From NCBI RefSeq assembly GCF_014490725.1, contig NZ_JACOQL010000004.1, positions 62,001-126,000 on the forward strand: 64,000 bases of DNA. Reading direction: 5' to 3'. The notes beneath the pieces were generated by a model. It was not told the origin of the DNA. It saw nothing but the letters and a program-made list of their open reading frames with translations, and made no database searches. The DNA is from Paracoccus amoyensis. GTDB taxonomy: Bacteria; Pseudomonadota; Alphaproteobacteria; Rhodobacterales; Rhodobacteraceae. Positions 1 through 64,000 of the stretch are shown piece by piece. The translations under genes and the position numbers were made by a program. Each line of letters begins with the position of its first letter. The first letter of the stretch is position 1.

Positions 1-222
1 TTGAAGGCGCTGCCGGTGCTGATGCTGGGGGGCTTCACCTCGATCCCCGGTGCGATTGTCGGCGGATTGATCATCGGCGTGGGCGAAAAGATGTTCGAGT
101 TCTTTATCGGCCCGCTGGTCGGCGGGGCGACCGAAAACTGGTTCGCCTATGTGCTGGCACTGATCTTTCTTGTCTTCCGTCCGCAGGGCCTGTTCGGCGA
201 GCGGATCATCGAGAGGGTATGA
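1..222 (+). CDS. livH: Branched-chain-type ABC transporter permease LivH, C-terminal end (partial)
   Basis: Only the last 73 residues are inside the window; the gene starts upstream. The visible part has two hydrophobic segments and the family's typical ending, in which a Gly-rich turn (GGFTSIPGAIVGG) leads to a final helix and the motif FRPQGLFGE. LivH is one of two inner-membrane permeases of the Liv/HAAT family, which import branched-chain amino acids, amides, or small aromatic and fatty acids. The next gene is the partner permease livM, after a gap of 84 bases that holds a repeat-like sequence. The family call is secure; the substrate is not readable from this fragment. Confidence 0.85.
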   Translation: MKALPVLMLGGFTSIPGAIVGGLIIGVGEKMFEFFIGPLVGGATENWFAYVLALIFLVFRPQGLFGERIIERV

Positions 223-239
223 CAGTGGAAAACCTTCAT

Positions 240-272
240 GCCTCCGGCGGGGATATTTGGGCACAGAAGATG
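240..272 (+). repeat. REP-like intergenic element between livH and livM
   Basis: A 33-base GC-rich stretch containing GGGATATTTG followed by CA and GAAGATG. A related sequence, with the same GGGATATTTG core and an AAGATGAA tail, occurs at 25265-25318 between two glycerol transporter genes. I recall elements of this kind as common intergenic repeats in Rhodobacter and Paracoccus genomes. Two copies in the window is what I see; the wider family is from memory. Confidence 0.45.
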
Positions 273-306
273 GGCCTGGGATTGAAGATCAAAGGGGAGC
301 GCGGCA

Positions 307-1383
307 ATGTTTTATCGTGAGGCGGGCGATTTCAAGACAAGCTATCGCGATGACGGCCAGACTTTTCCGATCAAGCTGGATCGCTGGGGTTATTATGCGA
401 TCCTTGCGGTGGCGATTTTTGTCGTGCCCTTTGTCATCAACGACTATTGGGCCAGCGCCATTCTGTTGCCGTTTCTGATCTATGCCATCGCCTCGATCGG
501 GTTGAATATTCTGGTGGGCTATGCCGGACAGGTCAGTCTGGGGACCGGTGGTTTCATGGCTGTGGGGGCGTATTCGGTCTATAAGCTGATGACGAGCTTC
601 CCTGAGGTGAGCGTGATCATCCATATCCTGCTGGCCGGTGTGATCACGGCACTGGTGGGAATTGCCTTTGGCCTGCCCAGCTTGCGGATCAAGGGGTTCT
701 ATCTGGCGGTGGCGACGCTGGCCGCGCAGTTCTTTCTGGTCTGGCTGTTCAACAAGGTGCCGTGGTTTTACAACTATTCGGCCTCGGGTCAGATCACGTC
801 GCCGCAGCGGACCGTGCTGGGCTGGGCCGTTACCGGATCCGCGGCAAGCCCGGCGGCGAAATATCTGATCTGTTTGGCCTTTGTGATCTTTGCCGCATGG
901 GTTGCCCGCAATCTGACGCGGGGGATGATCGGGCGGAAATGGATGGCGATCCGCGACATGGATATCGCTGCGGAAATCATCGGTGTGAACCCCCTGAGCG
1001 CAAAGCTGTCGGCTTTTGGCGTCAGTTCGTTTTTTGTCGGCATTGCCGGGGCGTTGCTGTTTGCCGTCTATCTGGGCGCGGCTGAAGTGACCGAGGCCTT
1101 TGGCATCAACAAAAGCTTCCTTGTCCTGTTCATGGTCATCATCGGCGGGCTTGGGTCCATCTTTGGCAGCTTTGCCGGGGCGGCGTTTCTGGTCATTCTG
1201 CCGGTGTTTCTGAAGAACCTTCTGGTGGGGGGCTTTGGCTGGCCCACCGATCTTGCCGCGCATATCGAACTGATGATCGTCGGCGCGCTGATCATCTTTT
1301 TCCTGATCGTCGAACCACATGGCCTTGCCCGGCTGTGGCGGCTTGTGAAGGAAAAACTGCGGCTTTGGCCGTTCCCGCATTAA
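307..1383 (+). CDS. livM: Branched-chain-type ABC transporter permease LivM
   Basis: The 358-residue inner-membrane protein has about ten hydrophobic segments and the family signature near residues 60-90 (SIGLNILVGYAGQVSLG). This is the second transmembrane subunit, paired with LivH. The first 40 residues are hydrophilic and lie before the first helix, as is usual for LivM. The ATG is preceded by AGGGGAG at a normal distance, which supports this start. It sits in a run livH-livM-binding protein-livF-ligase, all on the same strand. In Rhodobacterales such clusters often carry an AMP-forming ligase, which suggests uptake of an aromatic or other carboxylic acid rather than an amino acid; that is inference. 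Confidence 0.92.
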   Translation: MFYREAGDFKTSYRDDGQTFPIKLDRWGYYAILAVAIFVVPFVINDYWASAILLPFLIYAIASIGLNILVGYAGQVSLGTGGFMAVGAYSVYKLMTSFPEVSVIIHILLAGVITALVGIAFGLPSLRIKGFYLAVATLAAQFFLVWLFNKVPWFYNYSASGQITSPQRTVLGWAVTGSAASPAAKYLICLAFVIFAAWVARNLTRGMIGRKWMAIRDMDIAAEIIGVNPLSAKLSAFGVSSFFVGIAGALLFAVYLGAAEVTEAFGINKSFLVLFMVIIGGLGSIFGSFAGAAFLVILPVFLKNLLVGGFGWPTDLAAHIELMIVGALIIFFLIVEPHGLARLWRLVKEKLRLWPFPH

Positions 1384-1433
1384 CCAAGCAGAACCGGCAA
1401 ACCGGCATAACAAACCTCTGGGAGGAGAGAGAG

Positions 1434-2717
1434 ATGAAACTGAAACTTGCAGGATTGGTCGCGGGCGCCATCATGGCCGCCGCACCTGCAATGGCCGATC
1501 TGATCGTGCCGAACCTGTCCTATCGCACCGGTCCATATGGCGCGAACGGCACGCAATATGCGGACGGGTTCAACGACTATTTCACCCTGCTGAATGAACG
1601 CGACGGTGGCATCGGCGGCGAGATCATTCAGGTGCCGGAATGCGAGACGGCCTATAACACCGAAAAGGGCGTCGAATGCTATGAGGCGACCAAGGCAGGC
1701 GCGCTGGTTTTCAACCCGCTGTCGACCGGGATCACCTATCAGCTGATCCCGAAAGTCTCGATCGATCGCAAGGTTCTGTATACGCCGGGCTATGGCCGGA
1801 CATCGGCCAAGAACGGTCAGGTGTTCGAATGGGTGTTCAATGCGCCGGCGAACTATTGGGACGGTGCCTCGATCGCGGTGAAATATCTGCTGGATGAAAA
1901 CGGCGGCAGTCTGGAAGGCAAGAAGATCGCACTGGTTTACCACAACTCTGCCTATGGCAAGGAACCGATCCGCACCCTGCAGGAACTGAGCGAGAAGCAT
2001 GGCTTTACCCTGATCGAAGTGCCTGTCGAGGCACCGGGTCAGGAGCAGAAATCGCAATGGTTGCAGATCCGCCGTGACAAGCCGGATTACGTTCTGATGT
2101 GGGGTTGGGGCGTGATGAACCAGGTCGCCATTCAGGAAGCCGCGAATATCCGTTTCCCGATGGAAAACTTCATCGGCATCTGGTGGGCTGGCTCGGAACT
2201 GGACGTGATGCCTGCGGGTAATGGTGCGAATGGTTACAAATCGCTGACCTTCAACGGCGTCGGCACCGACTATCCGCTGTATGAAGAGCTGAAGACCCAC
2301 GTGATCGATCCCGGCAAGGCGTCGCAGGGGGGCCAGCATGTCGGTTCGGCCGTGTATTCGCGCGGCATGTATGCGGCTGTCGTCATCGCCGAGGCGATCC
2401 GCAAGGCGCAAGAGCTGGCAGGCACTTCGGCCATCACGCCCGAACAGTTGCGCGAAGGCTTTGAAAATCTGGACATGACCGATGCGCGTCTCACCGAGAT
2501 TGGTCTGCCCGACTTTGGCCCGGCCTTCACGCTGGATTGCGCCAACCATGGCGGAAACGGCATGGCGCGTGTTCAGCAATGGGATGCAGCCGAGAAGAAA
2601 TGGAACCTGATCACCGAGTTCACCGAGCCGGATGCCGAGGTTCTGGACCCGTTGATTGCAGAAGATTCCGAGGCCTATGCCGCAGAGGCCGGTATCGAGC
2701 CGCGCACCTGCGATTGA
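1434..2717 (+). CDS. ABC transporter substrate-binding protein (LivJ/LivK type)
   Basis: The 427-residue periplasmic protein has a clear Sec signal peptide (MKLKLAGLVAGAIMAAAPAMA, cut after AMA). The ATG at 1434 was chosen because it starts the signal peptide and follows GGGAGGAGAG; an upstream in-frame start would add 33 residues of no likely function. The mature part is a type I periplasmic binding fold (Peripla_BP_6) with an early YRTGPYGANG segment and a later GVGTDYPLYEEL segment. It is longer than LivJ (about 345) and resembles the roughly 430-residue group found next to CoA ligases. It captures the substrate and delivers it to LivHM. Confidence 0.9.
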   Translation: MKLKLAGLVAGAIMAAAPAMADLIVPNLSYRTGPYGANGTQYADGFNDYFTLLNERDGGIGGEIIQVPECETAYNTEKGVECYEATKAGALVFNPLSTGITYQLIPKVSIDRKVLYTPGYGRTSAKNGQVFEWVFNAPANYWDGASIAVKYLLDENGGSLEGKKIALVYHNSAYGKEPIRTLQELSEKHGFTLIEVPVEAPGQEQKSQWLQIRRDKPDYVLMWGWGVMNQVAIQEAANIRFPMENFIGIWWAGSELDVMPAGNGANGYKSLTFNGVGTDYPLYEELKTHVIDPGKASQGGQHVGSAVYSRGMYAAVVIAEAIRKAQELAGTSAITPEQLREGFENLDMTDARLTEIGLPDFGPAFTLDCANHGGNGMARVQQWDAAEKKWNLITEFTEPDAEVLDPLIAEDSEAYAAEAGIEPRTCD

Positions 2718-2727
2718 TCACCCGAAA

Positions 2728-2751
2728 CCCCGGCGGCTGGTGTCGCCGGGG
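2728..2751 (+). other. Intercistronic stem-loop after the binding-protein gene
   Basis: CCCCGGCG and CGCCGGGG form a perfect 8-bp stem around an 8-base loop, 10 bases after the stop codon and 26 bases before livF. There is no T-run, so it is not a classical terminator. Hairpins at this place commonly protect the binding-protein message so that more of it is made than of the membrane parts; that role is inferred. Confidence 0.5.
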
Positions 2752-2777
2752 ACTACCGCCACGCCAGAGGACGCACC

Positions 2778-3601
2778 ATGCTTGACGCCAATCCCGCTCC
2801 GGAAAACCTGCTGGAAGTCAACAATATCGAGGTGATCTATAATCACGTCATTCTGGTGCTGAAGGGCGTCAGCCTGTCGGTGCCCAAGGGCCGTATCACG
2901 GCGCTGCTGGGCGGAAACGGCGCTGGCAAGACAACGACACTGAAGGCGATCTCGAACCTGCTGGCATCAGAACGGGGCGAGGTGACCAAGGGCAGCATCA
3001 TCTATCGCGGGGAACGGGTGACCGATCTGAATCCGGCGGCGCTGGTCAAGAAGGGCGTCATTCAGGTGATGGAGGGGCGCCATTGCTTTGAACACCTGAC
3101 GGTCGAGGAAAACCTGCTGACCGGGGCCTATACCCGCAGCGATGGCGCCGCCGCGATCCGGCAGGATCTTGAGATGGTCTATGACTATTTCCCCCGCTTG
3201 CGCGAGCGGCGGAAAAGCCAAGCTGGCTATACCTCGGGGGGGGAACAGCAGATGGTCGCCATGGGACGTGCGCTGATGTCGCGCCCCGAAACCGTCCTTC
3301 TGGACGAGCCGTCAATGGGCCTGGCCCCGCAACTGGTCGAACAGATTTTCGACATCGTCAAGGCTGTGAACGAAGGCGAGGGCGTGACCTTTCTGCTGGC
3401 CGAACAGAATACCAATGTCGCGCTGCGTTTCGCCCATTACGGCTACATTCTGGAAAACGGCCGCGTCGTCATGGATGGAGAGGCCAGCGCATTGCGCGAA
3501 AACCCGGATGTGAAGGAATCTATCTGGGCATGTCGGATGAGGGCCGCAAAAGCTTTCGCGATGTGCGCAGCTATCGTCGCCGCAAACGCTGGCTGGCCTG
3601 A
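2778..3601 (+). CDS. livF: ABC transporter ATP-binding protein LivF, with a probable frameshift near its end
   Basis: ATPase subunit of the Liv transporter. Walker A GGNGAGKTT is at residues 45-53, the signature is TSGGEQQ, and Walker B is LLDEPSMGLAP. The reading frame as given runs on to 3662, but its last 45 residues are unlike LivF. After VKE (about 3519) the family continues FYLG; here the bases read GAATC TATCTGGGC where GAATTC TATCTGGGC is expected. Restoring one T gives FYLGMSDEGRKSFRDVRSYR and then a basic end closing at TGA 3599-3601, a normal LivF C-terminus. The protein should be about 275 residues. Whether the missing base is real or an assembly error cannot be told here. Confidence 0.85.
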
Positions 3602-3645
3602 ACGTGCCGCGAAATTTCCAAGAGAAGTCATAAGAAAGAAGTGCG

Positions 3646-4866
3646 ATGGGCGGATATTTTGACGAGCTTGAGACACGCGATGCCGAGGAACGCGCTGAAT
3701 GGCTGACAATCGCGCTGCCAACCGCAATCGGCCGGGCCAAAACCGCGCCTGCCCTGGCCCGGCTTTTGCGAAATGTCGAACCAGATGACATTCGCGACCG
3801 CACAGCTTTGGCAGAATTGCCGATCATTCGTAAATCCGACCTGACCGACGCGCAGAAGAAGAACCCTCCGTTCGGCGGCTTCGCGACACGTCTGGCCACC
3901 GAGTTCGACGATATCTTTCAGTCCCCCGGCCCGATTTATGAACCCGGTCGTCGCGACGCCGACTGGTGGCGGCTTGGCCGTTTTCTGCATGCTTGCGGCG
4001 TCGGTCGTGGTGATATCGTGCAGAACTGCTTTGCTTACCACCTGACGCCTGCCGGGATGATGTTCGAATCCGGCGCTCGGGCGGTGGATGCAACAGTGCT
4101 TCCTGCCGGCACTGGTCAGACGGACCTGCAGGTGCGGGCTGCCGCTGATATCGGCACCACCGTTTATGCCGGCACCCCCGATTTTCTGAAGCTGATCCTG
4201 GAACGCGCCGATGAGTTGGGTGAGGCGCTGTCCTTTACCCGCGCCTGTGTTGCCGGGGGTGCGCTGTTCCCGTCGCTGCGCCAATATTACACGGATCGCG
4301 GTATCCGCACGCTTCAATGCTATGCCACCGCCGATCTTGGCAATATCGCCTACGAATCCGACGCAATGGACGGGATGATCGTGGATGAGGGGGTGCTGGT
4401 CGAAATCGTCCGGCCGGGCACAGGCGATCCTGTCCCTGATGGCGAGGTGGGCGAGGTTGTCGTCACCACACTGAACCCCGATTACCCGTTGGTCCGTTTC
4501 GCCACCGGCGATCTGTCGGCGGTGCTGCCCGGCACTTCGCCCTGTGGCCGCACCAATATGCGGATCAAGGGCTGGATGGGCCGAGCGGATCAAACGACCA
4601 AGATCAAGGGCATGTTCGTCCGCCCCGAACAAGTCGCCTCTTTTGTTGCCCGCCATCCCGAAATCATCCGTGCCCGCGTCATCGCGGACCGTGAGGGAGA
4701 GATGGACACCATGATCGTCCAGATCGAAAGCCCACGCGATGCCGAGGCGGAATATTCCGCCTCGATCATCGCAACGCTGAAGATGAGGGGGCGCGTGCAG
4801 ATCGTGGCACCAGACAGTCTGGCGAATGACGGCGTGGTGATCGAGGACCGGCGGAAATACGACTAG
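3646..4866 (+). CDS. Phenylacetate-CoA ligase (PaaK)-like AMP-forming enzyme
   Basis: The 406-residue cytoplasmic enzyme belongs to the short PaaK branch of the ANL superfamily. Diagnostic features are the phosphate loop region (about residues 90-105, FQSPGPIYEPG), the GDLSAVLPGTSPCGRT segment near residue 290 that holds the adenylate Asp, and the following IKGWMGRADQTTKIKGMFV segment that carries the hinge and ends in the C-terminal domain. The likely reaction is carboxylic acid + ATP + CoA to acyl-CoA. It lies 44 bases after the restored end of livF, so it is probably the last gene of the same transcript and activates whatever the transporter imports. The aromatic substrate is suggested by family only. 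Confidence 0.8.
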   Translation: MGGYFDELETRDAEERAEWLTIALPTAIGRAKTAPALARLLRNVEPDDIRDRTALAELPIIRKSDLTDAQKKNPPFGGFATRLATEFDDIFQSPGPIYEPGRRDADWWRLGRFLHACGVGRGDIVQNCFAYHLTPAGMMFESGARAVDATVLPAGTGQTDLQVRAAADIGTTVYAGTPDFLKLILERADELGEALSFTRACVAGGALFPSLRQYYTDRGIRTLQCYATADLGNIAYESDAMDGMIVDEGVLVEIVRPGTGDPVPDGEVGEVVVTTLNPDYPLVRFATGDLSAVLPGTSPCGRTNMRIKGWMGRADQTTKIKGMFVRPEQVASFVARHPEIIRARVIADREGEMDTMIVQIESPRDAEAEYSASIIATLKMRGRVQIVAPDSLANDGVVIEDRRKYD

Positions 4867-4996
4867 GCGGCCCGGGGCGATAAACCGGGGGGCGGGATGG
4901 GCCCCAGCAACCCTGTCAGGATAGCCTGAATTGTCTATGGCGTCTGAGAGGCTATAGTGGGCTTGAACCGCCCGGGCGCCGCCTATCAGAACAGAA

Positions 4997-5683
4997 GTGC
5001 AGGACATGTGTCGAAATGATCAGATACCTGACCTGCTGACGGCTGCCGCGGCCTCGCTGTCGCCCGGCGTGACGTTGGCCGTTGTCCCTGTCACAGTCGT
5101 TTCGGATCATCAGGTGCCGGCGGATATCAGGGACAGTTCCCCCAAGCGCCGCAATCGGTTTGCGGCCGGGCGTCGGGCCGCCCAACAGGCGCTGCTGCTT
5201 GCGGGGTATCGTGGCTGTGCATCACTGGAACAAGACCCCGATGGATTGCCGCAATGGCCCAAGGGCTGGCTGGGCAGCATCAGCCATACCGATACATTGG
5301 CGGCGGCGGCTGTGATGGCCACCGACCATGCCTTGGCGACGGTTCTGGGGGTTGATCTGGAACGGCTGATGGATGCCGCAACCGCCTTGGAGATCGCCCA
5401 CGACGCCGCGCCGGAACATGTTTCCCCCCGCGACGCGCCCGGATATGCCACCGACATCACGCGGATATTTTCGGCAAAAGAGGCGCTTTACAAAGCCTTG
5501 TTCCCGACCACCCGTCAGTTTCGGGAATTTGATGCCGCGCGGGCGGTGTGGCGGGGTGAAGCGAATGCGACGCTACAGTTGGTCCTGACCGAGGAATGGG
5601 GAAACGGATGGTCCGCCGGCACCTGCTTTGATGTTCAGCAGACCATCATCGCCGATCATATTCTGACAGTCATCCGGCGTTAA
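4997..5683 (+). CDS. 4'-phosphopantetheinyl transferase (EntD/Sfp type) for the siderophore NRPS
   Basis: The 228-residue enzyme moves the phosphopantetheine arm from CoA to the Ser of a carrier protein. The three family motifs are present: SISHT (94-98), GVDLE (118-122, Mg-binding Asp and Glu) and FSAKEALYK (158-166). Its place beside a sigma factor, N-hydroxylase and NRPS indicates that the target is the NRPS carrier domain at 11202-15083. The start could be GTG 4997 or ATG 5006; neither has a strong ribosome site. No copy of the GTGAAT-N16-CGTC promoter seen elsewhere in the locus was found upstream. It converges with the sigma-factor gene. Confidence 0.9.
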   Translation: MQDMCRNDQIPDLLTAAAASLSPGVTLAVVPVTVVSDHQVPADIRDSSPKRRNRFAAGRRAAQQALLLAGYRGCASLEQDPDGLPQWPKGWLGSISHTDTLAAAAVMATDHALATVLGVDLERLMDAATALEIAHDAAPEHVSPRDAPGYATDITRIFSAKEALYKALFPTTRQFREFDAARAVWRGEANATLQLVLTEEWGNGWSAGTCFDVQQTIIADHILTVIRR

Positions 5684-5701
5684 CCGGGCCTTTGCGGTGT
5701 A

Positions 5702-6265
5702 TTATTCCGCAGCGATTGCCAGTGGCGCCGGATCATCCTGTAACGCCGCAAGAAGCTGGGTTTGCGTCTGCGCGATGATCCCGTTGATCCGCGCTGGCGA
5801 CAGGCCAAAGCGGCGTGCCACGTCCTTTTGCAGACAGTCGTCGATCCGATGGCTTAGGAATATCCGGCGATGTTGCGGGGGCAAATTGTCCATCTGCGAC
5901 ACCACCCGCGCAAGGTCTTCCTTTGCTTCCATTTGCCTTTCGGTGTTGGGACGCGAACAGGGCAGTTCCTCGCCGGGTTCCAGCACGACAATTTTTTCCC
6001 GCGCCGATCTGCGGCATTGATCCAGCGCCAGATTTTGAACCATACGACGCACAAAGCCACGCGGGCTGTTGATCTGGTCCGCAATCGCCCGGCTTTCCAT
6101 GCAGCGGATCGCGGCGTCCTGCACCACATCTTCCGCGCGGTCCCGGCTGCCGAGAATGCGCATGGCGTCACATAAAAGAACCTCTCGTTCATTCACCAGA
6201 TATGACAGCAACTTCAAGCGTGCAGCTGCACAGGCATCTGCCTGTTTGGATTCGTCATGGGGCAT
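5702..6265 (-). CDS. ECF RNA polymerase sigma factor (FecI/PvdS/RpoI-like)
   Basis: The 187-residue protein has region 2 around residues 35-100 (core binding and -10 contact, with SRDRAEDVVQDAAIRC and the Trp-less PRGFVRRMVQNLALDQCRR) and region 4 around residues 115-175 (LPPQHRRIFLSHRIDDCLQKDVARRFGLSPARINGII, the -35-reading helix-turn-helix). No FecR-like anti-sigma gene is next to it, and the nearby receptor lacks a signalling domain, so it resembles PvdS or RpoI, whose amounts are set by iron repressors, rather than FecI. The expected targets are the siderophore promoters at 10888-10915, 10944-10972 and 17453-17478. No iron-repressor box was recognised with confidence upstream. Confidence 0.88.
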   Translation of the reverse strand: MPHDESKQADACAAARLKLLSYLVNEREVLLCDAMRILGSRDRAEDVVQDAAIRCMESRAIADQINSPRGFVRRMVQNLALDQCRRSAREKIVVLEPGEELPCSRPNTERQMEAKEDLARVVSQMDNLPPQHRRIFLSHRIDDCLQKDVARRFGLSPARINGIIAQTQTQLLAALQDDPAPLAIAAE

Positions 6266-6368
6266 GATTCAACCCAGATTTCAGACATTTTTTCTGTCTT
6301 CCTGGCGAAAGGCTGGGTCGATCACGAAAGCCTTAATCGTATCACGCGGCGTAAACAAGCATCGCGTC

Positions 6369-6391
6369 ATGGCGGGGCAATTTCCCGCCAT
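6369..6391 (-). other. Stem-loop between N-hydroxylase and sigma-factor genes
   Basis: ATGGCGGG and CCCGCCAT form a perfect 8-bp stem with a 7-base loop, between the stop of the N-hydroxylase gene and the start of the sigma gene, both on the minus strand. No T-run follows, so it may be a weak terminator or an RNA-processing hairpin. The rest of the 172-base gap shows nothing I can name. Confidence 0.4.
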
Positions 6392-6437
6392 TTGCGAAGA
6401 TGTTGCCCGTCTGAAGGGGCATTGCAGGGAAACGTGG

Positions 6438-7715
6438 CTATTCTGCCGCCACCGCGTTCATGTGGCGATTGTGAAATGCCTCTAGCGCCAGGGCGATTTC
6501 CTCTGACCGGAAGGGCAGGACGGACAGCAAGGTATCGCTTAGCCCATGCGTCGCCTCGCTGAAGCCCTGCACAAAGATTGCCGGTTCGAAATGATCGGCC
6601 ATTGGCAGGCGGTAATTGCGATCCGGGGGCCCCTTGCGCCATGGCGTCAGCGATTTCAACATCGCGTCATCAAGATCACGGCGGTATCCGGTCGCCAGAA
6701 TGACCAGATCAAAGTCAGCCGCCACCGCCCCTTGCGGGCCGGTCATGTTCAGCGTGACCGATTGATCCGTGGCGGCGACCGCCTGTATCTGAGTTTCTGC
6801 CGTCAGCAGAAGGCGATCCTCACCGCGCACGTCCTGTTCATACAACATTTCGTAAATTTGCTCGATCAGGTCGCCGTCGACCACGGCATAATTGGTCGCC
6901 GCCAGATTTTGCAACATGCGCTGACGGTCAGCTTCGGGCTTTGCATGAAAGATTTCGGTCTGGCCCGGATCGAAGACTTCATTGACGAAGGGCGTATCGT
7001 CCGATGGCATCAGCGCGCGGCCACGCAAAATCAGTTGCACGCCCGCAATCTGGGGACGCTGCGCAAGGTCTGTGAATATCTCGGCCGCCGATTGCCCGCC
7101 GCCGATGACGGCCACACGCATGCCCGGCTTGATCCGTGCTGTCGTTGCGGACAGATAGTCCTGTGCGTGGATGACCTGTGACGTGCCCTGAACCGGGCGG
7201 AAGATCTCTGGCCAATGCGGCTGTCCGCCCGGCGCCAGGACGAGACTGCGCGTGCGATAGATGCGCGATTGCCCATTGCTGCTTTCCGATGTGACAGCCA
7301 GTTCAGTGATATGATCGCCCCGGCCAACCGGATCAATGGCGGTCACACGGCTATCATAGTGGCAGACAGGCAATTGCGCCGCGACCCAACCCAGATAATC
7401 GTTGAATTCTTCCCTGCTTGGGAAAAACGTCTTGCGATTGATGAACCGGGACAGGCGTCCCTTGTCGTGCAGATAGCTGACAAAGGAATATGCGCTGCGC
7501 GGGTTTCGCAGCGACACCAGATCCTTCATGAAGGACACCTGCATATCGCTGCCCGCGATCATCATGTCGGGGTGCCAGGCGAATTGCGGCCGCGCCTCAA
7601 GAAACGCCGCTCGCATGTTGTGGCCACGCTCTTGCAACGCGATGGCCAAGGCCAGATTGGATGGGCCGAAGCCAATGCCGATCAGGTCGAAAACATCGGA
7701 TGTTGCCTCTGTCAT
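6438..7715 (-). CDS. L-ornithine/L-lysine N-monooxygenase (SidA/PvdA/IucD family)
   Basis: The 425-residue flavoenzyme hydroxylates the side-chain amine of ornithine (N5) or lysine (N6), the first committed step of hydroxamate siderophores. Seen in order: FAD-binding GIGFGPSNLALA (residues 13-24), the substrate region MQVSFMKDLVSLRNPRSAYSF, NADPH-binding VAVIGGGQSAAEIF near residue 205, and the C-terminal LVILATGYRRD. It is the last of four genes that overlap or touch (10834 down to 6438). Its ATG overlaps the previous stop by four bases (ATGA) and follows AAGGAG. Sequence alone does not settle ornithine versus lysine; the vicibactin-like gene set favours ornithine. Confidence 0.9.
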   Translation of the reverse strand: MTEATSDVFDLIGIGFGPSNLALAIALQERGHNMRAAFLEARPQFAWHPDMMIAGSDMQVSFMKDLVSLRNPRSAYSFVSYLHDKGRLSRFINRKTFFPSREEFNDYLGWVAAQLPVCHYDSRVTAIDPVGRGDHITELAVTSESSNGQSRIYRTRSLVLAPGGQPHWPEIFRPVQGTSQVIHAQDYLSATTARIKPGMRVAVIGGGQSAAEIFTDLAQRPQIAGVQLILRGRALMPSDDTPFVNEVFDPGQTEIFHAKPEADRQRMLQNLAATNYAVVDGDLIEQIYEMLYEQDVRGEDRLLLTAETQIQAVAATDQSVTLNMTGPQGAVAADFDLVILATGYRRDLDDAMLKSLTPWRKGPPDRNYRLPMADHFEPAIFVQGFSEATHGLSDTLLSVLPFRSEEIALALEAFHNRHMNAVAAE

Positions 7716-8773
7716 TCGGATTCTCCTTTCGTCAGAAGACGGTTGAGGGACAGGTTCAGTGGCTTTCCGCTGCCGGTTTCCGGACGCGCCCAGATGCGGG
7801 TTTCAAAGAAATGTTGCCGTTCCAGCCGCACCAGCGAGGCACGCTTGTGGGCAAAATCAAACTCCCGCAGATGGGCAAAGCCGCATTGGCTGAGGTTTTT
7901 CAACTGCTTGACGTGGCTTGCCTTGGGCTCTCCCATGATCGACTGGGTGCGCGGCTCGGCCAGAAACATGTAATGCATCAGCGATGGCATCCATGCGGTG
8001 ACGTAATCGGCCCCGCGAATATCCTCTTCTCCGATCAGCACATGCCAGCCACGATCCCACGGACCCGCATCATATTGGGCGCCAAGGCGGTTCTCACGCG
8101 CCCAATACAGTTCGAAATAGGCGAAGTCGCGGTCGTTCAGGCTGCCGATCACCGGCAGGATATGCGGATCGGCGATCAGACGGGACAGATAGGCGCGATG
8201 CGCGTCGAGACTGCCGGATTCCTCAAAAAATTCAGCGACGCGCGGATCGTTCTGCCAGCGATGAAACGTCGGCAGATCGTTCATGGTCATGGCCCGCAGG
8301 CTGAACCAGCCATCAAGCCAAGGAATATAGCGGCGATACAGCACCCCTTCGGGCTGTGGCGGGCGCAATGGGTGACGCCCATGCGGGCCGCTGCGCCAGA
8401 TGGTCGGGTAGGGCATTGGCATGGACGGAAGCCAGCGATCCGGCACCTGCCACAGGGCGGCGGGCAGAACGGTGGGCAGGCCGTCGATCAAGATGGCGGT
8501 CCCCTTGGCCAGAAGGGCGGGAAGAAACGGTCGCCATTCCGGGGCCGTCAGGCGAATGGCCGTTTCGCCGCCGTGGTTGGTCAAGGCCTCGAATGCGGCC
8601 AATGCGATGGCCATGGCAAGATCGGGGTCGGCCTCGGTGTCGGCGACTTGCGGGGCGGACAGGGTTAACCAGCCATCCCCGGAATCGGTCAGATCAAGCG
8701 GGGCGTGGTGGCCGATCACGACCTGATTGCCCTGGCGGCGTGCCAGCAGGTTGGGCGTCATGTCAAGCGGCAT
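7712..8773 (-). CDS. Siderophore N-acyltransferase (IucB/VbsA-like, GNAT fold)
   Basis: The 353-residue protein has an N-terminal extension of about 150 residues and a C-terminal GNAT domain marked by HRWQNDPRVAEFFEESG, by the central YWARENRLG, and by RGWHVLIGEEDIRG, whose His is the likely catalytic or acceptor-orienting residue. Family members transfer an acyl group from acyl-CoA to the hydroxylamine made by the N-monooxygenase, giving the iron-binding hydroxamate. The start follows AAAGGAG; the gene overlaps the esterase gene by 11 bases and the hydroxylase gene by 4. If the product is a lactone, the acyl group should carry a hydroxyl, for example 3-hydroxybutyryl as in vicibactin; that is inference. 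Confidence 0.85.
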   Translation of the reverse strand: MPLDMTPNLLARRQGNQVVIGHHAPLDLTDSGDGWLTLSAPQVADTEADPDLAMAIALAAFEALTNHGGETAIRLTAPEWRPFLPALLAKGTAILIDGLPTVLPAALWQVPDRWLPSMPMPYPTIWRSGPHGRHPLRPPQPEGVLYRRYIPWLDGWFSLRAMTMNDLPTFHRWQNDPRVAEFFEESGSLDAHRAYLSRLIADPHILPVIGSLNDRDFAYFELYWARENRLGAQYDAGPWDRGWHVLIGEEDIRGADYVTAWMPSLMHYMFLAEPRTQSIMGEPKASHVKQLKNLSQCGFAHLREFDFAHKRASLVRLERQHFFETRIWARPETGSGKPLNLSLNRLLTKGESE

Positions 8774-9671
8774 CGGAAACTCCTTTCAGGCGCGGCAGTG
8801 CTTCGGGCGTCAAGGCAAAGGCCCAGCGGATCGCCCGGTTCACGGCCATGGGCAGAACCGACATATGGGTTTCATCAGAATAGGTTTCGTAGAACACGTG
8901 CAGCCCGCGACCGGCCAGCGCACGGGCCATGTTTTCGGCTGCCTGAACCGTACGGGTCTGTGTCTTTTCAACCATTCGCGCTGCTGCATCGGGCGCCCCA
9001 CGCTGAAACGGGGCCAGCTCAGCCCCCTCCCATTCCCCTGCGGACAGGTGGACGCGTGCCGCGCCTGATGTCGGATGAAAACGATCAAGATGGGCCTGCA
9101 GAAAACCGTTTTCCCAGGTGATCGCGGGGCTGGCAGCGATCCAGTTGGCAAAGGTATCGGGCTGCGTGAACAGCAGCCACAGCGTGAACAGCCCACCAAA
9201 GGAATGGCCAAACAGCGACTGCCGGGACAGGTCCAGCGGCAATTCCTCGGCCAGAAAGGCGCGGACATCCTGTTGCAGAAACCGGGCCATTTCGGCCCCG
9301 CCGCCGGTTTTGACGGGTGGTCCGCCCTCGTGGAAGGCGGGATAGGCCTGACCGGGAGGTGGACCCAGATCCCAACTGCGGCGGAAGGAATCATAAGCCT
9401 CATCCGTGGGATAGCCGACCGCGATCAGTGCACCCCAGCCGATATTGGTGCCCATTGGCCAGAAGGCCTGCGCACGCATCGCATCGACCGCCGTGCCGAT
9501 GACAGCGTTGCCATCCAGCAACCACAGGGCGGGCCAGCCGTTTTCGGGGGCGGGCACGGGCGGCACCCACAGAAAGACACGGCGAATATCGCCGGTCACG
9601 CTGTCGGCCAGGTCGAACCAGCGCGTTCCGCCGGAATCCGCCTGTCCCTTGGCGACGACGGTTACACTCAT
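8763..9671 (-). CDS. Siderophore esterase (IroE/Fes-like alpha/beta hydrolase)
   Basis: The 302-residue alpha/beta hydrolase of the esterase D family has the nucleophile motif GHSFGG near residue 153, a late acid residue and a C-terminal His in YSDETHMSV near residue 272. Family members open ester bonds of siderophores to release iron or recycle the ligand. No signal peptide is seen, so it should act in the cytoplasm after import. Its presence inside the biosynthetic operon is the main reason to think the product has ester links. It overlaps both neighbours (ATGA with the PLP-enzyme gene, 11 bases with the acyltransferase gene). Confidence 0.82.
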   Translation of the reverse strand: MSVTVVAKGQADSGGTRWFDLADSVTGDIRRVFLWVPPVPAPENGWPALWLLDGNAVIGTAVDAMRAQAFWPMGTNIGWGALIAVGYPTDEAYDSFRRSWDLGPPPGQAYPAFHEGGPPVKTGGGAEMARFLQQDVRAFLAEELPLDLSRQSLFGHSFGGLFTLWLLFTQPDTFANWIAASPAITWENGFLQAHLDRFHPTSGAARVHLSAGEWEGAELAPFQRGAPDAAARMVEKTQTRTVQAAENMARALAGRGLHVFYETYSDETHMSVLPMAVNRAIRWAFALTPEALPRLKGVSDAA

Positions 9672-10834
9672 GCAGCCACCGCCGTGGCACTATCCAATGC
9701 ATGGGTCAGGTCTGCCATCAGCTCCTCTGCCGGCTCCAATCCCGCAGCCAGCCTGATGCAGCGCGGGCTGACACCAAAGCGGCGGAAGGAATTGGCAGCC
9801 CCGGCCAGCCCACAGGCGGCGGCACCCGGCACGATCAGGCTTTCTGGCCCGCCCCAGCTGACGCCGATGCGAATCCGGCGCAGGGCATTGCAGAAGCGTT
9901 CGGGATCGACGCCGTCGGCCAGATCAAAGGCGAACAGGCCGCCGAAACCGCGCAATCCCTCGGGGCGATTGGCCAGCAGGGCGGGATGATGGATCCGTGT
10001 GACCGATGAGTGGGCTTCCAGCATCCGGGCCAGGGCCAGGCCGGTTTCCATGTGGCGCTGCATCCGCAGATCCAAGGTGCGCATCCCCCGCAAGATCAGG
10101 AAAGCATCCATTGGCGACATGCGACCGCCAAACAGATGCGTCGCTTCGTGGTCGATCTTGCGGATCAGATCGCGCGAACCGGCAACCAGACCGCCCAGAG
10201 TATCGCTGTGGCCCGACAGGTATTTCGAGGCCGCATGCACCATCAGATCAATGCCCAGATCGGCCGGTTTCTGAAAAATAGGCGTGGCCCAGCTGTTGTC
10301 GATGACCGACATGACGCCATGCTGCCGCGCTGCCGCGCCGATGGCGCGCAGGTCCTGCAACCGAAACGTCCACGAGGTCGGGCTTTCCAGATAAACCAGC
10401 CGCGCCCCCGGCAGCGCCTCGATCATGGCCTGCGTGTCGCTGCCATCGACATAGACCGTTTCAACGCCAAAGCGGGACAGCACGTTTTCAAACAGGCGAA
10501 ACGCGTCTGAATACAGATGTTCGACCGCTACGATCCGATCGCCGGATTTCACAAAAGGCATCACCGCCCCGCAGATTGCGGCCATGCCGGATGAAAAGCC
10601 ACGCGCGGCCTTGGTTCCTTCCATGCGGGCGATCAGCCCCTCTAATTCGCTGACGGTCGGATTGTCCCCACGCGAATAGATGAACCGGTCCGAGCGTCCG
10701 GCAAAGACATCCGCAATCTGGGAATAGCTGTCGAACAGGAAGGACGAGCTTTGAAAGATCGGCGGCGCGCTGGCGTCATGCGGAATTGTCGTCGCGGGTG
10801 TGATCAGATCGGGTTGATGCGGGGAAGATGTCAT
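9668..10834 (-). CDS. PLP-dependent enzyme of the cystathionine gamma-synthase/lyase family
   Basis: The 388-residue fold-type I enzyme has YSRGDNPTVSELE near residue 55 (phosphate-binding region) and the Schiff-base lysine in ASKYLSGHSDTLGG near residue 200. The ATG at 10834 was chosen over one 13 codons upstream because AGGAA lies seven bases before it. It is first in the four-gene siderophore operon and has its own ECF-type promoter. The usual family reactions are trans-sulfuration or gamma-elimination of sulfur amino acids. Why such an enzyme heads a hydroxamate operon is unclear: it could supply or modify the amino acid precursor, or act as a racemase-like or lyase activity. Family is secure, role is not. 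Confidence 0.8.
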   Translation of the reverse strand: MTSSPHQPDLITPATTIPHDASAPPIFQSSSFLFDSYSQIADVFAGRSDRFIYSRGDNPTVSELEGLIARMEGTKAARGFSSGMAAICGAVMPFVKSGDRIVAVEHLYSDAFRLFENVLSRFGVETVYVDGSDTQAMIEALPGARLVYLESPTSWTFRLQDLRAIGAAARQHGVMSVIDNSWATPIFQKPADLGIDLMVHAASKYLSGHSDTLGGLVAGSRDLIRKIDHEATHLFGGRMSPMDAFLILRGMRTLDLRMQRHMETGLALARMLEAHSSVTRIHHPALLANRPEGLRGFGGLFAFDLADGVDPERFCNALRRIRIGVSWGGPESLIVPGAAACGLAGAANSFRRFGVSPRCIRLAAGLEPAEELMADLTHALDSATAVAA

Positions 10835-10887
10835 TCGATCATTCCTGATATCGGACAAGGACCGGGTGTTCACCCTGGTTTCCCTGA

Positions 10888-10915
10888 CAGGACGCGCGTC
10901 GTGGATGGAAATTCA
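10888..10915 (-). promoter_or_regulatory. Predicted ECF-sigma promoter of the PLP enzyme-esterase-acyltransferase-hydroxylase operon
   Basis: On the minus strand: GGGTGAATTT, with TGAAT at 10915-10911, then exactly 16 bases, then CGTCCTG at 10894-10888. This is the same layout as the mbtH and receptor promoters and close to the PvdS type TAAAT-N16/17-CGT. The start codon is 54 bases downstream. Confidence 0.65.
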
Positions 10916-10943
10916 CCCATAAGGCGAGATTTTTTCGAATCCC

Positions 10944-10972
10944 GGTGAATTTTCGGCCTTGGGACGCGTCCC
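10944..10972 (+). promoter_or_regulatory. Predicted ECF-sigma promoter of mbtH-NRPS
   Basis: GGTGAAT at 10944-10950, 16 bases, then CGTCCC at 10967-10972, 30 bases before the mbtH start. It is divergent from the promoter at 10888-10915. The -10-like part lies within an 18-base perfect palindrome (10958-10975). Confidence 0.65.
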
Positions 10973-10975
10973 AAG
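10958..10975. promoter_or_regulatory. Perfect 18-bp palindrome over the mbtH promoter
   Basis: CTTGGGACG is followed directly by its reverse complement CGTCCCAAG. It covers the proposed -10 element, so a dimeric regulator bound here would block or modulate transcription. It could also be a chance result of the CGTCCC element itself being mirrored. No matching copy was noticed at the other two ECF-type promoters. Confidence 0.45.
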
Positions 10976-11001
10976 AACGAAGCATCCGAACGAGGTTCGA
11001 C

Positions 11002-11205
11002 ATGACCCAACCGATTCCCGCCCAGCCACTATGGCGTGTGCTGCGCAACCATGAAGGGCGGTATTCGCTGGCCCTGTTCCATCATGACATCCCCGCAGGC
11101 TGGCAACAAATCGGTATGCCCGCGTCCAAAACCGACTGTTTGCAGCGCATCGCGCAGGACTGGACGGATATGCGGCCAAACAACCTGAAGGAGATCATGG
11201 CATGA
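11002..11205 (+). CDS. MbtH-like protein (NRPS adenylation-domain partner)
   Basis: The 67-residue protein has the MbtH hallmarks: an N-terminal region with N-HEGRYSLA, the PAGW motif, and Cys/Trp-containing C-terminal part ending DWTDMRPNNL. MbtH proteins bind the adenylation domain and are often needed for its solubility or activity. The ATG at 11002 follows CGAGG with six bases between. The stop overlaps the NRPS start (ATGA), so the two are made together. Confidence 0.93.
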   Translation: MTQPIPAQPLWRVLRNHEGRYSLALFHHDIPAGWQQIGMPASKTDCLQRIAQDWTDMRPNNLKEIMA

Positions 11206-14200
11206 GCAAGGATTTTCTTTTGCCGCCGGGTCGCAAGTTGAATTCGGTCGAACGCCGCATCTTTGCGCATGAACAGGTGGGCGAATTGGCCCCTTTCGCG
11301 CCCGAAATTCTGGCGCTGCAATTTGATGACAGCCATGACCCTGCACAGCTGATCAGCGCGATCGAAAACGTGCTGTCGCAGCATCCGGCCTTTACCGCGC
11401 GGTTTGCCACTTTGCCGGGCGGTGATGCACTGCGCCATCAGGACGGGCAAACGGTTCTGGTCTATCACAAGGCCGGGCACAAGGCCGGAACCGCCGATCA
11501 GGCGCTGGCCTTTGCCCGTGATTTGCGCCCGGCCATCGCAGCCAAGCCTGCCTATGCCGATCTTTGGACCGATGGGCAGGGCGGGCATGTGTTGACATTG
11601 GTGATCCATCCCATTCTTGGCGACGATGGCTGTTTCGCCTCGGTCGAGGGAATGTTGTCGCAGTTTTTGGCAGGCGATGATCTGGTCGCCTTGCCCGTGC
11701 CCAACGCTGACGACCTGTCGCGAACCGAACGTGCCGCGCGGCTGGCATGGTGGGCCGATCAGATGGACAATCATGCCATTGCGCGCCTGCCTCATCGTGC
11801 CGAACCGACCGGCAGCACCGCCCGTTTTCAGGTCCAGCTTGATCTGGATGCCGACCTGTCGCAAGCGATCCGTCAGGCGGGTGCCGAAACTACGATATCC
11901 GCGGCGATGTCGCTGTTATTGTCGCGCTATGGCGGGCAATCCGCGCTGCGATTTGCAATTGGGATCAATGCTGCTGACACGACCGTGCGCAGTGGAAATC
12001 TGCTGCCGCTTTGTCTTGGCCCGGATTTGACGACCGGGTTTCAGGCCGCGCTGACGGCGATGCGAACCTATTGGCATCGGGCACAGGCGAACGCCCTGCC
12101 GTCCGAGCTTTTGGTGCAAGAGCGGCTGACCCGCGAAAACGCCGACCCGCTGCCCTTGGGCGCGATTTCGCTGCATTGCCAAGCCTTTCGCCCGTTGCCA
12201 TCCGGCGTGACGCGGTTGCAGCGCCCGCGGCCACCCTCGGCCGAGGAAATGGTGCTGACCGCCGAAGACCGTGGCCACGTGATCCGCATGACAGCGAATG
12301 CCCGGCAAGGGTTGCTGGAACCGGCATTGGTGCAACGGATGCTGACGCATCTGCAGCGGATACTGCAACAGGGGCTGGCCCAGCCGGACGCACCCGTTGG
12401 CCGTATGCCGCTGCTGTCACAGCAGGAACTGGCCGATCTTTCCGCCCCTTATCCTGACGACACCCCTGCCGACCCGCGGGCGACGCATGAAATCATTGCG
12501 GCCCATGCGGCAAGGGTGGCCGACAAGGTGGCCATCATCTGTGGCGATACGCAGATCACCCATGGCGACATGGACGCCCGCGCAAACGCCCTGGCGCACC
12601 GGCTGATCTCGATGGGTGTCGGTGCCGAGGTTCCGGTCGCCATCATGGTTGAACGTGGGGCCGAGGCGATCATTGCGATTCTGGCGGCGCTGAAAGCCGG
12701 CGGGGCCTATATCCCGGTCGAGCCTGACCACCCTGCCAGCCGCAATCACCACATCCTGACCGATGCGGGGGTGCGCGTCGTGCTGACCCGCCGCCAGTAT
12801 CGCGACAAGCTGCCCGACGGGCTAAGCGCCGAAATCCTGTGTCTTGAGGACGTCACCGATCCGCCCCGCAGCGATGCGCCGGATGTCACGATCCACCCGG
12901 ATCAGTTGGCCTACATCATGTATACCTCTGGCTCGACCGGGAAGCCCAAGGGCGTTGCCGTCGAACATGGCCCGCTGTCCCATCACAACCAGACCACAGC
13001 CCGCGTCTATGAAATGAGTGAAGAAAGCCGCGAGCTGCCCTTTCTGCCGTTTTCGTCGGATGGAGGGCATGAACGCTGGATGGTTCCGCTGATGATGGGC
13101 GGATCGGTCGTGGTGCCCGATGGGCCGCTGTGGACGCCCGAGCAGACGTTGAATGCGATGCGCGAACATGGCTGCAACAATGCCTCGATCCCGACGACCT
13201 ATCTGCAGCAGCTTGCCGAATGGGCCGAGCAGACGGATTCCGCCCCACCGATGCGGCTGTATTCCTTTGGTGGCGAAGGGTTGGCGCAATCGACCTTTGA
13301 TCTGCTCAGCCGATCGCTGAATGCGAAACTTCTGATCAACGGCTATGGCCCGACCGAAACCATCATGACGCCGATGGTCTGGAAGGTGCAGGCAGGCACG
13401 AAATTCGAAGGCGTCTATGCCCCGATCGGTCGCGCTGTCGGGGATCGCCGCGCCTATGTGCTGGACGCCGAGATGATGCCCTGTCCGCAAGGCGCCGTGG
13501 GCGAGGTTTATCTGGGCGGCACGGGGGTTGCGCGGGGCTATGTCGGCAAGCCCGACGTGACTGCGGATCGTTTTGTCCCCGACCCGTTCGGTCCCGAACT
13601 GGACGGCACATCCGGCGCGCGGCTGTATCGCACCGGCGATCTGGGCCGCTGGCGCGAGGATGGCACAATCGAATTTGTCGGACGCGTCGATCTGCAGGTC
13701 AAGATCAACGGCTATCGGATCGAACCCGGCGAAATCGAAGCCGCGCTGCTGGCCCAACCGCTTGTGTCCGAGGCGTTGGTGTTGCTGCGCGAGGATGGCG
13801 GGACCAAACGGCTGATCGCCTATGTCACCGGCCCGGAGGCAGACGACCCCGCCAGCGGAGATGCGCTGTTGGCCGCATTGTCCGCCAAGCTGCCCCGGCA
13901 CATGCTGCCCGAGGCTGTGATGGTCCTGGACCGCATGCCCACCAATCCCAATGCCAAACTTGATCGCGCGGCGCTGCCTTTGCCAGAAAACCGCAGCCGT
14001 GCCGCCAAGGGCGTGCCCGCCGAGGGCGAGGCCGAGCAGCAGATATTGGCAATCTGGCGTGATCTGATTGATGCGCCCGCCATGGGGGTCACCGATGATT
14101 TCTTTGCCATGGGGGGACGGTCGCTGACGGCGTTGAAGGCTCTGGCGCGGATGCGTCAGTTGTGGCCCGACCGCGCCCTGACCATTGCCGATCTGTTTGA

Positions 14201-15083
14201 TGCCCCGACCGTGCGCGGCATCGCCCAGCGGATCAGCGACACGGGTCAAACCGGCCGTTCCGCCATCGCCCTGCGGCGCACAGGCACGCAGCCACGGCTT
14301 TACTGTTTTCCGGGTCTGCTTGTGTCAACGCGCGAATATCTGCGCCTGACCGATTATCTTGGTGCCGACCAGCCAGTGACCGGTTTCCTGTGTCACTCCC
14401 TGAATGAGGAAAAGCGACTGAATGTCTCGGTCGCGGATGTGGTGGCGGAGTATGTCGATCATATCCGGCGCGAAAGCGCGGGACAGCCCTGCGCTTTCCT
14501 TGGCTGGTCATGGGGGGGCCTGCTGGCATGGGAAGCGGCGCGGCAGTTGCAGGGGCAGGTTGATCTGCGTCTGATCGGCATGGTCGATGTCTGCGATCTG
14601 GGCCGCGATTTCACGCCCGGTGCCGATCCCGAATTTGCGCCCGGCGAACGGGATCAGTTGGAGCGGGAATTGCAGGAGTGGCTGGGAAAAACCAGGATGC
14701 GCCCGCAATGGGACCGGCTGATTCAGGCGATGGACGCCGAGTGCTATGCCCAGTTCCTGCGCTTCATCGGGAATGAGGCTGAGCCGTTGCCCTTTGACGG
14801 CCCCGAAATCTCTAGCCGAGAGCATACTTTCTGGGTGCTGATCGACAATGCACTGGTCTTTCGCAGGCACCGGGTCGAGGCGCTGGACGTTCCCGTTGCA
14901 TCCTTCAGCGCGGGTGACAGCCTTAGCCGCGGGCTGAACCTGATCGACTGGCGCAGGCTGTCTGTGGGCGCAACCCCGGCAGACATCGTCAGCGGCACCA
15001 ACCACCTGCACATCATCGGCGAACGCGCCTTCCACGAGCGTTTCAAGACGCGACTGGATGCGGCCTTTGCGGGTGTGGGCTAG
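11202..15083 (+). CDS. Single-module siderophore NRPS (degenerate C - A - PCP - TE)
   Basis: 1293 residues. A condensation-like region occupies about 10-395. The adenylation domain is about 410-930, with YTSGSTGKPKG (574-584), YGPTET (715-720), YRTGDLGRW (809-817), a GRVDLQVKINGYRIEPGE stretch from 827, and the late Lys in NPNAKLDR (919). The carrier domain has GGRSL with Ser 974, and the thioesterase has GWSWGG with Ser 1103 and likely His 1268. In the C domain, HHxxxDG reads HPILGDD (136-142), so the second, catalytic His is Pro. In the A domain, core A4 reads FSSDGGHE, without the usual FDxS. As with EntF and VbsS, one module ending in TE implies repeated use and release as an oligomer, often a macrolactone. 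Substrate is inferred as N-acyl-N-hydroxy-ornithine or lysine. Confidence 0.9.
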   Translation: MSKDFLLPPGRKLNSVERRIFAHEQVGELAPFAPEILALQFDDSHDPAQLISAIENVLSQHPAFTARFATLPGGDALRHQDGQTVLVYHKAGHKAGTADQALAFARDLRPAIAAKPAYADLWTDGQGGHVLTLVIHPILGDDGCFASVEGMLSQFLAGDDLVALPVPNADDLSRTERAARLAWWADQMDNHAIARLPHRAEPTGSTARFQVQLDLDADLSQAIRQAGAETTISAAMSLLLSRYGGQSALRFAIGINAADTTVRSGNLLPLCLGPDLTTGFQAALTAMRTYWHRAQANALPSELLVQERLTRENADPLPLGAISLHCQAFRPLPSGVTRLQRPRPPSAEEMVLTAEDRGHVIRMTANARQGLLEPALVQRMLTHLQRILQQGLAQPDAPVGRMPLLSQQELADLSAPYPDDTPADPRATHEIIAAHAARVADKVAIICGDTQITHGDMDARANALAHRLISMGVGAEVPVAIMVERGAEAIIAILAALKAGGAYIPVEPDHPASRNHHILTDAGVRVVLTRRQYRDKLPDGLSAEILCLEDVTDPPRSDAPDVTIHPDQLAYIMYTSGSTGKPKGVAVEHGPLSHHNQTTARVYEMSEESRELPFLPFSSDGGHERWMVPLMMGGSVVVPDGPLWTPEQTLNAMREHGCNNASIPTTYLQQLAEWAEQTDSAPPMRLYSFGGEGLAQSTFDLLSRSLNAKLLINGYGPTETIMTPMVWKVQAGTKFEGVYAPIGRAVGDRRAYVLDAEMMPCPQGAVGEVYLGGTGVARGYVGKPDVTADRFVPDPFGPELDGTSGARLYRTGDLGRWREDGTIEFVGRVDLQVKINGYRIEPGEIEAALLAQPLVSEALVLLREDGGTKRLIAYVTGPEADDPASGDALLAALSAKLPRHMLPEAVMVLDRMPTNPNAKLDRAALPLPENRSRAAKGVPAEGEAEQQILAIWRDLIDAPAMGVTDDFFAMGGRSLTALKALARMRQLWPDRALTIADLFDAPTVRGIAQRISDTGQTGRSAIALRRTGTQPRLYCFPGLLVSTREYLRLTDYLGADQPVTGFLCHSLNEEKRLNVSVADVVAEYVDHIRRESAGQPCAFLGWSWGGLLAWEAARQLQGQVDLRLIGMVDVCDLGRDFTPGADPEFAPGERDQLERELQEWLGKTRMRPQWDRLIQAMDAECYAQFLRFIGNEAEPLPFDGPEISSREHTFWVLIDNALVFRRHRVEALDVPVASFSAGDSLSRGLNLIDWRRLSVGATPADIVSGTNHLHIIGERAFHERFKTRLDAAFAGVG

Positions 15084-15097
15084 GGCAATCGCTGATA

Positions 15098-15135
15098 TGA
15101 AACAGGCGGGCCGAATTTACGGCCCGCCTGTTTCA
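15098..15135. terminator. Bidirectional terminator hairpin between NRPS and receptor genes
   Basis: A perfect 16-bp stem (left arm TGAAACAGGCGGGCCG) with the 6-base loop AATTTA, placed between two converging genes, 14 bases from each stop. The outer pairs supply A/T-rich flanks on both strands, so it can end transcription both ways. Confidence 0.85.
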
Positions 15136-15149
15136 GTTCATCAGGAAAC

Positions 15150-17321
15150 TTAGAAGCTGCGGGACAGTGTCAGCGTCGCATTGCGACCAGCCCCGCTGAT
15201 GCAGCCAACCGACGTATCACAGGTTGCATAATATTCCTTGTCCAGAACATTGTTGACATTCAGGGCCACGGTATAATCGTCCCATTCATAATGCACGGCC
15301 ATGTCGACCAGTGTATATGACGCGACCTGCCGTGTATTTCCATTGTCGCCATAGCTGGAGCCGATATAGCGCAGGCCACCACCAAGACTTAGCCCGTCCA
15401 TCGTATTCTGAAAATCATAGTCCATCCAGAGCGAGGCCTGATGACGTGGTGCACGTGCGGTCAAATTGCCTTCATCGCCGTCCTGGGACCGAGTAATTTT
15501 CGGATCAAGATAGGTATAGCCCGCGATCAGGGAAAACCGATCGCTCAGCGCTCCGCGTGCTTCAAGTTCTAACCCGCGATGTCGAACCTCGCCCGTCTGG
15601 ATAGAGAATTGGGGATGGTCCGGGTCACTGGTCAGCACGTTGGTCTTGGTAATTTCGAACAGGGCTGCCGACAGCATCATGTTGCCATCCGTGGGAACAT
15701 AACGCAGGCCAACTTCATACTGCTTGCCTTCGGTAGGTTCGAACTGCGAGCCATCGAATTTTTGACCGATATTGGTGGTGAAGCTTTCCGTATAGCTGGC
15801 GTAGGGAACAAAGCCGTTACCCATATCATAGGTCAGACCCAGTAAGCCGGTAGTAGCCGTATCTTTTTGACGAGCAGTTGAATCCGTCAGCCGATTGTAG
15901 GCCTTATTTTCGACCCAAGCGCGGCGTAGGCCGGCTGTAACGGACACACCGTTTTGCAACTTCAGATGATCCTGCAAATACACGCCCTTTTCGGTCACCA
16001 CAGTGCGTGAGTTCTGATAGATCGCCGGATAGGTGACGTCGAAATCATAGCTTGGGTTGCGAATGTCGATCTGGTAGCTGGCGTCATATGCAGACGTTCC
16101 GTCCACTTCCTGTCGGACATAATCGGCGCCGAACAGCAGCGTATTGTCACCGCCAGCAAGTTTCGAACGATATTCGATCTGATTGTCCAGCGCCGTATGA
16201 CGAGCAACCTCATCGACTGCGAAGGCTGCGTAGTTCATGGAATCCTCAGTGGGATTCCAATCCGGGTCATGCATTCCGTTGAAGTAAAGATGACGATAGT
16301 CGGTGCGTTGACGTGCATAGCGGAAGTTCTGACGCAGGGTGAGTTGTTCAGTCAGATCGTGCCGTGCCTGCCATCCAATGCTTGTTTGCTCGGTGGCGAA
16401 CCGGTTGAAGTCATGCTGACTATCGGTGAAGTCATAGGGCAGATCGCCATAGCTTGCCGGATAGTCTTCGCCCGCCACTGGAAGGAAAACGTTCGGCGTT
16501 CGGTCATCCTTCTGCCAGTGCCCAAGCAGGGTGACAGAAGTCCGGTCCGTCGGTTCCCATGTCAGGCCCAGGGCAACCATATCTCGATCATCCTCGGATC
16601 CCTCGATCTCGCTGGCACCGTCGCGCTTCAGCGCCGTCAGACGCCATGCCAATGTCTTGTCCTTGTCCAATGCACCGCCGGCATCCAACCCGATCGATGC
16701 GGTGTCATGCGAACCATAGGAAAGCTGCGCTTCGGCGAATTGATCGAATACGGGACGCTTGGTTATGATGTTGATCATTCCGGCCGCGTCGTTTGAGCCA
16801 TACACGACAGAAGCTGGACCCCGCAGCACATCGATCCGTTCGATCATGTAGGGGTCAATTACGAAACCGGTGAAGTTCTGTGCCTTTGACGACAGCCCGT
16901 CGCGATAGATGCCACTGGTTCCCAAATCGAAGCCACGGATCAGGAATTGATCGTAACGGTCATCGACGCCCCAGATGCCAGAGGTGACGCCGGGCACATA
17001 GGCGACCGCTTCATCCACGTTTGTCGGCGCCCGATCCTGCAACTCTTCTGATGTGACGACAGACACGGATTGCGGGATTTCCGTCAACGGCGCACCTGAC
17101 TTAAGACCGGTCGCTGTGCTCGTCGCCAGATAGCCATCGATGGCGCCAGTGTATTGCTGGCCTGCACGCAATGTAATCGGTGCCAGCACATAAGGCTCTT
17201 CAGCCGTGCCCTCTTGCGCGGTTGCCTGCATCGGCAGGCCAAGTGCGACCAGCGCAGTCGTGCGGAACAGGATCAGCGACAGGTGGCTGCGGCGTCGCAT
17301 GGTTGAAATCTCAGCAGTCAT
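15150..17321 (-). CDS. TonB-dependent siderophore receptor (outer membrane)
   Basis: 723 residues. After a long signal peptide (basic MRRRS then a hydrophobic stretch ending ATAQ) comes the plug domain, with IPQSVSVVTSEEL near residue 85, VLRGPASVVYGSNDAAGMINI near 165, and a 22-strand barrel ending in the outer-membrane signature LSRSF (C-terminal Phe). There is no 70-80 residue STN signalling domain before the plug. It should carry the ferri-siderophore into the periplasm. GAGGAA abuts the first ATG, and a second ATG seven codons on is possible. An ECF-type promoter lies upstream at 17453-17478. It is next to the NRPS and the importer, so it is probably the cognate receptor. Confidence 0.95.
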   Translation of the reverse strand: MTAEISTMRRRSHLSLILFRTTALVALGLPMQATAQEGTAEEPYVLAPITLRAGQQYTGAIDGYLATSTATGLKSGAPLTEIPQSVSVVTSEELQDRAPTNVDEAVAYVPGVTSGIWGVDDRYDQFLIRGFDLGTSGIYRDGLSSKAQNFTGFVIDPYMIERIDVLRGPASVVYGSNDAAGMINIITKRPVFDQFAEAQLSYGSHDTASIGLDAGGALDKDKTLAWRLTALKRDGASEIEGSEDDRDMVALGLTWEPTDRTSVTLLGHWQKDDRTPNVFLPVAGEDYPASYGDLPYDFTDSQHDFNRFATEQTSIGWQARHDLTEQLTLRQNFRYARQRTDYRHLYFNGMHDPDWNPTEDSMNYAAFAVDEVARHTALDNQIEYRSKLAGGDNTLLFGADYVRQEVDGTSAYDASYQIDIRNPSYDFDVTYPAIYQNSRTVVTEKGVYLQDHLKLQNGVSVTAGLRRAWVENKAYNRLTDSTARQKDTATTGLLGLTYDMGNGFVPYASYTESFTTNIGQKFDGSQFEPTEGKQYEVGLRYVPTDGNMMLSAALFEITKTNVLTSDPDHPQFSIQTGEVRHRGLELEARGALSDRFSLIAGYTYLDPKITRSQDGDEGNLTARAPRHQASLWMDYDFQNTMDGLSLGGGLRYIGSSYGDNGNTRQVASYTLVDMAVHYEWDDYTVALNVNNVLDKEYYATCDTSVGCISGAGRNATLTLSRSF

Positions 17322-17452
17322 TTCCTCACCAGAATTTTTTGCGCAAGCGGATGCGCGAGAGAGCGGACGAATGGAAATAAGCGCAAGATAGGGGGCGTCC
17401 CGTTGCCTAAGGCCGGCCCCTGTCTTGCGTTTGGCTTTCCCCTCACAGCCAT

Positions 17453-17478
17453 GACGATGACCGACACGAAAAATTCAC
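17453..17478 (-). promoter_or_regulatory. Predicted ECF-sigma promoter of the TonB-dependent receptor
   Basis: On the minus strand: GTGAAT (17478-17473), 16 bases after TGAAT, then CGTC (17456-17453). It has the same spacing as the two promoters at 10888-10972 and lies about 130 bases upstream of the start codon. Confidence 0.62.
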
Positions 17479-17543
17479 TGGTTTGGGAAGTTTTTTTGAT
17501 CGGCGGTGAATGAACGTGACCAATCAGACAGGATCAGCCGGAA

Positions 17544-17572
17544 TTGACCACGCCTTTATACTGGCCTAGACA
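17544..17572 (+). promoter_or_regulatory. Possible sigma-70-type promoter of the importer operon
   Basis: TTGACC, 17 bases, TAGACA, about 80 bases before the first permease start. It is a fair match to -35/-10 consensus. This operon lacks a clear ECF-type element, so importer and receptor may be controlled differently. Confidence 0.4.
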
Positions 17573-17650
17573 ATCCCGGCCAGCCGGAAGCCAGCGCCCT
17601 GACAATCCGAACCAACAGGTGCCATCATTCGGTTTTGGCTGACCATTTCC

Positions 17651-18616
17651 ATGATTTCGGGACTGACCATTGGTGCCGCGCTGGCGTCATTGGCGGTGGG
17701 CGCGCGGGATTTGCCTTGGGGTGACGTGCTGGTGGCATTGTTCCGGTTTGATCCGTCGCGGGCGGCTGATGTCATTATCTGGGAAATGCGGGTGACGCGC
17801 ACCATTACCGGACTTGCTGTCGGTGCCGCGCTGGCCGCAGCGGGACTGGTGATGCAGCAGATCAGCCGTAACCCCTTGGCCGATCCGGGGATCCTGGGGA
17901 TCAATGGCGGCGCGGCGCTTGGCGTTGTCCTGTCGATCTGGTTTTTGGGGTGGCGCGATCCTTTGTCTCAGTCGGGTGTCGCCGTGGCAGGGGCGGGGCT
18001 GGCTGCACTGTTCGTCTATCTTCTGGGACGCGGAGGCCGTGCGGCAGACAGCGCCGCGATCCTGCGGCTGACATTGGCGGGGATTGCCGTGTCGGCGCTG
18101 TGTCTGGCGGTCGTGTCGGCCGTTGTGCTGATTGATCAGGGCACGCGCAATCTTTATCGCTTCTGGACCATCGGCTCGCTGGCGGAAGATAGCCAGGGTC
18201 GGCTGTGGTGGCTGTTGCCGCTGATTGCCGCCGGATTGGCGATTGCGGCGCTGATGTCGCGCAAGATGGATGCATTGGCCCTTGGGGCTGACAGTGCCCG
18301 CAGCTTTGGCATCTCTGTTCCGGTCACGGTTGGCGCGGCGCTTTTGTCGGTGGCGCTTTTGGCGGGCGGGGCGGTGGCGTTGGCCGGTCCGATTGGTTTC
18401 GTCGGCCTGATCGTGCCGCATGTGACGCGCAGGCTGGTCGGCCCGTCAATCCTGCCGGGCCTGCTGGTCGCCGTGCCAATGGGCGGGGCCGTTTTGCTGT
18501 TATGCGATGTCGTGGGCCGTATCCTTGCCCGCCCGGCCGAGATTCAGACAGGCATCATCCTTGCCCTGATCGGCGGTCCGGTCTTTCTGGCGCTGATGGC
18601 CAAGGTGGTTCGCTGA
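17651..18616 (+). CDS. Iron-siderophore ABC permease, FecCD family (first subunit)
   Basis: The 321-residue membrane protein of the FecCD/BtuC family has about nine to ten helices, with GAALAAAGLVMQQISRNPLADPGILGINGGA near residues 57-88 (the family signature, cytoplasmic coupling region) and a C-terminal GPIGFVGLIVPH. The start at 17651 has no good ribosome site, and eleven sense codons upstream (reading RFWLTIS before the Met) look like part of a FecC N-terminus. Either a non-standard start is used, or one base is missing near the GTG at 17620. The stop overlaps the next gene (TGATG). It works with 18616-19584, the ATPase at 19581 and the binding protein at 20348. Confidence 0.9.
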   Translation: MISGLTIGAALASLAVGARDLPWGDVLVALFRFDPSRAADVIIWEMRVTRTITGLAVGAALAAAGLVMQQISRNPLADPGILGINGGAALGVVLSIWFLGWRDPLSQSGVAVAGAGLAALFVYLLGRGGRAADSAAILRLTLAGIAVSALCLAVVSAVVLIDQGTRNLYRFWTIGSLAEDSQGRLWWLLPLIAAGLAIAALMSRKMDALALGADSARSFGISVPVTVGAALLSVALLAGGAVALAGPIGFVGLIVPHVTRRLVGPSILPGLLVAVPMGGAVLLLCDVVGRILARPAEIQTGIILALIGGPVFLALMAKVVR

Positions 18617-19584
18617 TGGGGCGCCTGTTGATCGTGGCAGCCGTTGCGGCGGTTTTCCTGCTGGATCTTGCTGTGGGGCGTATCTGGCTGTCGTTGGACG
18701 ATATGTGGCAGGTCGCGCGGCACGGGCCGGGGGCCGAGCATTGGATTCTGGTCTATGAGCTGCGTTTGCCCCGGATCGCGACGGCGGTCGGGGCCGGTGC
18801 GGCCTTTGGTCTGGCGGGGGGGATTTGCCAGTCGCTGTTTCGCAACCCTTTGGCCGCGCCCGAGATGCTGGGCGTCACGGCGGGTGCGTCGTTGGGCGCG
18901 GTCGGGTTGGTTCTGGCCGGTTTTCAGGGCGCGGTGGTTGGGTTGGGCGCGGGGTGCGGTGCCATTCTGGCCGTCGTCCTGCTGCTGATCCTGGCGGGAG
19001 GTGCCCCGGCGGTGACGCGGCTGATCCTGACCGGGGTGGGCATTTCCCTGACGGCAAGTGCGCTGACCGGGTTGTTGTTAAGCCGGGCTGATGATGCGCT
19101 GGCGGGTGATGCGATGCTGTGGTTGACGGGGTCGCTGAACGGGCGACACTGGCCGCAAGCCCGACTGATCTGGGGGGCGTTGCTCCCGCTGCTGCTATTA
19201 AGTGTCGCAGGTGCCCGCTGGCTGGACCGGTTGGAGTTGGGCGACGATCTGGCACAAAGTCTGGGCGTGCCGGTGCGGATGGCGCGCATGGTGCTGATCC
19301 TGCTGGCGGCGGCCCTGATTGCGGCGGCGGTATCCGTCACTGGTCCGGTGGGCTTTGTCGGCCTGATGGCGGGGCCGATTGCCCGCAGCCTGTCGCGGCA
19401 CAGTGGCCCGGACCTGATCGGCGCGGCGTTGGTCGGGGCGCTGATCATGGTGCTGGCCGATCTGATGGTCACGCTGACCGCGTTCCGGGTTTTGCTGCCG
19501 GTGGGCATATTCACCGGGCTTCTGGGGGCGCCGTGGCTGATCTGGCTGCTATGGCGCGACACGTCCGAGCGGAGGGTGATGTGA
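18616..19584 (+). CDS. Iron-siderophore ABC permease, FecCD family (second subunit)
   Basis: The 322-residue inner-membrane protein has the same FecCD fold as its upstream neighbour: a signature ICQSLFRNPLAAPEMLGVTAGA near residues 70-92, and GPVGFVGLMAGPIAR in the C-terminal third. The ATG at 18616 overlaps the upstream stop and begins a typical N-terminal helix; earlier in-frame starts would run back into the upstream gene. The two permeases are similar but not identical, as in FecC/FecD and FepD/FepG, and form the heterodimeric channel. Confidence 0.92.
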   Translation: MGRLLIVAAVAAVFLLDLAVGRIWLSLDDMWQVARHGPGAEHWILVYELRLPRIATAVGAGAAFGLAGGICQSLFRNPLAAPEMLGVTAGASLGAVGLVLAGFQGAVVGLGAGCGAILAVVLLLILAGGAPAVTRLILTGVGISLTASALTGLLLSRADDALAGDAMLWLTGSLNGRHWPQARLIWGALLPLLLLSVAGARWLDRLELGDDLAQSLGVPVRMARMVLILLAAALIAAAVSVTGPVGFVGLMAGPIARSLSRHSGPDLIGAALVGALIMVLADLMVTLTAFRVLLPVGIFTGLLGAPWLIWLLWRDTSERRVM

Positions 19585-20351
19585 GCCTGAACATCGACAG
19601 TATTTCCATCGCCTATGGCACCCACCTTGTGATCAAGGGGTTAAGCCTGACCATTCCCAAAGGCGCGGTGACAGCGATCATCGGCCCGAACGGCTGCGGC
19701 AAATCCACGCTGTTGCGGGGAATTGCAGGCCTGCTGCCCTTGCAGCGCGGTCGGATCGTGTTGGATGAAAACCCGGTGGCTCAGATGCGGCCAAGCGCCC
19801 TGGCGCGCCGTCTGGCCTTGCTGCCCCAAGCGCCTCTGGCCCCGGAAGGCATCCGGGTTCAGGAATTGGTCACACGCGGCAGAACGCCCTGGCTGCGCCC
19901 GTTCAGACCGCCAGCCGCAGCAGACCGGGATGCGGTGGAACGTGCCATGCACGCGGCGGGGGTCGCCGAGATGCGCCACCGCCGGGTCAGCGACCTGTCC
20001 GGCGGCCAGCGGCAGCGGGTCTGGATCGCCATGGCTTTTGCACAGGAAACCGAATGGCTGCTGCTGGATGAACCAACGACATGGCTGGACCTGCCGCATC
20101 AGCTGGAGGTGTTGCATCTGATCCGGCGTCAAAGCAGCGAGGCCTCGCGCAGTATGGTAATGACCTTGCACGATATTTCGCTGGCCGCGCGGTTTGCGGA
20201 TCATGTGATCGCGTTGCGTGATGGCGATCTGGTCGCACAAGGACCGGCGCATCAGGTGATCACGCCAGAGGTTCTGAAGCGCAGTTTTGGCCTGAAGGCC
20301 CAGGTCATCCCCGATCCGCTGCATGGCACACCGCTGGTTTTGCCGCGATGA
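19581..20351 (+). CDS. Iron-siderophore ABC transporter ATP-binding protein (FecE/FepC type)
   Basis: The 256-residue ATPase has Walker A GPNGCGKST (about residues 35-43), signature LSGGQRQR (about 138-145) and Walker B LLLDEPT (about 160). The GTG start at 19581 follows GGAGGG and overlaps the stop of the permease (GTGA); no in-frame ATG exists at the right place. It ends four bases into the binding-protein gene (ATGA), so permeases, ATPase and binding protein are translationally coupled. Confidence 0.93.
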   Translation: MSLNIDSISIAYGTHLVIKGLSLTIPKGAVTAIIGPNGCGKSTLLRGIAGLLPLQRGRIVLDENPVAQMRPSALARRLALLPQAPLAPEGIRVQELVTRGRTPWLRPFRPPAAADRDAVERAMHAAGVAEMRHRRVSDLSGGQRQRVWIAMAFAQETEWLLLDEPTTWLDLPHQLEVLHLIRRQSSEASRSMVMTLHDISLAARFADHVIALRDGDLVAQGPAHQVITPEVLKRSFGLKAQVIPDPLHGTPLVLPR

Positions 20352-21304
20352 GATATCTTGCCCGATTGCTGCTTGTCCTTGTCGCCCTGACCCTGCTGCC
20401 GCGATCCGTCACGGCGCAGGATTTTCCGCGCACCGTCGAACATGCCTTGGGTGAAACGGTCATCCCCAAACGGCCGGAACGTATCGTCACCGTCGGTTAT
20501 CACGATCAGGATTTCGTCTATGCGCTTGGCATCGCGCCGGTCGGCGTGCATGAGTGGTTCGGGGGCAAGCCCTATGCCACATGGGTCTGGGCCGAGCCTG
20601 CACGTCAGGCGCTGAACGCGACGCCCCGGGTCCAGCAGGGGTTCGAGGTTGATATCGAATGGGTCTATGCCCAGAAGCCGGACCTGATCGTCTCGACCTT
20701 TTATAACCTTGATCCCTCGACTTATTATCTGCTGTCGCGAATTGCACCGGTGGTGGCCCAGCCCAAGGGCTATCCCGCATGGGGCGCCCCCTGGCAGGAA
20801 GAACTCAGACTCATCGGTCAGGCCACGGGAACCGAGGCGCGGGCAGAAACCATCATCACCGATCTGCAAGCACGCATCGCGGGCTTGGCGGCGGCCAATC
20901 CGCAGTTTCGCGACAAAACAGCAACCATCGGCTTTTTCGCGGCGGATCATTTCGTCGGTTATGGCAGCACCGAGGGTGCCAATCGTCTGCTGTCACAGCT
21001 TGGCTTTCAGGCACCGCCGATCTTCGATGATCTGGTTCAGGCCAACGGACAGTTCTCGGTCAGCCCGGAACGTGTTGACCTGTTCGATATGGATGCGGTC
21101 GTCTGGCTGGTTGATCCGGTGACGGCCGAACGCATTCAGGGCATGCCGGTCTATCAGAACACCGATCTGTCGCGTGAGGGGCGTTCGGTCTGGCTGGACG
21201 ACGATCTGAACGGCGCCCTCAGTTTCATGTCGCCGCTGTCCATCGGCTATGCGCTTGACCGACTTGCGCCACTGCTGCGAACCGCCGTTGATCCGTCGCG
21301 CTAG
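20348..21304 (+). CDS. Periplasmic ferri-siderophore binding protein (FepB/FecB-like)
   Basis: The 318-residue protein has a Sec signal peptide (MRYLARLLLVLVALTLLPRSVTA, cut before QDFP). There is no lipobox Cys, so it is a soluble periplasmic protein. The mature part is a type III binding fold (Peripla_BP_2): RPERIVTVGYHDQDFVYALG at the start of the first lobe, KPDLIVSTFYN, and the long connecting helix around RAETIITDLQARIAGL. It delivers the ferri-siderophore to the FecCD permeases. Placement at the end of the importer operon is normal for the group. Confidence 0.9.
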   Translation: MRYLARLLLVLVALTLLPRSVTAQDFPRTVEHALGETVIPKRPERIVTVGYHDQDFVYALGIAPVGVHEWFGGKPYATWVWAEPARQALNATPRVQQGFEVDIEWVYAQKPDLIVSTFYNLDPSTYYLLSRIAPVVAQPKGYPAWGAPWQEELRLIGQATGTEARAETIITDLQARIAGLAAANPQFRDKTATIGFFAADHFVGYGSTEGANRLLSQLGFQAPPIFDDLVQANGQFSVSPERVDLFDMDAVVWLVDPVTAERIQGMPVYQNTDLSREGRSVWLDDDLNGALSFMSPLSIGYALDRLAPLLRTAVDPSR

Positions 21305-21340
21305 GCATTTATCGCCCAGCGGCTGGTTATTGCCGAAGAT

Positions 21341-21361
21341 GACAGCGATGTCGTCGCTGTC
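21341..21361 (+). other. Stem-loop after the siderophore importer operon
   Basis: GACAGCGA and TCGCTGTC form an 8-bp stem with a 5-base loop, 36 bases after the stop. No T-run follows, so it is at best a weak or factor-dependent terminator. Its right arm belongs to the 19-base direct repeat found again at 21608-21626. Confidence 0.45.
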
Positions 21362-21473
21362 GGCAAATCTTGCATGCACAAAATGCAATCTTCTGATTTC
21401 CCGAAGGCAAGCATCCGGGGTCAACCGGACAGCGTGAAGGCCGCATATGCGATCAGAAGCGACGGAGAAGACC

Positions 21474-21652
21474 ATGTCTGCATCCTATCGTCACAGCCTT
21501 GGAGACCGCACCTATAGTTTCGCCTTTGGCCGAGGCGCGTGATGCCGCCCTGTCCCTGCGGCGCGGGACAGTGGGCGACAATGTGATGTATTTTGAAACC
21601 GGGCAGGGTCGTCGCTGTCGGCAAATGCGCATCACGGGTTGGATCAGCAAAC
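21474..21652 (+). pseudogene. eutB relic: two joined fragments of ethanolamine ammonia-lyase large subunit
   Basis: The ATG at 21474 begins MSASYRHSLGDRTYSFA, the EutB N-terminus. At about 21525 the sequence jumps, in another frame, to an internal EutB block LAEARDAALSLRRGTVGD then NVMYFETGQG. After a further one-base loss near 21608 it reads SSLSANAHHGLDQQTC, and then runs straight into eutC. A normal EutB has about 460 residues; only about 17 N-terminal and about 43 internal residues remain. At least two internal deletions and one frameshift have happened, so this cannot make a lyase subunit. Calls rest on remembered EutB sequence features. Confidence 0.8.
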
Positions 21653-22414
21653 CTGCGCCGGTTCACCGACGCCCGGATCGGATTGGGTCGTGTGGGGATC
21701 AGCCTGCCGACCCGCGAATTGCTGAACTTTCAGATCGCCCATGCGCAGGCGCGTGATGCCGTGCATCTGCCGTTGGAGACTGGAAAGCTGACCGAGGAAC
21801 TGGCGGCATTTCAGGAATTGGGTCACGCAATCATCCTGCATTCCAGGGCTGCGGATCGGACAGCCTATCTGCGCTATCCCCCGCAGGGCGAGGTGCTGGA
21901 CGAGGCGTCGGTCCAGCGGCTGGAAACAGCGGCGCAGGAATCACCGGACATCGCGTTGGTCATCGCGGACGGTTTGTCCTCTTTCGCCTTGCAAAACAAT
22001 ATCGTGGCCTTTTTGCAGAAATTTCTGCCCGTGCTGAAAGGCGTGACCGTCTCACCGCCGATCATCGTGGAACAGGCACGCGTGGCGATTGGCGACCATG
22101 TCGGGCAATTGCTGAGGGCCCGCGCCACGCTGGTCATGATCGGGGAAAGACCGGGATTGTCTTCGCCGGATTCCTTGGGGCATTATTTCACATGGGCGCC
22201 GGAAACGGGCCTGATCAATGCCCGACGCAACTGTATTTCAAACGTGCGGCAGGCTGGTTTGGACTATGGCCGTGCGGCGCGGCGCGCGGCTTATCTGTAT
22301 TTTAAGGCCGCCAAGATCGGCAGATACGGCGTCGCACTGAAGGATCGCTCGGCCGATGATGCGGTCCTGGGCGCGGCGACCGGCAGCCGCAGTTTTCTTG
22401 CCACCCCCCCGTGA
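21653..22414 (+). pseudogene. eutC: eutC: ethanolamine ammonia-lyase small subunit, start lost, partner gene destroyed
   Basis: From LRRFTDARIGLGRVGISLPT onward the reading frame is a good EutC: ARDAVH, the cobalamin-side region with FLPVLKGVTVSPP, and a LVMIGERPGLSSPDSLG block. About 253 residues run to the stop at 22414. The native start and first few residues are missing; translation could only begin at ATG 21593, inside the eutB relic in a different frame, adding about 20 unrelated residues. EutC has no activity without EutB, which is reduced to scraps directly upstream. The frame itself is unbroken, so the damage is recent or the assembly is wrong. It may still be annotated elsewhere as a normal gene. 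Confidence 0.75.
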
Positions 22415-22429
22415 GCGAAGGATAACCTG

Positions 22430-22602
22430 ATGAGCGAATCCCATATCGATCACGGTTATCTGGAAAAACGACAGCTTCGCCGGGGATCGGCGGGGTGGAT
22501 TCTGCTGGCGGGACTTGGCGTATCCTACGTCATCTCGGGTGATTTTGCCGGATGGATTTTGGTATCGGGCAGGCCGGCTGGGGCGGGTTCGTCATTGCGG
22601 CC
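22430..22602 (+). pseudogene. Ethanolamine permease relic (first ~58 residues, frameshifted)
   Basis: Begins at ATG 22430 with GYLEKRQLRRGSAGWILLAG and VSYVISGDFAGW, the N-terminus of the eat/APC-type ethanolamine permease. One A is missing near 22556 (GGATGGATTTT instead of GGATGGAATTTT). In the shifted frame it continues FGIGQAGWGGFVIAA and ends at about 22602, where unrelated sequence on the other strand begins. A complete permease has about 450-480 residues. It lies 15 bases after eutC, so these were once one ethanolamine operon. Confidence 0.75.
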
Positions 22603-22937
22603 AGCCAAAGCATTCGGCCATGGTTTCCAGCGGTGCCATGCCAGGTTCAAGTCTTGCAAATCAGCAGGTGGGAAGCTGGTCTTCTGTGGTCCAAACCCAG
22701 CAAGACAGATTGCCAGATTTTCCATGTTGATGGTGTCGAGGGAAACAAAAGGTCGCGCGCCCGTCCGAACCATCTCGACGGCGGCATCGTATCGCCCGAC
22801 CCATGCATCCGCAAATTCTTCCGGGCAGATTGAATGGACTTGATGACGCTGAAGGAAAGATTTCACCTCTGACGCGATACTGCCGCGCCAGTCGACAACG
22901 GTGCCCAGGACGTCGAAAAAAGAACGTCTACTTTCAT
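22603..22937 (-). pseudogene. Haloacid dehalogenase type II relic (N-terminal part, truncated)
   Basis: On the minus strand the sequence reads FFDVLGTVVDWRGSI, with the nucleophile Asp of HAD type II enzymes, then EEFADAWVGRYDAAVE, and DLQDLNLAWHRWKPWPNALAG, all as in L-2-haloacid dehalogenases. From ATG 22937 (MKVDVLF) the frame is lost unless the run of six A at 22916-22921 is seven. The match stops at about 22603, where the antisense of the permease relic begins. About 110 of the usual 220-230 residues remain, so the enzyme cannot work. Confidence 0.75.
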
Positions 22938-23034
22938 TTATTTTGCGCCTTTGTGCCGCTGGTCTGAAGGTCCGTCGCAAGGTTTGGCATAATGCAGCCA
23001 TGATTGATGTTTGTAGGCGCAATAGGGAAAGCCC

Positions 23035-23064
23035 AAAAAAAGGGCGGCCCTGATGCCGCCCTTT
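23035..23064 (-). terminator. Rho-independent terminator of the glp operon
   Basis: On the minus strand a 10-bp stem (AAAGGGCGGC / GCCGCCCTTT) with a 6-base loop is followed by a run of seven T. It lies 23 bases after the glpV stop and is the clearest intrinsic terminator in the window. Confidence 0.9.
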
Positions 23065-23086
23065 CCTGATCTCTATTTCCGGCAGA

Positions 23087-24802
23087 TTACTGCTGCCAGC
23101 TTTTCACCAGCTCATCATAGCTGATGGTTTCCGGCTGCGGCTTTTCGTTCTCCAGCTTCAACTGCGGCGCGATGCTGCCGTGTTCCTTGGCGAAGTTATT
23201 CCACCATTCCAGATCATGTTCTTCGGCCATTTTCGGGCCGATATCACCCTGAACGCCCGCGCGTTCCAGACGCTCCATCACCTTTTCCTGTTCGGCACAC
23301 AGGCTGTCCATCGCCTCTTGCGCGGTCTTGGCGCCCGAAGCGGCATCGCCGATGGCTTGCCACCACAGCTGCGCCAGCTTCGGATAGTCCGGGACGTTGG
23401 TGCCGGTCGGCGACCAGTTCAGGCGGGCGGGGCTGCGGTAGAACTCGATCAGGCCGCCCAGTTTCGGGGCGCGTTCGGTGAAGCTTTCATCCTGAATGGT
23501 CGATTCACGGATGAAGGTCAGGCCGACATGCGATTTCTTCACATCGACGGTCTTCGAGGTCACGAATTGCGCGTAAAGCCATGCGGCCTTGGCGCGATCG
23601 TCGGGCGTCGATTTCAGCAACGTCCAGGAACCGGCATCCTGATAGCCCAGCTTCATCCCGTCCTGCCAATAGGCGCCGTGCGGCGAGGGGGCCATGCGCC
23701 ATTTGGGCGTGCCGTCGTCGTTCACGACGGGGGTGCCCTCTTTGACCATATCGGCGGTGAAGGCTGTATACCAGAACATCTGCTGGGCCACTTCGCCCTG
23801 CGCCGGAACCGGGCCGCTTTCGCTGAAGGTCATGCCCTGCGCGGCGGGTGGCGCATAAGCGGTGATCCAGTCCAGATATTTCTGAATCGCATAGACCGAG
23901 GCCGGGCCGTTGGTGTCGCCGCCACGGGCCACACAGGAACCAACCGGACGGCTGTTTTCATCGACGCGGATGCCCCATTCATCGACCGGCAGGCCGTTCG
24001 GGATGCCCTTGTCACCGTTCCCGGCCATTGACAGCCACGCATCGGTGAAGCGCCAGCCAAGCGAGGGGTCTTTCTTGCCGTAATCCATATGGCCATAAAC
24101 TTCCTTACCGTCGATTTCACGGCCGGTAAAGAATTTGGCGATATCTTCATATGCGGACCAGTTGACCGGAACGCCCAGATCATAGCCGTATTCTTCTTTG
24201 AACGCGGCCTGAATTTCCGGGTCGTTGAACCAGTCGTAGCGGAACCAGTACACGTTCGCGAACTGCTGGTCGGGCAGCTGATACAGATTGCCATCCGGCG
24301 CGGTGGTGAAGGATTTGCCGATGAAGTCGTCGATGTCGAGGTTGGGGTTGGTGACATCCTTGCCCGCATTCGCCATCCAGTCGGTCAGGTTGCGCGCCTG
24401 CTGATAGCGCCAATGGGTGCCGATCAGGTCAGAGTCGTTGACATAGGCGTCATAGACGTTTTCGCCCGACTGCATCTGCGTTTGCAGCTTTTCAACCACA
24501 TCGCCTTCACCGATCAGGTCATGGGTCACCTTGATGCCGGTGATCGCGGTAAAGGCCGGGGCCAGCACTTTGGATTCATACTCATGCGTGGTGATGGTTT
24601 CGGACACCACGTTGATTTCCATGCCCGACATCGGTGCAGCGGCGTCGATGAACCACTGCATCTCTGCCTCTTGCGCGGCGCGGTCCAGCGAGGACAGTTC
24701 GCCGATTTCCTCATCCAGGAATTTCTTTGCCGCGTCCATATCGGCCTGCGCGGCGGTCGCCATCAGCGCAAGCGCCATGGCGGTCGTCAGGTGAAGTTTC
24801 AT
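23087..24802 (-). CDS. glpV: Glycerol ABC transporter substrate-binding protein GlpV
   Basis: The 571-residue periplasmic protein has signal peptide MKLHLTTAMALALMATAAQA. The ATG at 24802 follows GGGAGGTAGAC; an earlier in-frame Met eight codons up would spoil the signal. It is much longer than most sugar-binding proteins (about 400-430), as is typical of GlpV. Features include an N-terminal helix-rich extension (DMDAAKKFLDEEIGEL), the TGIKVTHDLIGEGDVVEKLQ segment, and many Trp/Tyr in YWFRYDWFND. The gene closes the operon glpS-glpT-glpP-glpQ-DUF2160-glpV, the order known for the Rhizobium glycerol importer. It is followed by a strong terminator. Confidence 0.88.
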   Translation of the reverse strand: MKLHLTTAMALALMATAAQADMDAAKKFLDEEIGELSSLDRAAQEAEMQWFIDAAAPMSGMEINVVSETITTHEYESKVLAPAFTAITGIKVTHDLIGEGDVVEKLQTQMQSGENVYDAYVNDSDLIGTHWRYQQARNLTDWMANAGKDVTNPNLDIDDFIGKSFTTAPDGNLYQLPDQQFANVYWFRYDWFNDPEIQAAFKEEYGYDLGVPVNWSAYEDIAKFFTGREIDGKEVYGHMDYGKKDPSLGWRFTDAWLSMAGNGDKGIPNGLPVDEWGIRVDENSRPVGSCVARGGDTNGPASVYAIQKYLDWITAYAPPAAQGMTFSESGPVPAQGEVAQQMFWYTAFTADMVKEGTPVVNDDGTPKWRMAPSPHGAYWQDGMKLGYQDAGSWTLLKSTPDDRAKAAWLYAQFVTSKTVDVKKSHVGLTFIRESTIQDESFTERAPKLGGLIEFYRSPARLNWSPTGTNVPDYPKLAQLWWQAIGDAASGAKTAQEAMDSLCAEQEKVMERLERAGVQGDIGPKMAEEHDLEWWNNFAKEHGSIAPQLKLENEKPQPETISYDELVKSWQQ

Positions 24803-24839
24803 GTCTACCTCCCAAAATACTGGCATTTGCCAGCGGTTA

Positions 24840-25238
24840 TTACACCCAACGGAACACCGCTGCGGCGTAGATCAGCGCGACGGCCAGCCCGCCCCAGACC
24901 GGCATCCCCATCACGCCCAACCAGATCAGGCAGATAAAGGCCGAGCCGAGCAAGCTGATGAACAGCCGGTCGCCGCGCGTCGTCATGATGCCCAGAACGC
25001 CCTTGCGCGGCGTTTCGGGAAAGCGGATGGCGAGCCACGTGAACAGGATCAACAGGCCCGCGATGATGGTGAAGAACAGCGCGGTCGGAAAGGTCCACGC
25101 CATCCAGCCGCCGGGATTGATGCCGCCGAACCAGTCCCGTGCGTCATCGCGCATGGGGACAAGCGTGATCAGCCAGCAGAGGAAGCCGAGCCAGATCAGG
25201 CCCGCGATGGCAAAGCCGGTATTGACGGATCTGGTCAT
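24840..25238 (-). CDS. DUF2160 small membrane protein of the glycerol transporter operon (GlpU-like)
   Basis: 132 residues with three to four hydrophobic segments (AIAGLIWLGFLCWLITLV, WTFPTALFFTIIAGLLILF, a central basic loop with ETPRKGVLGIMTTRGDR, then LFISLLGSAFICLIWLGV and WGGLAVALIYAAAVF). The Met at 25238 was chosen because GAGG lies before it and upstream sequence is a repeat. It is found between glpQ and glpV in glycerol importer operons; its role in transport is not established. It could be an extra membrane subunit or an assembly factor. Confidence 0.85.
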   Translation of the reverse strand: MTRSVNTGFAIAGLIWLGFLCWLITLVPMRDDARDWFGGINPGGWMAWTFPTALFFTIIAGLLILFTWLAIRFPETPRKGVLGIMTTRGDRLFISLLGSAFICLIWLGVMGMPVWGGLAVALIYAAAVFRWV

Positions 25239-25264
25239 TGGTGGCCTCGTCTTTCGGTCATGAA

Positions 25265-25318
25265 ACTCCCGGGGGCGCTGCCCCCGGACCCCCGGGATAT
25301 TTGCGCCAAGATGAAAGA
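25265..25318. repeat. REP-like GC-rich inverted repeat between glpQ and the DUF2160 gene
   Basis: CCCGGGGGC-GCT-GCCCCCGG followed by CCCCCGGG and ATATTTGCGCCAAGATGAA. It can fold into a strong hairpin and shares GGGATATTTG and the AAGATGAA tail with 240-272. Its place inside an operon suggests it could lower or split expression between the permease genes and the downstream part. Confidence 0.5.
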
Positions 25319-25332
25319 GCGCAGGTTGATCA

Positions 25333-26153
25333 TCACACCCTCCCCAATGCAAAGCCCTTGGCGATGTAGTTGCGGACGAACCAGATGACCAACGCGCCCG
25401 GAATGATCGTCAGGATACCCGCCGCCGCCAGCACGCCCCAATCCATGCCTGATGCGCTGACCGTGCGGGTCATCGTGGCCGCGATGGGCTTGGCGTTGAC
25501 CGAGGTCAGGGTGCGCGACAGCAGCAGTTCCACCCATGAGAACATGAAGCAGAAGAAGGCGGCGACGCCGATGCCGCTGGCGATCAGGGGCATGAAGATC
25601 TTCACGAAGAAGCGCGGGAAGGAATAGCCGTCGATATAGGCGGTCTCGTCGATCTCGCGCGGGACGCCGGACATGAAGCCTTCCAGAATCCAGACGGCGA
25701 GGGGGACGTTGAAGAGGCAGTGTGCCAAGGCGACGGCGATATGGGTGTCGAACAACCCGATGGACGAATAAAGCTGGAAGAAGGGCAGGGCAAAAACCGC
25801 CGCCGGGGCCATGCGGTTGGTCAGAAGCCAGAAGAACAGGTGCTTGTCGCCCAGAAACCGATAGCGCGAGAAGGCATAGGCCGCAGGCAGCGCCACGGTG
25901 ATCGAGATGACGGTGTTCATCACCACATAGATCATGCTGTTGACGTAACCCATATACCATGACGGATCGGTCAGGATGGTCTTGTAATTGGCCAGCGTCG
26001 GATTCTGCGGCCACAGGCTGAAAACGCCAAGAATTTCGCGATTGGTTTTCAGCGACATGTTCAGCAGCCAATAGATCGGCAGCATCAGGAACAGCAGATA
26101 CAGCGCCATCACGACGGCAGAGCCGCGCCCTTTGGATTCAGCGACAGCAGCCA

Positions 26154-26154
<1 letters not shown>
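25333..26154 (-). CDS. glpQ: Glycerol ABC transporter permease GlpQ
   Basis: The 273-residue MalG-type inner-membrane permease has six helices and the EAA-type coupling loop near residue 165 (EIDETAYIDGYSFPRFFVKIFMPL) that contacts the ATPases. The N-terminus (LLFLMLPIYWLLNMSLKTNREIL) is typical of the second permease of a carbohydrate-type importer. Its first base overlaps the last of glpP. It pairs with GlpP to form the glycerol channel. Confidence 0.9.
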
Positions 26155-27019
<865 letters not shown>

Positions 27020-27023
<4 letters not shown>

Positions 27024-28111
27024 GCGGCCCTTTCAGCTTTGGCGGGATCAACGCGCCAGTCATCGACATAAACATGGGTATGCGCCGGATCGGGAATGAT
27101 CCGGTTGGCGTCTGCGGGGATGGGCTGGCCTTCGGGGACGATCACGTTCACGTCCGCCGTGCCGACCTTGCCGCGCAGGATGCGGTGATGGCCGACATCC
27201 TCGATCCGACTGATCTGATAGGGCAGGCCGTCGTCGCCGGTGGACAGACGAAGGAATTCGGGACGGATGCCCAACTGCGTCTTGCCCGAGAGGGCACCAA
27301 AGCCGTGCATCAGCGCGATCTGCGCGCCTTCCACCGTGGCGATATTGCCGTTCACCTGCGCGTCGATGACATTCATGCCCGGTGAGCCGATGAAATAGCC
27401 GACGAAGGTGTGTTCCGGCGTGTCGAACAGCGCCTGCGGTGTGCCAGCCTGCACCACGCGGCCGTCATACATGACCACGACCTGATCGGCGAAGGTCAGG
27501 GCCTCGGTCTGGTCATGGGTGACATAGATCATCGTGTGGCCGAACTGGCGGTGCAGATCCTTCAACTGGGTCCGCAATTCCCATTTCATATGCGGGTCGA
27601 TGACGGTCAGCGGTTCGTCGAACAGGATCGCGTTCACGTCCTGGCGCACCATGCCACGGCCGAGGCTGATCTTTTGCTTGGCATCGGCGGTCAGTCCCTT
27701 GGCGCGGCGATCCAGAGTGTCGGTCATGCCGATCATCGCCGCCACCTCGGCCACACGCTTGGCGACATCGGCTTCGGCCATGCCGCGATTGCGCAGCGGA
27801 AAGGCAAGATTGTCGCGCACCGACATGGTGTCATAGACAACCGGAAACTGAAAAACCTGCGCGATGTTGCGTGCTGCCGTCGGCAGGTTGGTCACGTCCT
27901 GATCGCCAAACAGGATACGCCCCCGCGACGGCACCAAAAGGCCCGAGATGATGTTCAGCAGCGTCGATTTTCCACAGCCGGAACTGCCCAGCAGCGCATA
28001 GGCTCCGCCGTCCTGCCATGTCATGTTCATCGGTTTCAGGGCCCAGTCCGAATCCTTTGTCGGATTGGGCAGATAGGAATGCGCCAGATTTTCCAGAATG
28101 ATTTTTGTCAT
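27020..28111 (-). CDS. glpT: Glycerol ABC transporter ATP-binding protein GlpT
   Basis: The 363-residue ATPase with a C-terminal OB-type regulatory domain has Walker A LLGSSGCGKSTLL (about residues 37-49) and Walker B AILFDEPLTVIDPHMKW. Where the ABC signature LSGGQ is expected it reads GLTADAKQKISLGRGM, so the signature is degenerate. GlpS carries a normal signature, which suggests one weak and one strong ATP site in the GlpS-GlpT heterodimer. The symbol follows the Rhizobium glpSTPQV operon and is unrelated to the E. coli glycerol-3-phosphate antiporter of the same name. Confidence 0.88.
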
Positions 28112-29205
28112 GTGTTGCTTCCCTCTGGCATGATCCAGGCCGCAGCCGCGTAGGGCGCAGGTCTGGCCAGCGCACCATCGGGTGTGAACAGGTAGATATG
28201 CGCAGGATCGACCCAGGCGGTCAGCTGTTGTCCGGGTTCAAGCTGATGCACGCCGTCGACCAGACCGACCCACCGGTCGGTGCCATGATACAGATGCAGG
28301 AACGTGCGTGCGCCGGTGATTTCGGTCGTGTCCAGAACTGTCCGCAGGGCGATGGCGTCGCCCCTGCTTTCCGGCGACAGATGCGCAGGGCGGAACCCGG
28401 CAAGGTATTCGCCGTCCGGCAGGCCGCCAATGTCCCAGCCGGCATCGTCGATCATCGCACGGCCGTTTGCCACGCGCACCGTTTTGAAATTCATCGGCGG
28501 ATCGCTGAAAACCCGTGCGGTGATGGCGTCCTGAGGGGCACGATACCCCTGGGGTGTCGGGCCGAATTGCGTGACGCGGCCTTCCCACAGGGTCGCGGTA
28601 TTGCCACCCAGCAGTAAAGCTTCCTCGGGTTCGGTGGTGGCATAAACAAAAATCGCGCCCGATTCTTCGAAAATGCGCGGAATTTCTGCACGCAGTTCTT
28701 CACGCAGTTTGTAATCGAGGTTTGCCAGCGGTTCATCCAGCAAGACCAATCCGGCGCCTTTGACCAACGCGCGGGCCAAAGCGCAGCGTTGTTGCTGACC
28801 GCCCGAAAGCTCCAACGGTTTGCGCGACAGCATGGGCGTCAGGCGCATCATGTCGGCGGTTGCACGAACGCGGCGATCAATTTCGGCTTTGTCCACCCCC
28901 ATCAACCGCAAGGGCGAGGCGATGTTGTCGTAAACACTCATCGTGGGATAGTTGATGAATTGCTGATAGACCATCGCGACCTTGCGGTCCTGCACGCGCT
29001 GGTCAGTCACGTCTGCGCCGTTCCAGAACACGCGTCCCTCGGTTGGGCGATCAAGCCCGGCCATCAGCCGCATCAGGGATGTTTTGCCGGCAAGTGTGGG
29101 GCCAAGCAGAACGTTCATGCTGCCCGGCTGCAAGGTCAGGTCGGTCGGATGGATATGCACCCGACCGTCAACGGACTTCGATACACCGCGCAATTCCAGC
29201 GTCAT
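28108..29205 (-). CDS. glpS: Glycerol ABC transporter ATP-binding protein GlpS
   Basis: The 365-residue ATPase has Walker A LLGPTLAGKTSLMR (about residues 35-48), the signature LSGGQQQRCALARAL (about 138-152), Walker B LVLLDEPLANLDYKL, and a C-terminal TOBE-type domain. Two different ATPases in one importer is the defining feature of the glycerol system. It is the first clear gene of the operon; a small uncertain reading frame (29202-29474) overlaps its start by four bases. No glpD, glpK or glpR is in the window. Confidence 0.9.
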   Translation of the reverse strand: MTLELRGVSKSVDGRVHIHPTDLTLQPGSMNVLLGPTLAGKTSLMRLMAGLDRPTEGRVFWNGADVTDQRVQDRKVAMVYQQFINYPTMSVYDNIASPLRLMGVDKAEIDRRVRATADMMRLTPMLSRKPLELSGGQQQRCALARALVKGAGLVLLDEPLANLDYKLREELRAEIPRIFEESGAIFVYATTEPEEALLLGGNTATLWEGRVTQFGPTPQGYRAPQDAITARVFSDPPMNFKTVRVANGRAMIDDAGWDIGGLPDGEYLAGFRPAHLSPESRGDAIALRTVLDTTEITGARTFLHLYHGTDRWVGLVDGVHQLEPGQQLTAWVDPAHIYLFTPDGALARPAPYAAAAWIMPEGSNT

Positions 29206-29474
29206 GCGACGGTCCTCATCTTGGTCATCCGGTTCTCCAAAATCTTGGGCGATGCGTTGCGCTGCACGCTGTCAGGGGCGTGCCAAAGGTGTGTCAGGGT
29301 AGCGCAGGATTGGCTGTGGCGGATTTTGCCAAAAGCCTTGGCGATTGTGCGGAAAATGCGGGCGGGATTGCTGTCGGCATGCCGGATCGATGGCCGGTGG
29401 GCGACGATCCTCATGGCATATGCGCTGACGCTGACGCCACGTTCGGTCATGAAATGGCCGACGATATCCGACAT
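29202..29474 (-). CDS. Uncertain small reading frame ahead of glpS
   Basis: A 90-residue frame on the minus strand whose stop overlaps the glpS ATG as ATGA, the arrangement used throughout this operon. I recognise no domain; the sequence is rich in Arg and His with no membrane segment, and other frames in the same stretch are also open. It may be a real leader gene, the tail of a deleted regulator, or chance in GC-rich DNA. Low confidence. Confidence 0.2.
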   Translation of the reverse strand: MSDIVGHFMTERGVSVSAYAMRIVAHRPSIRHADSNPARIFRTIAKAFGKIRHSQSCATLTHLWHAPDSVQRNASPKILENRMTKMRTVA

Positions 29475-29819
29475 AAGCCCTCCTCAAAGCTGGGCTATCC
29501 GATCACGCTGGTGGGCGATGTGTCAACGGGAATTTTCGCTGATGCGCGTAAATATTCGAAATTTATAAAAACGCGCATTCAATTTACGCAAAGTTACTTT
29601 TGCGAAGATTTCAGCTCTCGGTGCATGTCTGAATCTGCGCCTATGATAGCATTGTTTTCAGATTTTTCGTGCAGCCTTTCGACAGGCCGCATCGGGACGA
29701 AATGACGGGCCTTGTTATTCCCTGTTCGGTGATAAGGCTTTCACCTTGTTGAGGCTTCATGTCTGCGCAATAGATATCTTGTTAGGGCAAACAGTAACGA
29801 TTCGACTTTGAGGGGCAGC
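29475..29819. other. AT-rich divergent promoter region, glp operon / glycogen operon
   Basis: No gene is seen; the AT content is clearly higher than in flanking genes. It contains an inverted repeat with arms ATGCGCGT (29542-29549) and ACGCGCAT (29571-29578) around an AT-rich centre, and a near-palindrome CGCAAAG-TTA-CTTTTGCG at 29587-29604. Both could be regulator sites for either operon. I could not define promoters with confidence. Confidence 0.45.
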
Positions 29820-31424
29820 ATGGCGGTGATGGATCAGGACTGGTGGCGGGGATCGGTGACCTATCAGATCTATCCGCGATCCTTCATGGATTCCAACGGA
29901 GATGGCATTGGCGACCTGACAGGAATTACCGAGCGGCTGGAATATGTGGCGGCGCTTGGCGTCGATGCAATCTGGCTGTCGCCGATCTTTACCTCACCGA
30001 TGAAGGACATGGGCTATGACGTTTCGGATTATACCGATGTCGATCCGTCCTTCGGCGATCTGGCCGGTTTCGATGCGCTGGTGGCCAAGGCGCATCAGCT
30101 GGGCCTGAAGGTCATTATCGATCAGGTCATCTCTCACTCATCCGACCAGCATCCGTTCTTTGCCCAATCCCGCAGCTCTCGGGATGATCCGAAAGCCGAT
30201 TGGTATGTCTGGGCCGAGCCGAACCCCGATGGCACGCCGCCGAACAACTGGCTGGCGATCTTTGGCGGCTCATCCTGGGAGTGGGATTCGCGCCGTCGGC
30301 AGTATTATTTCCACAACTTCCTGGCCTCGCAGCCGGACTGGAATTTCCACAACCCCGAGGTGCAGGACTACCTGCTGTCGACCATGCGGTTCTGGCTGGA
30401 GCGGGGCGTGGATGGGTTCCGGCTGGATACGGTGAACTATTATTTCCACGACAGGCTGTTGCGCGACAATGCCTGCAATTACCTGCCCTGGGCGCAGAGT
30501 GCGGTGAAGCCGGTGGATATGCAGTTCTGCCTGTTCTCCAAGAATCAGCCTGAAAATCTGGGCTTTCTGGAACGCATCCGTGCGCTGATGGATGAATACG
30601 ATGCCCGCGCCACCGTGGGCGAGGTCGGCGACAGCCACATGGCGATCAAGCTGATGGGTGAATATACCAGCGGCAAGCGCCTGCATATGGCCTATTCGTT
30701 CGAAATGCTTGGGCCCGATTTCACCGCCGCCCATTTCCGCAGCCGGATCGAGGCGTTTTTCAAAGGCGCGCCCGATGGCTGGCCCTGCTGGGCGTTTTCC
30801 AACCATGATGTGCCGCGCCATGTTGGGCGTTGGCTGCCGCATGCGGCCGATCAGGATGCACTGGCCAGGCAAGCGGCGGCGATGCTGCTGACCTTTGAAG
30901 GATCGGTCTGCCTGTATCAGGGCGAAGAATTGGGCCAAGTCGATACGGTTCTGGAATTTGATGAACTGACGGACCCCGATGGCATTACCTTCTGGCCCGA
31001 ATACAAGGGCCGCGACGGGTGCCGCACGCCGATGGCCTGGAATGCCAACGCCGCAAATGCGGGCTTTTCCAGGGCCAACAAGACATGGCTGCCGGTCAAG
31101 GCGCCGCAACAACGGCGGGCGGTTTCGGTCCAGGATGACGATCCCGACAGCGTGCTGAATTTCTATCGCCAGATGCTGGCCCTGCGAAAGTCCGAGGGCG
31201 ATCTGCGCGACGGCGACATCCGCTTTCTGGACCTGCCAGAGCCTGTCCTGGGATATGAACGCGGTGACGATTTCATCTGCCTGTTCAACCTGTCGGCTGG
31301 TTCCGTGGCCGCGCCAATCAGCGGCAAGTTCACGCCCTTGTTGACGCAGGCCGCCAAGATTGCCGATGATGAGATCGGCCTTGGGCCGAATGGATTTGTC
31401 ATTGCGCGAAAAGCGGGCGGCTAG
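29820..31424 (+). CDS. Alpha-glucosidase, GH13 family (oligo-1,6-/maltose-type)
   Basis: 534 residues. The GH13 (beta/alpha)8 barrel motifs are GDGIGDLTGI (region near residue 25), DQVISHSSDQH, GFRLDTVN (nucleophile Asp), VGEVGDS (acid/base Glu) and FSNHDVPRH (transition-state Asp). No signal peptide, so it is cytoplasmic. It hydrolyses alpha-glucosides and can feed or trim glycogen products. The ATG at 29820 follows GAGGGG; an upstream TTG is less likely. It is the first gene of a run with the glycogen genes, 86 bases ahead of glgB. Confidence 0.9.
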   Translation: MAVMDQDWWRGSVTYQIYPRSFMDSNGDGIGDLTGITERLEYVAALGVDAIWLSPIFTSPMKDMGYDVSDYTDVDPSFGDLAGFDALVAKAHQLGLKVIIDQVISHSSDQHPFFAQSRSSRDDPKADWYVWAEPNPDGTPPNNWLAIFGGSSWEWDSRRRQYYFHNFLASQPDWNFHNPEVQDYLLSTMRFWLERGVDGFRLDTVNYYFHDRLLRDNACNYLPWAQSAVKPVDMQFCLFSKNQPENLGFLERIRALMDEYDARATVGEVGDSHMAIKLMGEYTSGKRLHMAYSFEMLGPDFTAAHFRSRIEAFFKGAPDGWPCWAFSNHDVPRHVGRWLPHAADQDALARQAAAMLLTFEGSVCLYQGEELGQVDTVLEFDELTDPDGITFWPEYKGRDGCRTPMAWNANAANAGFSRANKTWLPVKAPQQRRAVSVQDDDPDSVLNFYRQMLALRKSEGDLRDGDIRFLDLPEPVLGYERGDDFICLFNLSAGSVAAPISGKFTPLLTQAAKIADDEIGLGPNGFVIARKAGG

Positions 31425-31510
31425 GGCAATGTGCGGATGATTGTTTTTTCGCCGCCATATCGCACCATGAATGACGTTGGAGTTTTGCAGTCTTTGGGAG
31501 AGGGTGACCT

Positions 31511-33694
31511 ATGATCCGATCGCAGCGTCCGCCCCATTTATCCGATGAGGCCATCCGCAGCCTGCTGGATGCGCACCACGGATCACCTTTCGACGCGCTT
31601 GGTCTGCACAAAAAGGACAGGCAGGTCTGGTTGACCGCGCTGGTTCCCGATGCCGACAAGCTGGAAGCGATCATCGGCAAGATGGTTGTCGAACTGCCCC
31701 GGATCGAAGGCGCGCTGTTCGGCGGCCCGATCCCGACCTCGAAAACGCCCTATCGATTGCGCGCCAGCTTTGACAATGGCGACAGCTGGGAGTTTGACGA
31801 CCCCTATCGCTTTGGCCCCGTCATGGGCGAGGTGGACCAGTATCTTATAGGCGAAGGCACGCATCGAGAGCTGTGGAAGGCGCTTGGCGCGCATCCTGTG
31901 ACGCATGAAGGTGTGGCTGGCACGCATTTCGCGGTTTGGGCACCGAATGCGGCGCGTGTTTCGGTCCTGGGGGACTTCAACCAATGGGACGGTCGCCGCA
32001 ACCCGATGCGTCGGGTCGGCAATACCGGCGTGTGGGAAATTTTCATGCCCGGTCTGGGCGATGGCACATCGTATAAATACGAGATTGCCGGTCAGAATGG
32101 CGCGATCCTTGAAAAGGCCGATCCTGTGGGTTTCGGATCGCAGCATCCGCCGGAAACTGCCTCTGTCGTGCGCGACATTTCCGGCTATGGCTGGACAGAT
32201 GATGAATGGATGGCCGTGCGGGGCGAACGCAATCGCCGCGATCAGCCGATCTCGATCTACGAAGTTCATTTGGGATCATGGCGCCGCACGGCGGAAAACC
32301 GGCCGCTCAGCTACAAGGAGCTGGCGACCGAGCTGGTGGACTATGCCAAATGGATGGGCTTCACCCATCTTGAATTCCTGCCGATCAGCGAATTTCCGTT
32401 TGATGGATCATGGGGTTATCAGCCGGTTGGCATGTATGCCCCGACCATTCGCTTTGGCCCTCCGCATGAATTTCGCGATCTGGTTCAGACGGCCCATGAT
32501 GCCGGTCTGGGCGTGCTGATTGACTGGGTGCCGGGGCATTTCCCGTCAGACGCGCATGGTCTGGCGCAGTTCGATGGGACGCATCTGTATGAACATTCCG
32601 ATCCGCGCGAAGGGTTTCATCAGGACTGGAACACCCTGATCTATAACTACGGCCGGACCGAGGTTCGCAATTATCTGGTCGCCAACGCACTGTATTGGCT
32701 AGAGGAATACCACATCGACGGGCTGCGCGTGGATGCCGTCGCCTCGATGCTGTATCGCGACTATTCCCGCAAGGATGGCGAATGGATTCCGAACCGCGAC
32801 GGCGGGCGCGAAAACTATGAAGCCATCGACTTCATGAAGGACATGAATGTCCAGACCTATGGCCGCGTCGATGGCATCATGACCGTGGCCGAGGAATCGA
32901 CCGCCTTTCCGGGCGTGACGACGCCGGTCGATGCGGGTGGCTTGGGTTTTGGTTTCAAGTGGAACATGGGGTGGATGAACGACACCCTGCGTTACATCGA
33001 AAAAGATCCGATCTATCGTTCCTATGATCATCACCTGATGACCTTCCCGATCGACTATTCCTTTTCCGAGAATTTCATCCTGCCGATCAGCCATGATGAG
33101 GTTGTTCATGGCAAGGGCAGCATGATCGACAAGATGCCCGGGAATGAGTGGGAGAAATTCGCCAATCTGCGCGCCTATTACGGCTTCATGTGGGGGCATC
33201 CGGGGAAGAAGCTGTTGTTCATGGGCTGCGAATTTGGTCAGTGGCAGGAATGGAACCACAATGTCTCGCTGGATTGGGATGCATTGCATGGTGAAAAGCA
33301 ACGCGGTTTGCAGGCCTTGGTGCGGGATCTGAACCTGATCTATCGCGACACGCCCGCGCTGTATCGACACGATTGCGATCCGTCCGGCTTCCATTGGATT
33401 GCCAATGATCCGCAGAAATCGACCATCTGCTTCGCCCGTTTTGGCGACGAAAACGATGCGCCGGTCGTCGTGGTTTGCAATTTTACCCCGGTCGAGCACC
33501 AAGGCTTTCGGCTGGGTGTTCCCGCTGCCGGGCACTGGCGCGAGGTGATGAACAGTGATGCCGCGACCTACGGGGGCGGGAATCGCGGCAATGCCGGTGG
33601 TGTCGCAAGCGAAGCGGTGGAATGGGATGGTCTTCTCGATTCCATCAGCATCACATTGCCGCCTTTGGCGACCTTGATTTTTCGTTTGGAATAG
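31511..33694 (+). CDS. glgB: 1,4-alpha-glucan branching enzyme GlgB
   Basis: 727 residues, full length. There is an N-terminal N1 and CBM48 pair (HHGSPFDALGLH near residue 22 and the GVAGTHFAVWAPNAARVSVLGDFNQWD block), then the GH13 barrel with VDYAKWMGFTHLEFLPI, GLRVDAVASMLYRDYS (nucleophile Asp), AEESTAFPGVT (Glu) and SHDEVVHGK (Asp). It introduces alpha-1,6 branches into glycogen. It starts after GGGAGAG. First of the five classical glycogen genes here. Confidence 0.97.
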   Translation: MIRSQRPPHLSDEAIRSLLDAHHGSPFDALGLHKKDRQVWLTALVPDADKLEAIIGKMVVELPRIEGALFGGPIPTSKTPYRLRASFDNGDSWEFDDPYRFGPVMGEVDQYLIGEGTHRELWKALGAHPVTHEGVAGTHFAVWAPNAARVSVLGDFNQWDGRRNPMRRVGNTGVWEIFMPGLGDGTSYKYEIAGQNGAILEKADPVGFGSQHPPETASVVRDISGYGWTDDEWMAVRGERNRRDQPISIYEVHLGSWRRTAENRPLSYKELATELVDYAKWMGFTHLEFLPISEFPFDGSWGYQPVGMYAPTIRFGPPHEFRDLVQTAHDAGLGVLIDWVPGHFPSDAHGLAQFDGTHLYEHSDPREGFHQDWNTLIYNYGRTEVRNYLVANALYWLEEYHIDGLRVDAVASMLYRDYSRKDGEWIPNRDGGRENYEAIDFMKDMNVQTYGRVDGIMTVAEESTAFPGVTTPVDAGGLGFGFKWNMGWMNDTLRYIEKDPIYRSYDHHLMTFPIDYSFSENFILPISHDEVVHGKGSMIDKMPGNEWEKFANLRAYYGFMWGHPGKKLLFMGCEFGQWQEWNHNVSLDWDALHGEKQRGLQALVRDLNLIYRDTPALYRHDCDPSGFHWIANDPQKSTICFARFGDENDAPVVVVCNFTPVEHQGFRLGVPAAGHWREVMNSDAATYGGGNRGNAGGVASEAVEWDGLLDSISITLPPLATLIFRLE

Positions 33695-33733
33695 TAATCG
33701 CCGCGCGGCGTCAACTTTTGGGGGAGAGTGCAA

Positions 33734-34993
33734 ATGGTGGGTGACAGAAGGCTGGGCCAGCGGTCGATGGCGTTTGTGCTGGCGGGGGGGCGTGGATCGC
33801 GCCTGATGGAATTGACCGACAGGCGGGTAAAGCCCGCCGTCCCGTTCGGGGGCAAGACACGGATTATCGACTTTGCCCTGTCGAACGCGCTGAATTCAGG
33901 CATTCGCAAGATGGCTGTGGCCACGCAATACAAGGCGCACAGCCTGATCCGACATTGCCAACGCGGCTGGAACTTTTTCCGGGCCGAGCGGAACGAGTTT
34001 CTGGACATCCTGCCCGCATCGCAGCGCATGGGCGAAGAAAACTGGTATCGCGGCACGGCGGACGCCGTCACGCAGAACATTGATATCGTTGACAGCTATG
34101 GCGTGGATTACATCGTCATTCTGGCGGGCGACCACATCTACAAGATGGATTACGAGTTGATGATCCATCAGCATGTTCAGGAACAGGCCGATGTAACCAT
34201 CGGCTGTCTGACGGTGCCGCGGATGGAGGCGACGGCCTTTGGCGTCATGGGGACGGACGCGGACGGGCGGATCACGTCCTTCCTTGAAAAGCCCGCCGAT
34301 CCGCCCGGTATTCCGGGGGATCCTGATAGGGCGTTGGCATCAATGGGAATTTATGTCTTTAACTGGCCATTCCTGCGGGAACTGCTGCTGAAAGATGCCG
34401 CCGATCCGAACTCGTCGCATGATTTCGGCAACGACCTGATCCCCGACATCGTCAAAAACGGCAAGGCCATTGCCCACCGCTTTGACGATTCCTGTGTGCG
34501 CGCTGAAGGGGCGCCGGTTTACTGGCGCGATGTCGGAACGGTCGATGCCTTCTGGCAGGCGAATATCGATCTGACCAACTTCACCCCGACGCTGGATCTG
34601 TGGGACCGCAACTGGCCGATCTGGACCTGTTCCGAAAGCGTGCCCCCGGCCAAATTCATCCATGACGAGGCGGATCGTCGCGGTGTCGCAATCTCGTCCA
34701 TGGTGTCGGGTGGCTGCATCATTTCAGGGACCGAGGTGCGCAATTCGCTGCTGTTCACCAATGTTCACACCAATTCCTATGCGGTGCTGGATCACGCCGT
34801 GGTTCTTCCCCGTGTGGTGGTTCACCGCTCGGCCCGGTTGCGCCGTTGCGTGATTGACAGCGGGGTCGAGATTCCGACCGGTCTGGTCGTCGGCGAAGAT
34901 CATGCCGATGATGCCAAATTCTTCCGCGTCTCGCCCAAGGGGATCACATTGATCACGCAGGACATGGTCGATAAATGGAAGGCAGCGCAGTAA
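33734..34993 (+). CDS. glgC: Glucose-1-phosphate adenylyltransferase GlgC
   Basis: The 419-residue enzyme makes ADP-glucose from ATP and glucose-1-phosphate, the committed step of glycogen synthesis. Nucleotidyltransferase loop [13 protein letters not shown] is near residue 15, with KPAVPFGGK just after, and a C-terminal left-handed beta-helix ([21 protein letters not shown]). The ATG at 33734 fits GGGGAGA six bases before it. The stop TAA overlaps the glgA ATG (TAATG), so the two are coupled. Allosteric control by glycolytic intermediates is usual for the family. Confidence 0.96.
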
Positions 34994-36412
34994 TGCAGGT
35001 TCTGTCGGTCACATCCGAATGCGCCCCCTTGATCAAGACGGGCGGCTTGGCCGATGTGGCCGGTGCCCTTCCGGGCGCGCTTGCACCGCTGGGCGTTCGG
35101 ATGCGGACGCTTTTGCCCGGCTATCCGGTCGTCATGCGCGCGCTGAAGGATGCCGTTTCGGTGGCGCATTTCGGTGACTGCTTTGGCGGCCCGGCGGATG
35201 TTCTGGCGGTTGAGGTGGCAGGTCTGGACCTGCTGATCCTTGATGCGCCGCATCTGTTCGACCGACCGGGTGGACCATATCTGAACCAGTCGGGCGGGGA
35301 TTGGGCTGACAATCCCGAACGCTTCGCGGCGCTCAGCTGGGCCGCGTCCGAAATTGCCAATGGCGCGATTGCGGATTGGCAGCCCGATCTGGTGCACGGG
35401 CATGACTGGCAGGGCGGGCTTGCGCCTTATTACATCGCCCGTTCGCCTGCTGCGGGGCAAGTGCGCACGGTGATGACCATTCACAACATCGCCTTTCAGG
35501 GGCTGGCCCCGGCGTGGAAGCAGGCTGCGCTGCGGATCAGCCCGACGGATTTCCATTCCGATGCGCTGGAATATTGGGGGCAGATCAGCACGCTGAAGGC
35601 GGGGCTGGTCTTTGCCGACCGGTTGACCACCGTATCGCCAACCTACGCCGAAGAGCTGATGACCCCGCAATTCGGGATGGGGCTGGAAGGGGTTTTGCGC
35701 GACCGGCGTGCGGATTTCGTCGGCATCCTGAACGGGATCGACGAAGACGTCTGGTCGCCTGCCGCTGACCCCGAGGTCAGGACTTACAAGCTGCCCAAGG
35801 GCAAAGCCGCGAACAAGGCCCTGCTGCGCGAAGAATTCGATCTGGCCGCGGCGGATGGCCCGCTATGCGTGGTCGTTTCGCGCCTCACGGAACAGAAGGG
35901 GCTGGACCTGCTGCTGCAAGCCCTGCCGACGTTGTTGGAGCGGGGTGGCCAACTGGCGTTGCTTGGAACGGGCGATCCGTGGCTGGAAGCCGCGTTCAAA
36001 CAGGCCGCCGGTCCGAATGTCGGCATCCGCATCGGCTATGACGAGGCGCTGTCGCACCGAATGATGGCCGGCGGCGATGCGATCCTTGTGCCGTCGCGGT
36101 TCGAACCCTGCGGCCTGACCCAGATGTATGGTCTGCGCTATGGCACGCTGCCTTTGGTGGCGCTGACGGGGGGGTTGGCCGATACGGTCATCCCGGCGAC
36201 GCCCGCCAGCATCAGTGCGGGTGTGGCGACGGGAATCCAGTTCTATCCTGTCAGTGTGGAAGCCTTGTCCAACGCACGAACAAGCTGTGTGATCTGTATG
36301 AACAGGCGGATCACTGGGCAACGATGCAGCGCAATGCTATGAGCCAGTCGGTTGGATGGGACAAATCCGCCGCCCTTTATGCGGCCTTGTATAAATCGCT
36401 GATGAACGACTG

Positions 36413-36413
<1 letters not shown>
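34993..36413 (+). CDS. glgA: Glycogen synthase GlgA, with a probable one-base frameshift near its end
   Basis: A GT5 glycosyltransferase that adds glucose from ADP-glucose. The ADP-glucose site KTGGLADV is at residues 16-23; DWQGGLAPYY, NIAFQG, NGIDEDVWSP and the late FEPCGLTQMYGLRYGTLPLV follow. The frame as given closes at 36342, but after ALSNA (about 36277) it stops resembling GlgA. GCACGAACAAG should be GCACTGAACAAG; with one T restored it reads LNKLCDLYEQADHWATMQRN, then MSQSVGWDKSAALYAALYKS, and closes at TGA 36411-36413, overlapping the glgX ATG (TGATG). That is the normal family ending. Real mutation or assembly error is open. Confidence 0.88.
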
Positions 36414-40179
<3,766 letters not shown>

Positions 40180-40208
40180 TTTTGCCGGTGACGCGGCACC
40201 ATGAAGGG

Positions 40209-40228
40209 CGGGCCAGCAGGTTGGCCCG
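40209..40228 (+). terminator. Possible terminator of the glycogen operon
   Basis: CGGGCCA and TGGCCCG form a 7-bp stem with a 6-base loop, 29 bases after pgm. No T-run follows. The rest of the 205-base gap to the next gene is AT-rich and probably holds the promoter of the molybdenum hydroxylase operon. Confidence 0.45.
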
Positions 40229-40384
40229 TCAACATCCGAATTGTATCGGATGTTCGACTATTCCTTTCAAATGTATTTCATATCAATAACTTACTGGACT
40301 CGTTCAGGCCGGCTTATCAAATCCATCTTGACGCGAGTGGTTCCTGCGCCATCATAAGAATACGCCCAGCTAACGAGGCCAGGT

Positions 40385-40843
40385 ATGACCAGTTTTACTG
40401 TGAACGGTCGAGACGTCGATCTCGACATTGATCCCGACACTCCACTTCTTTGGGTTCTGCGCGATGAATTGCGCCTGACGGGCACCAAGTTCGGCTGCGG
40501 CGTTGCCCAATGCGGCGCTTGCACCGTGATGCTGGACGGCATGCCGCGACGATCCTGTGTGACACCGATCTCGATGGTCGAAGGTAGCGAAGTGACCACC
40601 ATCGAAGGCATGGAAGGCCCGGAAATCACGGCGGTGCAAACCGCGTGGGAAGCGATTGACGTGCCGCAATGCGGGTGGTGTCAGTCCGGGCAGGTCATGT
40701 CGGCGACCGCACTGTTGCAGCAAATCCCAAGCCCGACGGATGAAGATATCAACAATGCGATGGCCGGGAATGTCTGCCGCTGCGCCACCTATGTGCGCAT
40801 CCGTCAGGCGATCCACGACGCCGCCAAAACGCTGGAGGGTTAA
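40385..40843 (+). CDS. iorA: Molybdenum hydroxylase small subunit, two [2Fe-2S] clusters (IorA type)
   Basis: 152 residues. Plant-type cluster ligands Cys 38, 43, 46 and 58, and second-cluster ligands Cys 96, 99, 131 and 133. It has no signal peptide; family members travel with the large subunit, which has a Tat signal. It passes electrons from the molybdenum centre to an outside acceptor; there is no FAD subunit in this operon, as expected for isoquinoline 1-oxidoreductase-type or aldehyde oxidoreductase-type enzymes. Substrate unknown. Confidence 0.9.
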
Positions 40844-40846
40844 GCC

Positions 40847-43009
40847 ATGACTGCCATGCAGACGACTCGCCGTGGGTTCCTTGCAGGCGGGGCGGGGCTG
40901 ATGCTGGCCATGACGCTGCCATTGGGCAAGGCCCGCGCACAAGCAGCCGCGGCCGCAGCGGAGCCTTTTGCCCCGAATGCGTTCATCCGCATTGCGCCGG
41001 ATGACACTGTCACCGTGATGATCAAGCATCTTGAGATGGGGCAGGGGCCCTATACCGGGCTGTCGACACTGGTCGCCGAAGAACTGGATGCCGATTGGGC
41101 GCAGATGCGGGCCGAAGGTGCACCAGCAAATGCGGCGGAATATTACAACAGCGCCTTCGGAACGGCGCTGTTGATACAAGGCACTGGCGGTTCCACCGCG
41201 ATTGCCAACAGCTATATGCAGATGCGCAAGGCTGGTGCGGCGGCGCGCGCGATGCTGGTTGCAGCAGCGGCCGAGGAATGGGGCGTTCCGGCCGAAGAAA
41301 TCACCGTCAAGGCGGGTGTGGTCGCCCATGAGGCTTCGGGCAAGTCGTCCGGTTTTGGTGCGCTAAGCCAGGCCGCAGCCGGGCAGCCGGTTCCCGAAGA
41401 TCCCCCCGTCAAGGATGCCAAGGATTTCGTGCTGATCGGCACGGATGTGCCAAAACTGGACACGGTCGCCAAAACCACCGGCAAGGCGGTGTTCACGCTG
41501 GATGTGTTTCGTGACGGGATGCTAACCGTCGTGGTCGCCCATCCGCCGAAATTCGGCGCGACCGTTGCCAGCTTTGACGACAAGGCCGCGTTAGAGGTTT
41601 CTGGCGTCGAAATGGTGCGTCAGATCCCATCGGGCATCGCGGTCTATGCGACCAATACCTATGCCGCAATGAAGGGCCGTGATGCGCTGACCGTTGAATG
41701 GGACGACGTAAACGCCGAAACCCGTGGCACCGCCGAACTGTTTGAGGAATATTCCAAGGCCGTGGCAGCGGGCGGCGTGACCGTCGAGGAAAACGACGAC
41801 ATCGCTGTGCTGGAAGATGCTGCGCAAATTCTGGAAGCCGAATACCAATTCCCCTACCTTGCCCATGCCCCCCTGGAGCCACTGGATGCGGTGATCGAGG
41901 TCAAGGAAGGCAAGGCCGACATGTGGTATGGCTGCCAGTTCCCGACCGTTGATCGCGGAACGGTGGCTCAGGTTCTGGGCTTGCCGCTGGAAGACGTGAC
42001 CATCAATGTCATTCTGGCGGGTGGATCGTTCGGGCGTCGCGCGCAAGGGTCTGCCCATCTGGCCGCCGAAGCCGCTGAAATCGCCAAGGCGTCCGGTCGT
42101 GACGGTGCCTTCAAACTGGTCTGGACGCGTGAAGATGATCTGAAAGGCGGCTATTATCGCCCGATGACTGTGCACAAGCTGCGCGCCGGTCTAGATGTCG
42201 ATGGCAATATCATCGGCTGGGAAAATGTCGTCGCGAACCAGTCCATCATGACGGGAACGCCGATGGAGGCGATGCTGCAAGGCGGTCCCGATGCGACATC
42301 GTTCGAAGGCTCGTCGGGCCTGCCTTACAATCTGGGTGCAAAGCGCATTGGCTGGGCGAAAATGGAAAGCCCGGTCAGCGTGCTGTGGTGGCGCTCGGTC
42401 GGGCATACCCATACCGGTTATGCCGTCGAAACCTTCCTGGATGAGGTTCTGGTCGCGGCGGGTAAAGACCCAGTGCAGGGGCGTCTGGACCTGCTGCCTG
42501 CGGATGCGGTGCGCGAACGCGGTGTGATCGAAAAGGTCGCCGAAATCTCTGGCTGGACCGGGTCGACCCGCGATGGCAAGGGCTATGGCATCGCCTATGT
42601 CAAAAGCTTCGGCACCTATGTCGCCGAAGTGGTAGAGATCGAGAACCGCGATGGCGTCCCTCATATCACCAAGGTTTGGTGTGCCGTCGATTGCGGCATT
42701 CCCGTCAACCCCAACGTGATCCGCGCCCAGATGGAAGGCGGCGTCGGCTTTGCCCTTGGCACCGCGCTGCACGACCGCATCACCCTTGCCCCCGGCGGTG
42801 AGGTCGAGCAGTCGAACTTCCACGACTATCCGATGCTCCGCATTTCCGAGATGCCAGAGGTCGAGGTGGCCATCATCCAAAGCGATGCCGACCCGACCGG
42901 CGTTGGCGAACCGGGCGTGCCGCCGTTGGCCCCCGCCATGGCGAATGCCTGGCGCGCGCTGACCGGAACCAAGCAGTATCAGCTACCCTTCAGCGGGGCC
43001 ATTTCATGA
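40847..43009 (+). CDS. iorB: Molybdenum hydroxylase large subunit (IorB type, Tat-exported)
   Basis: 720 residues with a twin-arginine signal ([22 protein letters not shown]) at the N-terminus, so the mature enzyme works in the periplasm. Molybdopterin-binding segments include [13 protein letters not shown] near residue 390 and the late [12 protein letters not shown] with the base Glu near residue 688. It is related to isoquinoline 1-oxidoreductase beta and periplasmic aldehyde dehydrogenases. It overlaps the cytochrome gene by four bases (ATGA). Likely substrates are N-heterocycles or aldehydes; sequence does not decide. Confidence 0.88.
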
Positions 43010-43602
43010 AGCATCTATCAGCTATCTTTACCGCCGCGCTGCTTTGCGCGTCGCCGGTCTTCGCGCAGGATTCCCTGTCTGGCCCCGAGGCATTTGCGGA
43101 TATTGCGGATGAAACGGAACGCTCGGCCGCGATATTCGAAGAAATGGGCAAGGTGCTGACACATCCGCGCTGTCTGAACTGTCATCCGGTGACAGGCGGC
43201 CCGACTCAAGGCGATGATATGCGCCCGCATTCGCCGCCCGTGGTGCGCGGCGACGCTGATTTCGGCGCTGCCGGCATGAATTGCTCGACCTGTCACAGTG
43301 GCCAGAATGTCGAGTTTACATCTGACCAAGGCAGCATTCCCGGCCATGATCCGTGGATGCTGGCCCCGGTCGAGATGGGTTGGGTCGATGTGCCTTTGGC
43401 CGATATCTGCACCCAGATCAAAGACCCCGAACGCAATGGCGGTCGTGATCTGGAAGCGATTCATGAACACCTGGCCGAAGACGGGCTGGTTGGCTGGGCC
43501 TGGGATCCGGGCAAAGGGCGCACGCCGGCCCCCGGCACGCAGGAAACGCTTGGTCAGTTGACCCGCGCATGGATCGATACCGGCGCTGCCTGCCCAAGCT
43601 GA
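43006..43602 (+). CDS. Periplasmic di-haem cytochrome c
   Basis: The 198-residue protein has signal peptide [20 protein letters not shown] and two haem c sites, CLNCH (56-60) and CSTCH (93-97). The rest is rich in Pro and Asp. Coupled to iorB, it is the probable electron acceptor of the molybdenum enzyme, passing electrons to the respiratory chain. Isoquinoline-type enzymes use such cytochromes instead of a FAD subunit. Confidence 0.85.
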   Translation: MKHLSAIFTAALLCASPVFAQDSLSGPEAFADIADETERSAAIFEEMGKVLTHPRCLNCHPVTGGPTQGDDMRPHSPPVVRGDADFGAAGMNCSTCHSGQNVEFTSDQGSIPGHDPWMLAPVEMGWVDVPLADICTQIKDPERNGGRDLEAIHEHLAEDGLVGWAWDPGKGRTPAPGTQETLGQLTRAWIDTGAACPS

Positions 43603-43605
43603 TCC

Positions 43606-44505
43606 ATGGCACGCCTGGAACCTGATATTGCACGCGCGGGCGGAAATTCGCGCGTGGTCAGCATCTGCGAAAGCGAGGTGCCCTTGGCCTGTGCCTTGGC
43701 GGGCGGACGCGTTGCATTGGCCGTGATCACCGGCGTCGAAGGGGCATCCTATCGTCCGGTCGGCGCTGTGATGGTGGTTGATGAACAGGGCCAAAGCTGG
43801 GGCAGCCTGTCGTCGGGTTGTATCGAGCGGGACGTTATCCGGCATGCAGGGCAGGCACTGGCCGATGGGCAGAACCGCAACCTGCGCTATGGCAGCGGGT
43901 CACCGTTTCGCGATTTGGCGCTGCCATGTGGCGGTGGGCTGGATATTCAGATCGTCACCAATCCCGATATGGACGCACTGACCCTGACCCGTCAGCGATT
44001 GGACCAGCGGCATGCAGCTGTGCTGAAACTTGGTCCGCTGACGCTGAACATCCAGCCGCAGCCACGCTTTCTGGTCTTCGGCAAAGGCCCCGAGGCGCGT
44101 TGCTTTGCCGCGCTGACCGCGGCTGCTGGTTATCCGGTTCACATGTTTTCGCCTGACCCGAAAACCCTGCAAGGGTTTGAAAACGCGACCGGTCTAATGG
44201 GGCCGAAATGGCCGGGCGATGTGCAGGTTGACCCACGCACGGCGGTCGCACTGTTTTTCCACGACCATGATTGGGAACCGCCGTTGCTAAAGGCTGCGTT
44301 GGAATCCCCGGCGTTCTTTATCGGCGCACAAGGCAGTTTGCGGGCGCATAATGCGCGGTGCGACGCATTGGCGACCCTTGGCGTCGCGCCGCCGGATATC
44401 GGGCGGCTGGCGTCGCCTTTCGGCCTGATCCCCTCCGCCCGCGACCCGCGCACGCTGGCCGCATCCGTTCTGGCGCAGGTTCTGGAACGGGCGCGGCTGC
44501 AATGA
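43606..44505 (+). CDS. XdhC/CoxI-family molybdenum cofactor chaperone
   Basis: 299 residues with an N-terminal XdhC domain (ALAVITGVEGASYRPVGAVMVV and GSLSSGCIERDV, Cys in the conserved SGC) and a C-terminal Rossmann-type domain (RFLVFGKGPEARCFAALTAAAGYPVHMFS, and FIGAQGSLRAH). XdhC proteins bind the cofactor, help add its terminal sulfur and insert it into hydroxylases of the xanthine dehydrogenase family. Start ATG 43606 lies four bases after the cytochrome stop. Its stop overlaps the next start (ATGA). Confidence 0.88.
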   Translation: MARLEPDIARAGGNSRVVSICESEVPLACALAGGRVALAVITGVEGASYRPVGAVMVVDEQGQSWGSLSSGCIERDVIRHAGQALADGQNRNLRYGSGSPFRDLALPCGGGLDIQIVTNPDMDALTLTRQRLDQRHAAVLKLGPLTLNIQPQPRFLVFGKGPEARCFAALTAAAGYPVHMFSPDPKTLQGFENATGLMGPKWPGDVQVDPRTAVALFFHDHDWEPPLLKAALESPAFFIGAQGSLRAHNARCDALATLGVAPPDIGRLASPFGLIPSARDPRTLAASVLAQVLERARLQ

Positions 44506-45059
44506 TCACCGGCGCGCTGCTGCTGGCGGCAGGACAATCCCGCCGCTTTGGCGCGTCGGACAAATTGCTGGCCGAGCTGAACGGCGCGCCTTTGGTCAGC
44601 CATGCGGCGCGGGCGCTGTCATTGCCAATGATTCCGCATCGCGTCGCGGTCGTCGCCTCGGGCGATGTTGCCGCGATATTGCGACCGTTGGGCTTTGCGA
44701 TCGTGATGCAGCCGCAGGGCCGGCCGCAATCGACCAGCCTGTCGGCTGGAATCGCCGAAATGGAACGGCTTGGCGTGGCGCGCGCAATTGTCATGCTGGG
44801 AGACATGCCGTTCATCCAGACCGAGGACATTGCCCGCCTGCTGGTTTTCCCCGCCGATCAGCCTGCCAGTGCTTGGGCCGCCAATGCCCCGATGCCACCT
44901 GCGATCTTTCCCAAAAGCTGGTTCCCCCGACTTGCCGCGTTGACCGGGGATCGCGGGGCGGGCGCGCTGTTGAAGGATTTGCCGGCGGACGCGCGCCTGA
45001 CGCTGCCCGCCGAACGATTGCGCGATATTGATCGGCCCGAGGATTTACCCACGGGCTGA
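44502..45059 (+). CDS. MobA-like nucleotidyltransferase, probable molybdopterin cytidylyltransferase (MocA type)
   Basis: 185 residues. N-terminal nucleotide-binding LLLAAGQSRRFGASDKLL and a central metal-binding IVMLGDMPFI. The family joins CMP (or GMP) to molybdopterin; enzymes of the xanthine dehydrogenase type in bacteria use the cytosine dinucleotide form, and MocA-type proteins are usually paired with XdhC, as here. It ends the five-gene operon and converges with the FAH-family gene only 15 bases away, with no hairpin between. Confidence 0.82.
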   Translation: MITGALLLAAGQSRRFGASDKLLAELNGAPLVSHAARALSLPMIPHRVAVVASGDVAAILRPLGFAIVMQPQGRPQSTSLSAGIAEMERLGVARAIVMLGDMPFIQTEDIARLLVFPADQPASAWAANAPMPPAIFPKSWFPRLAALTGDRGAGALLKDLPADARLTLPAERLRDIDRPEDLPTG

Positions 45060-45074
45060 CTGCGTCAAAGGGGT

Positions 45075-46202
45075 TTACAGCAACCCCGCCTTTGCCAGGT
45101 CCGCCATCAATGATCGGGTGCCATAGGTCCATGCCGGGCATTCGGTCGAAAGCCTGACCGTGTTGACCAGCGCCCCCAGGGAGGGGGTGGAAATGGTCAC
45201 GGTATCGCCCAGCTTGTGGGTAAAGCCCTTGCCTTCACCGCCACGATCCTGAACCGGGGCGAACATCGTGCCCAGATACAGCACCAACCCGTCGGGATAT
45301 TGGTGGTGGTCGCCGATGGCGGCTGCGACCAGCGATTCAGGGCTGCGGGAAATCTGGCTCATGGAGGATGCGCCGTTCAGGACAAAGCCGTCCTGCCCCT
45401 TCACCTCTAACGCAATATCCATTGCCTTGACCATATCCAGCGTGAAGCCATCATCGAACAGCCGGATGAACGGGCCAAGCGCGGCCGAGGCGTTGTTGTC
45501 CTTGGCCTTGCCCAGCAGCAGGGCCGAGCGTCCCTCGACATCGCGCAGGTTCACGTCATTGCCCAGCGTCGCACCGATAATGCGACCGTGCGAGGTGACG
45601 ACCATCGCGACCTCTGGTTCGGGGTTGTTCCATGACGACACCGGATGCAGACCTATATCCGCGCCATGCCCAACGCTGGCCATGGGCTGACATTTGGTGA
45701 ATATCTCGGCGTCAGGCCCGATGCCGACCTCCAGATACTGGCTCCAGACGCCGCGTTCGATCAGCTTGGCCTTCACGGCCATCGCCGCGTCGGAACCGGG
45801 TTCCAGATCGGACAGATCGTCCCCGATCAGGCCAAGGATATCCTGCCGCAGCGCATCGGCCCGCGACGCGTCGCCCTTGGCCTGCTCCTCGATCACACGC
45901 TCAAGCAGGCTGACCACAAAGGTCACGCCAGAGGCTTTGACGGCTTGCAGATCAATCGGAGACAGCAAGGTTGCGCCCTTCGCTGTGCCGCTGAGCAAGG
46001 CGTCCAGATCGGCGATCGGCGTGCCTGTGGCCGACCTGACATAGCCCGTCGGGTCGTCCATTTCGCAAATGTCGCGGACGGTTGGTGCGGTTTTCGACGT
46101 GATGTCGATGGCCTTGCCGCCCCGCAGGGTGACGATCCGGGGATGGCCGCCTTCGGACAGTCGCACGCGGCCCAGAAAGATGCCTTCGTCGTAGATACTC
46201 AT
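45075..46202 (-). CDS. FAH-family 2-keto-3-deoxy sugar acid dehydratase (XylX-like)
   Basis: 375 residues. The C-terminal FAH domain has the metal ligands in SSWNNPEPEVAMVV and GNDVNLRDVEGRSALL, and KDNNASAALGPF and HQYPDGLVLYLGTMFAP. The order and spacing match, from memory, Caulobacter XylX, the 2-keto-3-deoxy-D-xylonate dehydratase of the Weimberg pathway. It is the last gene of a minus-strand unit with two dehydrogenases and a LacI regulator, and lies opposite a XylD-like dehydratase in the same locus. It probably dehydrates the ketodeoxy acid made by that enzyme to an alpha-keto semialdehyde. Exact chain length of the substrate is not readable. Confidence 0.82.
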   Translation of the reverse strand: MSIYDEGIFLGRVRLSEGGHPRIVTLRGGKAIDITSKTAPTVRDICEMDDPTGYVRSATGTPIADLDALLSGTAKGATLLSPIDLQAVKASGVTFVVSLLERVIEEQAKGDASRADALRQDILGLIGDDLSDLEPGSDAAMAVKAKLIERGVWSQYLEVGIGPDAEIFTKCQPMASVGHGADIGLHPVSSWNNPEPEVAMVVTSHGRIIGATLGNDVNLRDVEGRSALLLGKAKDNNASAALGPFIRLFDDGFTLDMVKAMDIALEVKGQDGFVLNGASSMSQISRSPESLVAAAIGDHHQYPDGLVLYLGTMFAPVQDRGGEGKGFTHKLGDTVTISTPSLGALVNTVRLSTECPAWTYGTRSLMADLAKAGLL

Positions 46203-46207
46203 TGCCT

Positions 46208-46960
46208 TTACCCCCGGCCCACAAAGGGCATCTGCGTGGCCATGACGGTCATGGTCAGCGTGTTGGCATCCAGCGGCAGCCCCGCCATATAGCTGACCGC
46301 GTCCGAGATATGGGTGACGTTGATCGTCGGTTCGACTGCCATGGACCCGTCGGGTTGCAATACGCCCGAGGCCATGCGTTCGGTCATGTCAGTGCCTGCA
46401 TTGCCAATGTCGATTTGCCCGACCGCGATGTTGTAACGGCGACCGTCCAGCGCGGATGCGCGGGTCAGCCCGGCGATGCCCGCCTTGGTCGCAGCATAGG
46501 GGGATGCTTGCGGGCGCGGCATCGTGACCGAGATCGAGCCGTTATTGATGATCCGGCCCCCTTGCGGATCTTGTGCCTTGAACTGCCGAAAGGCGAATTG
46601 CGTGCAGAAGAACGCGCCCGACAGGTTCACGCCAATGACGCGGTCCCAGTCCTCGGCGGTGATATCTTCCAGCGGAACGCTTTGGTTGTTCATGCCCGCA
46701 TTGTTCACCAACAGGTCAAGCCGCCCCCATTTGCCGATCACCTCGGCAAAGGCCGCCTCGACCGCCGCGCGGTCACTGATATTGACGGCGACGGATTGGA
46801 TGCCTTCGCCGGATGGATCAATCTCTGCCCCGGCTGCGTCCAGAACGTCCCTGCGGCGGCCGAACAGGGCCACGGCAAAGCCGTCGGCGTGCAGACGTTT
46901 GGCGATAGCCTTGCCGATACCGGTGCCGCCGCCGGTGACGATTGCGATGCGCTTGCTCAT
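46208..46960 (-). CDS. Short-chain dehydrogenase/reductase (sugar or sugar-acid dehydrogenase)
   Basis: The 250-residue classical SDR has NAD(P)-binding TGGGTGIGKAI near residue 9, NNAGM near 87, and the catalytic YAATK near 154. It overlaps the epimerase-like gene upstream by four bases and is followed after five bases by the XylX-like gene. In such clusters one SDR oxidises a sugar to a lactone, or a sugar acid to a keto-acid. Which is done here is inferred only from location. Confidence 0.82.
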   Translation of the reverse strand: MSKRIAIVTGGGTGIGKAIAKRLHADGFAVALFGRRRDVLDAAGAEIDPSGEGIQSVAVNISDRAAVEAAFAEVIGKWGRLDLLVNNAGMNNQSVPLEDITAEDWDRVIGVNLSGAFFCTQFAFRQFKAQDPQGGRIINNGSISVTMPRPQASPYAATKAGIAGLTRASALDGRRYNIAVGQIDIGNAGTDMTERMASGVLQPDGSMAVEPTINVTHISDAVSYMAGLPLDANTLTMTVMATQMPFVGRG

Positions 46961-47946
46961 TTGGGAAGCTCTCCGCCCAGTTCGTCGTCGATATGGATGC
47001 GGATGATTTCGTCAAATGAGGATTCCGCCTTGAAGCCCAACGACATCGCGCGAGAGGCGTCGAAATCCTTGGCCCAGCCTTCGACCATTTCGGTAATCAT
47101 CGCATCGGGTTCCTTGCGGATCAGGGCGACAGCCTTGTCGCCTGCAACGCGGCGCAATGCCTCGATCTGTTCGCCGACGGTGGCAGACAGGCCGGGCATG
47201 TTCAGGTTGCGGCGTGTGCCCAGCGACGCGGTGTCCATTTCGGCGGCGTGCAGCAGAAAACCCACGGCGGCACGTGGGCTGGCATGCCAGTGGCGGGCAG
47301 TTTCATCGACCGGCAGAACGGCTTCCTGACCGATCAGCGGTTCGCGCAGGATATTGGAAAAAAAGCCCGACGCAGCCTTGTTCGGCTTGCCCGGACGGAT
47401 GCAGATGGTTGGCAGGCGAATGCCCACGCCGTCCAGAATACCGCGCCGCGAATAGTCGGACAGCAACAACTCTCCGATCGCTTTCTGCGTGCCATAGCTG
47501 GTGCGCGGCGTCTGGAAGAATTCATCGCCGATCTTGTCGGGGAAGGGGGCGCCAAAGACCGCGATGGATGAGGTAAAGACAAATCGCGGGCAATAGTCAG
47601 CCTTCTGACCTTCGGCCCGGATGGCGTCATACAGATAGCGGGTGCCGTCAAGGTTGATGGCATAGCCTTTGTCGAAATCCAGCTCTGCCTCGCCCGAGAC
47701 GATGGCGGCCAGATGGAAGATGACATCCGGGCGGCGCGAAATCAGATCGGGCGCGACAGAAGGATCGGCGATATCCACGACTTTTCGGGCAATTTCGATC
47801 CCATCTGCGGTGACGGCTTCCGGTTCGAACGCGTCGACCAGTTCGATGCGCTCAATATCCTTCCCTGCCAATGAGCCGCTCGCAATCAGGGCGCTGGTCA
47901 GCTTGCGCCCCACCATCCCCGCAGCTCCGATAATCAGAATTTTCAT
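46957..47946 (-). CDS. NAD-dependent epimerase/dehydratase-type enzyme, D-erythronate dehydrogenase (DenD)-like
   Basis: The 329-residue extended SDR has GAAGMVGRKL (7-16), a SSIAVFGAP segment and catalytic SYGTQK near residue 150. Overall it resembles DenD, which oxidises D-erythronate at C2 in tetronate breakdown, and uronate dehydrogenase-like relatives. The start overlaps the LacI stop by one base. In this locus it should act on an acidic sugar, or on a four- to six-carbon acid delivered by the TRAP transporter. Substrate unproven. Confidence 0.78.
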   Translation of the reverse strand: MKILIIGAAGMVGRKLTSALIASGSLAGKDIERIELVDAFEPEAVTADGIEIARKVVDIADPSVAPDLISRRPDVIFHLAAIVSGEAELDFDKGYAINLDGTRYLYDAIRAEGQKADYCPRFVFTSSIAVFGAPFPDKIGDEFFQTPRTSYGTQKAIGELLLSDYSRRGILDGVGIRLPTICIRPGKPNKAASGFFSNILREPLIGQEAVLPVDETARHWHASPRAAVGFLLHAAEMDTASLGTRRNLNMPGLSATVGEQIEALRRVAGDKAVALIRKEPDAMITEMVEGWAKDFDASRAMSLGFKAESSFDEIIRIHIDDELGGELPK

Positions 47947-48998
47947 CAGTGGTGGCCTCCTCTGCCGCCGGTTGAATTTCGGTCCGTGCTTTGACGGGCC
48001 ATCAGTTCGTAGCCGACGTCGATAACCGTCGGGTTTGGGTGTTCCCCCCGATTGGCGGAAATGATCATCTCCACCGCGCGCAGCCCCATTTCGTAACGCT
48101 TGGTGCGAATGGATGAGAGGCTGGGATTGCTTTCCGCCGAATAGCCAAGGTCGTTATAGCCGATGATGCCGATCTGATCGGGAACGCGGATATGGCGGCG
48201 CTGGCATTCGAACAGCGCGCCAAGCGCCATGTCGTCATTGTTGCAGAACACCGCGTCGATATCCGGCGCCATGGCCAGAAAGTCCGAAAACATCTCGGCC
48301 CCGCGCGTGACGGATGATGGCTGCGGCGAGGTATAGATCAGATTGCCCTCATAAAGCCCGGCGGCCTGCAAGGCGTCGGCATAGCCCTGCAAGCGGCGTT
48401 GCGCCCGTGGGTCCATGCGTGCGCCGATAAAGCCGATGCGGTGGTAACCCTTGTCCAACAGATGCTGGGTCGCGGTGCGCCCGCCCGCGCGATTGTCAAA
48501 GCCGATCATCATGTCGATGGGATTGGGGCCGACATCCATGACCTGCACCACCGGGCAGCCAAGGCTGGACAGGATGGCGCGGCTGTTTTCCGACTGATCC
48601 ATGCCCGCGACAATCAGCCCTACCGGGCGCTGCGCCGCAAAGACCTTGATCAGCTCCTCTTCCTTGCGGGCGGTATAGCGCGAATTGCCAAGCTGAACCT
48701 GAAAGCCTGTATCCTCGATCGCCTCATAAATGCCGCGCAGGACATCGGCGAAAACCTGGTTCGTGACAGATGGAATAATCACGCCGATAATCGAGGTGCT
48801 GGCCGATGCCAGTGCCCGCGCCGCCTGATTCGGCGAATAACCAAGCCTTTCAACGGCCTCGGACACACGTGCGCGGACCTTGGGCGACACAACATCCGGT
48901 GTGCGCAAGGCACGGGATACTGTGATTGCGCTTACATTTGCTGCCTCGGCAACGTCCTTCAGGGTTACTGTCTTGTAAATATTCGAATTTTTCCTCAC
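47946..48998 (-). CDS. LacI-family transcriptional regulator of the sugar-acid locus
   Basis: 350 residues. N-terminal helix-turn-helix and hinge (TLKDVAEAANVSAITVSRAL, then YSPNQAARALAS) and a periplasmic-binding-like effector domain (IIGVIIPSVTNQVFADVLRG). It reads away from the TRAP operon, and two inverted repeats lie between them (49021-49034, 49043-49061). The GTG start at 48998 directly follows GGAGGA with almost no spacer, so a start a few codons further in is possible. It probably represses both units until a sugar acid binds. Confidence 0.88.
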   Translation of the reverse strand: MRKNSNIYKTVTLKDVAEAANVSAITVSRALRTPDVVSPKVRARVSEAVERLGYSPNQAARALASASTSIIGVIIPSVTNQVFADVLRGIYEAIEDTGFQVQLGNSRYTARKEEELIKVFAAQRPVGLIVAGMDQSENSRAILSSLGCPVVQVMDVGPNPIDMMIGFDNRAGGRTATQHLLDKGYHRIGFIGARMDPRAQRRLQGYADALQAAGLYEGNLIYTSPQPSSVTRGAEMFSDFLAMAPDIDAVFCNNDDMALGALFECQRRHIRVPDQIGIIGYNDLGYSAESNPSLSSIRTKRYEMGLRAVEMIISANRGEHPNPTVIDVGYELMARQSTDRNSTGGRGGHH

Positions 48999-49020
48999 TC
49001 CTCCCCCCGGAGCTATGCGT

Positions 49021-49034
49021 CATGATAGATCATG
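49021..49034. promoter_or_regulatory. Candidate LacI-family operator 1
   Basis: CATGAT-AG-ATCATG is a perfect inverted repeat with a two-base centre, 23 bases upstream of the regulator start. Confidence 0.45.
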
Positions 49035-49042
49035 TCATTGAC

Positions 49043-49061
49043 AATGATATACGCTATCATT
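49043..49061. promoter_or_regulatory. Candidate LacI-family operator 2
   Basis: AATGATA-TACGC-TATCATT has perfect 7-base arms around a 5-base centre. It shares ATGAT/ATCAT with the repeat at 49021-49034 and sits between the divergent regulator and TRAP genes. Confidence 0.55.
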
Positions 49062-49230
49062 TAACTTAATGTCCAGTCTGGTCCGAAACGAGAACGAATC
49101 TGTCGCCGTCATGGGCCAGAGTCATGGGCCAGAACTGAAATGGCGCGGGTGAAAGCCGGAGGCGCGCCGTAGGGGGAGGACATAACGTGCCCAGCACGAC
49201 GCGATTGGCCCGGCCGAGGAGCTGCCGGGC

Positions 49231-49767
49231 ATGAACACGCTTGTAAACGCTTTCGTCAAATTCGTTGAAGTCGTTCTGGTCTTTCTGATGGCCGGAATGG
49301 CGCTGATGGTGCTGCTGAACGTGATCCTGCGCTATGGCTTCAATTCCGGGCTGATGATGTCCGAGGAGATGAGCCGCTTTTTCTTTATCTGGCTGACCTT
49401 CATCGGTGCGGTTCTGGCGCTGAAGGAAAACGCCCATATGGGGGTCGAAAGTCTGGTGCGTCTGTTTGGCAGACGTGGCAGGGTGATCTGCATGGCGCTG
49501 ACCAACCTGCTGATCCTGCTCTGTGTCGGCGTGCTGTTCTGGGGCACCTGGTTGCAGGCACCGATCAATGCCAGCATGAAATCGCCCGTCGCAGGCATGC
49601 CGATGATCCTTGTCTACGGCGTCGCATTCTTTACCGCCGCCGGCATGGGGATCATCGCATTCTATCGGTTGATCGTGATCCTGACCGGTCGGGTGACAGA
49701 CGCCGAAATCGCGCATTTCGTGGGCGAATATGAATCGGTCGAGGAATTGGTGGGGCGCGGCGAATGA
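49231..49767 (+). CDS. TRAP transporter small membrane subunit (DctQ type)
   Basis: The 178-residue protein has four helices and the family's LRYGFNSGLMMSEEMSRFFFIWLTFIGA pattern near residues 35-62. It bridges the binding protein and the large permease. Its stop overlaps the large-subunit start (ATGA). First gene of the plus-strand unit under the candidate operators. Confidence 0.9.
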   Translation: MNTLVNAFVKFVEVVLVFLMAGMALMVLLNVILRYGFNSGLMMSEEMSRFFFIWLTFIGAVLALKENAHMGVESLVRLFGRRGRVICMALTNLLILLCVGVLFWGTWLQAPINASMKSPVAGMPMILVYGVAFFTAAGMGIIAFYRLIVILTGRVTDAEIAHFVGEYESVEELVGRGE

Positions 49768-51044
49768 CCATTGTAGTTTTCCTTGCCTCGATGCTGGGCG
49801 CGATGGCGATTGGCGTGCCGGTGGCCTTTGCCCTGATGTTCTGCGGCATCGCGCTGATGACCTATATGGGCATCTTCAACCCGCAGATTGTCGCCCAGAA
49901 CATGATCGACGGCGCCAACAGCTTCATCCTGCTGGCGATTCCGTTCTTCATTCTTGCGGGTGAATTGATGAATGCGGGCGGTCTTTCGAAGCGTATCATC
50001 GACTTTGCCATCGCCTTTGTCGGCCATCTGCGGGGCGGGCTTGGCGTCGTCGCGATCATCGCGGCGCTGATCATGGCATCGCTGTCCGGCTCGGCCGCCG
50101 CCGATACCGCCGCGTTGGCCGCCATTCTGGTGCCGATGATGGCCAAGGCCGGATATGACGTGCCGCGTTCGGCCGGTCTGATCGCGGCGGGCGGGATCAT
50201 CGCGCCGGTTTTGCCGCCCTCGATCGCGTTCATCGTCTTTGGTGTGGCCGCGAACGTGTCGATCACCAAGCTGTTTCTGGCCGGGGTCGTGCCGGGCCTG
50301 CTGATGGCCATTGGACTGGTCATCGCATGGCAGATCGTTGCACGCCGCGACAAGGTCGAGGTGCTGCCCAAGCAGCCGTGGTCCGTCCGCTGGCAGGCGA
50401 CACGCCGTGCGGGTTGGGCACTGATGATGCCGGTGATCATTCTGGGCGGAATCCGGTTCGGGATTTTCACCCCGACCGAGGCGGGCGTGATCGCCGCGAC
50501 CTATGCCCTGTTCGTTGGTCTGTTCGTCTATCGCGAACTGAAGCTGAAAGACCTGTATGGCGTGCTGTTGCAGGCGGCCAAGACGACATCGGTCATTCTG
50601 TTTCTGGTGTCGGGCGCGCTGGTCACGGCATGGCTGATCACCAGTGCCAACATCCCCGGTGAAATTACCGGCCTGCTGGAGCCTGTCATGGATCGCCCGA
50701 TCCTGCTGATGCTGCTGATCATGCTGCTGGTGTTTGTCGTCGGAACCGCGCTGGATCTGACGCCCACGATCCTGATCCTGACGCCGGTCCTGATGCCGAT
50801 TGTGAAACAGGCGGGCATCGACCCGGTCTATTTCGGGGTCGTCTTCGTGATGAACAACTGCATCGGCCTGATCACGCCGCCTGTCGGGGTCGTGCTGAAC
50901 GTCGTCAGCGGAGTTGCGCGGGTGCCGATGGGCAAGGTCATCGTCGGCGTCACGCCGTTCCTGATCGCGCATCTGGCGGTGCTGCTGCTGCTGGTGCTGT
51001 TCCCCAGCATCGTGCTGGTTCCACTGCATTGGCTGGGCGGCTGA
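49764..51044 (+). CDS. TRAP transporter large permease (DctM type)
   Basis: 426 residues with about twelve helices. Family motifs include IPFFILAGELMNAGGLSKRIIDFA, the LSGSAAADTAALAAILVPMM stretch, and GGIIAPVLPPSIAFIVFG. It uses the sodium gradient to import an acidic solute. The gene runs to 54 bases before the binding-protein start. Confidence 0.95.
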   Translation: MTIVVFLASMLGAMAIGVPVAFALMFCGIALMTYMGIFNPQIVAQNMIDGANSFILLAIPFFILAGELMNAGGLSKRIIDFAIAFVGHLRGGLGVVAIIAALIMASLSGSAAADTAALAAILVPMMAKAGYDVPRSAGLIAAGGIIAPVLPPSIAFIVFGVAANVSITKLFLAGVVPGLLMAIGLVIAWQIVARRDKVEVLPKQPWSVRWQATRRAGWALMMPVIILGGIRFGIFTPTEAGVIAATYALFVGLFVYRELKLKDLYGVLLQAAKTTSVILFLVSGALVTAWLITSANIPGEITGLLEPVMDRPILLMLLIMLLVFVVGTALDLTPTILILTPVLMPIVKQAGIDPVYFGVVFVMNNCIGLITPPVGVVLNVVSGVARVPMGKVIVGVTPFLIAHLAVLLLLVLFPSIVLVPLHWLGG

Positions 51045-51097
51045 CGCCCGGCGACAATCGAACCAAGGTTAAAGTCCAATCGAGGAGGAGGACGATA

Positions 51098-52111
51098 ATG
51101 ACAATCAAGAAAACAATGACTGCTGGTCTGGCACTTGCGGTGATCGCAGGGGTGATCGCCCCGGCCAGCGCCGAAATCAGCGAACGCACCATCCGCGTGT
51201 CGAATGGCGTCGCCGAAGATCACCCGGTGGGTGAAGGCGTCCGCGCGATGAAAGCCTGCTTTGACGAAAAGACCGGCGGCAAATGGACGCTGAACGCGTT
51301 CTGGAGTTCGGCCCTGGGTGACGATCTGCAAGCCACGCAGGCGCTGCGGTCGGGCACGCAGGAAATGGTCATCACCTCATCCTCGCCCATCGTGGGGGTT
51401 CTGCCCGCGCTTGGCGTCTTTGATCTGCCCTTCCTGTTCGCGAATGAACAAGAGGCTGACGCGGTTCTGGATGGCGAATTTGGCCAATATGTTTCGGACA
51501 TGATGCCCCAGGTGGGTCTGGTCAATCTGGCCTATTGGGAAAACGGGTTCCGCAACCTGACCAACTCGAAACGTCCCGTGACCAAACTGGACGATTTTGA
51601 CGGGATGCGCGTCCGCGTGATGCAGAACAACATCTTTCTGGATACATTCCAGACGCTTGGCACCAATGCCACGCCGATGGCCTTTGGCGAGGTGTTCTCG
51701 GCACTGGAAACCGGCACGATCGATGCGCAGGAAAATCCCTATGTGACGATCGACACCTCGAAATTCTACGAGGTGCAGGAATACCTGTCCAACACCCGCC
51801 ACGCCTATACGCCGTTCATGGTGCTGTTCTCGAAACCGATCTGGGACACCTATGCCGAGGATGAGCAGCAGATCCTGCGCGATTGCGCCGTTGTTGGCCG
51901 CGATGTTCAGCGTGCGGCAAGCCGCAAACTGTCCGAAGAATCGCTGGCCCGCATCAAGGAAGCCGGGTTGGAGGTGAATGACATCGACGAAGCCTCGATG
52001 ACGCAGATCCGTGACGCCGTTCAGGGTGTCTACGAGCGTCACAAGGACGAAATCGGTGCCGAGGTCGTGGACCGCATGCAGGCCGCCTTGGCCGAAGTGC
52101 GCGGCCAGTAA
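51098..52111 (+). CDS. TRAP transporter solute-binding protein (DctP type)
   Basis: The 337-residue protein has signal peptide MTIKKTMTAGLALAVIAGVIAP-ASA. The ATG at 51098 follows GAGGAGGAGGA; the frame is open further upstream but that would overlap DctM. The carboxylate-binding Arg is expected in the MRVRVMQNN segment near residue 170, followed by PMAFGEVFSALETGTIDAQENP, the family signature. It captures a sugar acid or other carboxylate in the periplasm. Confidence 0.93.
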   Translation: MTIKKTMTAGLALAVIAGVIAPASAEISERTIRVSNGVAEDHPVGEGVRAMKACFDEKTGGKWTLNAFWSSALGDDLQATQALRSGTQEMVITSSSPIVGVLPALGVFDLPFLFANEQEADAVLDGEFGQYVSDMMPQVGLVNLAYWENGFRNLTNSKRPVTKLDDFDGMRVRVMQNNIFLDTFQTLGTNATPMAFGEVFSALETGTIDAQENPYVTIDTSKFYEVQEYLSNTRHAYTPFMVLFSKPIWDTYAEDEQQILRDCAVVGRDVQRAASRKLSEESLARIKEAGLEVNDIDEASMTQIRDAVQGVYERHKDEIGAEVVDRMQAALAEVRGQ

Positions 52112-52125
52112 TCGCGATGCTGTTT

Positions 52126-52149
52126 ACGGGACCGGTTCGCCGGGCCCGT
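52126..52149 (+). other. Intercistronic hairpin with TTCG loop after the TRAP binding-protein gene
   Basis: ACGGG-A-CCGG, loop TTCG, CCGG-G-CCCGT: a nine-pair stem with one mismatch and a very stable tetraloop, 15 bases after the stop. No T-run follows. It likely stabilises the upstream message, as with the hairpin at 2728-2751. Confidence 0.55.
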
Positions 52150-52175
52150 TCCGCCACCGGTGACAGGGGATCGCC

Positions 52176-53387
52176 ATGAAAATTACAGCCGTCGAAACGC
52201 TTCGACTGGGCGAGTTTTCCAATATCATCTGGGTGCTGATCCGCACCGATGACGGCATCACCGGATTGGGGGAAACCTTCATGGGGGCCGGTGCTGTCGA
52301 AGCCTATCTCCACGAAACCGTTGCGCCAAAACTGATCGGCCGCGATCCCCTGCAGATCGAGGCGATCAATCGCGATCTGATCGGCTATCTGGGCTGGCGC
52401 GGAGCCGGGGTTGAAACCCGCGGCAATTCCGCCGTCGATATCGCCCTGTGGGATATTTTCGGCAAAGCCCTGGGCGTTCCGGTATCCGTGGCATTGGGCG
52501 GCAAATCGCGCGAAAAGGTGCGCACCTATAACACCTGTGCAGGCTATCAATATGTTCGCGACGCCCGTGCGCAGGCGGTGGCAAACTGGGGTCTGGATCG
52601 CAAAAGCGATGGCCCTTACGAGGATCTGGACGCGTTTCTGAACAATGCCGATGATCTGGCCCTGTCGCTGCTGGAACAGGGCATCACGGGCATGAAGATC
52701 TGGCCCTTCGACATCGCGGCCGAACGCACGCATGGCCTGGATATTTCCGCAGCCGAGTTGAACCGCGCGCTGGAACCGTTCGAGAAGATCCGCAAGGCGG
52801 TCGGCGACAGGATGGACATCATGGTCGAATTCCATTCGCTGTGGCGTCTGCCCGCTGCGCAGCGGATCGCCCGTGCGTTGCAGCCCTATGACACGTTCTG
52901 GCACGAAGATGCGGTGCGGATGGACAGTCTGGAAACGCTGCGCGCCTATGCTCCGCATAGCAGGGCGATGGTCTGCGCATCGGAAACGCTGGCTTACCCG
53001 CACGCCTTCCGCGACTATCTGGCAACGGGTGTGGCCGGGGTGGCGATGCTGGATCTGTCATGGTGCGGTGGCCTGTCCGAGGCGCGCAAGATCGCAGCAC
53101 TGGCCGAAGCCGCGCAGATCCCCGTTGCGCCGCATGATTGCACCGGGCCGGTCGTGTTCATGGCATCGTGTCATTTTTCAATGCATGCGCGGAATACATT
53201 GATTCAGGAATCCGTCCGCGCCTTCTATACCGGCTGGTATACGGAACTTGTGACCGAATTGCCGACGGTTTCGCAGGGCGAAATCACGGTATCCGACGCG
53301 CCCGGTCTGGGGATCGACCTGCTGCCAGACCTGTTCCATCGCCCCGATGCGATTCATCGCCGTCAGACCGCTGACGGTGAAATCTGA
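52176..53387 (+). CDS. Mandelate racemase/muconate lactonizing (enolase) superfamily acid-sugar dehydratase
   Basis: 403 residues. N-terminal capping domain, then the barrel. Candidate residues are Lys 174 in TGMKIWPFD, metal ligands Glu 218 (VEFH), Glu 244 (WHED) and Glu 270 (ASET), Asp 293, and catalytic His 320 in PHDCTGP. The pattern fits the mannonate/gluconate-type dehydratase branch. It removes water from an aldonate to give a 2-keto-3-deoxy acid. The locus has a second dehydratase of another fold (54286-56067), so the two may handle different stereoisomers. The stop overlaps the next start (TGATG). Confidence 0.85.
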   Translation: MKITAVETLRLGEFSNIIWVLIRTDDGITGLGETFMGAGAVEAYLHETVAPKLIGRDPLQIEAINRDLIGYLGWRGAGVETRGNSAVDIALWDIFGKALGVPVSVALGGKSREKVRTYNTCAGYQYVRDARAQAVANWGLDRKSDGPYEDLDAFLNNADDLALSLLEQGITGMKIWPFDIAAERTHGLDISAAELNRALEPFEKIRKAVGDRMDIMVEFHSLWRLPAAQRIARALQPYDTFWHEDAVRMDSLETLRAYAPHSRAMVCASETLAYPHAFRDYLATGVAGVAMLDLSWCGGLSEARKIAALAEAAQIPVAPHDCTGPVVFMASCHFSMHARNTLIQESVRAFYTGWYTELVTELPTVSQGEITVSDAPGLGIDLLPDLFHRPDAIHRRQTADGEI

Positions 53388-54289
53388 TGAGCATGGCCTC
53401 TGTCAGCAACGGCATGTCGCCCGCGCGTCTGGGCATATTGTTCATGCTGCTGGCGATGTTCATGTTTTCGCTGAACGATGCGATGGGCAAATGGCTGGTC
53501 GCGACCTATTCGGTGGGACAGGTGCTGTTGCTGCGATCCGCCGCCGCGTTGATCATCCTGCTGCCATTCCTGTGGAAATCCGGCCTGACGCCGATCCTGT
53601 CGGCCGAACGCCCGGCACTGCAATTCGCTCGCGTGGTCTTTTCCACGGTCGAGGTATTCAGTTTTTACGTGGCCGTCTCTTACCTGCCGCTGGCCGATGT
53701 GATGACCTATTGGCTGGCCGCGCCGATCTATGTCGCAGCGCTGTCGCCGCTGTTGCTGAAGGAAAAGGTCGGGCCGGTCCGTTGGGCTGCCATCGGATTG
53801 GGCTTTGTCGGTGTCGTGATCGCGCTGGTGCCATCGGGGCAGGTGAACCCGCTGGCGATCCTTGTTGCAATTGTCGGAACGCTGGCCTTCGCGCTGATGG
53901 TGATGACGGGCCGGGCGCTGCGCGGCACCCCTGATACCACGCTGGTCTTTTTCCAGATCATGGGCGCGCTGACCGCCGGGGTCGTGCTGGCGCCATCTGG
54001 CTGGGTCGCTCCGACGGGCCTGGATCTGCAACTGTTGGCCGCTTTGGGCATCATTGCCATGCTGGCCCATATTTTTGTCAACCGCGCCGTGAAGCTGGCG
54101 GATGCCGCCACGGTCGCGCCAATGCAATATACGCTGCTGCCTTGGGCGATCATCCTTGGCTATCTGTTTTTTGGCGACCTGCCGCGCCCCGTCACGCTGA
54201 TCGGCGCGGCGATCATCATCACATCCAGCTTTGTCATCTATCTGCGAGAGAACCGCGCCAGGACACGGCGCGGAGGAGAATTATCGTGA
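53387..54289 (+). CDS. EamA/DMT-family membrane transporter
   Basis: 300 residues with ten hydrophobic segments in two EamA repeats ([20 protein letters not shown] at the start, [20 protein letters not shown] in the second). Family members move metabolites, often outward. Coupled to both neighbours (TGATG before, GTGA after), so it belongs to the sugar-acid unit; it may export an intermediate or be a second uptake route. Substrate unknown. Confidence 0.85.
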
Positions 54290-56067
54290 AAAAACTGCGG
54301 TCCCGCGCCTGGTTCGACAATCCCGAGAATATCGACATGACGGCGCTGTATCTGGAGCGGCACCTGAATCACGGCCTGACGCGCGAGGAGTTGCAGTCTG
54401 GCAAGCCGATCATCGGCATCGCGCAATCAGGGTCCGACCTGAACCCCTGCAACCGCCACCACATCATTCTGGCCCAGCGTATCCGCGAAGGTATCCGCGA
54501 AGCGGGCGGCATCGCGTTCGAATTTCCGGTCCATCCGATCCACGAAAACTCGAAACGCCCGACGGCGGGTCTGGATCGCAACCTTGCCTATCTGTCGCTT
54601 GTCGAGGTGCTATATGGCTATCCCCTGGACGGTGTCGTGCTGACCATCGGTTGCGACAAGACCACGCCCGCCATGCTGATGGCGGCCGCGACCGTGAACA
54701 TTCCCGCCATCGCCTTTTCCGTGGGACCGATGCTGAATGGCTGGTTCAAGGGCAAGCGCACCGGATCGGGCACGATCATCTGGAAAGCCCGCGAAATGAT
54801 GGCGGCGGGCGAAATCGGCTATGAAGAATTCATCGAACTGGTGGCCTCATCCGCGCCCTCGGTCGGATATTGCAACACGATGGGCACGGCCTCGACGATG
54901 AATTCGCTGACCGAAGCGATCGGGATGCAATTGCCCGGATCTGCCGCCATTCCCGCCCCGCACAAGGACCGCGGCGCAATGGCATGGCGGACCGGCAAGC
55001 GGATCGTCGACATGGTGCATGAGGATCTGAAACCTTCGGACATTCTGACGAAACAGGCGTTTCACAATGCCATCGTCGTCAATTCGGCCATCGGCGGGTC
55101 CACCAACGCGCCCATCCATATCAACGCGCTGGCCCGCCATATCGGGGTCGATCTGGACATCACAGACTGGCAGAAACTGGGCCATCATATCCCGCTGCTG
55201 GTGAACCTGCAGCCCGCAGGCGAATATCTGGGCGAGGATTATCATCGCGCGGGCGGCGTTCCGGCGGTCGTGAATGAGCTGATGAAGAAGGGCCTGATCC
55301 ACGAGGACGCGCCCACCGTCAACGGCAAGACCATCGGCGAAAACTATCGCGATACGCCGATCCTTGATGATGACGTGATCCGCCCTTTTGGCACGCCGTT
55401 GAAATCGGATGCCGGTTTTCTGGTGCTGCGGGGCAATCTGTTCGACAATGCGGTGATGAAAACCTCGGTCATTTCGGCCGAGTTCAAGGACCGCTATCTT
55501 AGCAACCCTGACGATCCCGATGCGTTCGAGGGCAAGGCGGTCGTGTTTGACGGCCCCGAGGATTACCACCACCGCATCGACGATCCCGCGCTGGAGATTG
55601 ACGAATATACGATGCTGTTCATGCGCGGCACCGGCCCCATCGGCTATCCGGGCGCGGCAGAGGTCGTGAACATGCGCCCGCCCGCCTATCTGATCAAACG
55701 CGGCATCCATGCGCTGCCCTGTATCGGAGATGGGCGGCAGTCGGGAACTTCTGGATCGCCCTCGATCCTGAATGCCTCGCCCGAGGCGGCGGCGGGTGGC
55801 AATCTGGCGATCCTGCAAACCGGTGATCGCGTGCGGATGGACCTGCGGGCGGGGACAGTGAATGCGATGATTTCGGATCAGGAAATCGCCCGTCGCCGCG
55901 CGGAACTGGATGCAAAGGGCGGCTATCCCTATCCCGATCATCAGACGCCTTGGCAGGAAATTCAACGCGGGTTGGTCGATCAGCTTGGCGATGGCGCGGT
56001 GCTGAAGCCCGCCGTGAAATACCAGCGCATCGCCCAGACCAAAGGTCTGCCGCGCGACAACCATTGA
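54286..56067 (+). CDS. IlvD/Edd-family sugar-acid dehydratase (XylD-like, xylonate/arabinonate type)
   Basis: 593 residues. The start is GTG 54286, chosen because GGAGGA precedes it and the N-terminus ([20 protein letters not shown]) then lines up with pentonate dehydratases. Fe-S ligands Cys 55 (NPCNRH), Cys 123 (IGCDKTT) and Cys 196 (GYCNTMGT) are all present; DGRQSGT near 500 and [12 protein letters not shown] follow, and it ends VKYQRI...DNH as in XylD. It converts an aldonate such as D-xylonate or L-arabinonate to the 2-keto-3-deoxy acid, the substrate expected for the XylX-like enzyme at 45075. Confidence 0.9.
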
Positions 56068-56079
56068 ACGGATATCGTG

Positions 56080-56844
56080 ATGAGCAATCTTTTCGACCTG
56101 ACCGGCAAAACCGCACTTGTCACCGGCTCATCCCAGGGGATCGGCTTTGCGCTGGCCGAAGGGCTGGCAAGCCACGGTGCGCGCATCGTTCTGAACGGCC
56201 GCAATGCCGACAAGCTGGAGGCAGCGGCAGAACAGTTGCGGATGCAGGGCTATGATGTGCACACCGCCCCGTTCGACGTGACCAACCCCAGGGCTGTGGC
56301 AACCGCCATCGACAAGATCGAGGCGGGTATCGGCCCCATCGACATCCTGATCAACAATGCCGGGATGCAATATCGCGCCTCGTTAGAGGAATTTCCGCTG
56401 GACAAGTGGGAAGACATGATGCGGACCAACGTCTCCTCGGTCTTCTATGTCGCACAGGCGGTGGCACGGCACATGTTGCGGCGGGGGCGGGGCCGGATCA
56501 TCAACATCGCCTCGGCCACGTCGGAATTGGCGCGGATCAGCGTCGCGCCCTATACCGCCAGCAAGGGGGCGGTGAAAAACCTGACGCGCGGCATGGCGAC
56601 GGATTGGGCAGGGCGCGGGCTACAGGTCAACGCCATCGCGCCGGGTTATTTTCGCACGCCGCTGAATACCGCGCTGACCGAAAGCAAAGAGTTTACCGCC
56701 TGGCTGGAAGCCCGCACCCCGGCGGGTCGTTGGGGGGATCTGGACGAATTGAAGGGCGCGGCGATCTTTCTGGCATCAGATGCGGCCAGTTTCGTCAATG
56801 GTCATACGCTTTACGTCGATGGCGGGCTGACGGTGTCGCTGTAA
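56080..56844 (+). CDS. Short-chain dehydrogenase, gluconate 5-dehydrogenase-like
   Basis: The 254-residue classical SDR has TGSSQGIGFALAEGL near residue 13, NNAGMQYRASLEEF near 88, catalytic YTASKGAVKNL near 155, and VDGGLTVSL at the end. It closely resembles gluconate 5-dehydrogenases, which interconvert gluconate and 5-ketogluconate. An upstream GTG (56077) is possible. It follows the dehydratase by 12 bases and is the last gene of the plus-strand unit. It converges with dld with only three bases between the stops. Confidence 0.85.
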   Translation: MSNLFDLTGKTALVTGSSQGIGFALAEGLASHGARIVLNGRNADKLEAAAEQLRMQGYDVHTAPFDVTNPRAVATAIDKIEAGIGPIDILINNAGMQYRASLEEFPLDKWEDMMRTNVSSVFYVAQAVARHMLRRGRGRIINIASATSELARISVAPYTASKGAVKNLTRGMATDWAGRGLQVNAIAPGYFRTPLNTALTESKEFTAWLEARTPAGRWGDLDELKGAAIFLASDAASFVNGHTLYVDGGLTVSL

Positions 56845-56847
56845 CGG

Positions 56848-58536
56848 TCACGCCCACATCTTCTTGCGGGATGTCTTGCCGATGCCGGGGTTGAAGCTGT
56901 TGGTCGGGTCAAGCTCTCGGTAAAATTCCTCTAGTGCGGGTTGGGCGTGATACAGATGGCCGACATTGTGTTCGGCCGGATACTGTGCCCCGCGCTGGTC
57001 AAGGATGGCCAGCATTTCTTGTTCCAAAGCGTGACAATCCTCGCCCTTCCTGGCCAGATATTCCTGATGCATGACGTGGCAGAAGAAATGCCCGCAATAG
57101 ACGGTCTTTTCGATCCGGTCGGTGATTGATTTTGGCAGGGTTTCAAACCAATCTACCATGTTGCGGGGCAGGGCGACGTCCAGCGCCACGATATCCTCGA
57201 CCGTCTTGCGATGCGTGGCACGATAACGCACCACGGCGCCGCCCACGGCAAAGCGTTGCAGGAACGCAGCCTCTCCCTCGTCCTTGGTGCATTCGAAGAA
57301 ATCGGCATCTGGGCGGGGAAAACGGGCTTTCAGATAATCCCGGGCTTCGGCTGCGCCATCACCGCCCATTTTAAGCAGCAGGTGGTGGGCATAGCGGTCG
57401 CGATAGTCGTTCATCCGCTTGGGCAGATGTTCGGGCAGCAACCGGGACAAAGCAGTCAGCAGATGGTCGCTGACACCTGCGCCCAGTCCCAGTTTTTCGG
57501 TAATTCCGTCGAACCAGCTTTTCGCCGCATAGGCGCGGGGCACGTTGTCGGTGCCGAATTTGCGGATGAACAGGAACAGATCCTTGCCGTAAATCTGCGC
57601 GGTCCTATACGCCTCGCGGTGAATATATTCGCCAGCGATGGGCAGGTTCCTGAAGTTGGTCAGAATGTCGCGCCGGATCTGGCCCAGCTCATCGGGGTCG
57701 TTCGCGCCGATGTAAAAGACGGTCACGTCCTTGTCGGCTTCGAACGTGTCCAGCCGCACGGCAAAGACGCCCAGACGACCGGCCGAGCCTGATGCCTCGT
57801 AATGCCGCCGGGGATCGGCGTTGAAACGCGCCGGAGAATTTGCTGTCACGTCGCGGACATGGTCGCAATATTCCTTGTCCGAAGCCCATTGGTTCGTGCT
57901 GTGGGAAATATCTTCCGGCGTGTAATCCTTGCCGTCCAGCCGCGACAGGATGGTTTCAGGGGTCTCGCCCAACGACACACCCAGATGATTGACCAGATGA
58001 AGATGCCCATGGGCATCAATCTGGGCAAAGATGGCGAATTGCGTATAGGCCGGCCCCCGCCGGATCAACGAGCCGCCGGAATTGTTGCAGACACCGCCCG
58101 CGACCGATGCGCCGATACAACTTGACCCGATGACCGAGTGCGGTTCGCGGCCCACCGGCCGCAGTGCCTTTTCCAGCTTGTCCAGCGTCGCGCCGGGCAG
58201 GGCAATCACCTGTTTGCCGCCGTCGATCAGGTCGATCCGGTCGATACGCATGGTGTTGATGATGACGATGGGCCGGTCATAGCCGTCGCCAAAAGGGGTC
58301 GATCCGCCGGTCAATCCGGTGTTCGCCGCCTGAAAGATGACGATGACATCTGCGGCGACACAGGCTTGCAGAACCTTCCATTGCTCCAGCAGCGTGCCCG
58401 GGCGGACCGCTGCCAGAATTTCGCCATCGCCATAACGGTAACCTTTGCGGAACCGTCGCGTCGCGCGTTCGCCGTGATAGACATGTTTCGATCCGACGAT
58501 ATCCGAAAATGTCTGCAGAAGTTTTTGCATGGCCAT
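56848..58536 (-). CDS. dld: Quinone-dependent D-lactate dehydrogenase (Dld)
   Basis: 562 residues, like E. coli Dld (571). FAD-binding PCMH domain: VIFQAANTGLTGGSTPFG near residue 67 and SSCIGASVAGGVCNNSGGSL near 138. The C-terminal region has VYCGHFFCHVMHQEYLARKG and GAQYPAEHNVGHLYHA. A peripheral inner-membrane flavoenzyme that oxidises D-lactate to pyruvate and passes electrons to quinone. It is monocistronic, on the opposite strand to the sugar-acid unit. Confidence 0.93.
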   Translation of the reverse strand: MAMQKLLQTFSDIVGSKHVYHGERATRRFRKGYRYGDGEILAAVRPGTLLEQWKVLQACVAADVIVIFQAANTGLTGGSTPFGDGYDRPIVIINTMRIDRIDLIDGGKQVIALPGATLDKLEKALRPVGREPHSVIGSSCIGASVAGGVCNNSGGSLIRRGPAYTQFAIFAQIDAHGHLHLVNHLGVSLGETPETILSRLDGKDYTPEDISHSTNQWASDKEYCDHVRDVTANSPARFNADPRRHYEASGSAGRLGVFAVRLDTFEADKDVTVFYIGANDPDELGQIRRDILTNFRNLPIAGEYIHREAYRTAQIYGKDLFLFIRKFGTDNVPRAYAAKSWFDGITEKLGLGAGVSDHLLTALSRLLPEHLPKRMNDYRDRYAHHLLLKMGGDGAAEARDYLKARFPRPDADFFECTKDEGEAAFLQRFAVGGAVVRYRATHRKTVEDIVALDVALPRNMVDWFETLPKSITDRIEKTVYCGHFFCHVMHQEYLARKGEDCHALEQEMLAILDQRGAQYPAEHNVGHLYHAQPALEEFYRELDPTNSFNPGIGKTSRKKMWA

Positions 58537-58658
58537 GCCCCCTGATCACCCCAGGATTGATATAGCATGCAGTCCTGGGGGTGAAGGCCGGGCTTGTCAG
58601 CGGGCCAGCGTCGGCTTTCTGCCGCAGCTTGAAGCGCGGCAGAAAGTGACGACGATAA

Positions 58659-59267
58659 TCAGGCGTCAGATTTGAAGAAGGATGTGAAGCGGGATTTTGT
58701 CTCTTCCCATTTCTTTTCCAGATCGGCCTTGCGCTCTGCATGCTTTTCCTCGCGCAGGACGCGGGCAGCTTCATCCGCCGCGGCACGGGCGGCATCTTCG
58801 GCGCTGATAATCTCGGTCAGGACGTCGTTGTAGTCATAGCGGGCCAGCACACCGCCCGATGCCGCGACCAGAGTGTCGATGATCGAAGGATCGTTCTCGT
58901 CCAGGTCAACGAACAGTGCGGTAGAGCCGGGCAGCAATTGTGCGCTGATCTTAGACAGAACCGCATCATCATCGACGGCACTGTTCAGATCGACCAGCGA
59001 TCCCATCAATGCGCCTGCCGAAAAGCCCAGAAGCACGCCCAGCGGGCCACCGAGAATGCCGATCAGACCGCCAAGCGCGCTGCCGGTCAATGTGCCTGCA
59101 TCGACGGTATTGCTATCGCCGTCCTTGAGTGAAACGGAACCGTCCGGCGCACGCTCGGCCACGCCAGCCTGATAGATGCTATCGGGATATTGCGAACGAA
59201 GTTCGGAAAGCACCTGATAGGCTTTGCTCTCCTCGGGCCAGGTTACAACGATGATATTCCTAGACAT
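58659..59267 (-). CDS. DUF1269-family protein
   Basis: 202 residues. The N-terminus IIVVTWPEESKAYQVLSELR is typical of the family; a glycine-rich hydrophobic stretch (GSALGGLIGILGGPLGVLLGFSAGALMGSLV, quoted in parts) spans about 64-94, and a charged, Ala/Lys-rich helix ends the protein (AARAAADEAARVLREEKHAE). Probably membrane-associated; a role in stress or envelope has been proposed for relatives but is not shown. Stands alone. Confidence 0.82.
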   Translation of the reverse strand: MSRNIIVVTWPEESKAYQVLSELRSQYPDSIYQAGVAERAPDGSVSLKDGDSNTVDAGTLTGSALGGLIGILGGPLGVLLGFSAGALMGSLVDLNSAVDDDAVLSKISAQLLPGSTALFVDLDENDPSIIDTLVAASGGVLARYDYNDVLTEIISAEDAARAAADEAARVLREEKHAERKADLEKKWEETKSRFTSFFKSDA

Positions 59268-59668
59268 TATAGAACCTCCTGAATAAAAAAATCTTCGGGT
59301 GCAGTTGTGTCATTCGGATGTCAGGCAAAGCGTCGCTAATCTGCTGGCTGATTCTGACCCGTTAACCTTAGGTCAATCGCATCATTTGGCAGAGCGATCT
59401 TGCCGTCCTTCACCCCGCCTGCGCCACTTTTTGCTTGATAAGCCTATCTGTTAGGCGAGGCTGTGGATAACTTCCGGCAGCCTTCGTCGGTATATCAGGC
59501 AAATCTTCGCCTGAATGCGCGTCGCTGACTGCCTGCTTTTTAATCGTTCGGGGAGATATCCCATTCGCAGGCGGGATGTGATCATCGGCGCCTGTTCCCT
59601 TGACAGGAATGGCGACTTGTCTCCCCGATATGCTGATTGTGATCGGCAATCCCAGGAAAGGATCCCGG
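59268..59668. other. Intergenic region between DUF1269 gene and amidohydrolase gene (401 bases)
   Basis: Two short open frames cross this stretch but neither looks like a protein. The part near 59268-59350 is AT-rich and should hold the DUF1269 promoter. I see no repeat, hairpin with T-run or known RNA here. Confidence 0.4.
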
Positions 59669-60691
59669 ATGAAGGCGGTTTTCGATGAACGACAGCGGTT
59701 GCACGATCCCCAGTTTCGTCTGGCCGATGGCAAGGTCGTGCAAAACCCTGATCGCCCCGCCCGCGTGGATGAATTGCTGCGCGGCGTCGGGCAAGCGGGG
59801 CTACCAGTCGTTGCGGCGACCGATCACGGCATGGCGCCTTTGGCCGCGCTGCACACGCCGCGCTATCTGACCTATCTGCGCACGATTCATGCCCGCCGCA
59901 AAGCCGTGGTTCCTGATCTGGCCGAGGTCGTGCCGGGGCGGATCGCGCCCGTGCGCGACGTTCACTATTCTTATGAAAGCGAGGCGCAGATCGGCTATCA
60001 CAATACGGACACATCTGCCCCTATCGGAGAGAATAGCTGGGCCTCGATCTATTGGTCGGCGCAGACCGCGCTGACGGCGGCTGATCTGATCTTGTCAGGG
60101 CAGCACAGCGCCTATGCCCTGTCGCGGCCATCGGGGCACCATGCCTATCGCGAAATGTCGGGCGGCTTTTGTTTTCTGAACAACTCGGGCATTGCCGCCG
60201 AATATCTGCGCAGCAAGGGGCATCGCCCCGCAATCATTGATATAGATGTGCATCACGGCAACGGCACGCAGGCGATCTTTTACGACCGTGACGATGTCCT
60301 GACCGTTTCAATACATGTCGATCCGGCGCATTTTTACCCTTTTTACGCTGGCGGTGCGCAGGAATGCGGCGAAGGGCGCGGTCTGGGCTATAACCTGAAC
60401 CTGCCATTGCCGCGCGGATCGGCGGATGACGTTTATCTGTCGGGGCTGGACGATGCGTTGCAGCATATTACCGCATTTGGCGCATCCGTGATCGTCGTGG
60501 CGCTTGGGCTGGATGCGCATGAAAACGACCCGTTCAAGGGCTTGCAGGTGACGACGCCCGGCTTTGCGCGGATCGCGGGGGCAATCGCCGCAATGGGATT
60601 GCCCGTGCTGAACGTGCAAGAGGGCGGCTATATGCAACCCTCTTTGGGCGATAATCTGGCCAGCTATCTGTCAGCCATGCCCCAGGGGTGA
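59669..60691 (+). CDS. Histone deacetylase-like amidohydrolase (acetylpolyamine amidohydrolase type)
   Basis: The 340-residue zinc enzyme has catalytic His pair SGHHAYRE (157-158), zinc site DIDVHHGNGTQ with Asp 193 and His 195, GLDAHENDP with the third ligand near 288, and the substrate-pocket GGYMQPSLGDN. The start ATG 59669 follows AGGAAAGGA; an earlier Met would add 23 poor residues. Family members remove acetyl groups from polyamines or other short amides. Stands alone between two minus-strand units, so context gives no substrate. Confidence 0.88.
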   Translation: MKAVFDERQRLHDPQFRLADGKVVQNPDRPARVDELLRGVGQAGLPVVAATDHGMAPLAALHTPRYLTYLRTIHARRKAVVPDLAEVVPGRIAPVRDVHYSYESEAQIGYHNTDTSAPIGENSWASIYWSAQTALTAADLILSGQHSAYALSRPSGHHAYREMSGGFCFLNNSGIAAEYLRSKGHRPAIIDIDVHHGNGTQAIFYDRDDVLTVSIHVDPAHFYPFYAGGAQECGEGRGLGYNLNLPLPRGSADDVYLSGLDDALQHITAFGASVIVVALGLDAHENDPFKGLQVTTPGFARIAGAIAAMGLPVLNVQEGGYMQPSLGDNLASYLSAMPQG

Positions 60692-60724
60692 CCCGATCCG
60701 TCTGTCCGCACATTTGACAGCCGG

Positions 60725-62584
60725 TCAGGCTGGCTGCATGAAACCGGCAAGAAAACTTTCCAGTTCGGCAGCGGCGTCCAATGGCAGAACCTGCGCGATA
60801 TATTGATCGGGACGCAGGATCAGCAATGCGCCTTGGTTGCGGTCAATCCCACGCAGATCAAAGATATCGGGACCGTTGAGCGCGGGGCAGAATGCCTTTT
60901 CGTAGTCAATCAGCCCATAGCGGCCTTTTCGTGGCAACAATGCCTTGGGCAGATCGTTGACATTCATTGCGCGATGGCTGGGCTGAAATACGGCGCGCAG
61001 GTCTATCACACTGTCAGGGTCTGCCTTTGCGGGCGTATATCGGTGAATCGCTGCCTCCAAATGCTGACATAACGTCGCGATAGGACCGTTGGGTTGCCCT
61101 GTATCGCCTGCTGGCGCAAAGGCGATCGCCCGCCAGCGGCCATCGGCTTTGAAGTTATGGGCCAACTCCATGGGCCGCGCGTCGCCCAGCCGTATGACCG
61201 GGGCAGAGTGGAAGCGCTTGCCAACGATCAGCCCCGTCGCCAGATGCTGAAATCTATCATCCCCGGTAATCAACGAAGGGTCATAGCGCGTTTCAACCCC
61301 CGCCGTATAACGGCCATGCTTTTTGAAATAGCTTTGAAACTGTGCAGCTTGCGCATGGTTCTTTGGTTTGGCGCTGAACAGTCGCGCCATGTCGCGGTCA
61401 AAGTCGATCAGTTCCTTGGCCTTGGCGCGGCGTTCGGCGGAATAGGTGTCCAGCAAACTGGGCACAGCCTGCCCCCGCAACACGGCTGCCAGTTTCCAGC
61501 CAAGATTGAAGGTATCGGCCATCGACACATTCATGCCCTGACCCGCCTTCGGGCTATGCGTATGGCAGGCATCGCCCGCGATGAAGATACGGGGTATTCG
61601 CAACCCACGTTCGTTTTCAGGGACGTCGTCGAACCCGTCGCAGACACGCTGGCCGATTTCGTAGGCCGACCACCAGGCAACCTCTTTCACGTCAAGGCTG
61701 TAAGGATCAAGAATTGCCCGCGCCTTCTCGATCAGCATATCGGCGGTCACATTGCGGTCGGCGGCGCGTTCATCGCCCTGCAGTTCCGCCAGTTCGATAT
61801 ACATGCGAACCATATAGCCGCCTTCGCGCGGAATGATCAGGATGCTGCCTTGATCCGCAGACTGGATCGCCGCTTTCAGGCGAATATCGGGAAAGTCCGT
61901 TACCGCCAGCACGTCCATGACGCCCCATAACTGACGCGCGGCTTCGCCTTTCAGGTCATGGCCCATCGACTTGCGCACGGTGCTGCGGGCACCATCACAC
62001 CCGACGACATGTCGGGCGCGAATGGTTTCGGTCCCGCCATCATCAAGGCATCTGAATGTCGCAATGACCGGATGATCCGTATCGTCGGTCGTCTGCAACG
62101 AAACCAGCTCTCGGTTATAATCGGGCGTCAGGCGGCGGGCAGAGTTGCGCATGATATCCAGATAGAAATCATGGATACGCGCCTGATTCAGGATGATATG
62201 CGGCATTTCGGACAGATCATCTTCGACATCCTGAATGCGATCCGCGCGTATGAGGGAGGCATCGGTGCCGGGCCGCCAGAACGCGACCTCATTGACCCAA
62301 TAGCCTTCTTTCATCACCTGATCGGCGAAACCGAACGCCGCGAACATCTCGACCGAGCGGCAGGCGATTCCATCGGCCTGACCCACCAGCAGCGGGCCGG
62401 GCTTGCGTTCGGTGATCCGGGTGGTGATGTCAGGGAACGCCGACAGTTGCGCCGCCAGCGTCAGACCGGCAGGGCCACATCCGACAATCAGAACATCGAC
62501 CTTTTCCGGCTTGTGATCGGGCAGTGTGGCAGGCTGGGCAATGGCGGGATCGCCGCTGCGGAATCCGTCCAGATGATATTGCAT
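60725..62584 (-). CDS. FAD-dependent aromatic hydroxylase (phenol 2-monooxygenase / 3-hydroxybenzoate 4-monooxygenase type)
   Basis: 619 residues. GxGxxG motif in DVLIVGCGPAGLTLAAQL near residue 32, DG motif in VGCDGARSTVRKSMG near 190, GD motif IFIAGDACHTHSPKAGQGMN near 320, and a C-terminal thioredoxin-like domain seen in phenol hydroxylases. ATG 62584 follows GGGAGGGAAG; an upstream in-frame start reads through the promoter. It adds one oxygen to a phenolic ring using NAD(P)H. The divergent MarR gene and the palindrome at 62603-62618 suggest induction by an aromatic acid. The size and thioredoxin-like end fit 3-hydroxybenzoate 4-monooxygenase best, but this is not proven. Confidence 0.88.
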   Translation of the reverse strand: MQYHLDGFRSGDPAIAQPATLPDHKPEKVDVLIVGCGPAGLTLAAQLSAFPDITTRITERKPGPLLVGQADGIACRSVEMFAAFGFADQVMKEGYWVNEVAFWRPGTDASLIRADRIQDVEDDLSEMPHIILNQARIHDFYLDIMRNSARRLTPDYNRELVSLQTTDDTDHPVIATFRCLDDGGTETIRARHVVGCDGARSTVRKSMGHDLKGEAARQLWGVMDVLAVTDFPDIRLKAAIQSADQGSILIIPREGGYMVRMYIELAELQGDERAADRNVTADMLIEKARAILDPYSLDVKEVAWWSAYEIGQRVCDGFDDVPENERGLRIPRIFIAGDACHTHSPKAGQGMNVSMADTFNLGWKLAAVLRGQAVPSLLDTYSAERRAKAKELIDFDRDMARLFSAKPKNHAQAAQFQSYFKKHGRYTAGVETRYDPSLITGDDRFQHLATGLIVGKRFHSAPVIRLGDARPMELAHNFKADGRWRAIAFAPAGDTGQPNGPIATLCQHLEAAIHRYTPAKADPDSVIDLRAVFQPSHRAMNVNDLPKALLPRKGRYGLIDYEKAFCPALNGPDIFDLRGIDRNQGALLILRPDQYIAQVLPLDAAAELESFLAGFMQPA

Positions 62585-62602
62585 GACACTTCCCTCCCAG
62601 AT

Positions 62603-62618
62603 GATATGTATACATATC
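62603..62618. promoter_or_regulatory. MarR-type operator (16-bp perfect palindrome)
   Basis: GATATGTATACATATC is its own reverse complement, 19 bases upstream of the monooxygenase start. It lies just downstream of the -10 of the monooxygenase promoter, where bound repressor would block transcription. A degenerate partner, AATATGTTTACTTA, lies at 62655-62670 near the marR start. Confidence 0.7.
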
Positions 62619-62620
62619 TT

Positions 62621-62650
62621 TATATGGTGGATGTGCGGGGCGTCTGTCAA
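62621..62650 (-). promoter_or_regulatory. Predicted sigma-70 promoter of the aromatic monooxygenase
   Basis: On the minus strand TTGACA (62650-62645), 18 bases, CATATA (62626-62621). The perfect -35 and the operator just downstream support it; the -10 is only fair. Confidence 0.5.
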
Positions 62651-62682
62651 TATAATATGTTTACTTACTATTCGGGGGCGAC

Positions 62683-63123
62683 GTGGCAAACGAAGATGAT
62701 CTTTCAGAGATGCCGGGTCATTTGATCCGGCGGCTGAACCAGCGGTCTACCGCAGTGTTTCAGGATCGTATGAAATCAACAGGTTACGACCTGACGTCGG
62801 TTCAGTTTGCCGCGCTTGATCTGTTAAGACGCAATCCCGGCATCGATCAGGCCGGCCTGGCCAGCGCCATCGCCTATGACCGCGCCACGATTGGCGAGGT
62901 CGTCAAGCGGCTGGAACAAAAGGGGTTGGTTGAACGGACGGTCAACGAACAGGATCGTCGTGCCCGCGCGTTGCACCTGACGATGAACGGGCAGGACGTC
63001 ATTGGCCGGTTGCGCCCCGTTGTGCATCATCTGCAAGCCGATATCCTGGGTAATCTGACAGACGAGGAACGTGCGCAATTCACGACCCTTGCACGCAAGG
63101 CCGTTGCGCTTGATGATGATTAA
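62683..63123 (+). CDS. MarR-family transcriptional regulator
   Basis: 146 residues. Winged helix in the middle (NPGIDQAGLASAIAYDRATIGEVVKRLEQKGLVERTVNEQDRRARALHLT), quoted in pieces: recognition helix ATIGEVVKRLEQKGLV and the wing Asp-Arg-Arg. GTG start after GGGGGCG. Divergent from the monooxygenase gene, which it most likely represses through the 62603-62618 palindrome, releasing it when an aromatic acid binds. Confidence 0.9.
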   Translation: MANEDDLSEMPGHLIRRLNQRSTAVFQDRMKSTGYDLTSVQFAALDLLRRNPGIDQAGLASAIAYDRATIGEVVKRLEQKGLVERTVNEQDRRARALHLTMNGQDVIGRLRPVVHHLQADILGNLTDEERAQFTTLARKAVALDDD

Positions 63124-63268
63124 AGCCTCATTCATTCTGATTTATGAGGATTTGCGATAAGCTCAATCGAAATTCTTACACTAATCTTGCAGCGGTGCTG
63201 CTGTATCTTCACCCAGACCGGTAGAGGCCCTCTCAAGGATAGCGCTCTCCGGCCTCAGGAGAGATGTC

Positions 63269-63667
63269 ATGAAAATTACCCGCAACGGCAGCACGGCATC
63301 CGCGAAGGGATCGGCTGATTATTTCACTGGTGTTGTCCGCATCGACGCGCCTTTCGCGACCGAGGCTCCCGCCCGTGCAAGCGGTGCGACCGTGACTTTT
63401 GAACCGGGTGCGCGGACCGCATGGCACACGCATCCGCTGGGCCAGACGCTGTTGGTGACGGCTGGCAAGGGGCGGGTCCAGCGTGACGGTGGCCCTGTCG
63501 AAAGCATCGGCCCCGGCGATATCGTCTGGTTTCCACCGGGTGAAAAGCACTGGCACGGTGCCGCGCCGGATACCGCAATGACCCATATCGCCATCGCCGA
63601 GGCCGATGAGCACGGCAAGGTCGTGCAGTGGTTGGAGCAGGTCAGCGACGCAGATTACCGCGCCTGA
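63269..63667 (+). CDS. Cupin-domain protein
   Basis: The 132-residue single cupin has metal site motif 1 [17 protein letters not shown] (two His, Gln) and motif 2 [14 protein letters not shown] (His). The closest remembered relatives are small cupins annotated as quercetin dioxygenase-like or hydroxynitrile-lyase-like proteins. ATG follows AGGAGAG. It is 36 bases ahead of the alcohol dehydrogenase gene, probably one transcript. Activity cannot be assigned from sequence. Confidence 0.85.
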
Positions 63668-63703
63668 AGCGGTCAAAAAGAAAGCCGAAAAAGGAATTCA
63701 TCC

Positions 63704-64000
63704 ATGTATGCAACCGTTTTGCACGGCCCCGAAGATATTCGCTATGAACAGGTCGCCGACCCGACAATCCTGGCGCCGACCGATGCCATCATCCAGTTGT
63801 CTGCGACCTGCATCTGCGGATCGGACCTGTGGCCCTATCGCGGTATCGCGACCAATGATCAACCCATGCATATGGGGCACGAATATTGCGGTGTCGTGAT
63901 CGAGGTGGGCCGTGAAGTTCGCAATATCAAACCGGGTCAGTTTGTCGTCGGCAGCTTCTGTCTGTCCGACAATACCTGTCCGCATTGCCAGTTTGGCTTT
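63704..64000 (+). CDS. Zinc-dependent alcohol dehydrogenase, N-terminal part (cut by window end)
   Basis: 99 residues in the window. Catalytic zinc site ATCICGSDLWPYRG (Cys) and MHMGHEYCG (His-Glu), then the start of the structural zinc loop NTCPHCQFGF. It is a medium-chain dehydrogenase of the threonine/formaldehyde dehydrogenase-like branch. The gene runs on past the window. AAGGAATT precedes the ATG at 63704. Coupled to the cupin gene. Confidence 0.88.
   Translation, partial: MYATVLHGPEDIRYEQVADPTILAPTDAIIQLSATCICGSDLWPYRGIATNDQPMHMGHEYCGVVIEVGREVRNIKPGQFVVGSFCLSDNTCPHCQFGF

What the first reader, a model, noticed from the sequence alone, without database searches (positions are those of the whole stretch)
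10888..17478. Shared promoter code GTGAAT-N16-CGTC at three siderophore promoters
Minus strand 10915-10888, plus strand 10944-10972 and minus strand 17478-17453 each have TGAAT, exactly 16 bases, then CGTC. The spacing and CGT resemble PvdS promoters (TAAAT-N16/17-CGT). They lie before the biosynthetic operon, mbtH-NRPS and the receptor, while the importer and the PPTase lack it. This gives a testable regulon for the sigma at 5702-6265.
Basis: partly seen in the sequence, partly recalled or inferred. Interest (0 to 1): 0.75.

Follow-up and report, generated by a model that had tools for sequence, protein, structure and literature searches.

The report
Promoter code of a siderophore sigma factor
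Three switches in front of a bacterium's iron-scavenging genes share one exact spelling that related bacteria with the same regulator keep at the same place, so this regulator probably runs mainly this one gene cluster.

Summary
GTGAAT-N16-CGTC stands at the three stated places. The two orthologous clusters of the genus (Paracoccus) carry three sites each, two of them at the same divergent spot. Over 13 Rhodobacterales clusters TGAAT-Nk-CGTC occurs 31 times at k=16 and 29 times at the 22 other spacings together. A pattern for the divergent pair occurs in exactly the 5 of 394 family genomes in which the sigma was found.

The cluster resembles the rhizobial vicibactin (vbs) cluster; the sigma resembles RpoI/PvdS. 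At the same divergent spot rhizobial clusters have TAAA[T/C]-N16-CGTC. So this is the PvdS/RpoI promoter with G for A in the -35 element. In two sister lineages one corresponding promoter has A in one and G in the other, so the sigma may accept both.

My idea that the recognition helix sets this base failed. The receptor promoter is peculiar to this genome: 1 of 11 receptor homologues in the genus has it. No transcription start or sigma mutant could be tested.

The parts
10891..10916 (-). Promoter of the biosynthetic operon: GTGAAT-N16-CGTC
   Evidence: same place in 13 of 13 Rhodobacterales loci; matrix score 22.8
10945..10970 (+). Promoter of mbtH-NRPS: GTGAAT-N16-CGTC
   Evidence: same place in 13 of 13 Rhodobacterales loci; matrix score 25.2
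17453..17478 (-). Promoter of the TonB-dependent receptor: GTGAAT-N16-CGTC; not found at 10 other receptor homologues of the genus
   Evidence: (score 16.0)
10929..10935 (.). A/T tract between the two divergent -35 elements; possible shared UP element (inferred)
   Evidence: Sequence; A/T fraction 0.73-0.74 at 11-20 bases upstream of the -35 over 31 sites
5702..6265 (-). ECF sigma factor of the PvdS/RpoI kind, proposed reader of the three promoters
6262..6323 (-). Leader of the sigma gene with a predicted hairpin; role open
   Evidence: z -2.98
6438..10873 (-). Biosynthetic operon: PLP enzyme, esterase-like hydrolase, GNAT acetyltransferase, Lys/Orn N-monooxygenase (first start codon uncertain)
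11002..15083 (+). MbtH-like protein (11002-11205) and one-module NRPS with thioesterase (11202-15083)
15150..17321 (-). TonB-dependent siderophore receptor with plug and barrel only
17651..21304 (+). Importer: two FecCD permeases, ATPase, periplasmic binding protein; no such promoter
4997..5683 (+). PPTase-like protein, convergent with the sigma; no such promoter

Best explanation
The three sequences are -35/-10 promoters read by RNA polymerase with the ECF sigma at 5702-6265, an iron-starvation sigma of the PvdS/RpoI kind: -35 GTGAATT, 16 bases after GTGAAT, -10 CGTC, with an A/T tract upstream of the -35. Iron shortage would raise the sigma through its own promoter, which lacks this motif (inferred). 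The sigma then switches on the divergent biosynthetic operon and mbtH-NRPS and, in this genome, the receptor, so that a vicibactin-type hydroxamate siderophore is made and taken up (product inferred from gene content). The regulon is mainly this one cluster. Shown by computation: motif, spacing, conservation, co-occurrence with the sigma, no clear further target in the own genome. Inferred: that this sigma reads the sites, iron control, product.
For: Three sites each in the two orthologous genus clusters. k=16 occurs 31 times against 29 at 22 other spacings over 13 loci. Divergent pair in exactly the 5 of 394 genomes with the sigma, reversed control 0. In 125 genus genomes 57 matches of GTGAATTT-N14-CGTC; only the three genomes with the cluster have three within 10 kb. 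Corresponding spot in 4 rhizobial-type loci: TAAA[T/C]-N16-CGTC, 8 of 8. Published PvdS box TAAAT-N16-CGT (PMC2235872, passages). In Methylobrevis, another order, CTGAAT-N16-CGTC lies 10 bases before a FhuF-like gene next to a related sigma.
Against: No transcription data. Pair and sigma lie in one inherited cluster, so their co-occurrence does not prove that one reads the other. The receptor site is absent at 10 of 11 receptor homologues, and alone it scores below the best of 20 shuffled windows. No clear iron box upstream of the sigma. Two lineages have a sigma with another recognition helix but the same promoters.
Confidence: 0.86

Rival explanations
1. The element is an operator of a DNA-binding regulator and not a sigma promoter; the inverted GTGAAT pair would be a spaced palindrome.
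For: The two GTGAAT face each other in the divergent region.
Against: The distance between the two TGAAT varies from 27 to 88 bases over 13 loci while TGAAT-to-CGTC is fixed at 16; single, unpaired sites occur before the GNAT gene in four loci; the rhizobial counterparts match the PvdS promoter.
Confidence: 0.06
2. The promoters are real but are read by another ECF sigma of the cell.
For: Three other weak sigma relatives are in the genome.
Against: Those match only at E 5.1e-6 or weaker; the divergent pair goes with this sigma in 5 of 394 genomes and is not found in the other 389.
Confidence: 0.06
3. The receptor site at 17478-17453 is a chance match and only the divergent pair is real.
For: None of the other 10 receptor homologues of the genus has it; its score of 16.0 is below the best of 20 shuffled windows, 20.4.
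Against: It has GTGAATTT, the exact spacing and an A/T run at the usual distance, lies directly upstream of the receptor, and scores far above the fourth-best place in the window, 7.5.
Confidence: 0.15

Closest known systems
RpoI of Rhizobium leguminosarum with the vbsGSO and vbsADL promoters (vicibactin)
   Same: Related sigma beside a cluster with MbtH, NRPS, N-monooxygenase, GNAT, PLP enzyme and PPTase; divergent promoter pair, 16-base spacing, CGTC. Transcription of vbsGSO and vbsADL by RpoI in vitro: known to me here only from a title in reference lists.
   Different: -35 TAAA[T/C] there, TGAAT here; the sigmas are about 30% identical; the monooxygenase follows the NRPS there and lies in the other operon here.
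PvdS of Pseudomonas with the iron-starvation box TAAAT-N16-CGT (PMC2235872, passages)
   Same: Spacing and CGT; sigma-driven siderophore synthesis
   Different: G for A in the -35. PvdS is held by the anti-sigma FpvR (PMC9249621, passages); no FecR-like protein was found among the neighbours scanned here.
FecI-type sigma with FecR and a signalling receptor
   Same: ECF sigma near a TonB-dependent receptor gene
   Different: The receptor shows plug and barrel only, no signalling domain was reported.

Membership tests
PvdS/RpoI iron-starvation sigma promoters | -10 CGT at 16 bases from the -35 pentamer | tested here: met
PvdS/RpoI iron-starvation sigma promoters | -35 TAAAT | tested here: not met
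   TGAAT in the window and in all 31 sites found with that pattern; TAAAT-N16-CGTC 0 in 13 loci. One TAAAT-N16-CGT, followed by T, lies before the GNAT gene in L198
PvdS/RpoI iron-starvation sigma promoters | Initiation by that sigma and induction under iron shortage | not testable with these tools
   No expression data
PvdS/RpoI iron-starvation sigma | ECF sigma with regions 2 and 4, related in sequence | tested here: met
   Pfam regions 2 and 4; passes the general ECF model but none of the curated equivalog cut-offs among the 25 rows shown; about 30% identical to the rhizobial sigma
FecI/FecR/receptor surface signalling | FecR-like anti-sigma beside the sigma | tested here: not met
   Neighbours of the sigma are a PPTase-like protein and the monooxygenase; not every reading frame of the window was scanned
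FecI/FecR/receptor surface signalling | N-terminal signalling domain in the receptor | tested here: not met
   Pfam shows plug and barrel only
Vicibactin-type siderophore cluster | N-monooxygenase, GNAT, PLP enzyme, MbtH, NRPS, PPTase, receptor | tested here: met
   compared with rhizobial clusters
Vicibactin-type siderophore cluster | The product itself | not testable with these tools
   Needs chemistry

The most novel reading that the evidence does not exclude
In Rhodobacterales the iron-starvation promoter code has moved from TAAAT to TGAAT at the siderophore cluster, with spacing, -10 and upstream A/T tract kept, and without the recognition helix deciding the base: sigmas with either helix type go with TGAAT, and one corresponding promoter has A in one lineage and G in its sister. 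These sigmas would read A and G alike at this position, so the code can drift inside a regulon of one cluster.
Probability: 0.45. Interest if true: 0.58.

Novelty: new variant of a known kind. Interest (0 to 1): 0.48.

Why it matters
It gives an explicit promoter code for a compact regulon, one sigma and one cluster with two to three promoters, that can be used to find such siderophore clusters in Rhodobacterales. With the rhizobial TAAAT version it is a natural experiment on how a sigma family and its -35 element change, in which the simple recognition-helix rule fails.

Tried and rejected
Recognition-helix rule: in the first loci helix LSPAR went with TGAAT and VS[P/R]TLVNFMI with TAAAT. Two further clusters, L198 and L199, have VSRTLVNFMI and VSRALINVMI with TGAAT pairs, so the rule is rejected. 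Of 53 genome contigs stretches with S[P/R/T]TLVNFM, 36 hold at least one TAAAT-N16-CGT and 29 at least one TGAAT-N16-CGT; these 20-kb stretches were not sorted into intergenic and genic, so this neither supports nor refutes it. Some residue columns separate the two groups (for example window residue 132), which relatedness explains as well.

Methylobrevis L040: I first dropped its site because it lies in a long open frame. On re-checking, this frame is a kinase followed by a FhuF-like part, and the site ends 10 bases before an ATG in front of the FhuF-like part, so it now counts as support.

Sigma-leader element: ACTCAGC-N-GGCAGA lies upstream of the sigma in 5 loci, two of them the near-identical Thioclava pair. 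5 of 13 leaders fold with z below -2, 7 of 13 have z between -1 and +1. The block occurs in 51 of 394 family genomes at scattered places and in none of the 5 genomes with the sigma in that exact spelling. Rfam gave nothing for the window or 12 loci. Not claimed as an RNA element.

Wider regulon: 67 sites with up to one mismatch in the own genome, reversed control 11. All were examined for coding context (72 rows because stretches overlap). Besides the three promoters five have a low coding score. By eye two of these lie in long frames, and one (L279) lies beside a receptor-like frame but points away from it. No family search was run on them.

Literature: searches (no hits; 15 of 1,531 papers listed) showed no report of this promoter; most subscription papers are not held. 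PMC8273931 (passages) reports that NRPS clusters of 13 Paracoccus strains partly resemble known siderophore pathways, vicibactin among the examples.

Full report
What is there. The three sites exist as described: GTGAAT, 16 bases, CGTC at minus 10916-10891, plus 10945-10970 and minus 17478-17453. They share GTGAATTT. The genes around them form a hydroxamate siderophore cluster: PLP enzyme, esterase-like hydrolase, GNAT, Lys/Orn N-monooxygenase and ECF sigma on the minus strand; MbtH and a one-module NRPS on the plus strand; a TonB-dependent receptor; a FecCD-type importer. The genome has 3.73 Mb. The genus is Paracoccus: a contig of genus member G107 has the length of P. aminophilus plasmid pAMI4 and the same three sites.

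More than chance. The own genome has 7 exact matches, 3 of them here; the reversed control has none. The other four lie in reading frames, although three of these have intermediate coding scores (0.18-0.28, against at most 0.08 at six known intergenic and at least 0.31 at ten known genic positions). The motif was chosen after looking, so I tested other DNA. The monooxygenase has a match in 6 of 125 genus genomes at E <= 1e-20, and two besides the own at 55% identity. Both of these clusters carry three GTGAATTT-N14-CGTC sites. In the 125 genomes this pattern occurs 57 times, 9 of these in the three clusters; no other genome has three within 10 kb; the reversed control occurs once.

Wider conservation. 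Over 13 loci (284 kb; the near copy L150 left out) TGAAT-Nk-CGTC occurs 31 times at k=16 and 29 times at the 22 other spacings from 8 to 30; TAAAT-N16-CGTC occurs 0 times. The 31 are two per locus at the divergent spot beside MbtH (26), one before the GNAT gene in each of L036, L037, L151 and L197 (4), and the receptor site of the window (1). TGAAT and CGTC are fixed by the search; independent of it, T follows in 31 of 31, then T in 28 of 31, and G precedes in 28 of 31. An A/T-rich stretch lies 11-20 bases upstream of the -35, also in the 8 rhizobial sites.

Link to the sigma. A profile of the sigma family finds it in 5 of 394 family genomes at E <= 1e-25, with at most 8 candidates scored per genome. 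A pattern for the divergent pair finds exactly the same 5 of 394, control 0. That pattern allows 20-50 bases between the two TGAAT; one of the 13 loci, L037, has 88 and would be missed. Clusters with a related monooxygenase but no sigma detected in the stretch (L152, L153, L156, L158) have no divergent TGAAT pair; L153 has one scattered site; L155 (Methylobacterium) has a TAAAT pair beside its MbtH gene; L154 (Microvirga) has a distant sigma relative and no pair. In Methylobrevis (L040) a related sigma has CTGAAT-N16-CGTC nearby, 10 bases before an ATG in front of a FhuF-like part of a long open frame.

Relation to known systems. The gene content resembles rhizobial vicibactin clusters, including MbtH-NRPS divergent from a second operon and a sigma gene in two of three rhizobial loci read. 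At the divergent spot of R. leguminosarum, R. acidisoli, Phyllobacterium and Azorhizobium stand 8 sites TAAA[T/C]-N16-CGTC, 5 TAAAT and 3 TAAAC. The published PvdS box is TAAAT-N16-CGT (PMC2235872, passages). RpoI is stated to be required for vicibactin synthesis (PMC3420878, passage); its in vitro transcription of vbsGSO and vbsADL I saw only as a title in reference lists. PvdS belongs to group ECF09 (PMC6180224, passages). So this is the PvdS/RpoI promoter with one changed -35 base.

A hypothesis that failed, and a clue. The region-4 helix looked as if it followed the base, but two Rhodobacterales clusters have the RpoI-like helix with TGAAT. These two, L198 and L199, also have a promoter-like site before the GNAT gene with CGTT in place of CGTC: ATAAATTTCCCC...TTCGTT in L198 and GTGAATTTCCCC...TTCGTT in L199. 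The corresponding site thus has A in one and G in the other. This suggests that the sigma tolerates both; it was found on re-checking and is a single case. A sigma tree is compatible with one change between the groups (unrooted, modest support).

The receptor promoter. Among 11 receptor homologues of the genus at E <= 1e-200, only the window's has TGAAT-N16-CGT upstream, although two others belong to genomes with the same kind of cluster. It looks like a local addition. Facing the importer stands GTGAAT at 17506-17511 without CGTC; it may be half of a divergent pair, or chance.

Control of the sigma. No such promoter lies upstream of it (best score -9.3), so direct autoregulation is not expected. 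No clear Fur or ICE match is there; the short IRO pattern has a match with one mismatch, and one of the same quality also lies between receptor and importer, so it says little. A conserved block follows in several relatives; the window's leader folds better than shuffles (z -2.98), but 7 of 13 leaders do not. Left open.

Limits. All evidence is comparative. No transcription start, mutant or iron response was available. Counts depend on the genomes sampled: the 394 family genomes are about one per genus.

Noticed in passing
window 6262-6323 minus strand; L038:9939-10004; L147:13398-13467; L196:4365-4430: The leader of the sigma gene has a conserved block (ACTCAGC...GGCAGAC in relatives) and in some genomes a strong predicted hairpin next to the start codon. 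Role unknown.
   Followed up: partly
L237-L240, L242, L149, L196, upstream of receptor genes: Receptor leaders often carry CC[N]AGGCA or similar shortly after a promoter-like TTGAC sequence; no Rfam family matches in the loci tested.
   Followed up: partly
window 17506-17511: A GTGAAT faces the importer at 27 bases from the receptor's -35, with a T run between, but without CGTC: possibly half of a divergent pair.
   Followed up: partly
L198:6725 minus strand and L199:14002 plus strand: Corresponding sites before the GNAT gene have TAAAT in one and TGAAT in the other, both with N16 and CGTT.
   Followed up: partly
L155 about 11775-11830: Methylobacterium bullatum plasmid cluster has a divergent TAAAT-N16-CGT pair beside MbtH although no sigma was detected in the 25-kb stretch.
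   Followed up: no
L147, L148, L149, L157: Many of these clusters lie on large plasmids (Pseudosulfitobacter, Thioclava, P. aminophilus pAMI4), which suggests transfer of cluster, sigma and promoters together.
   Followed up: no
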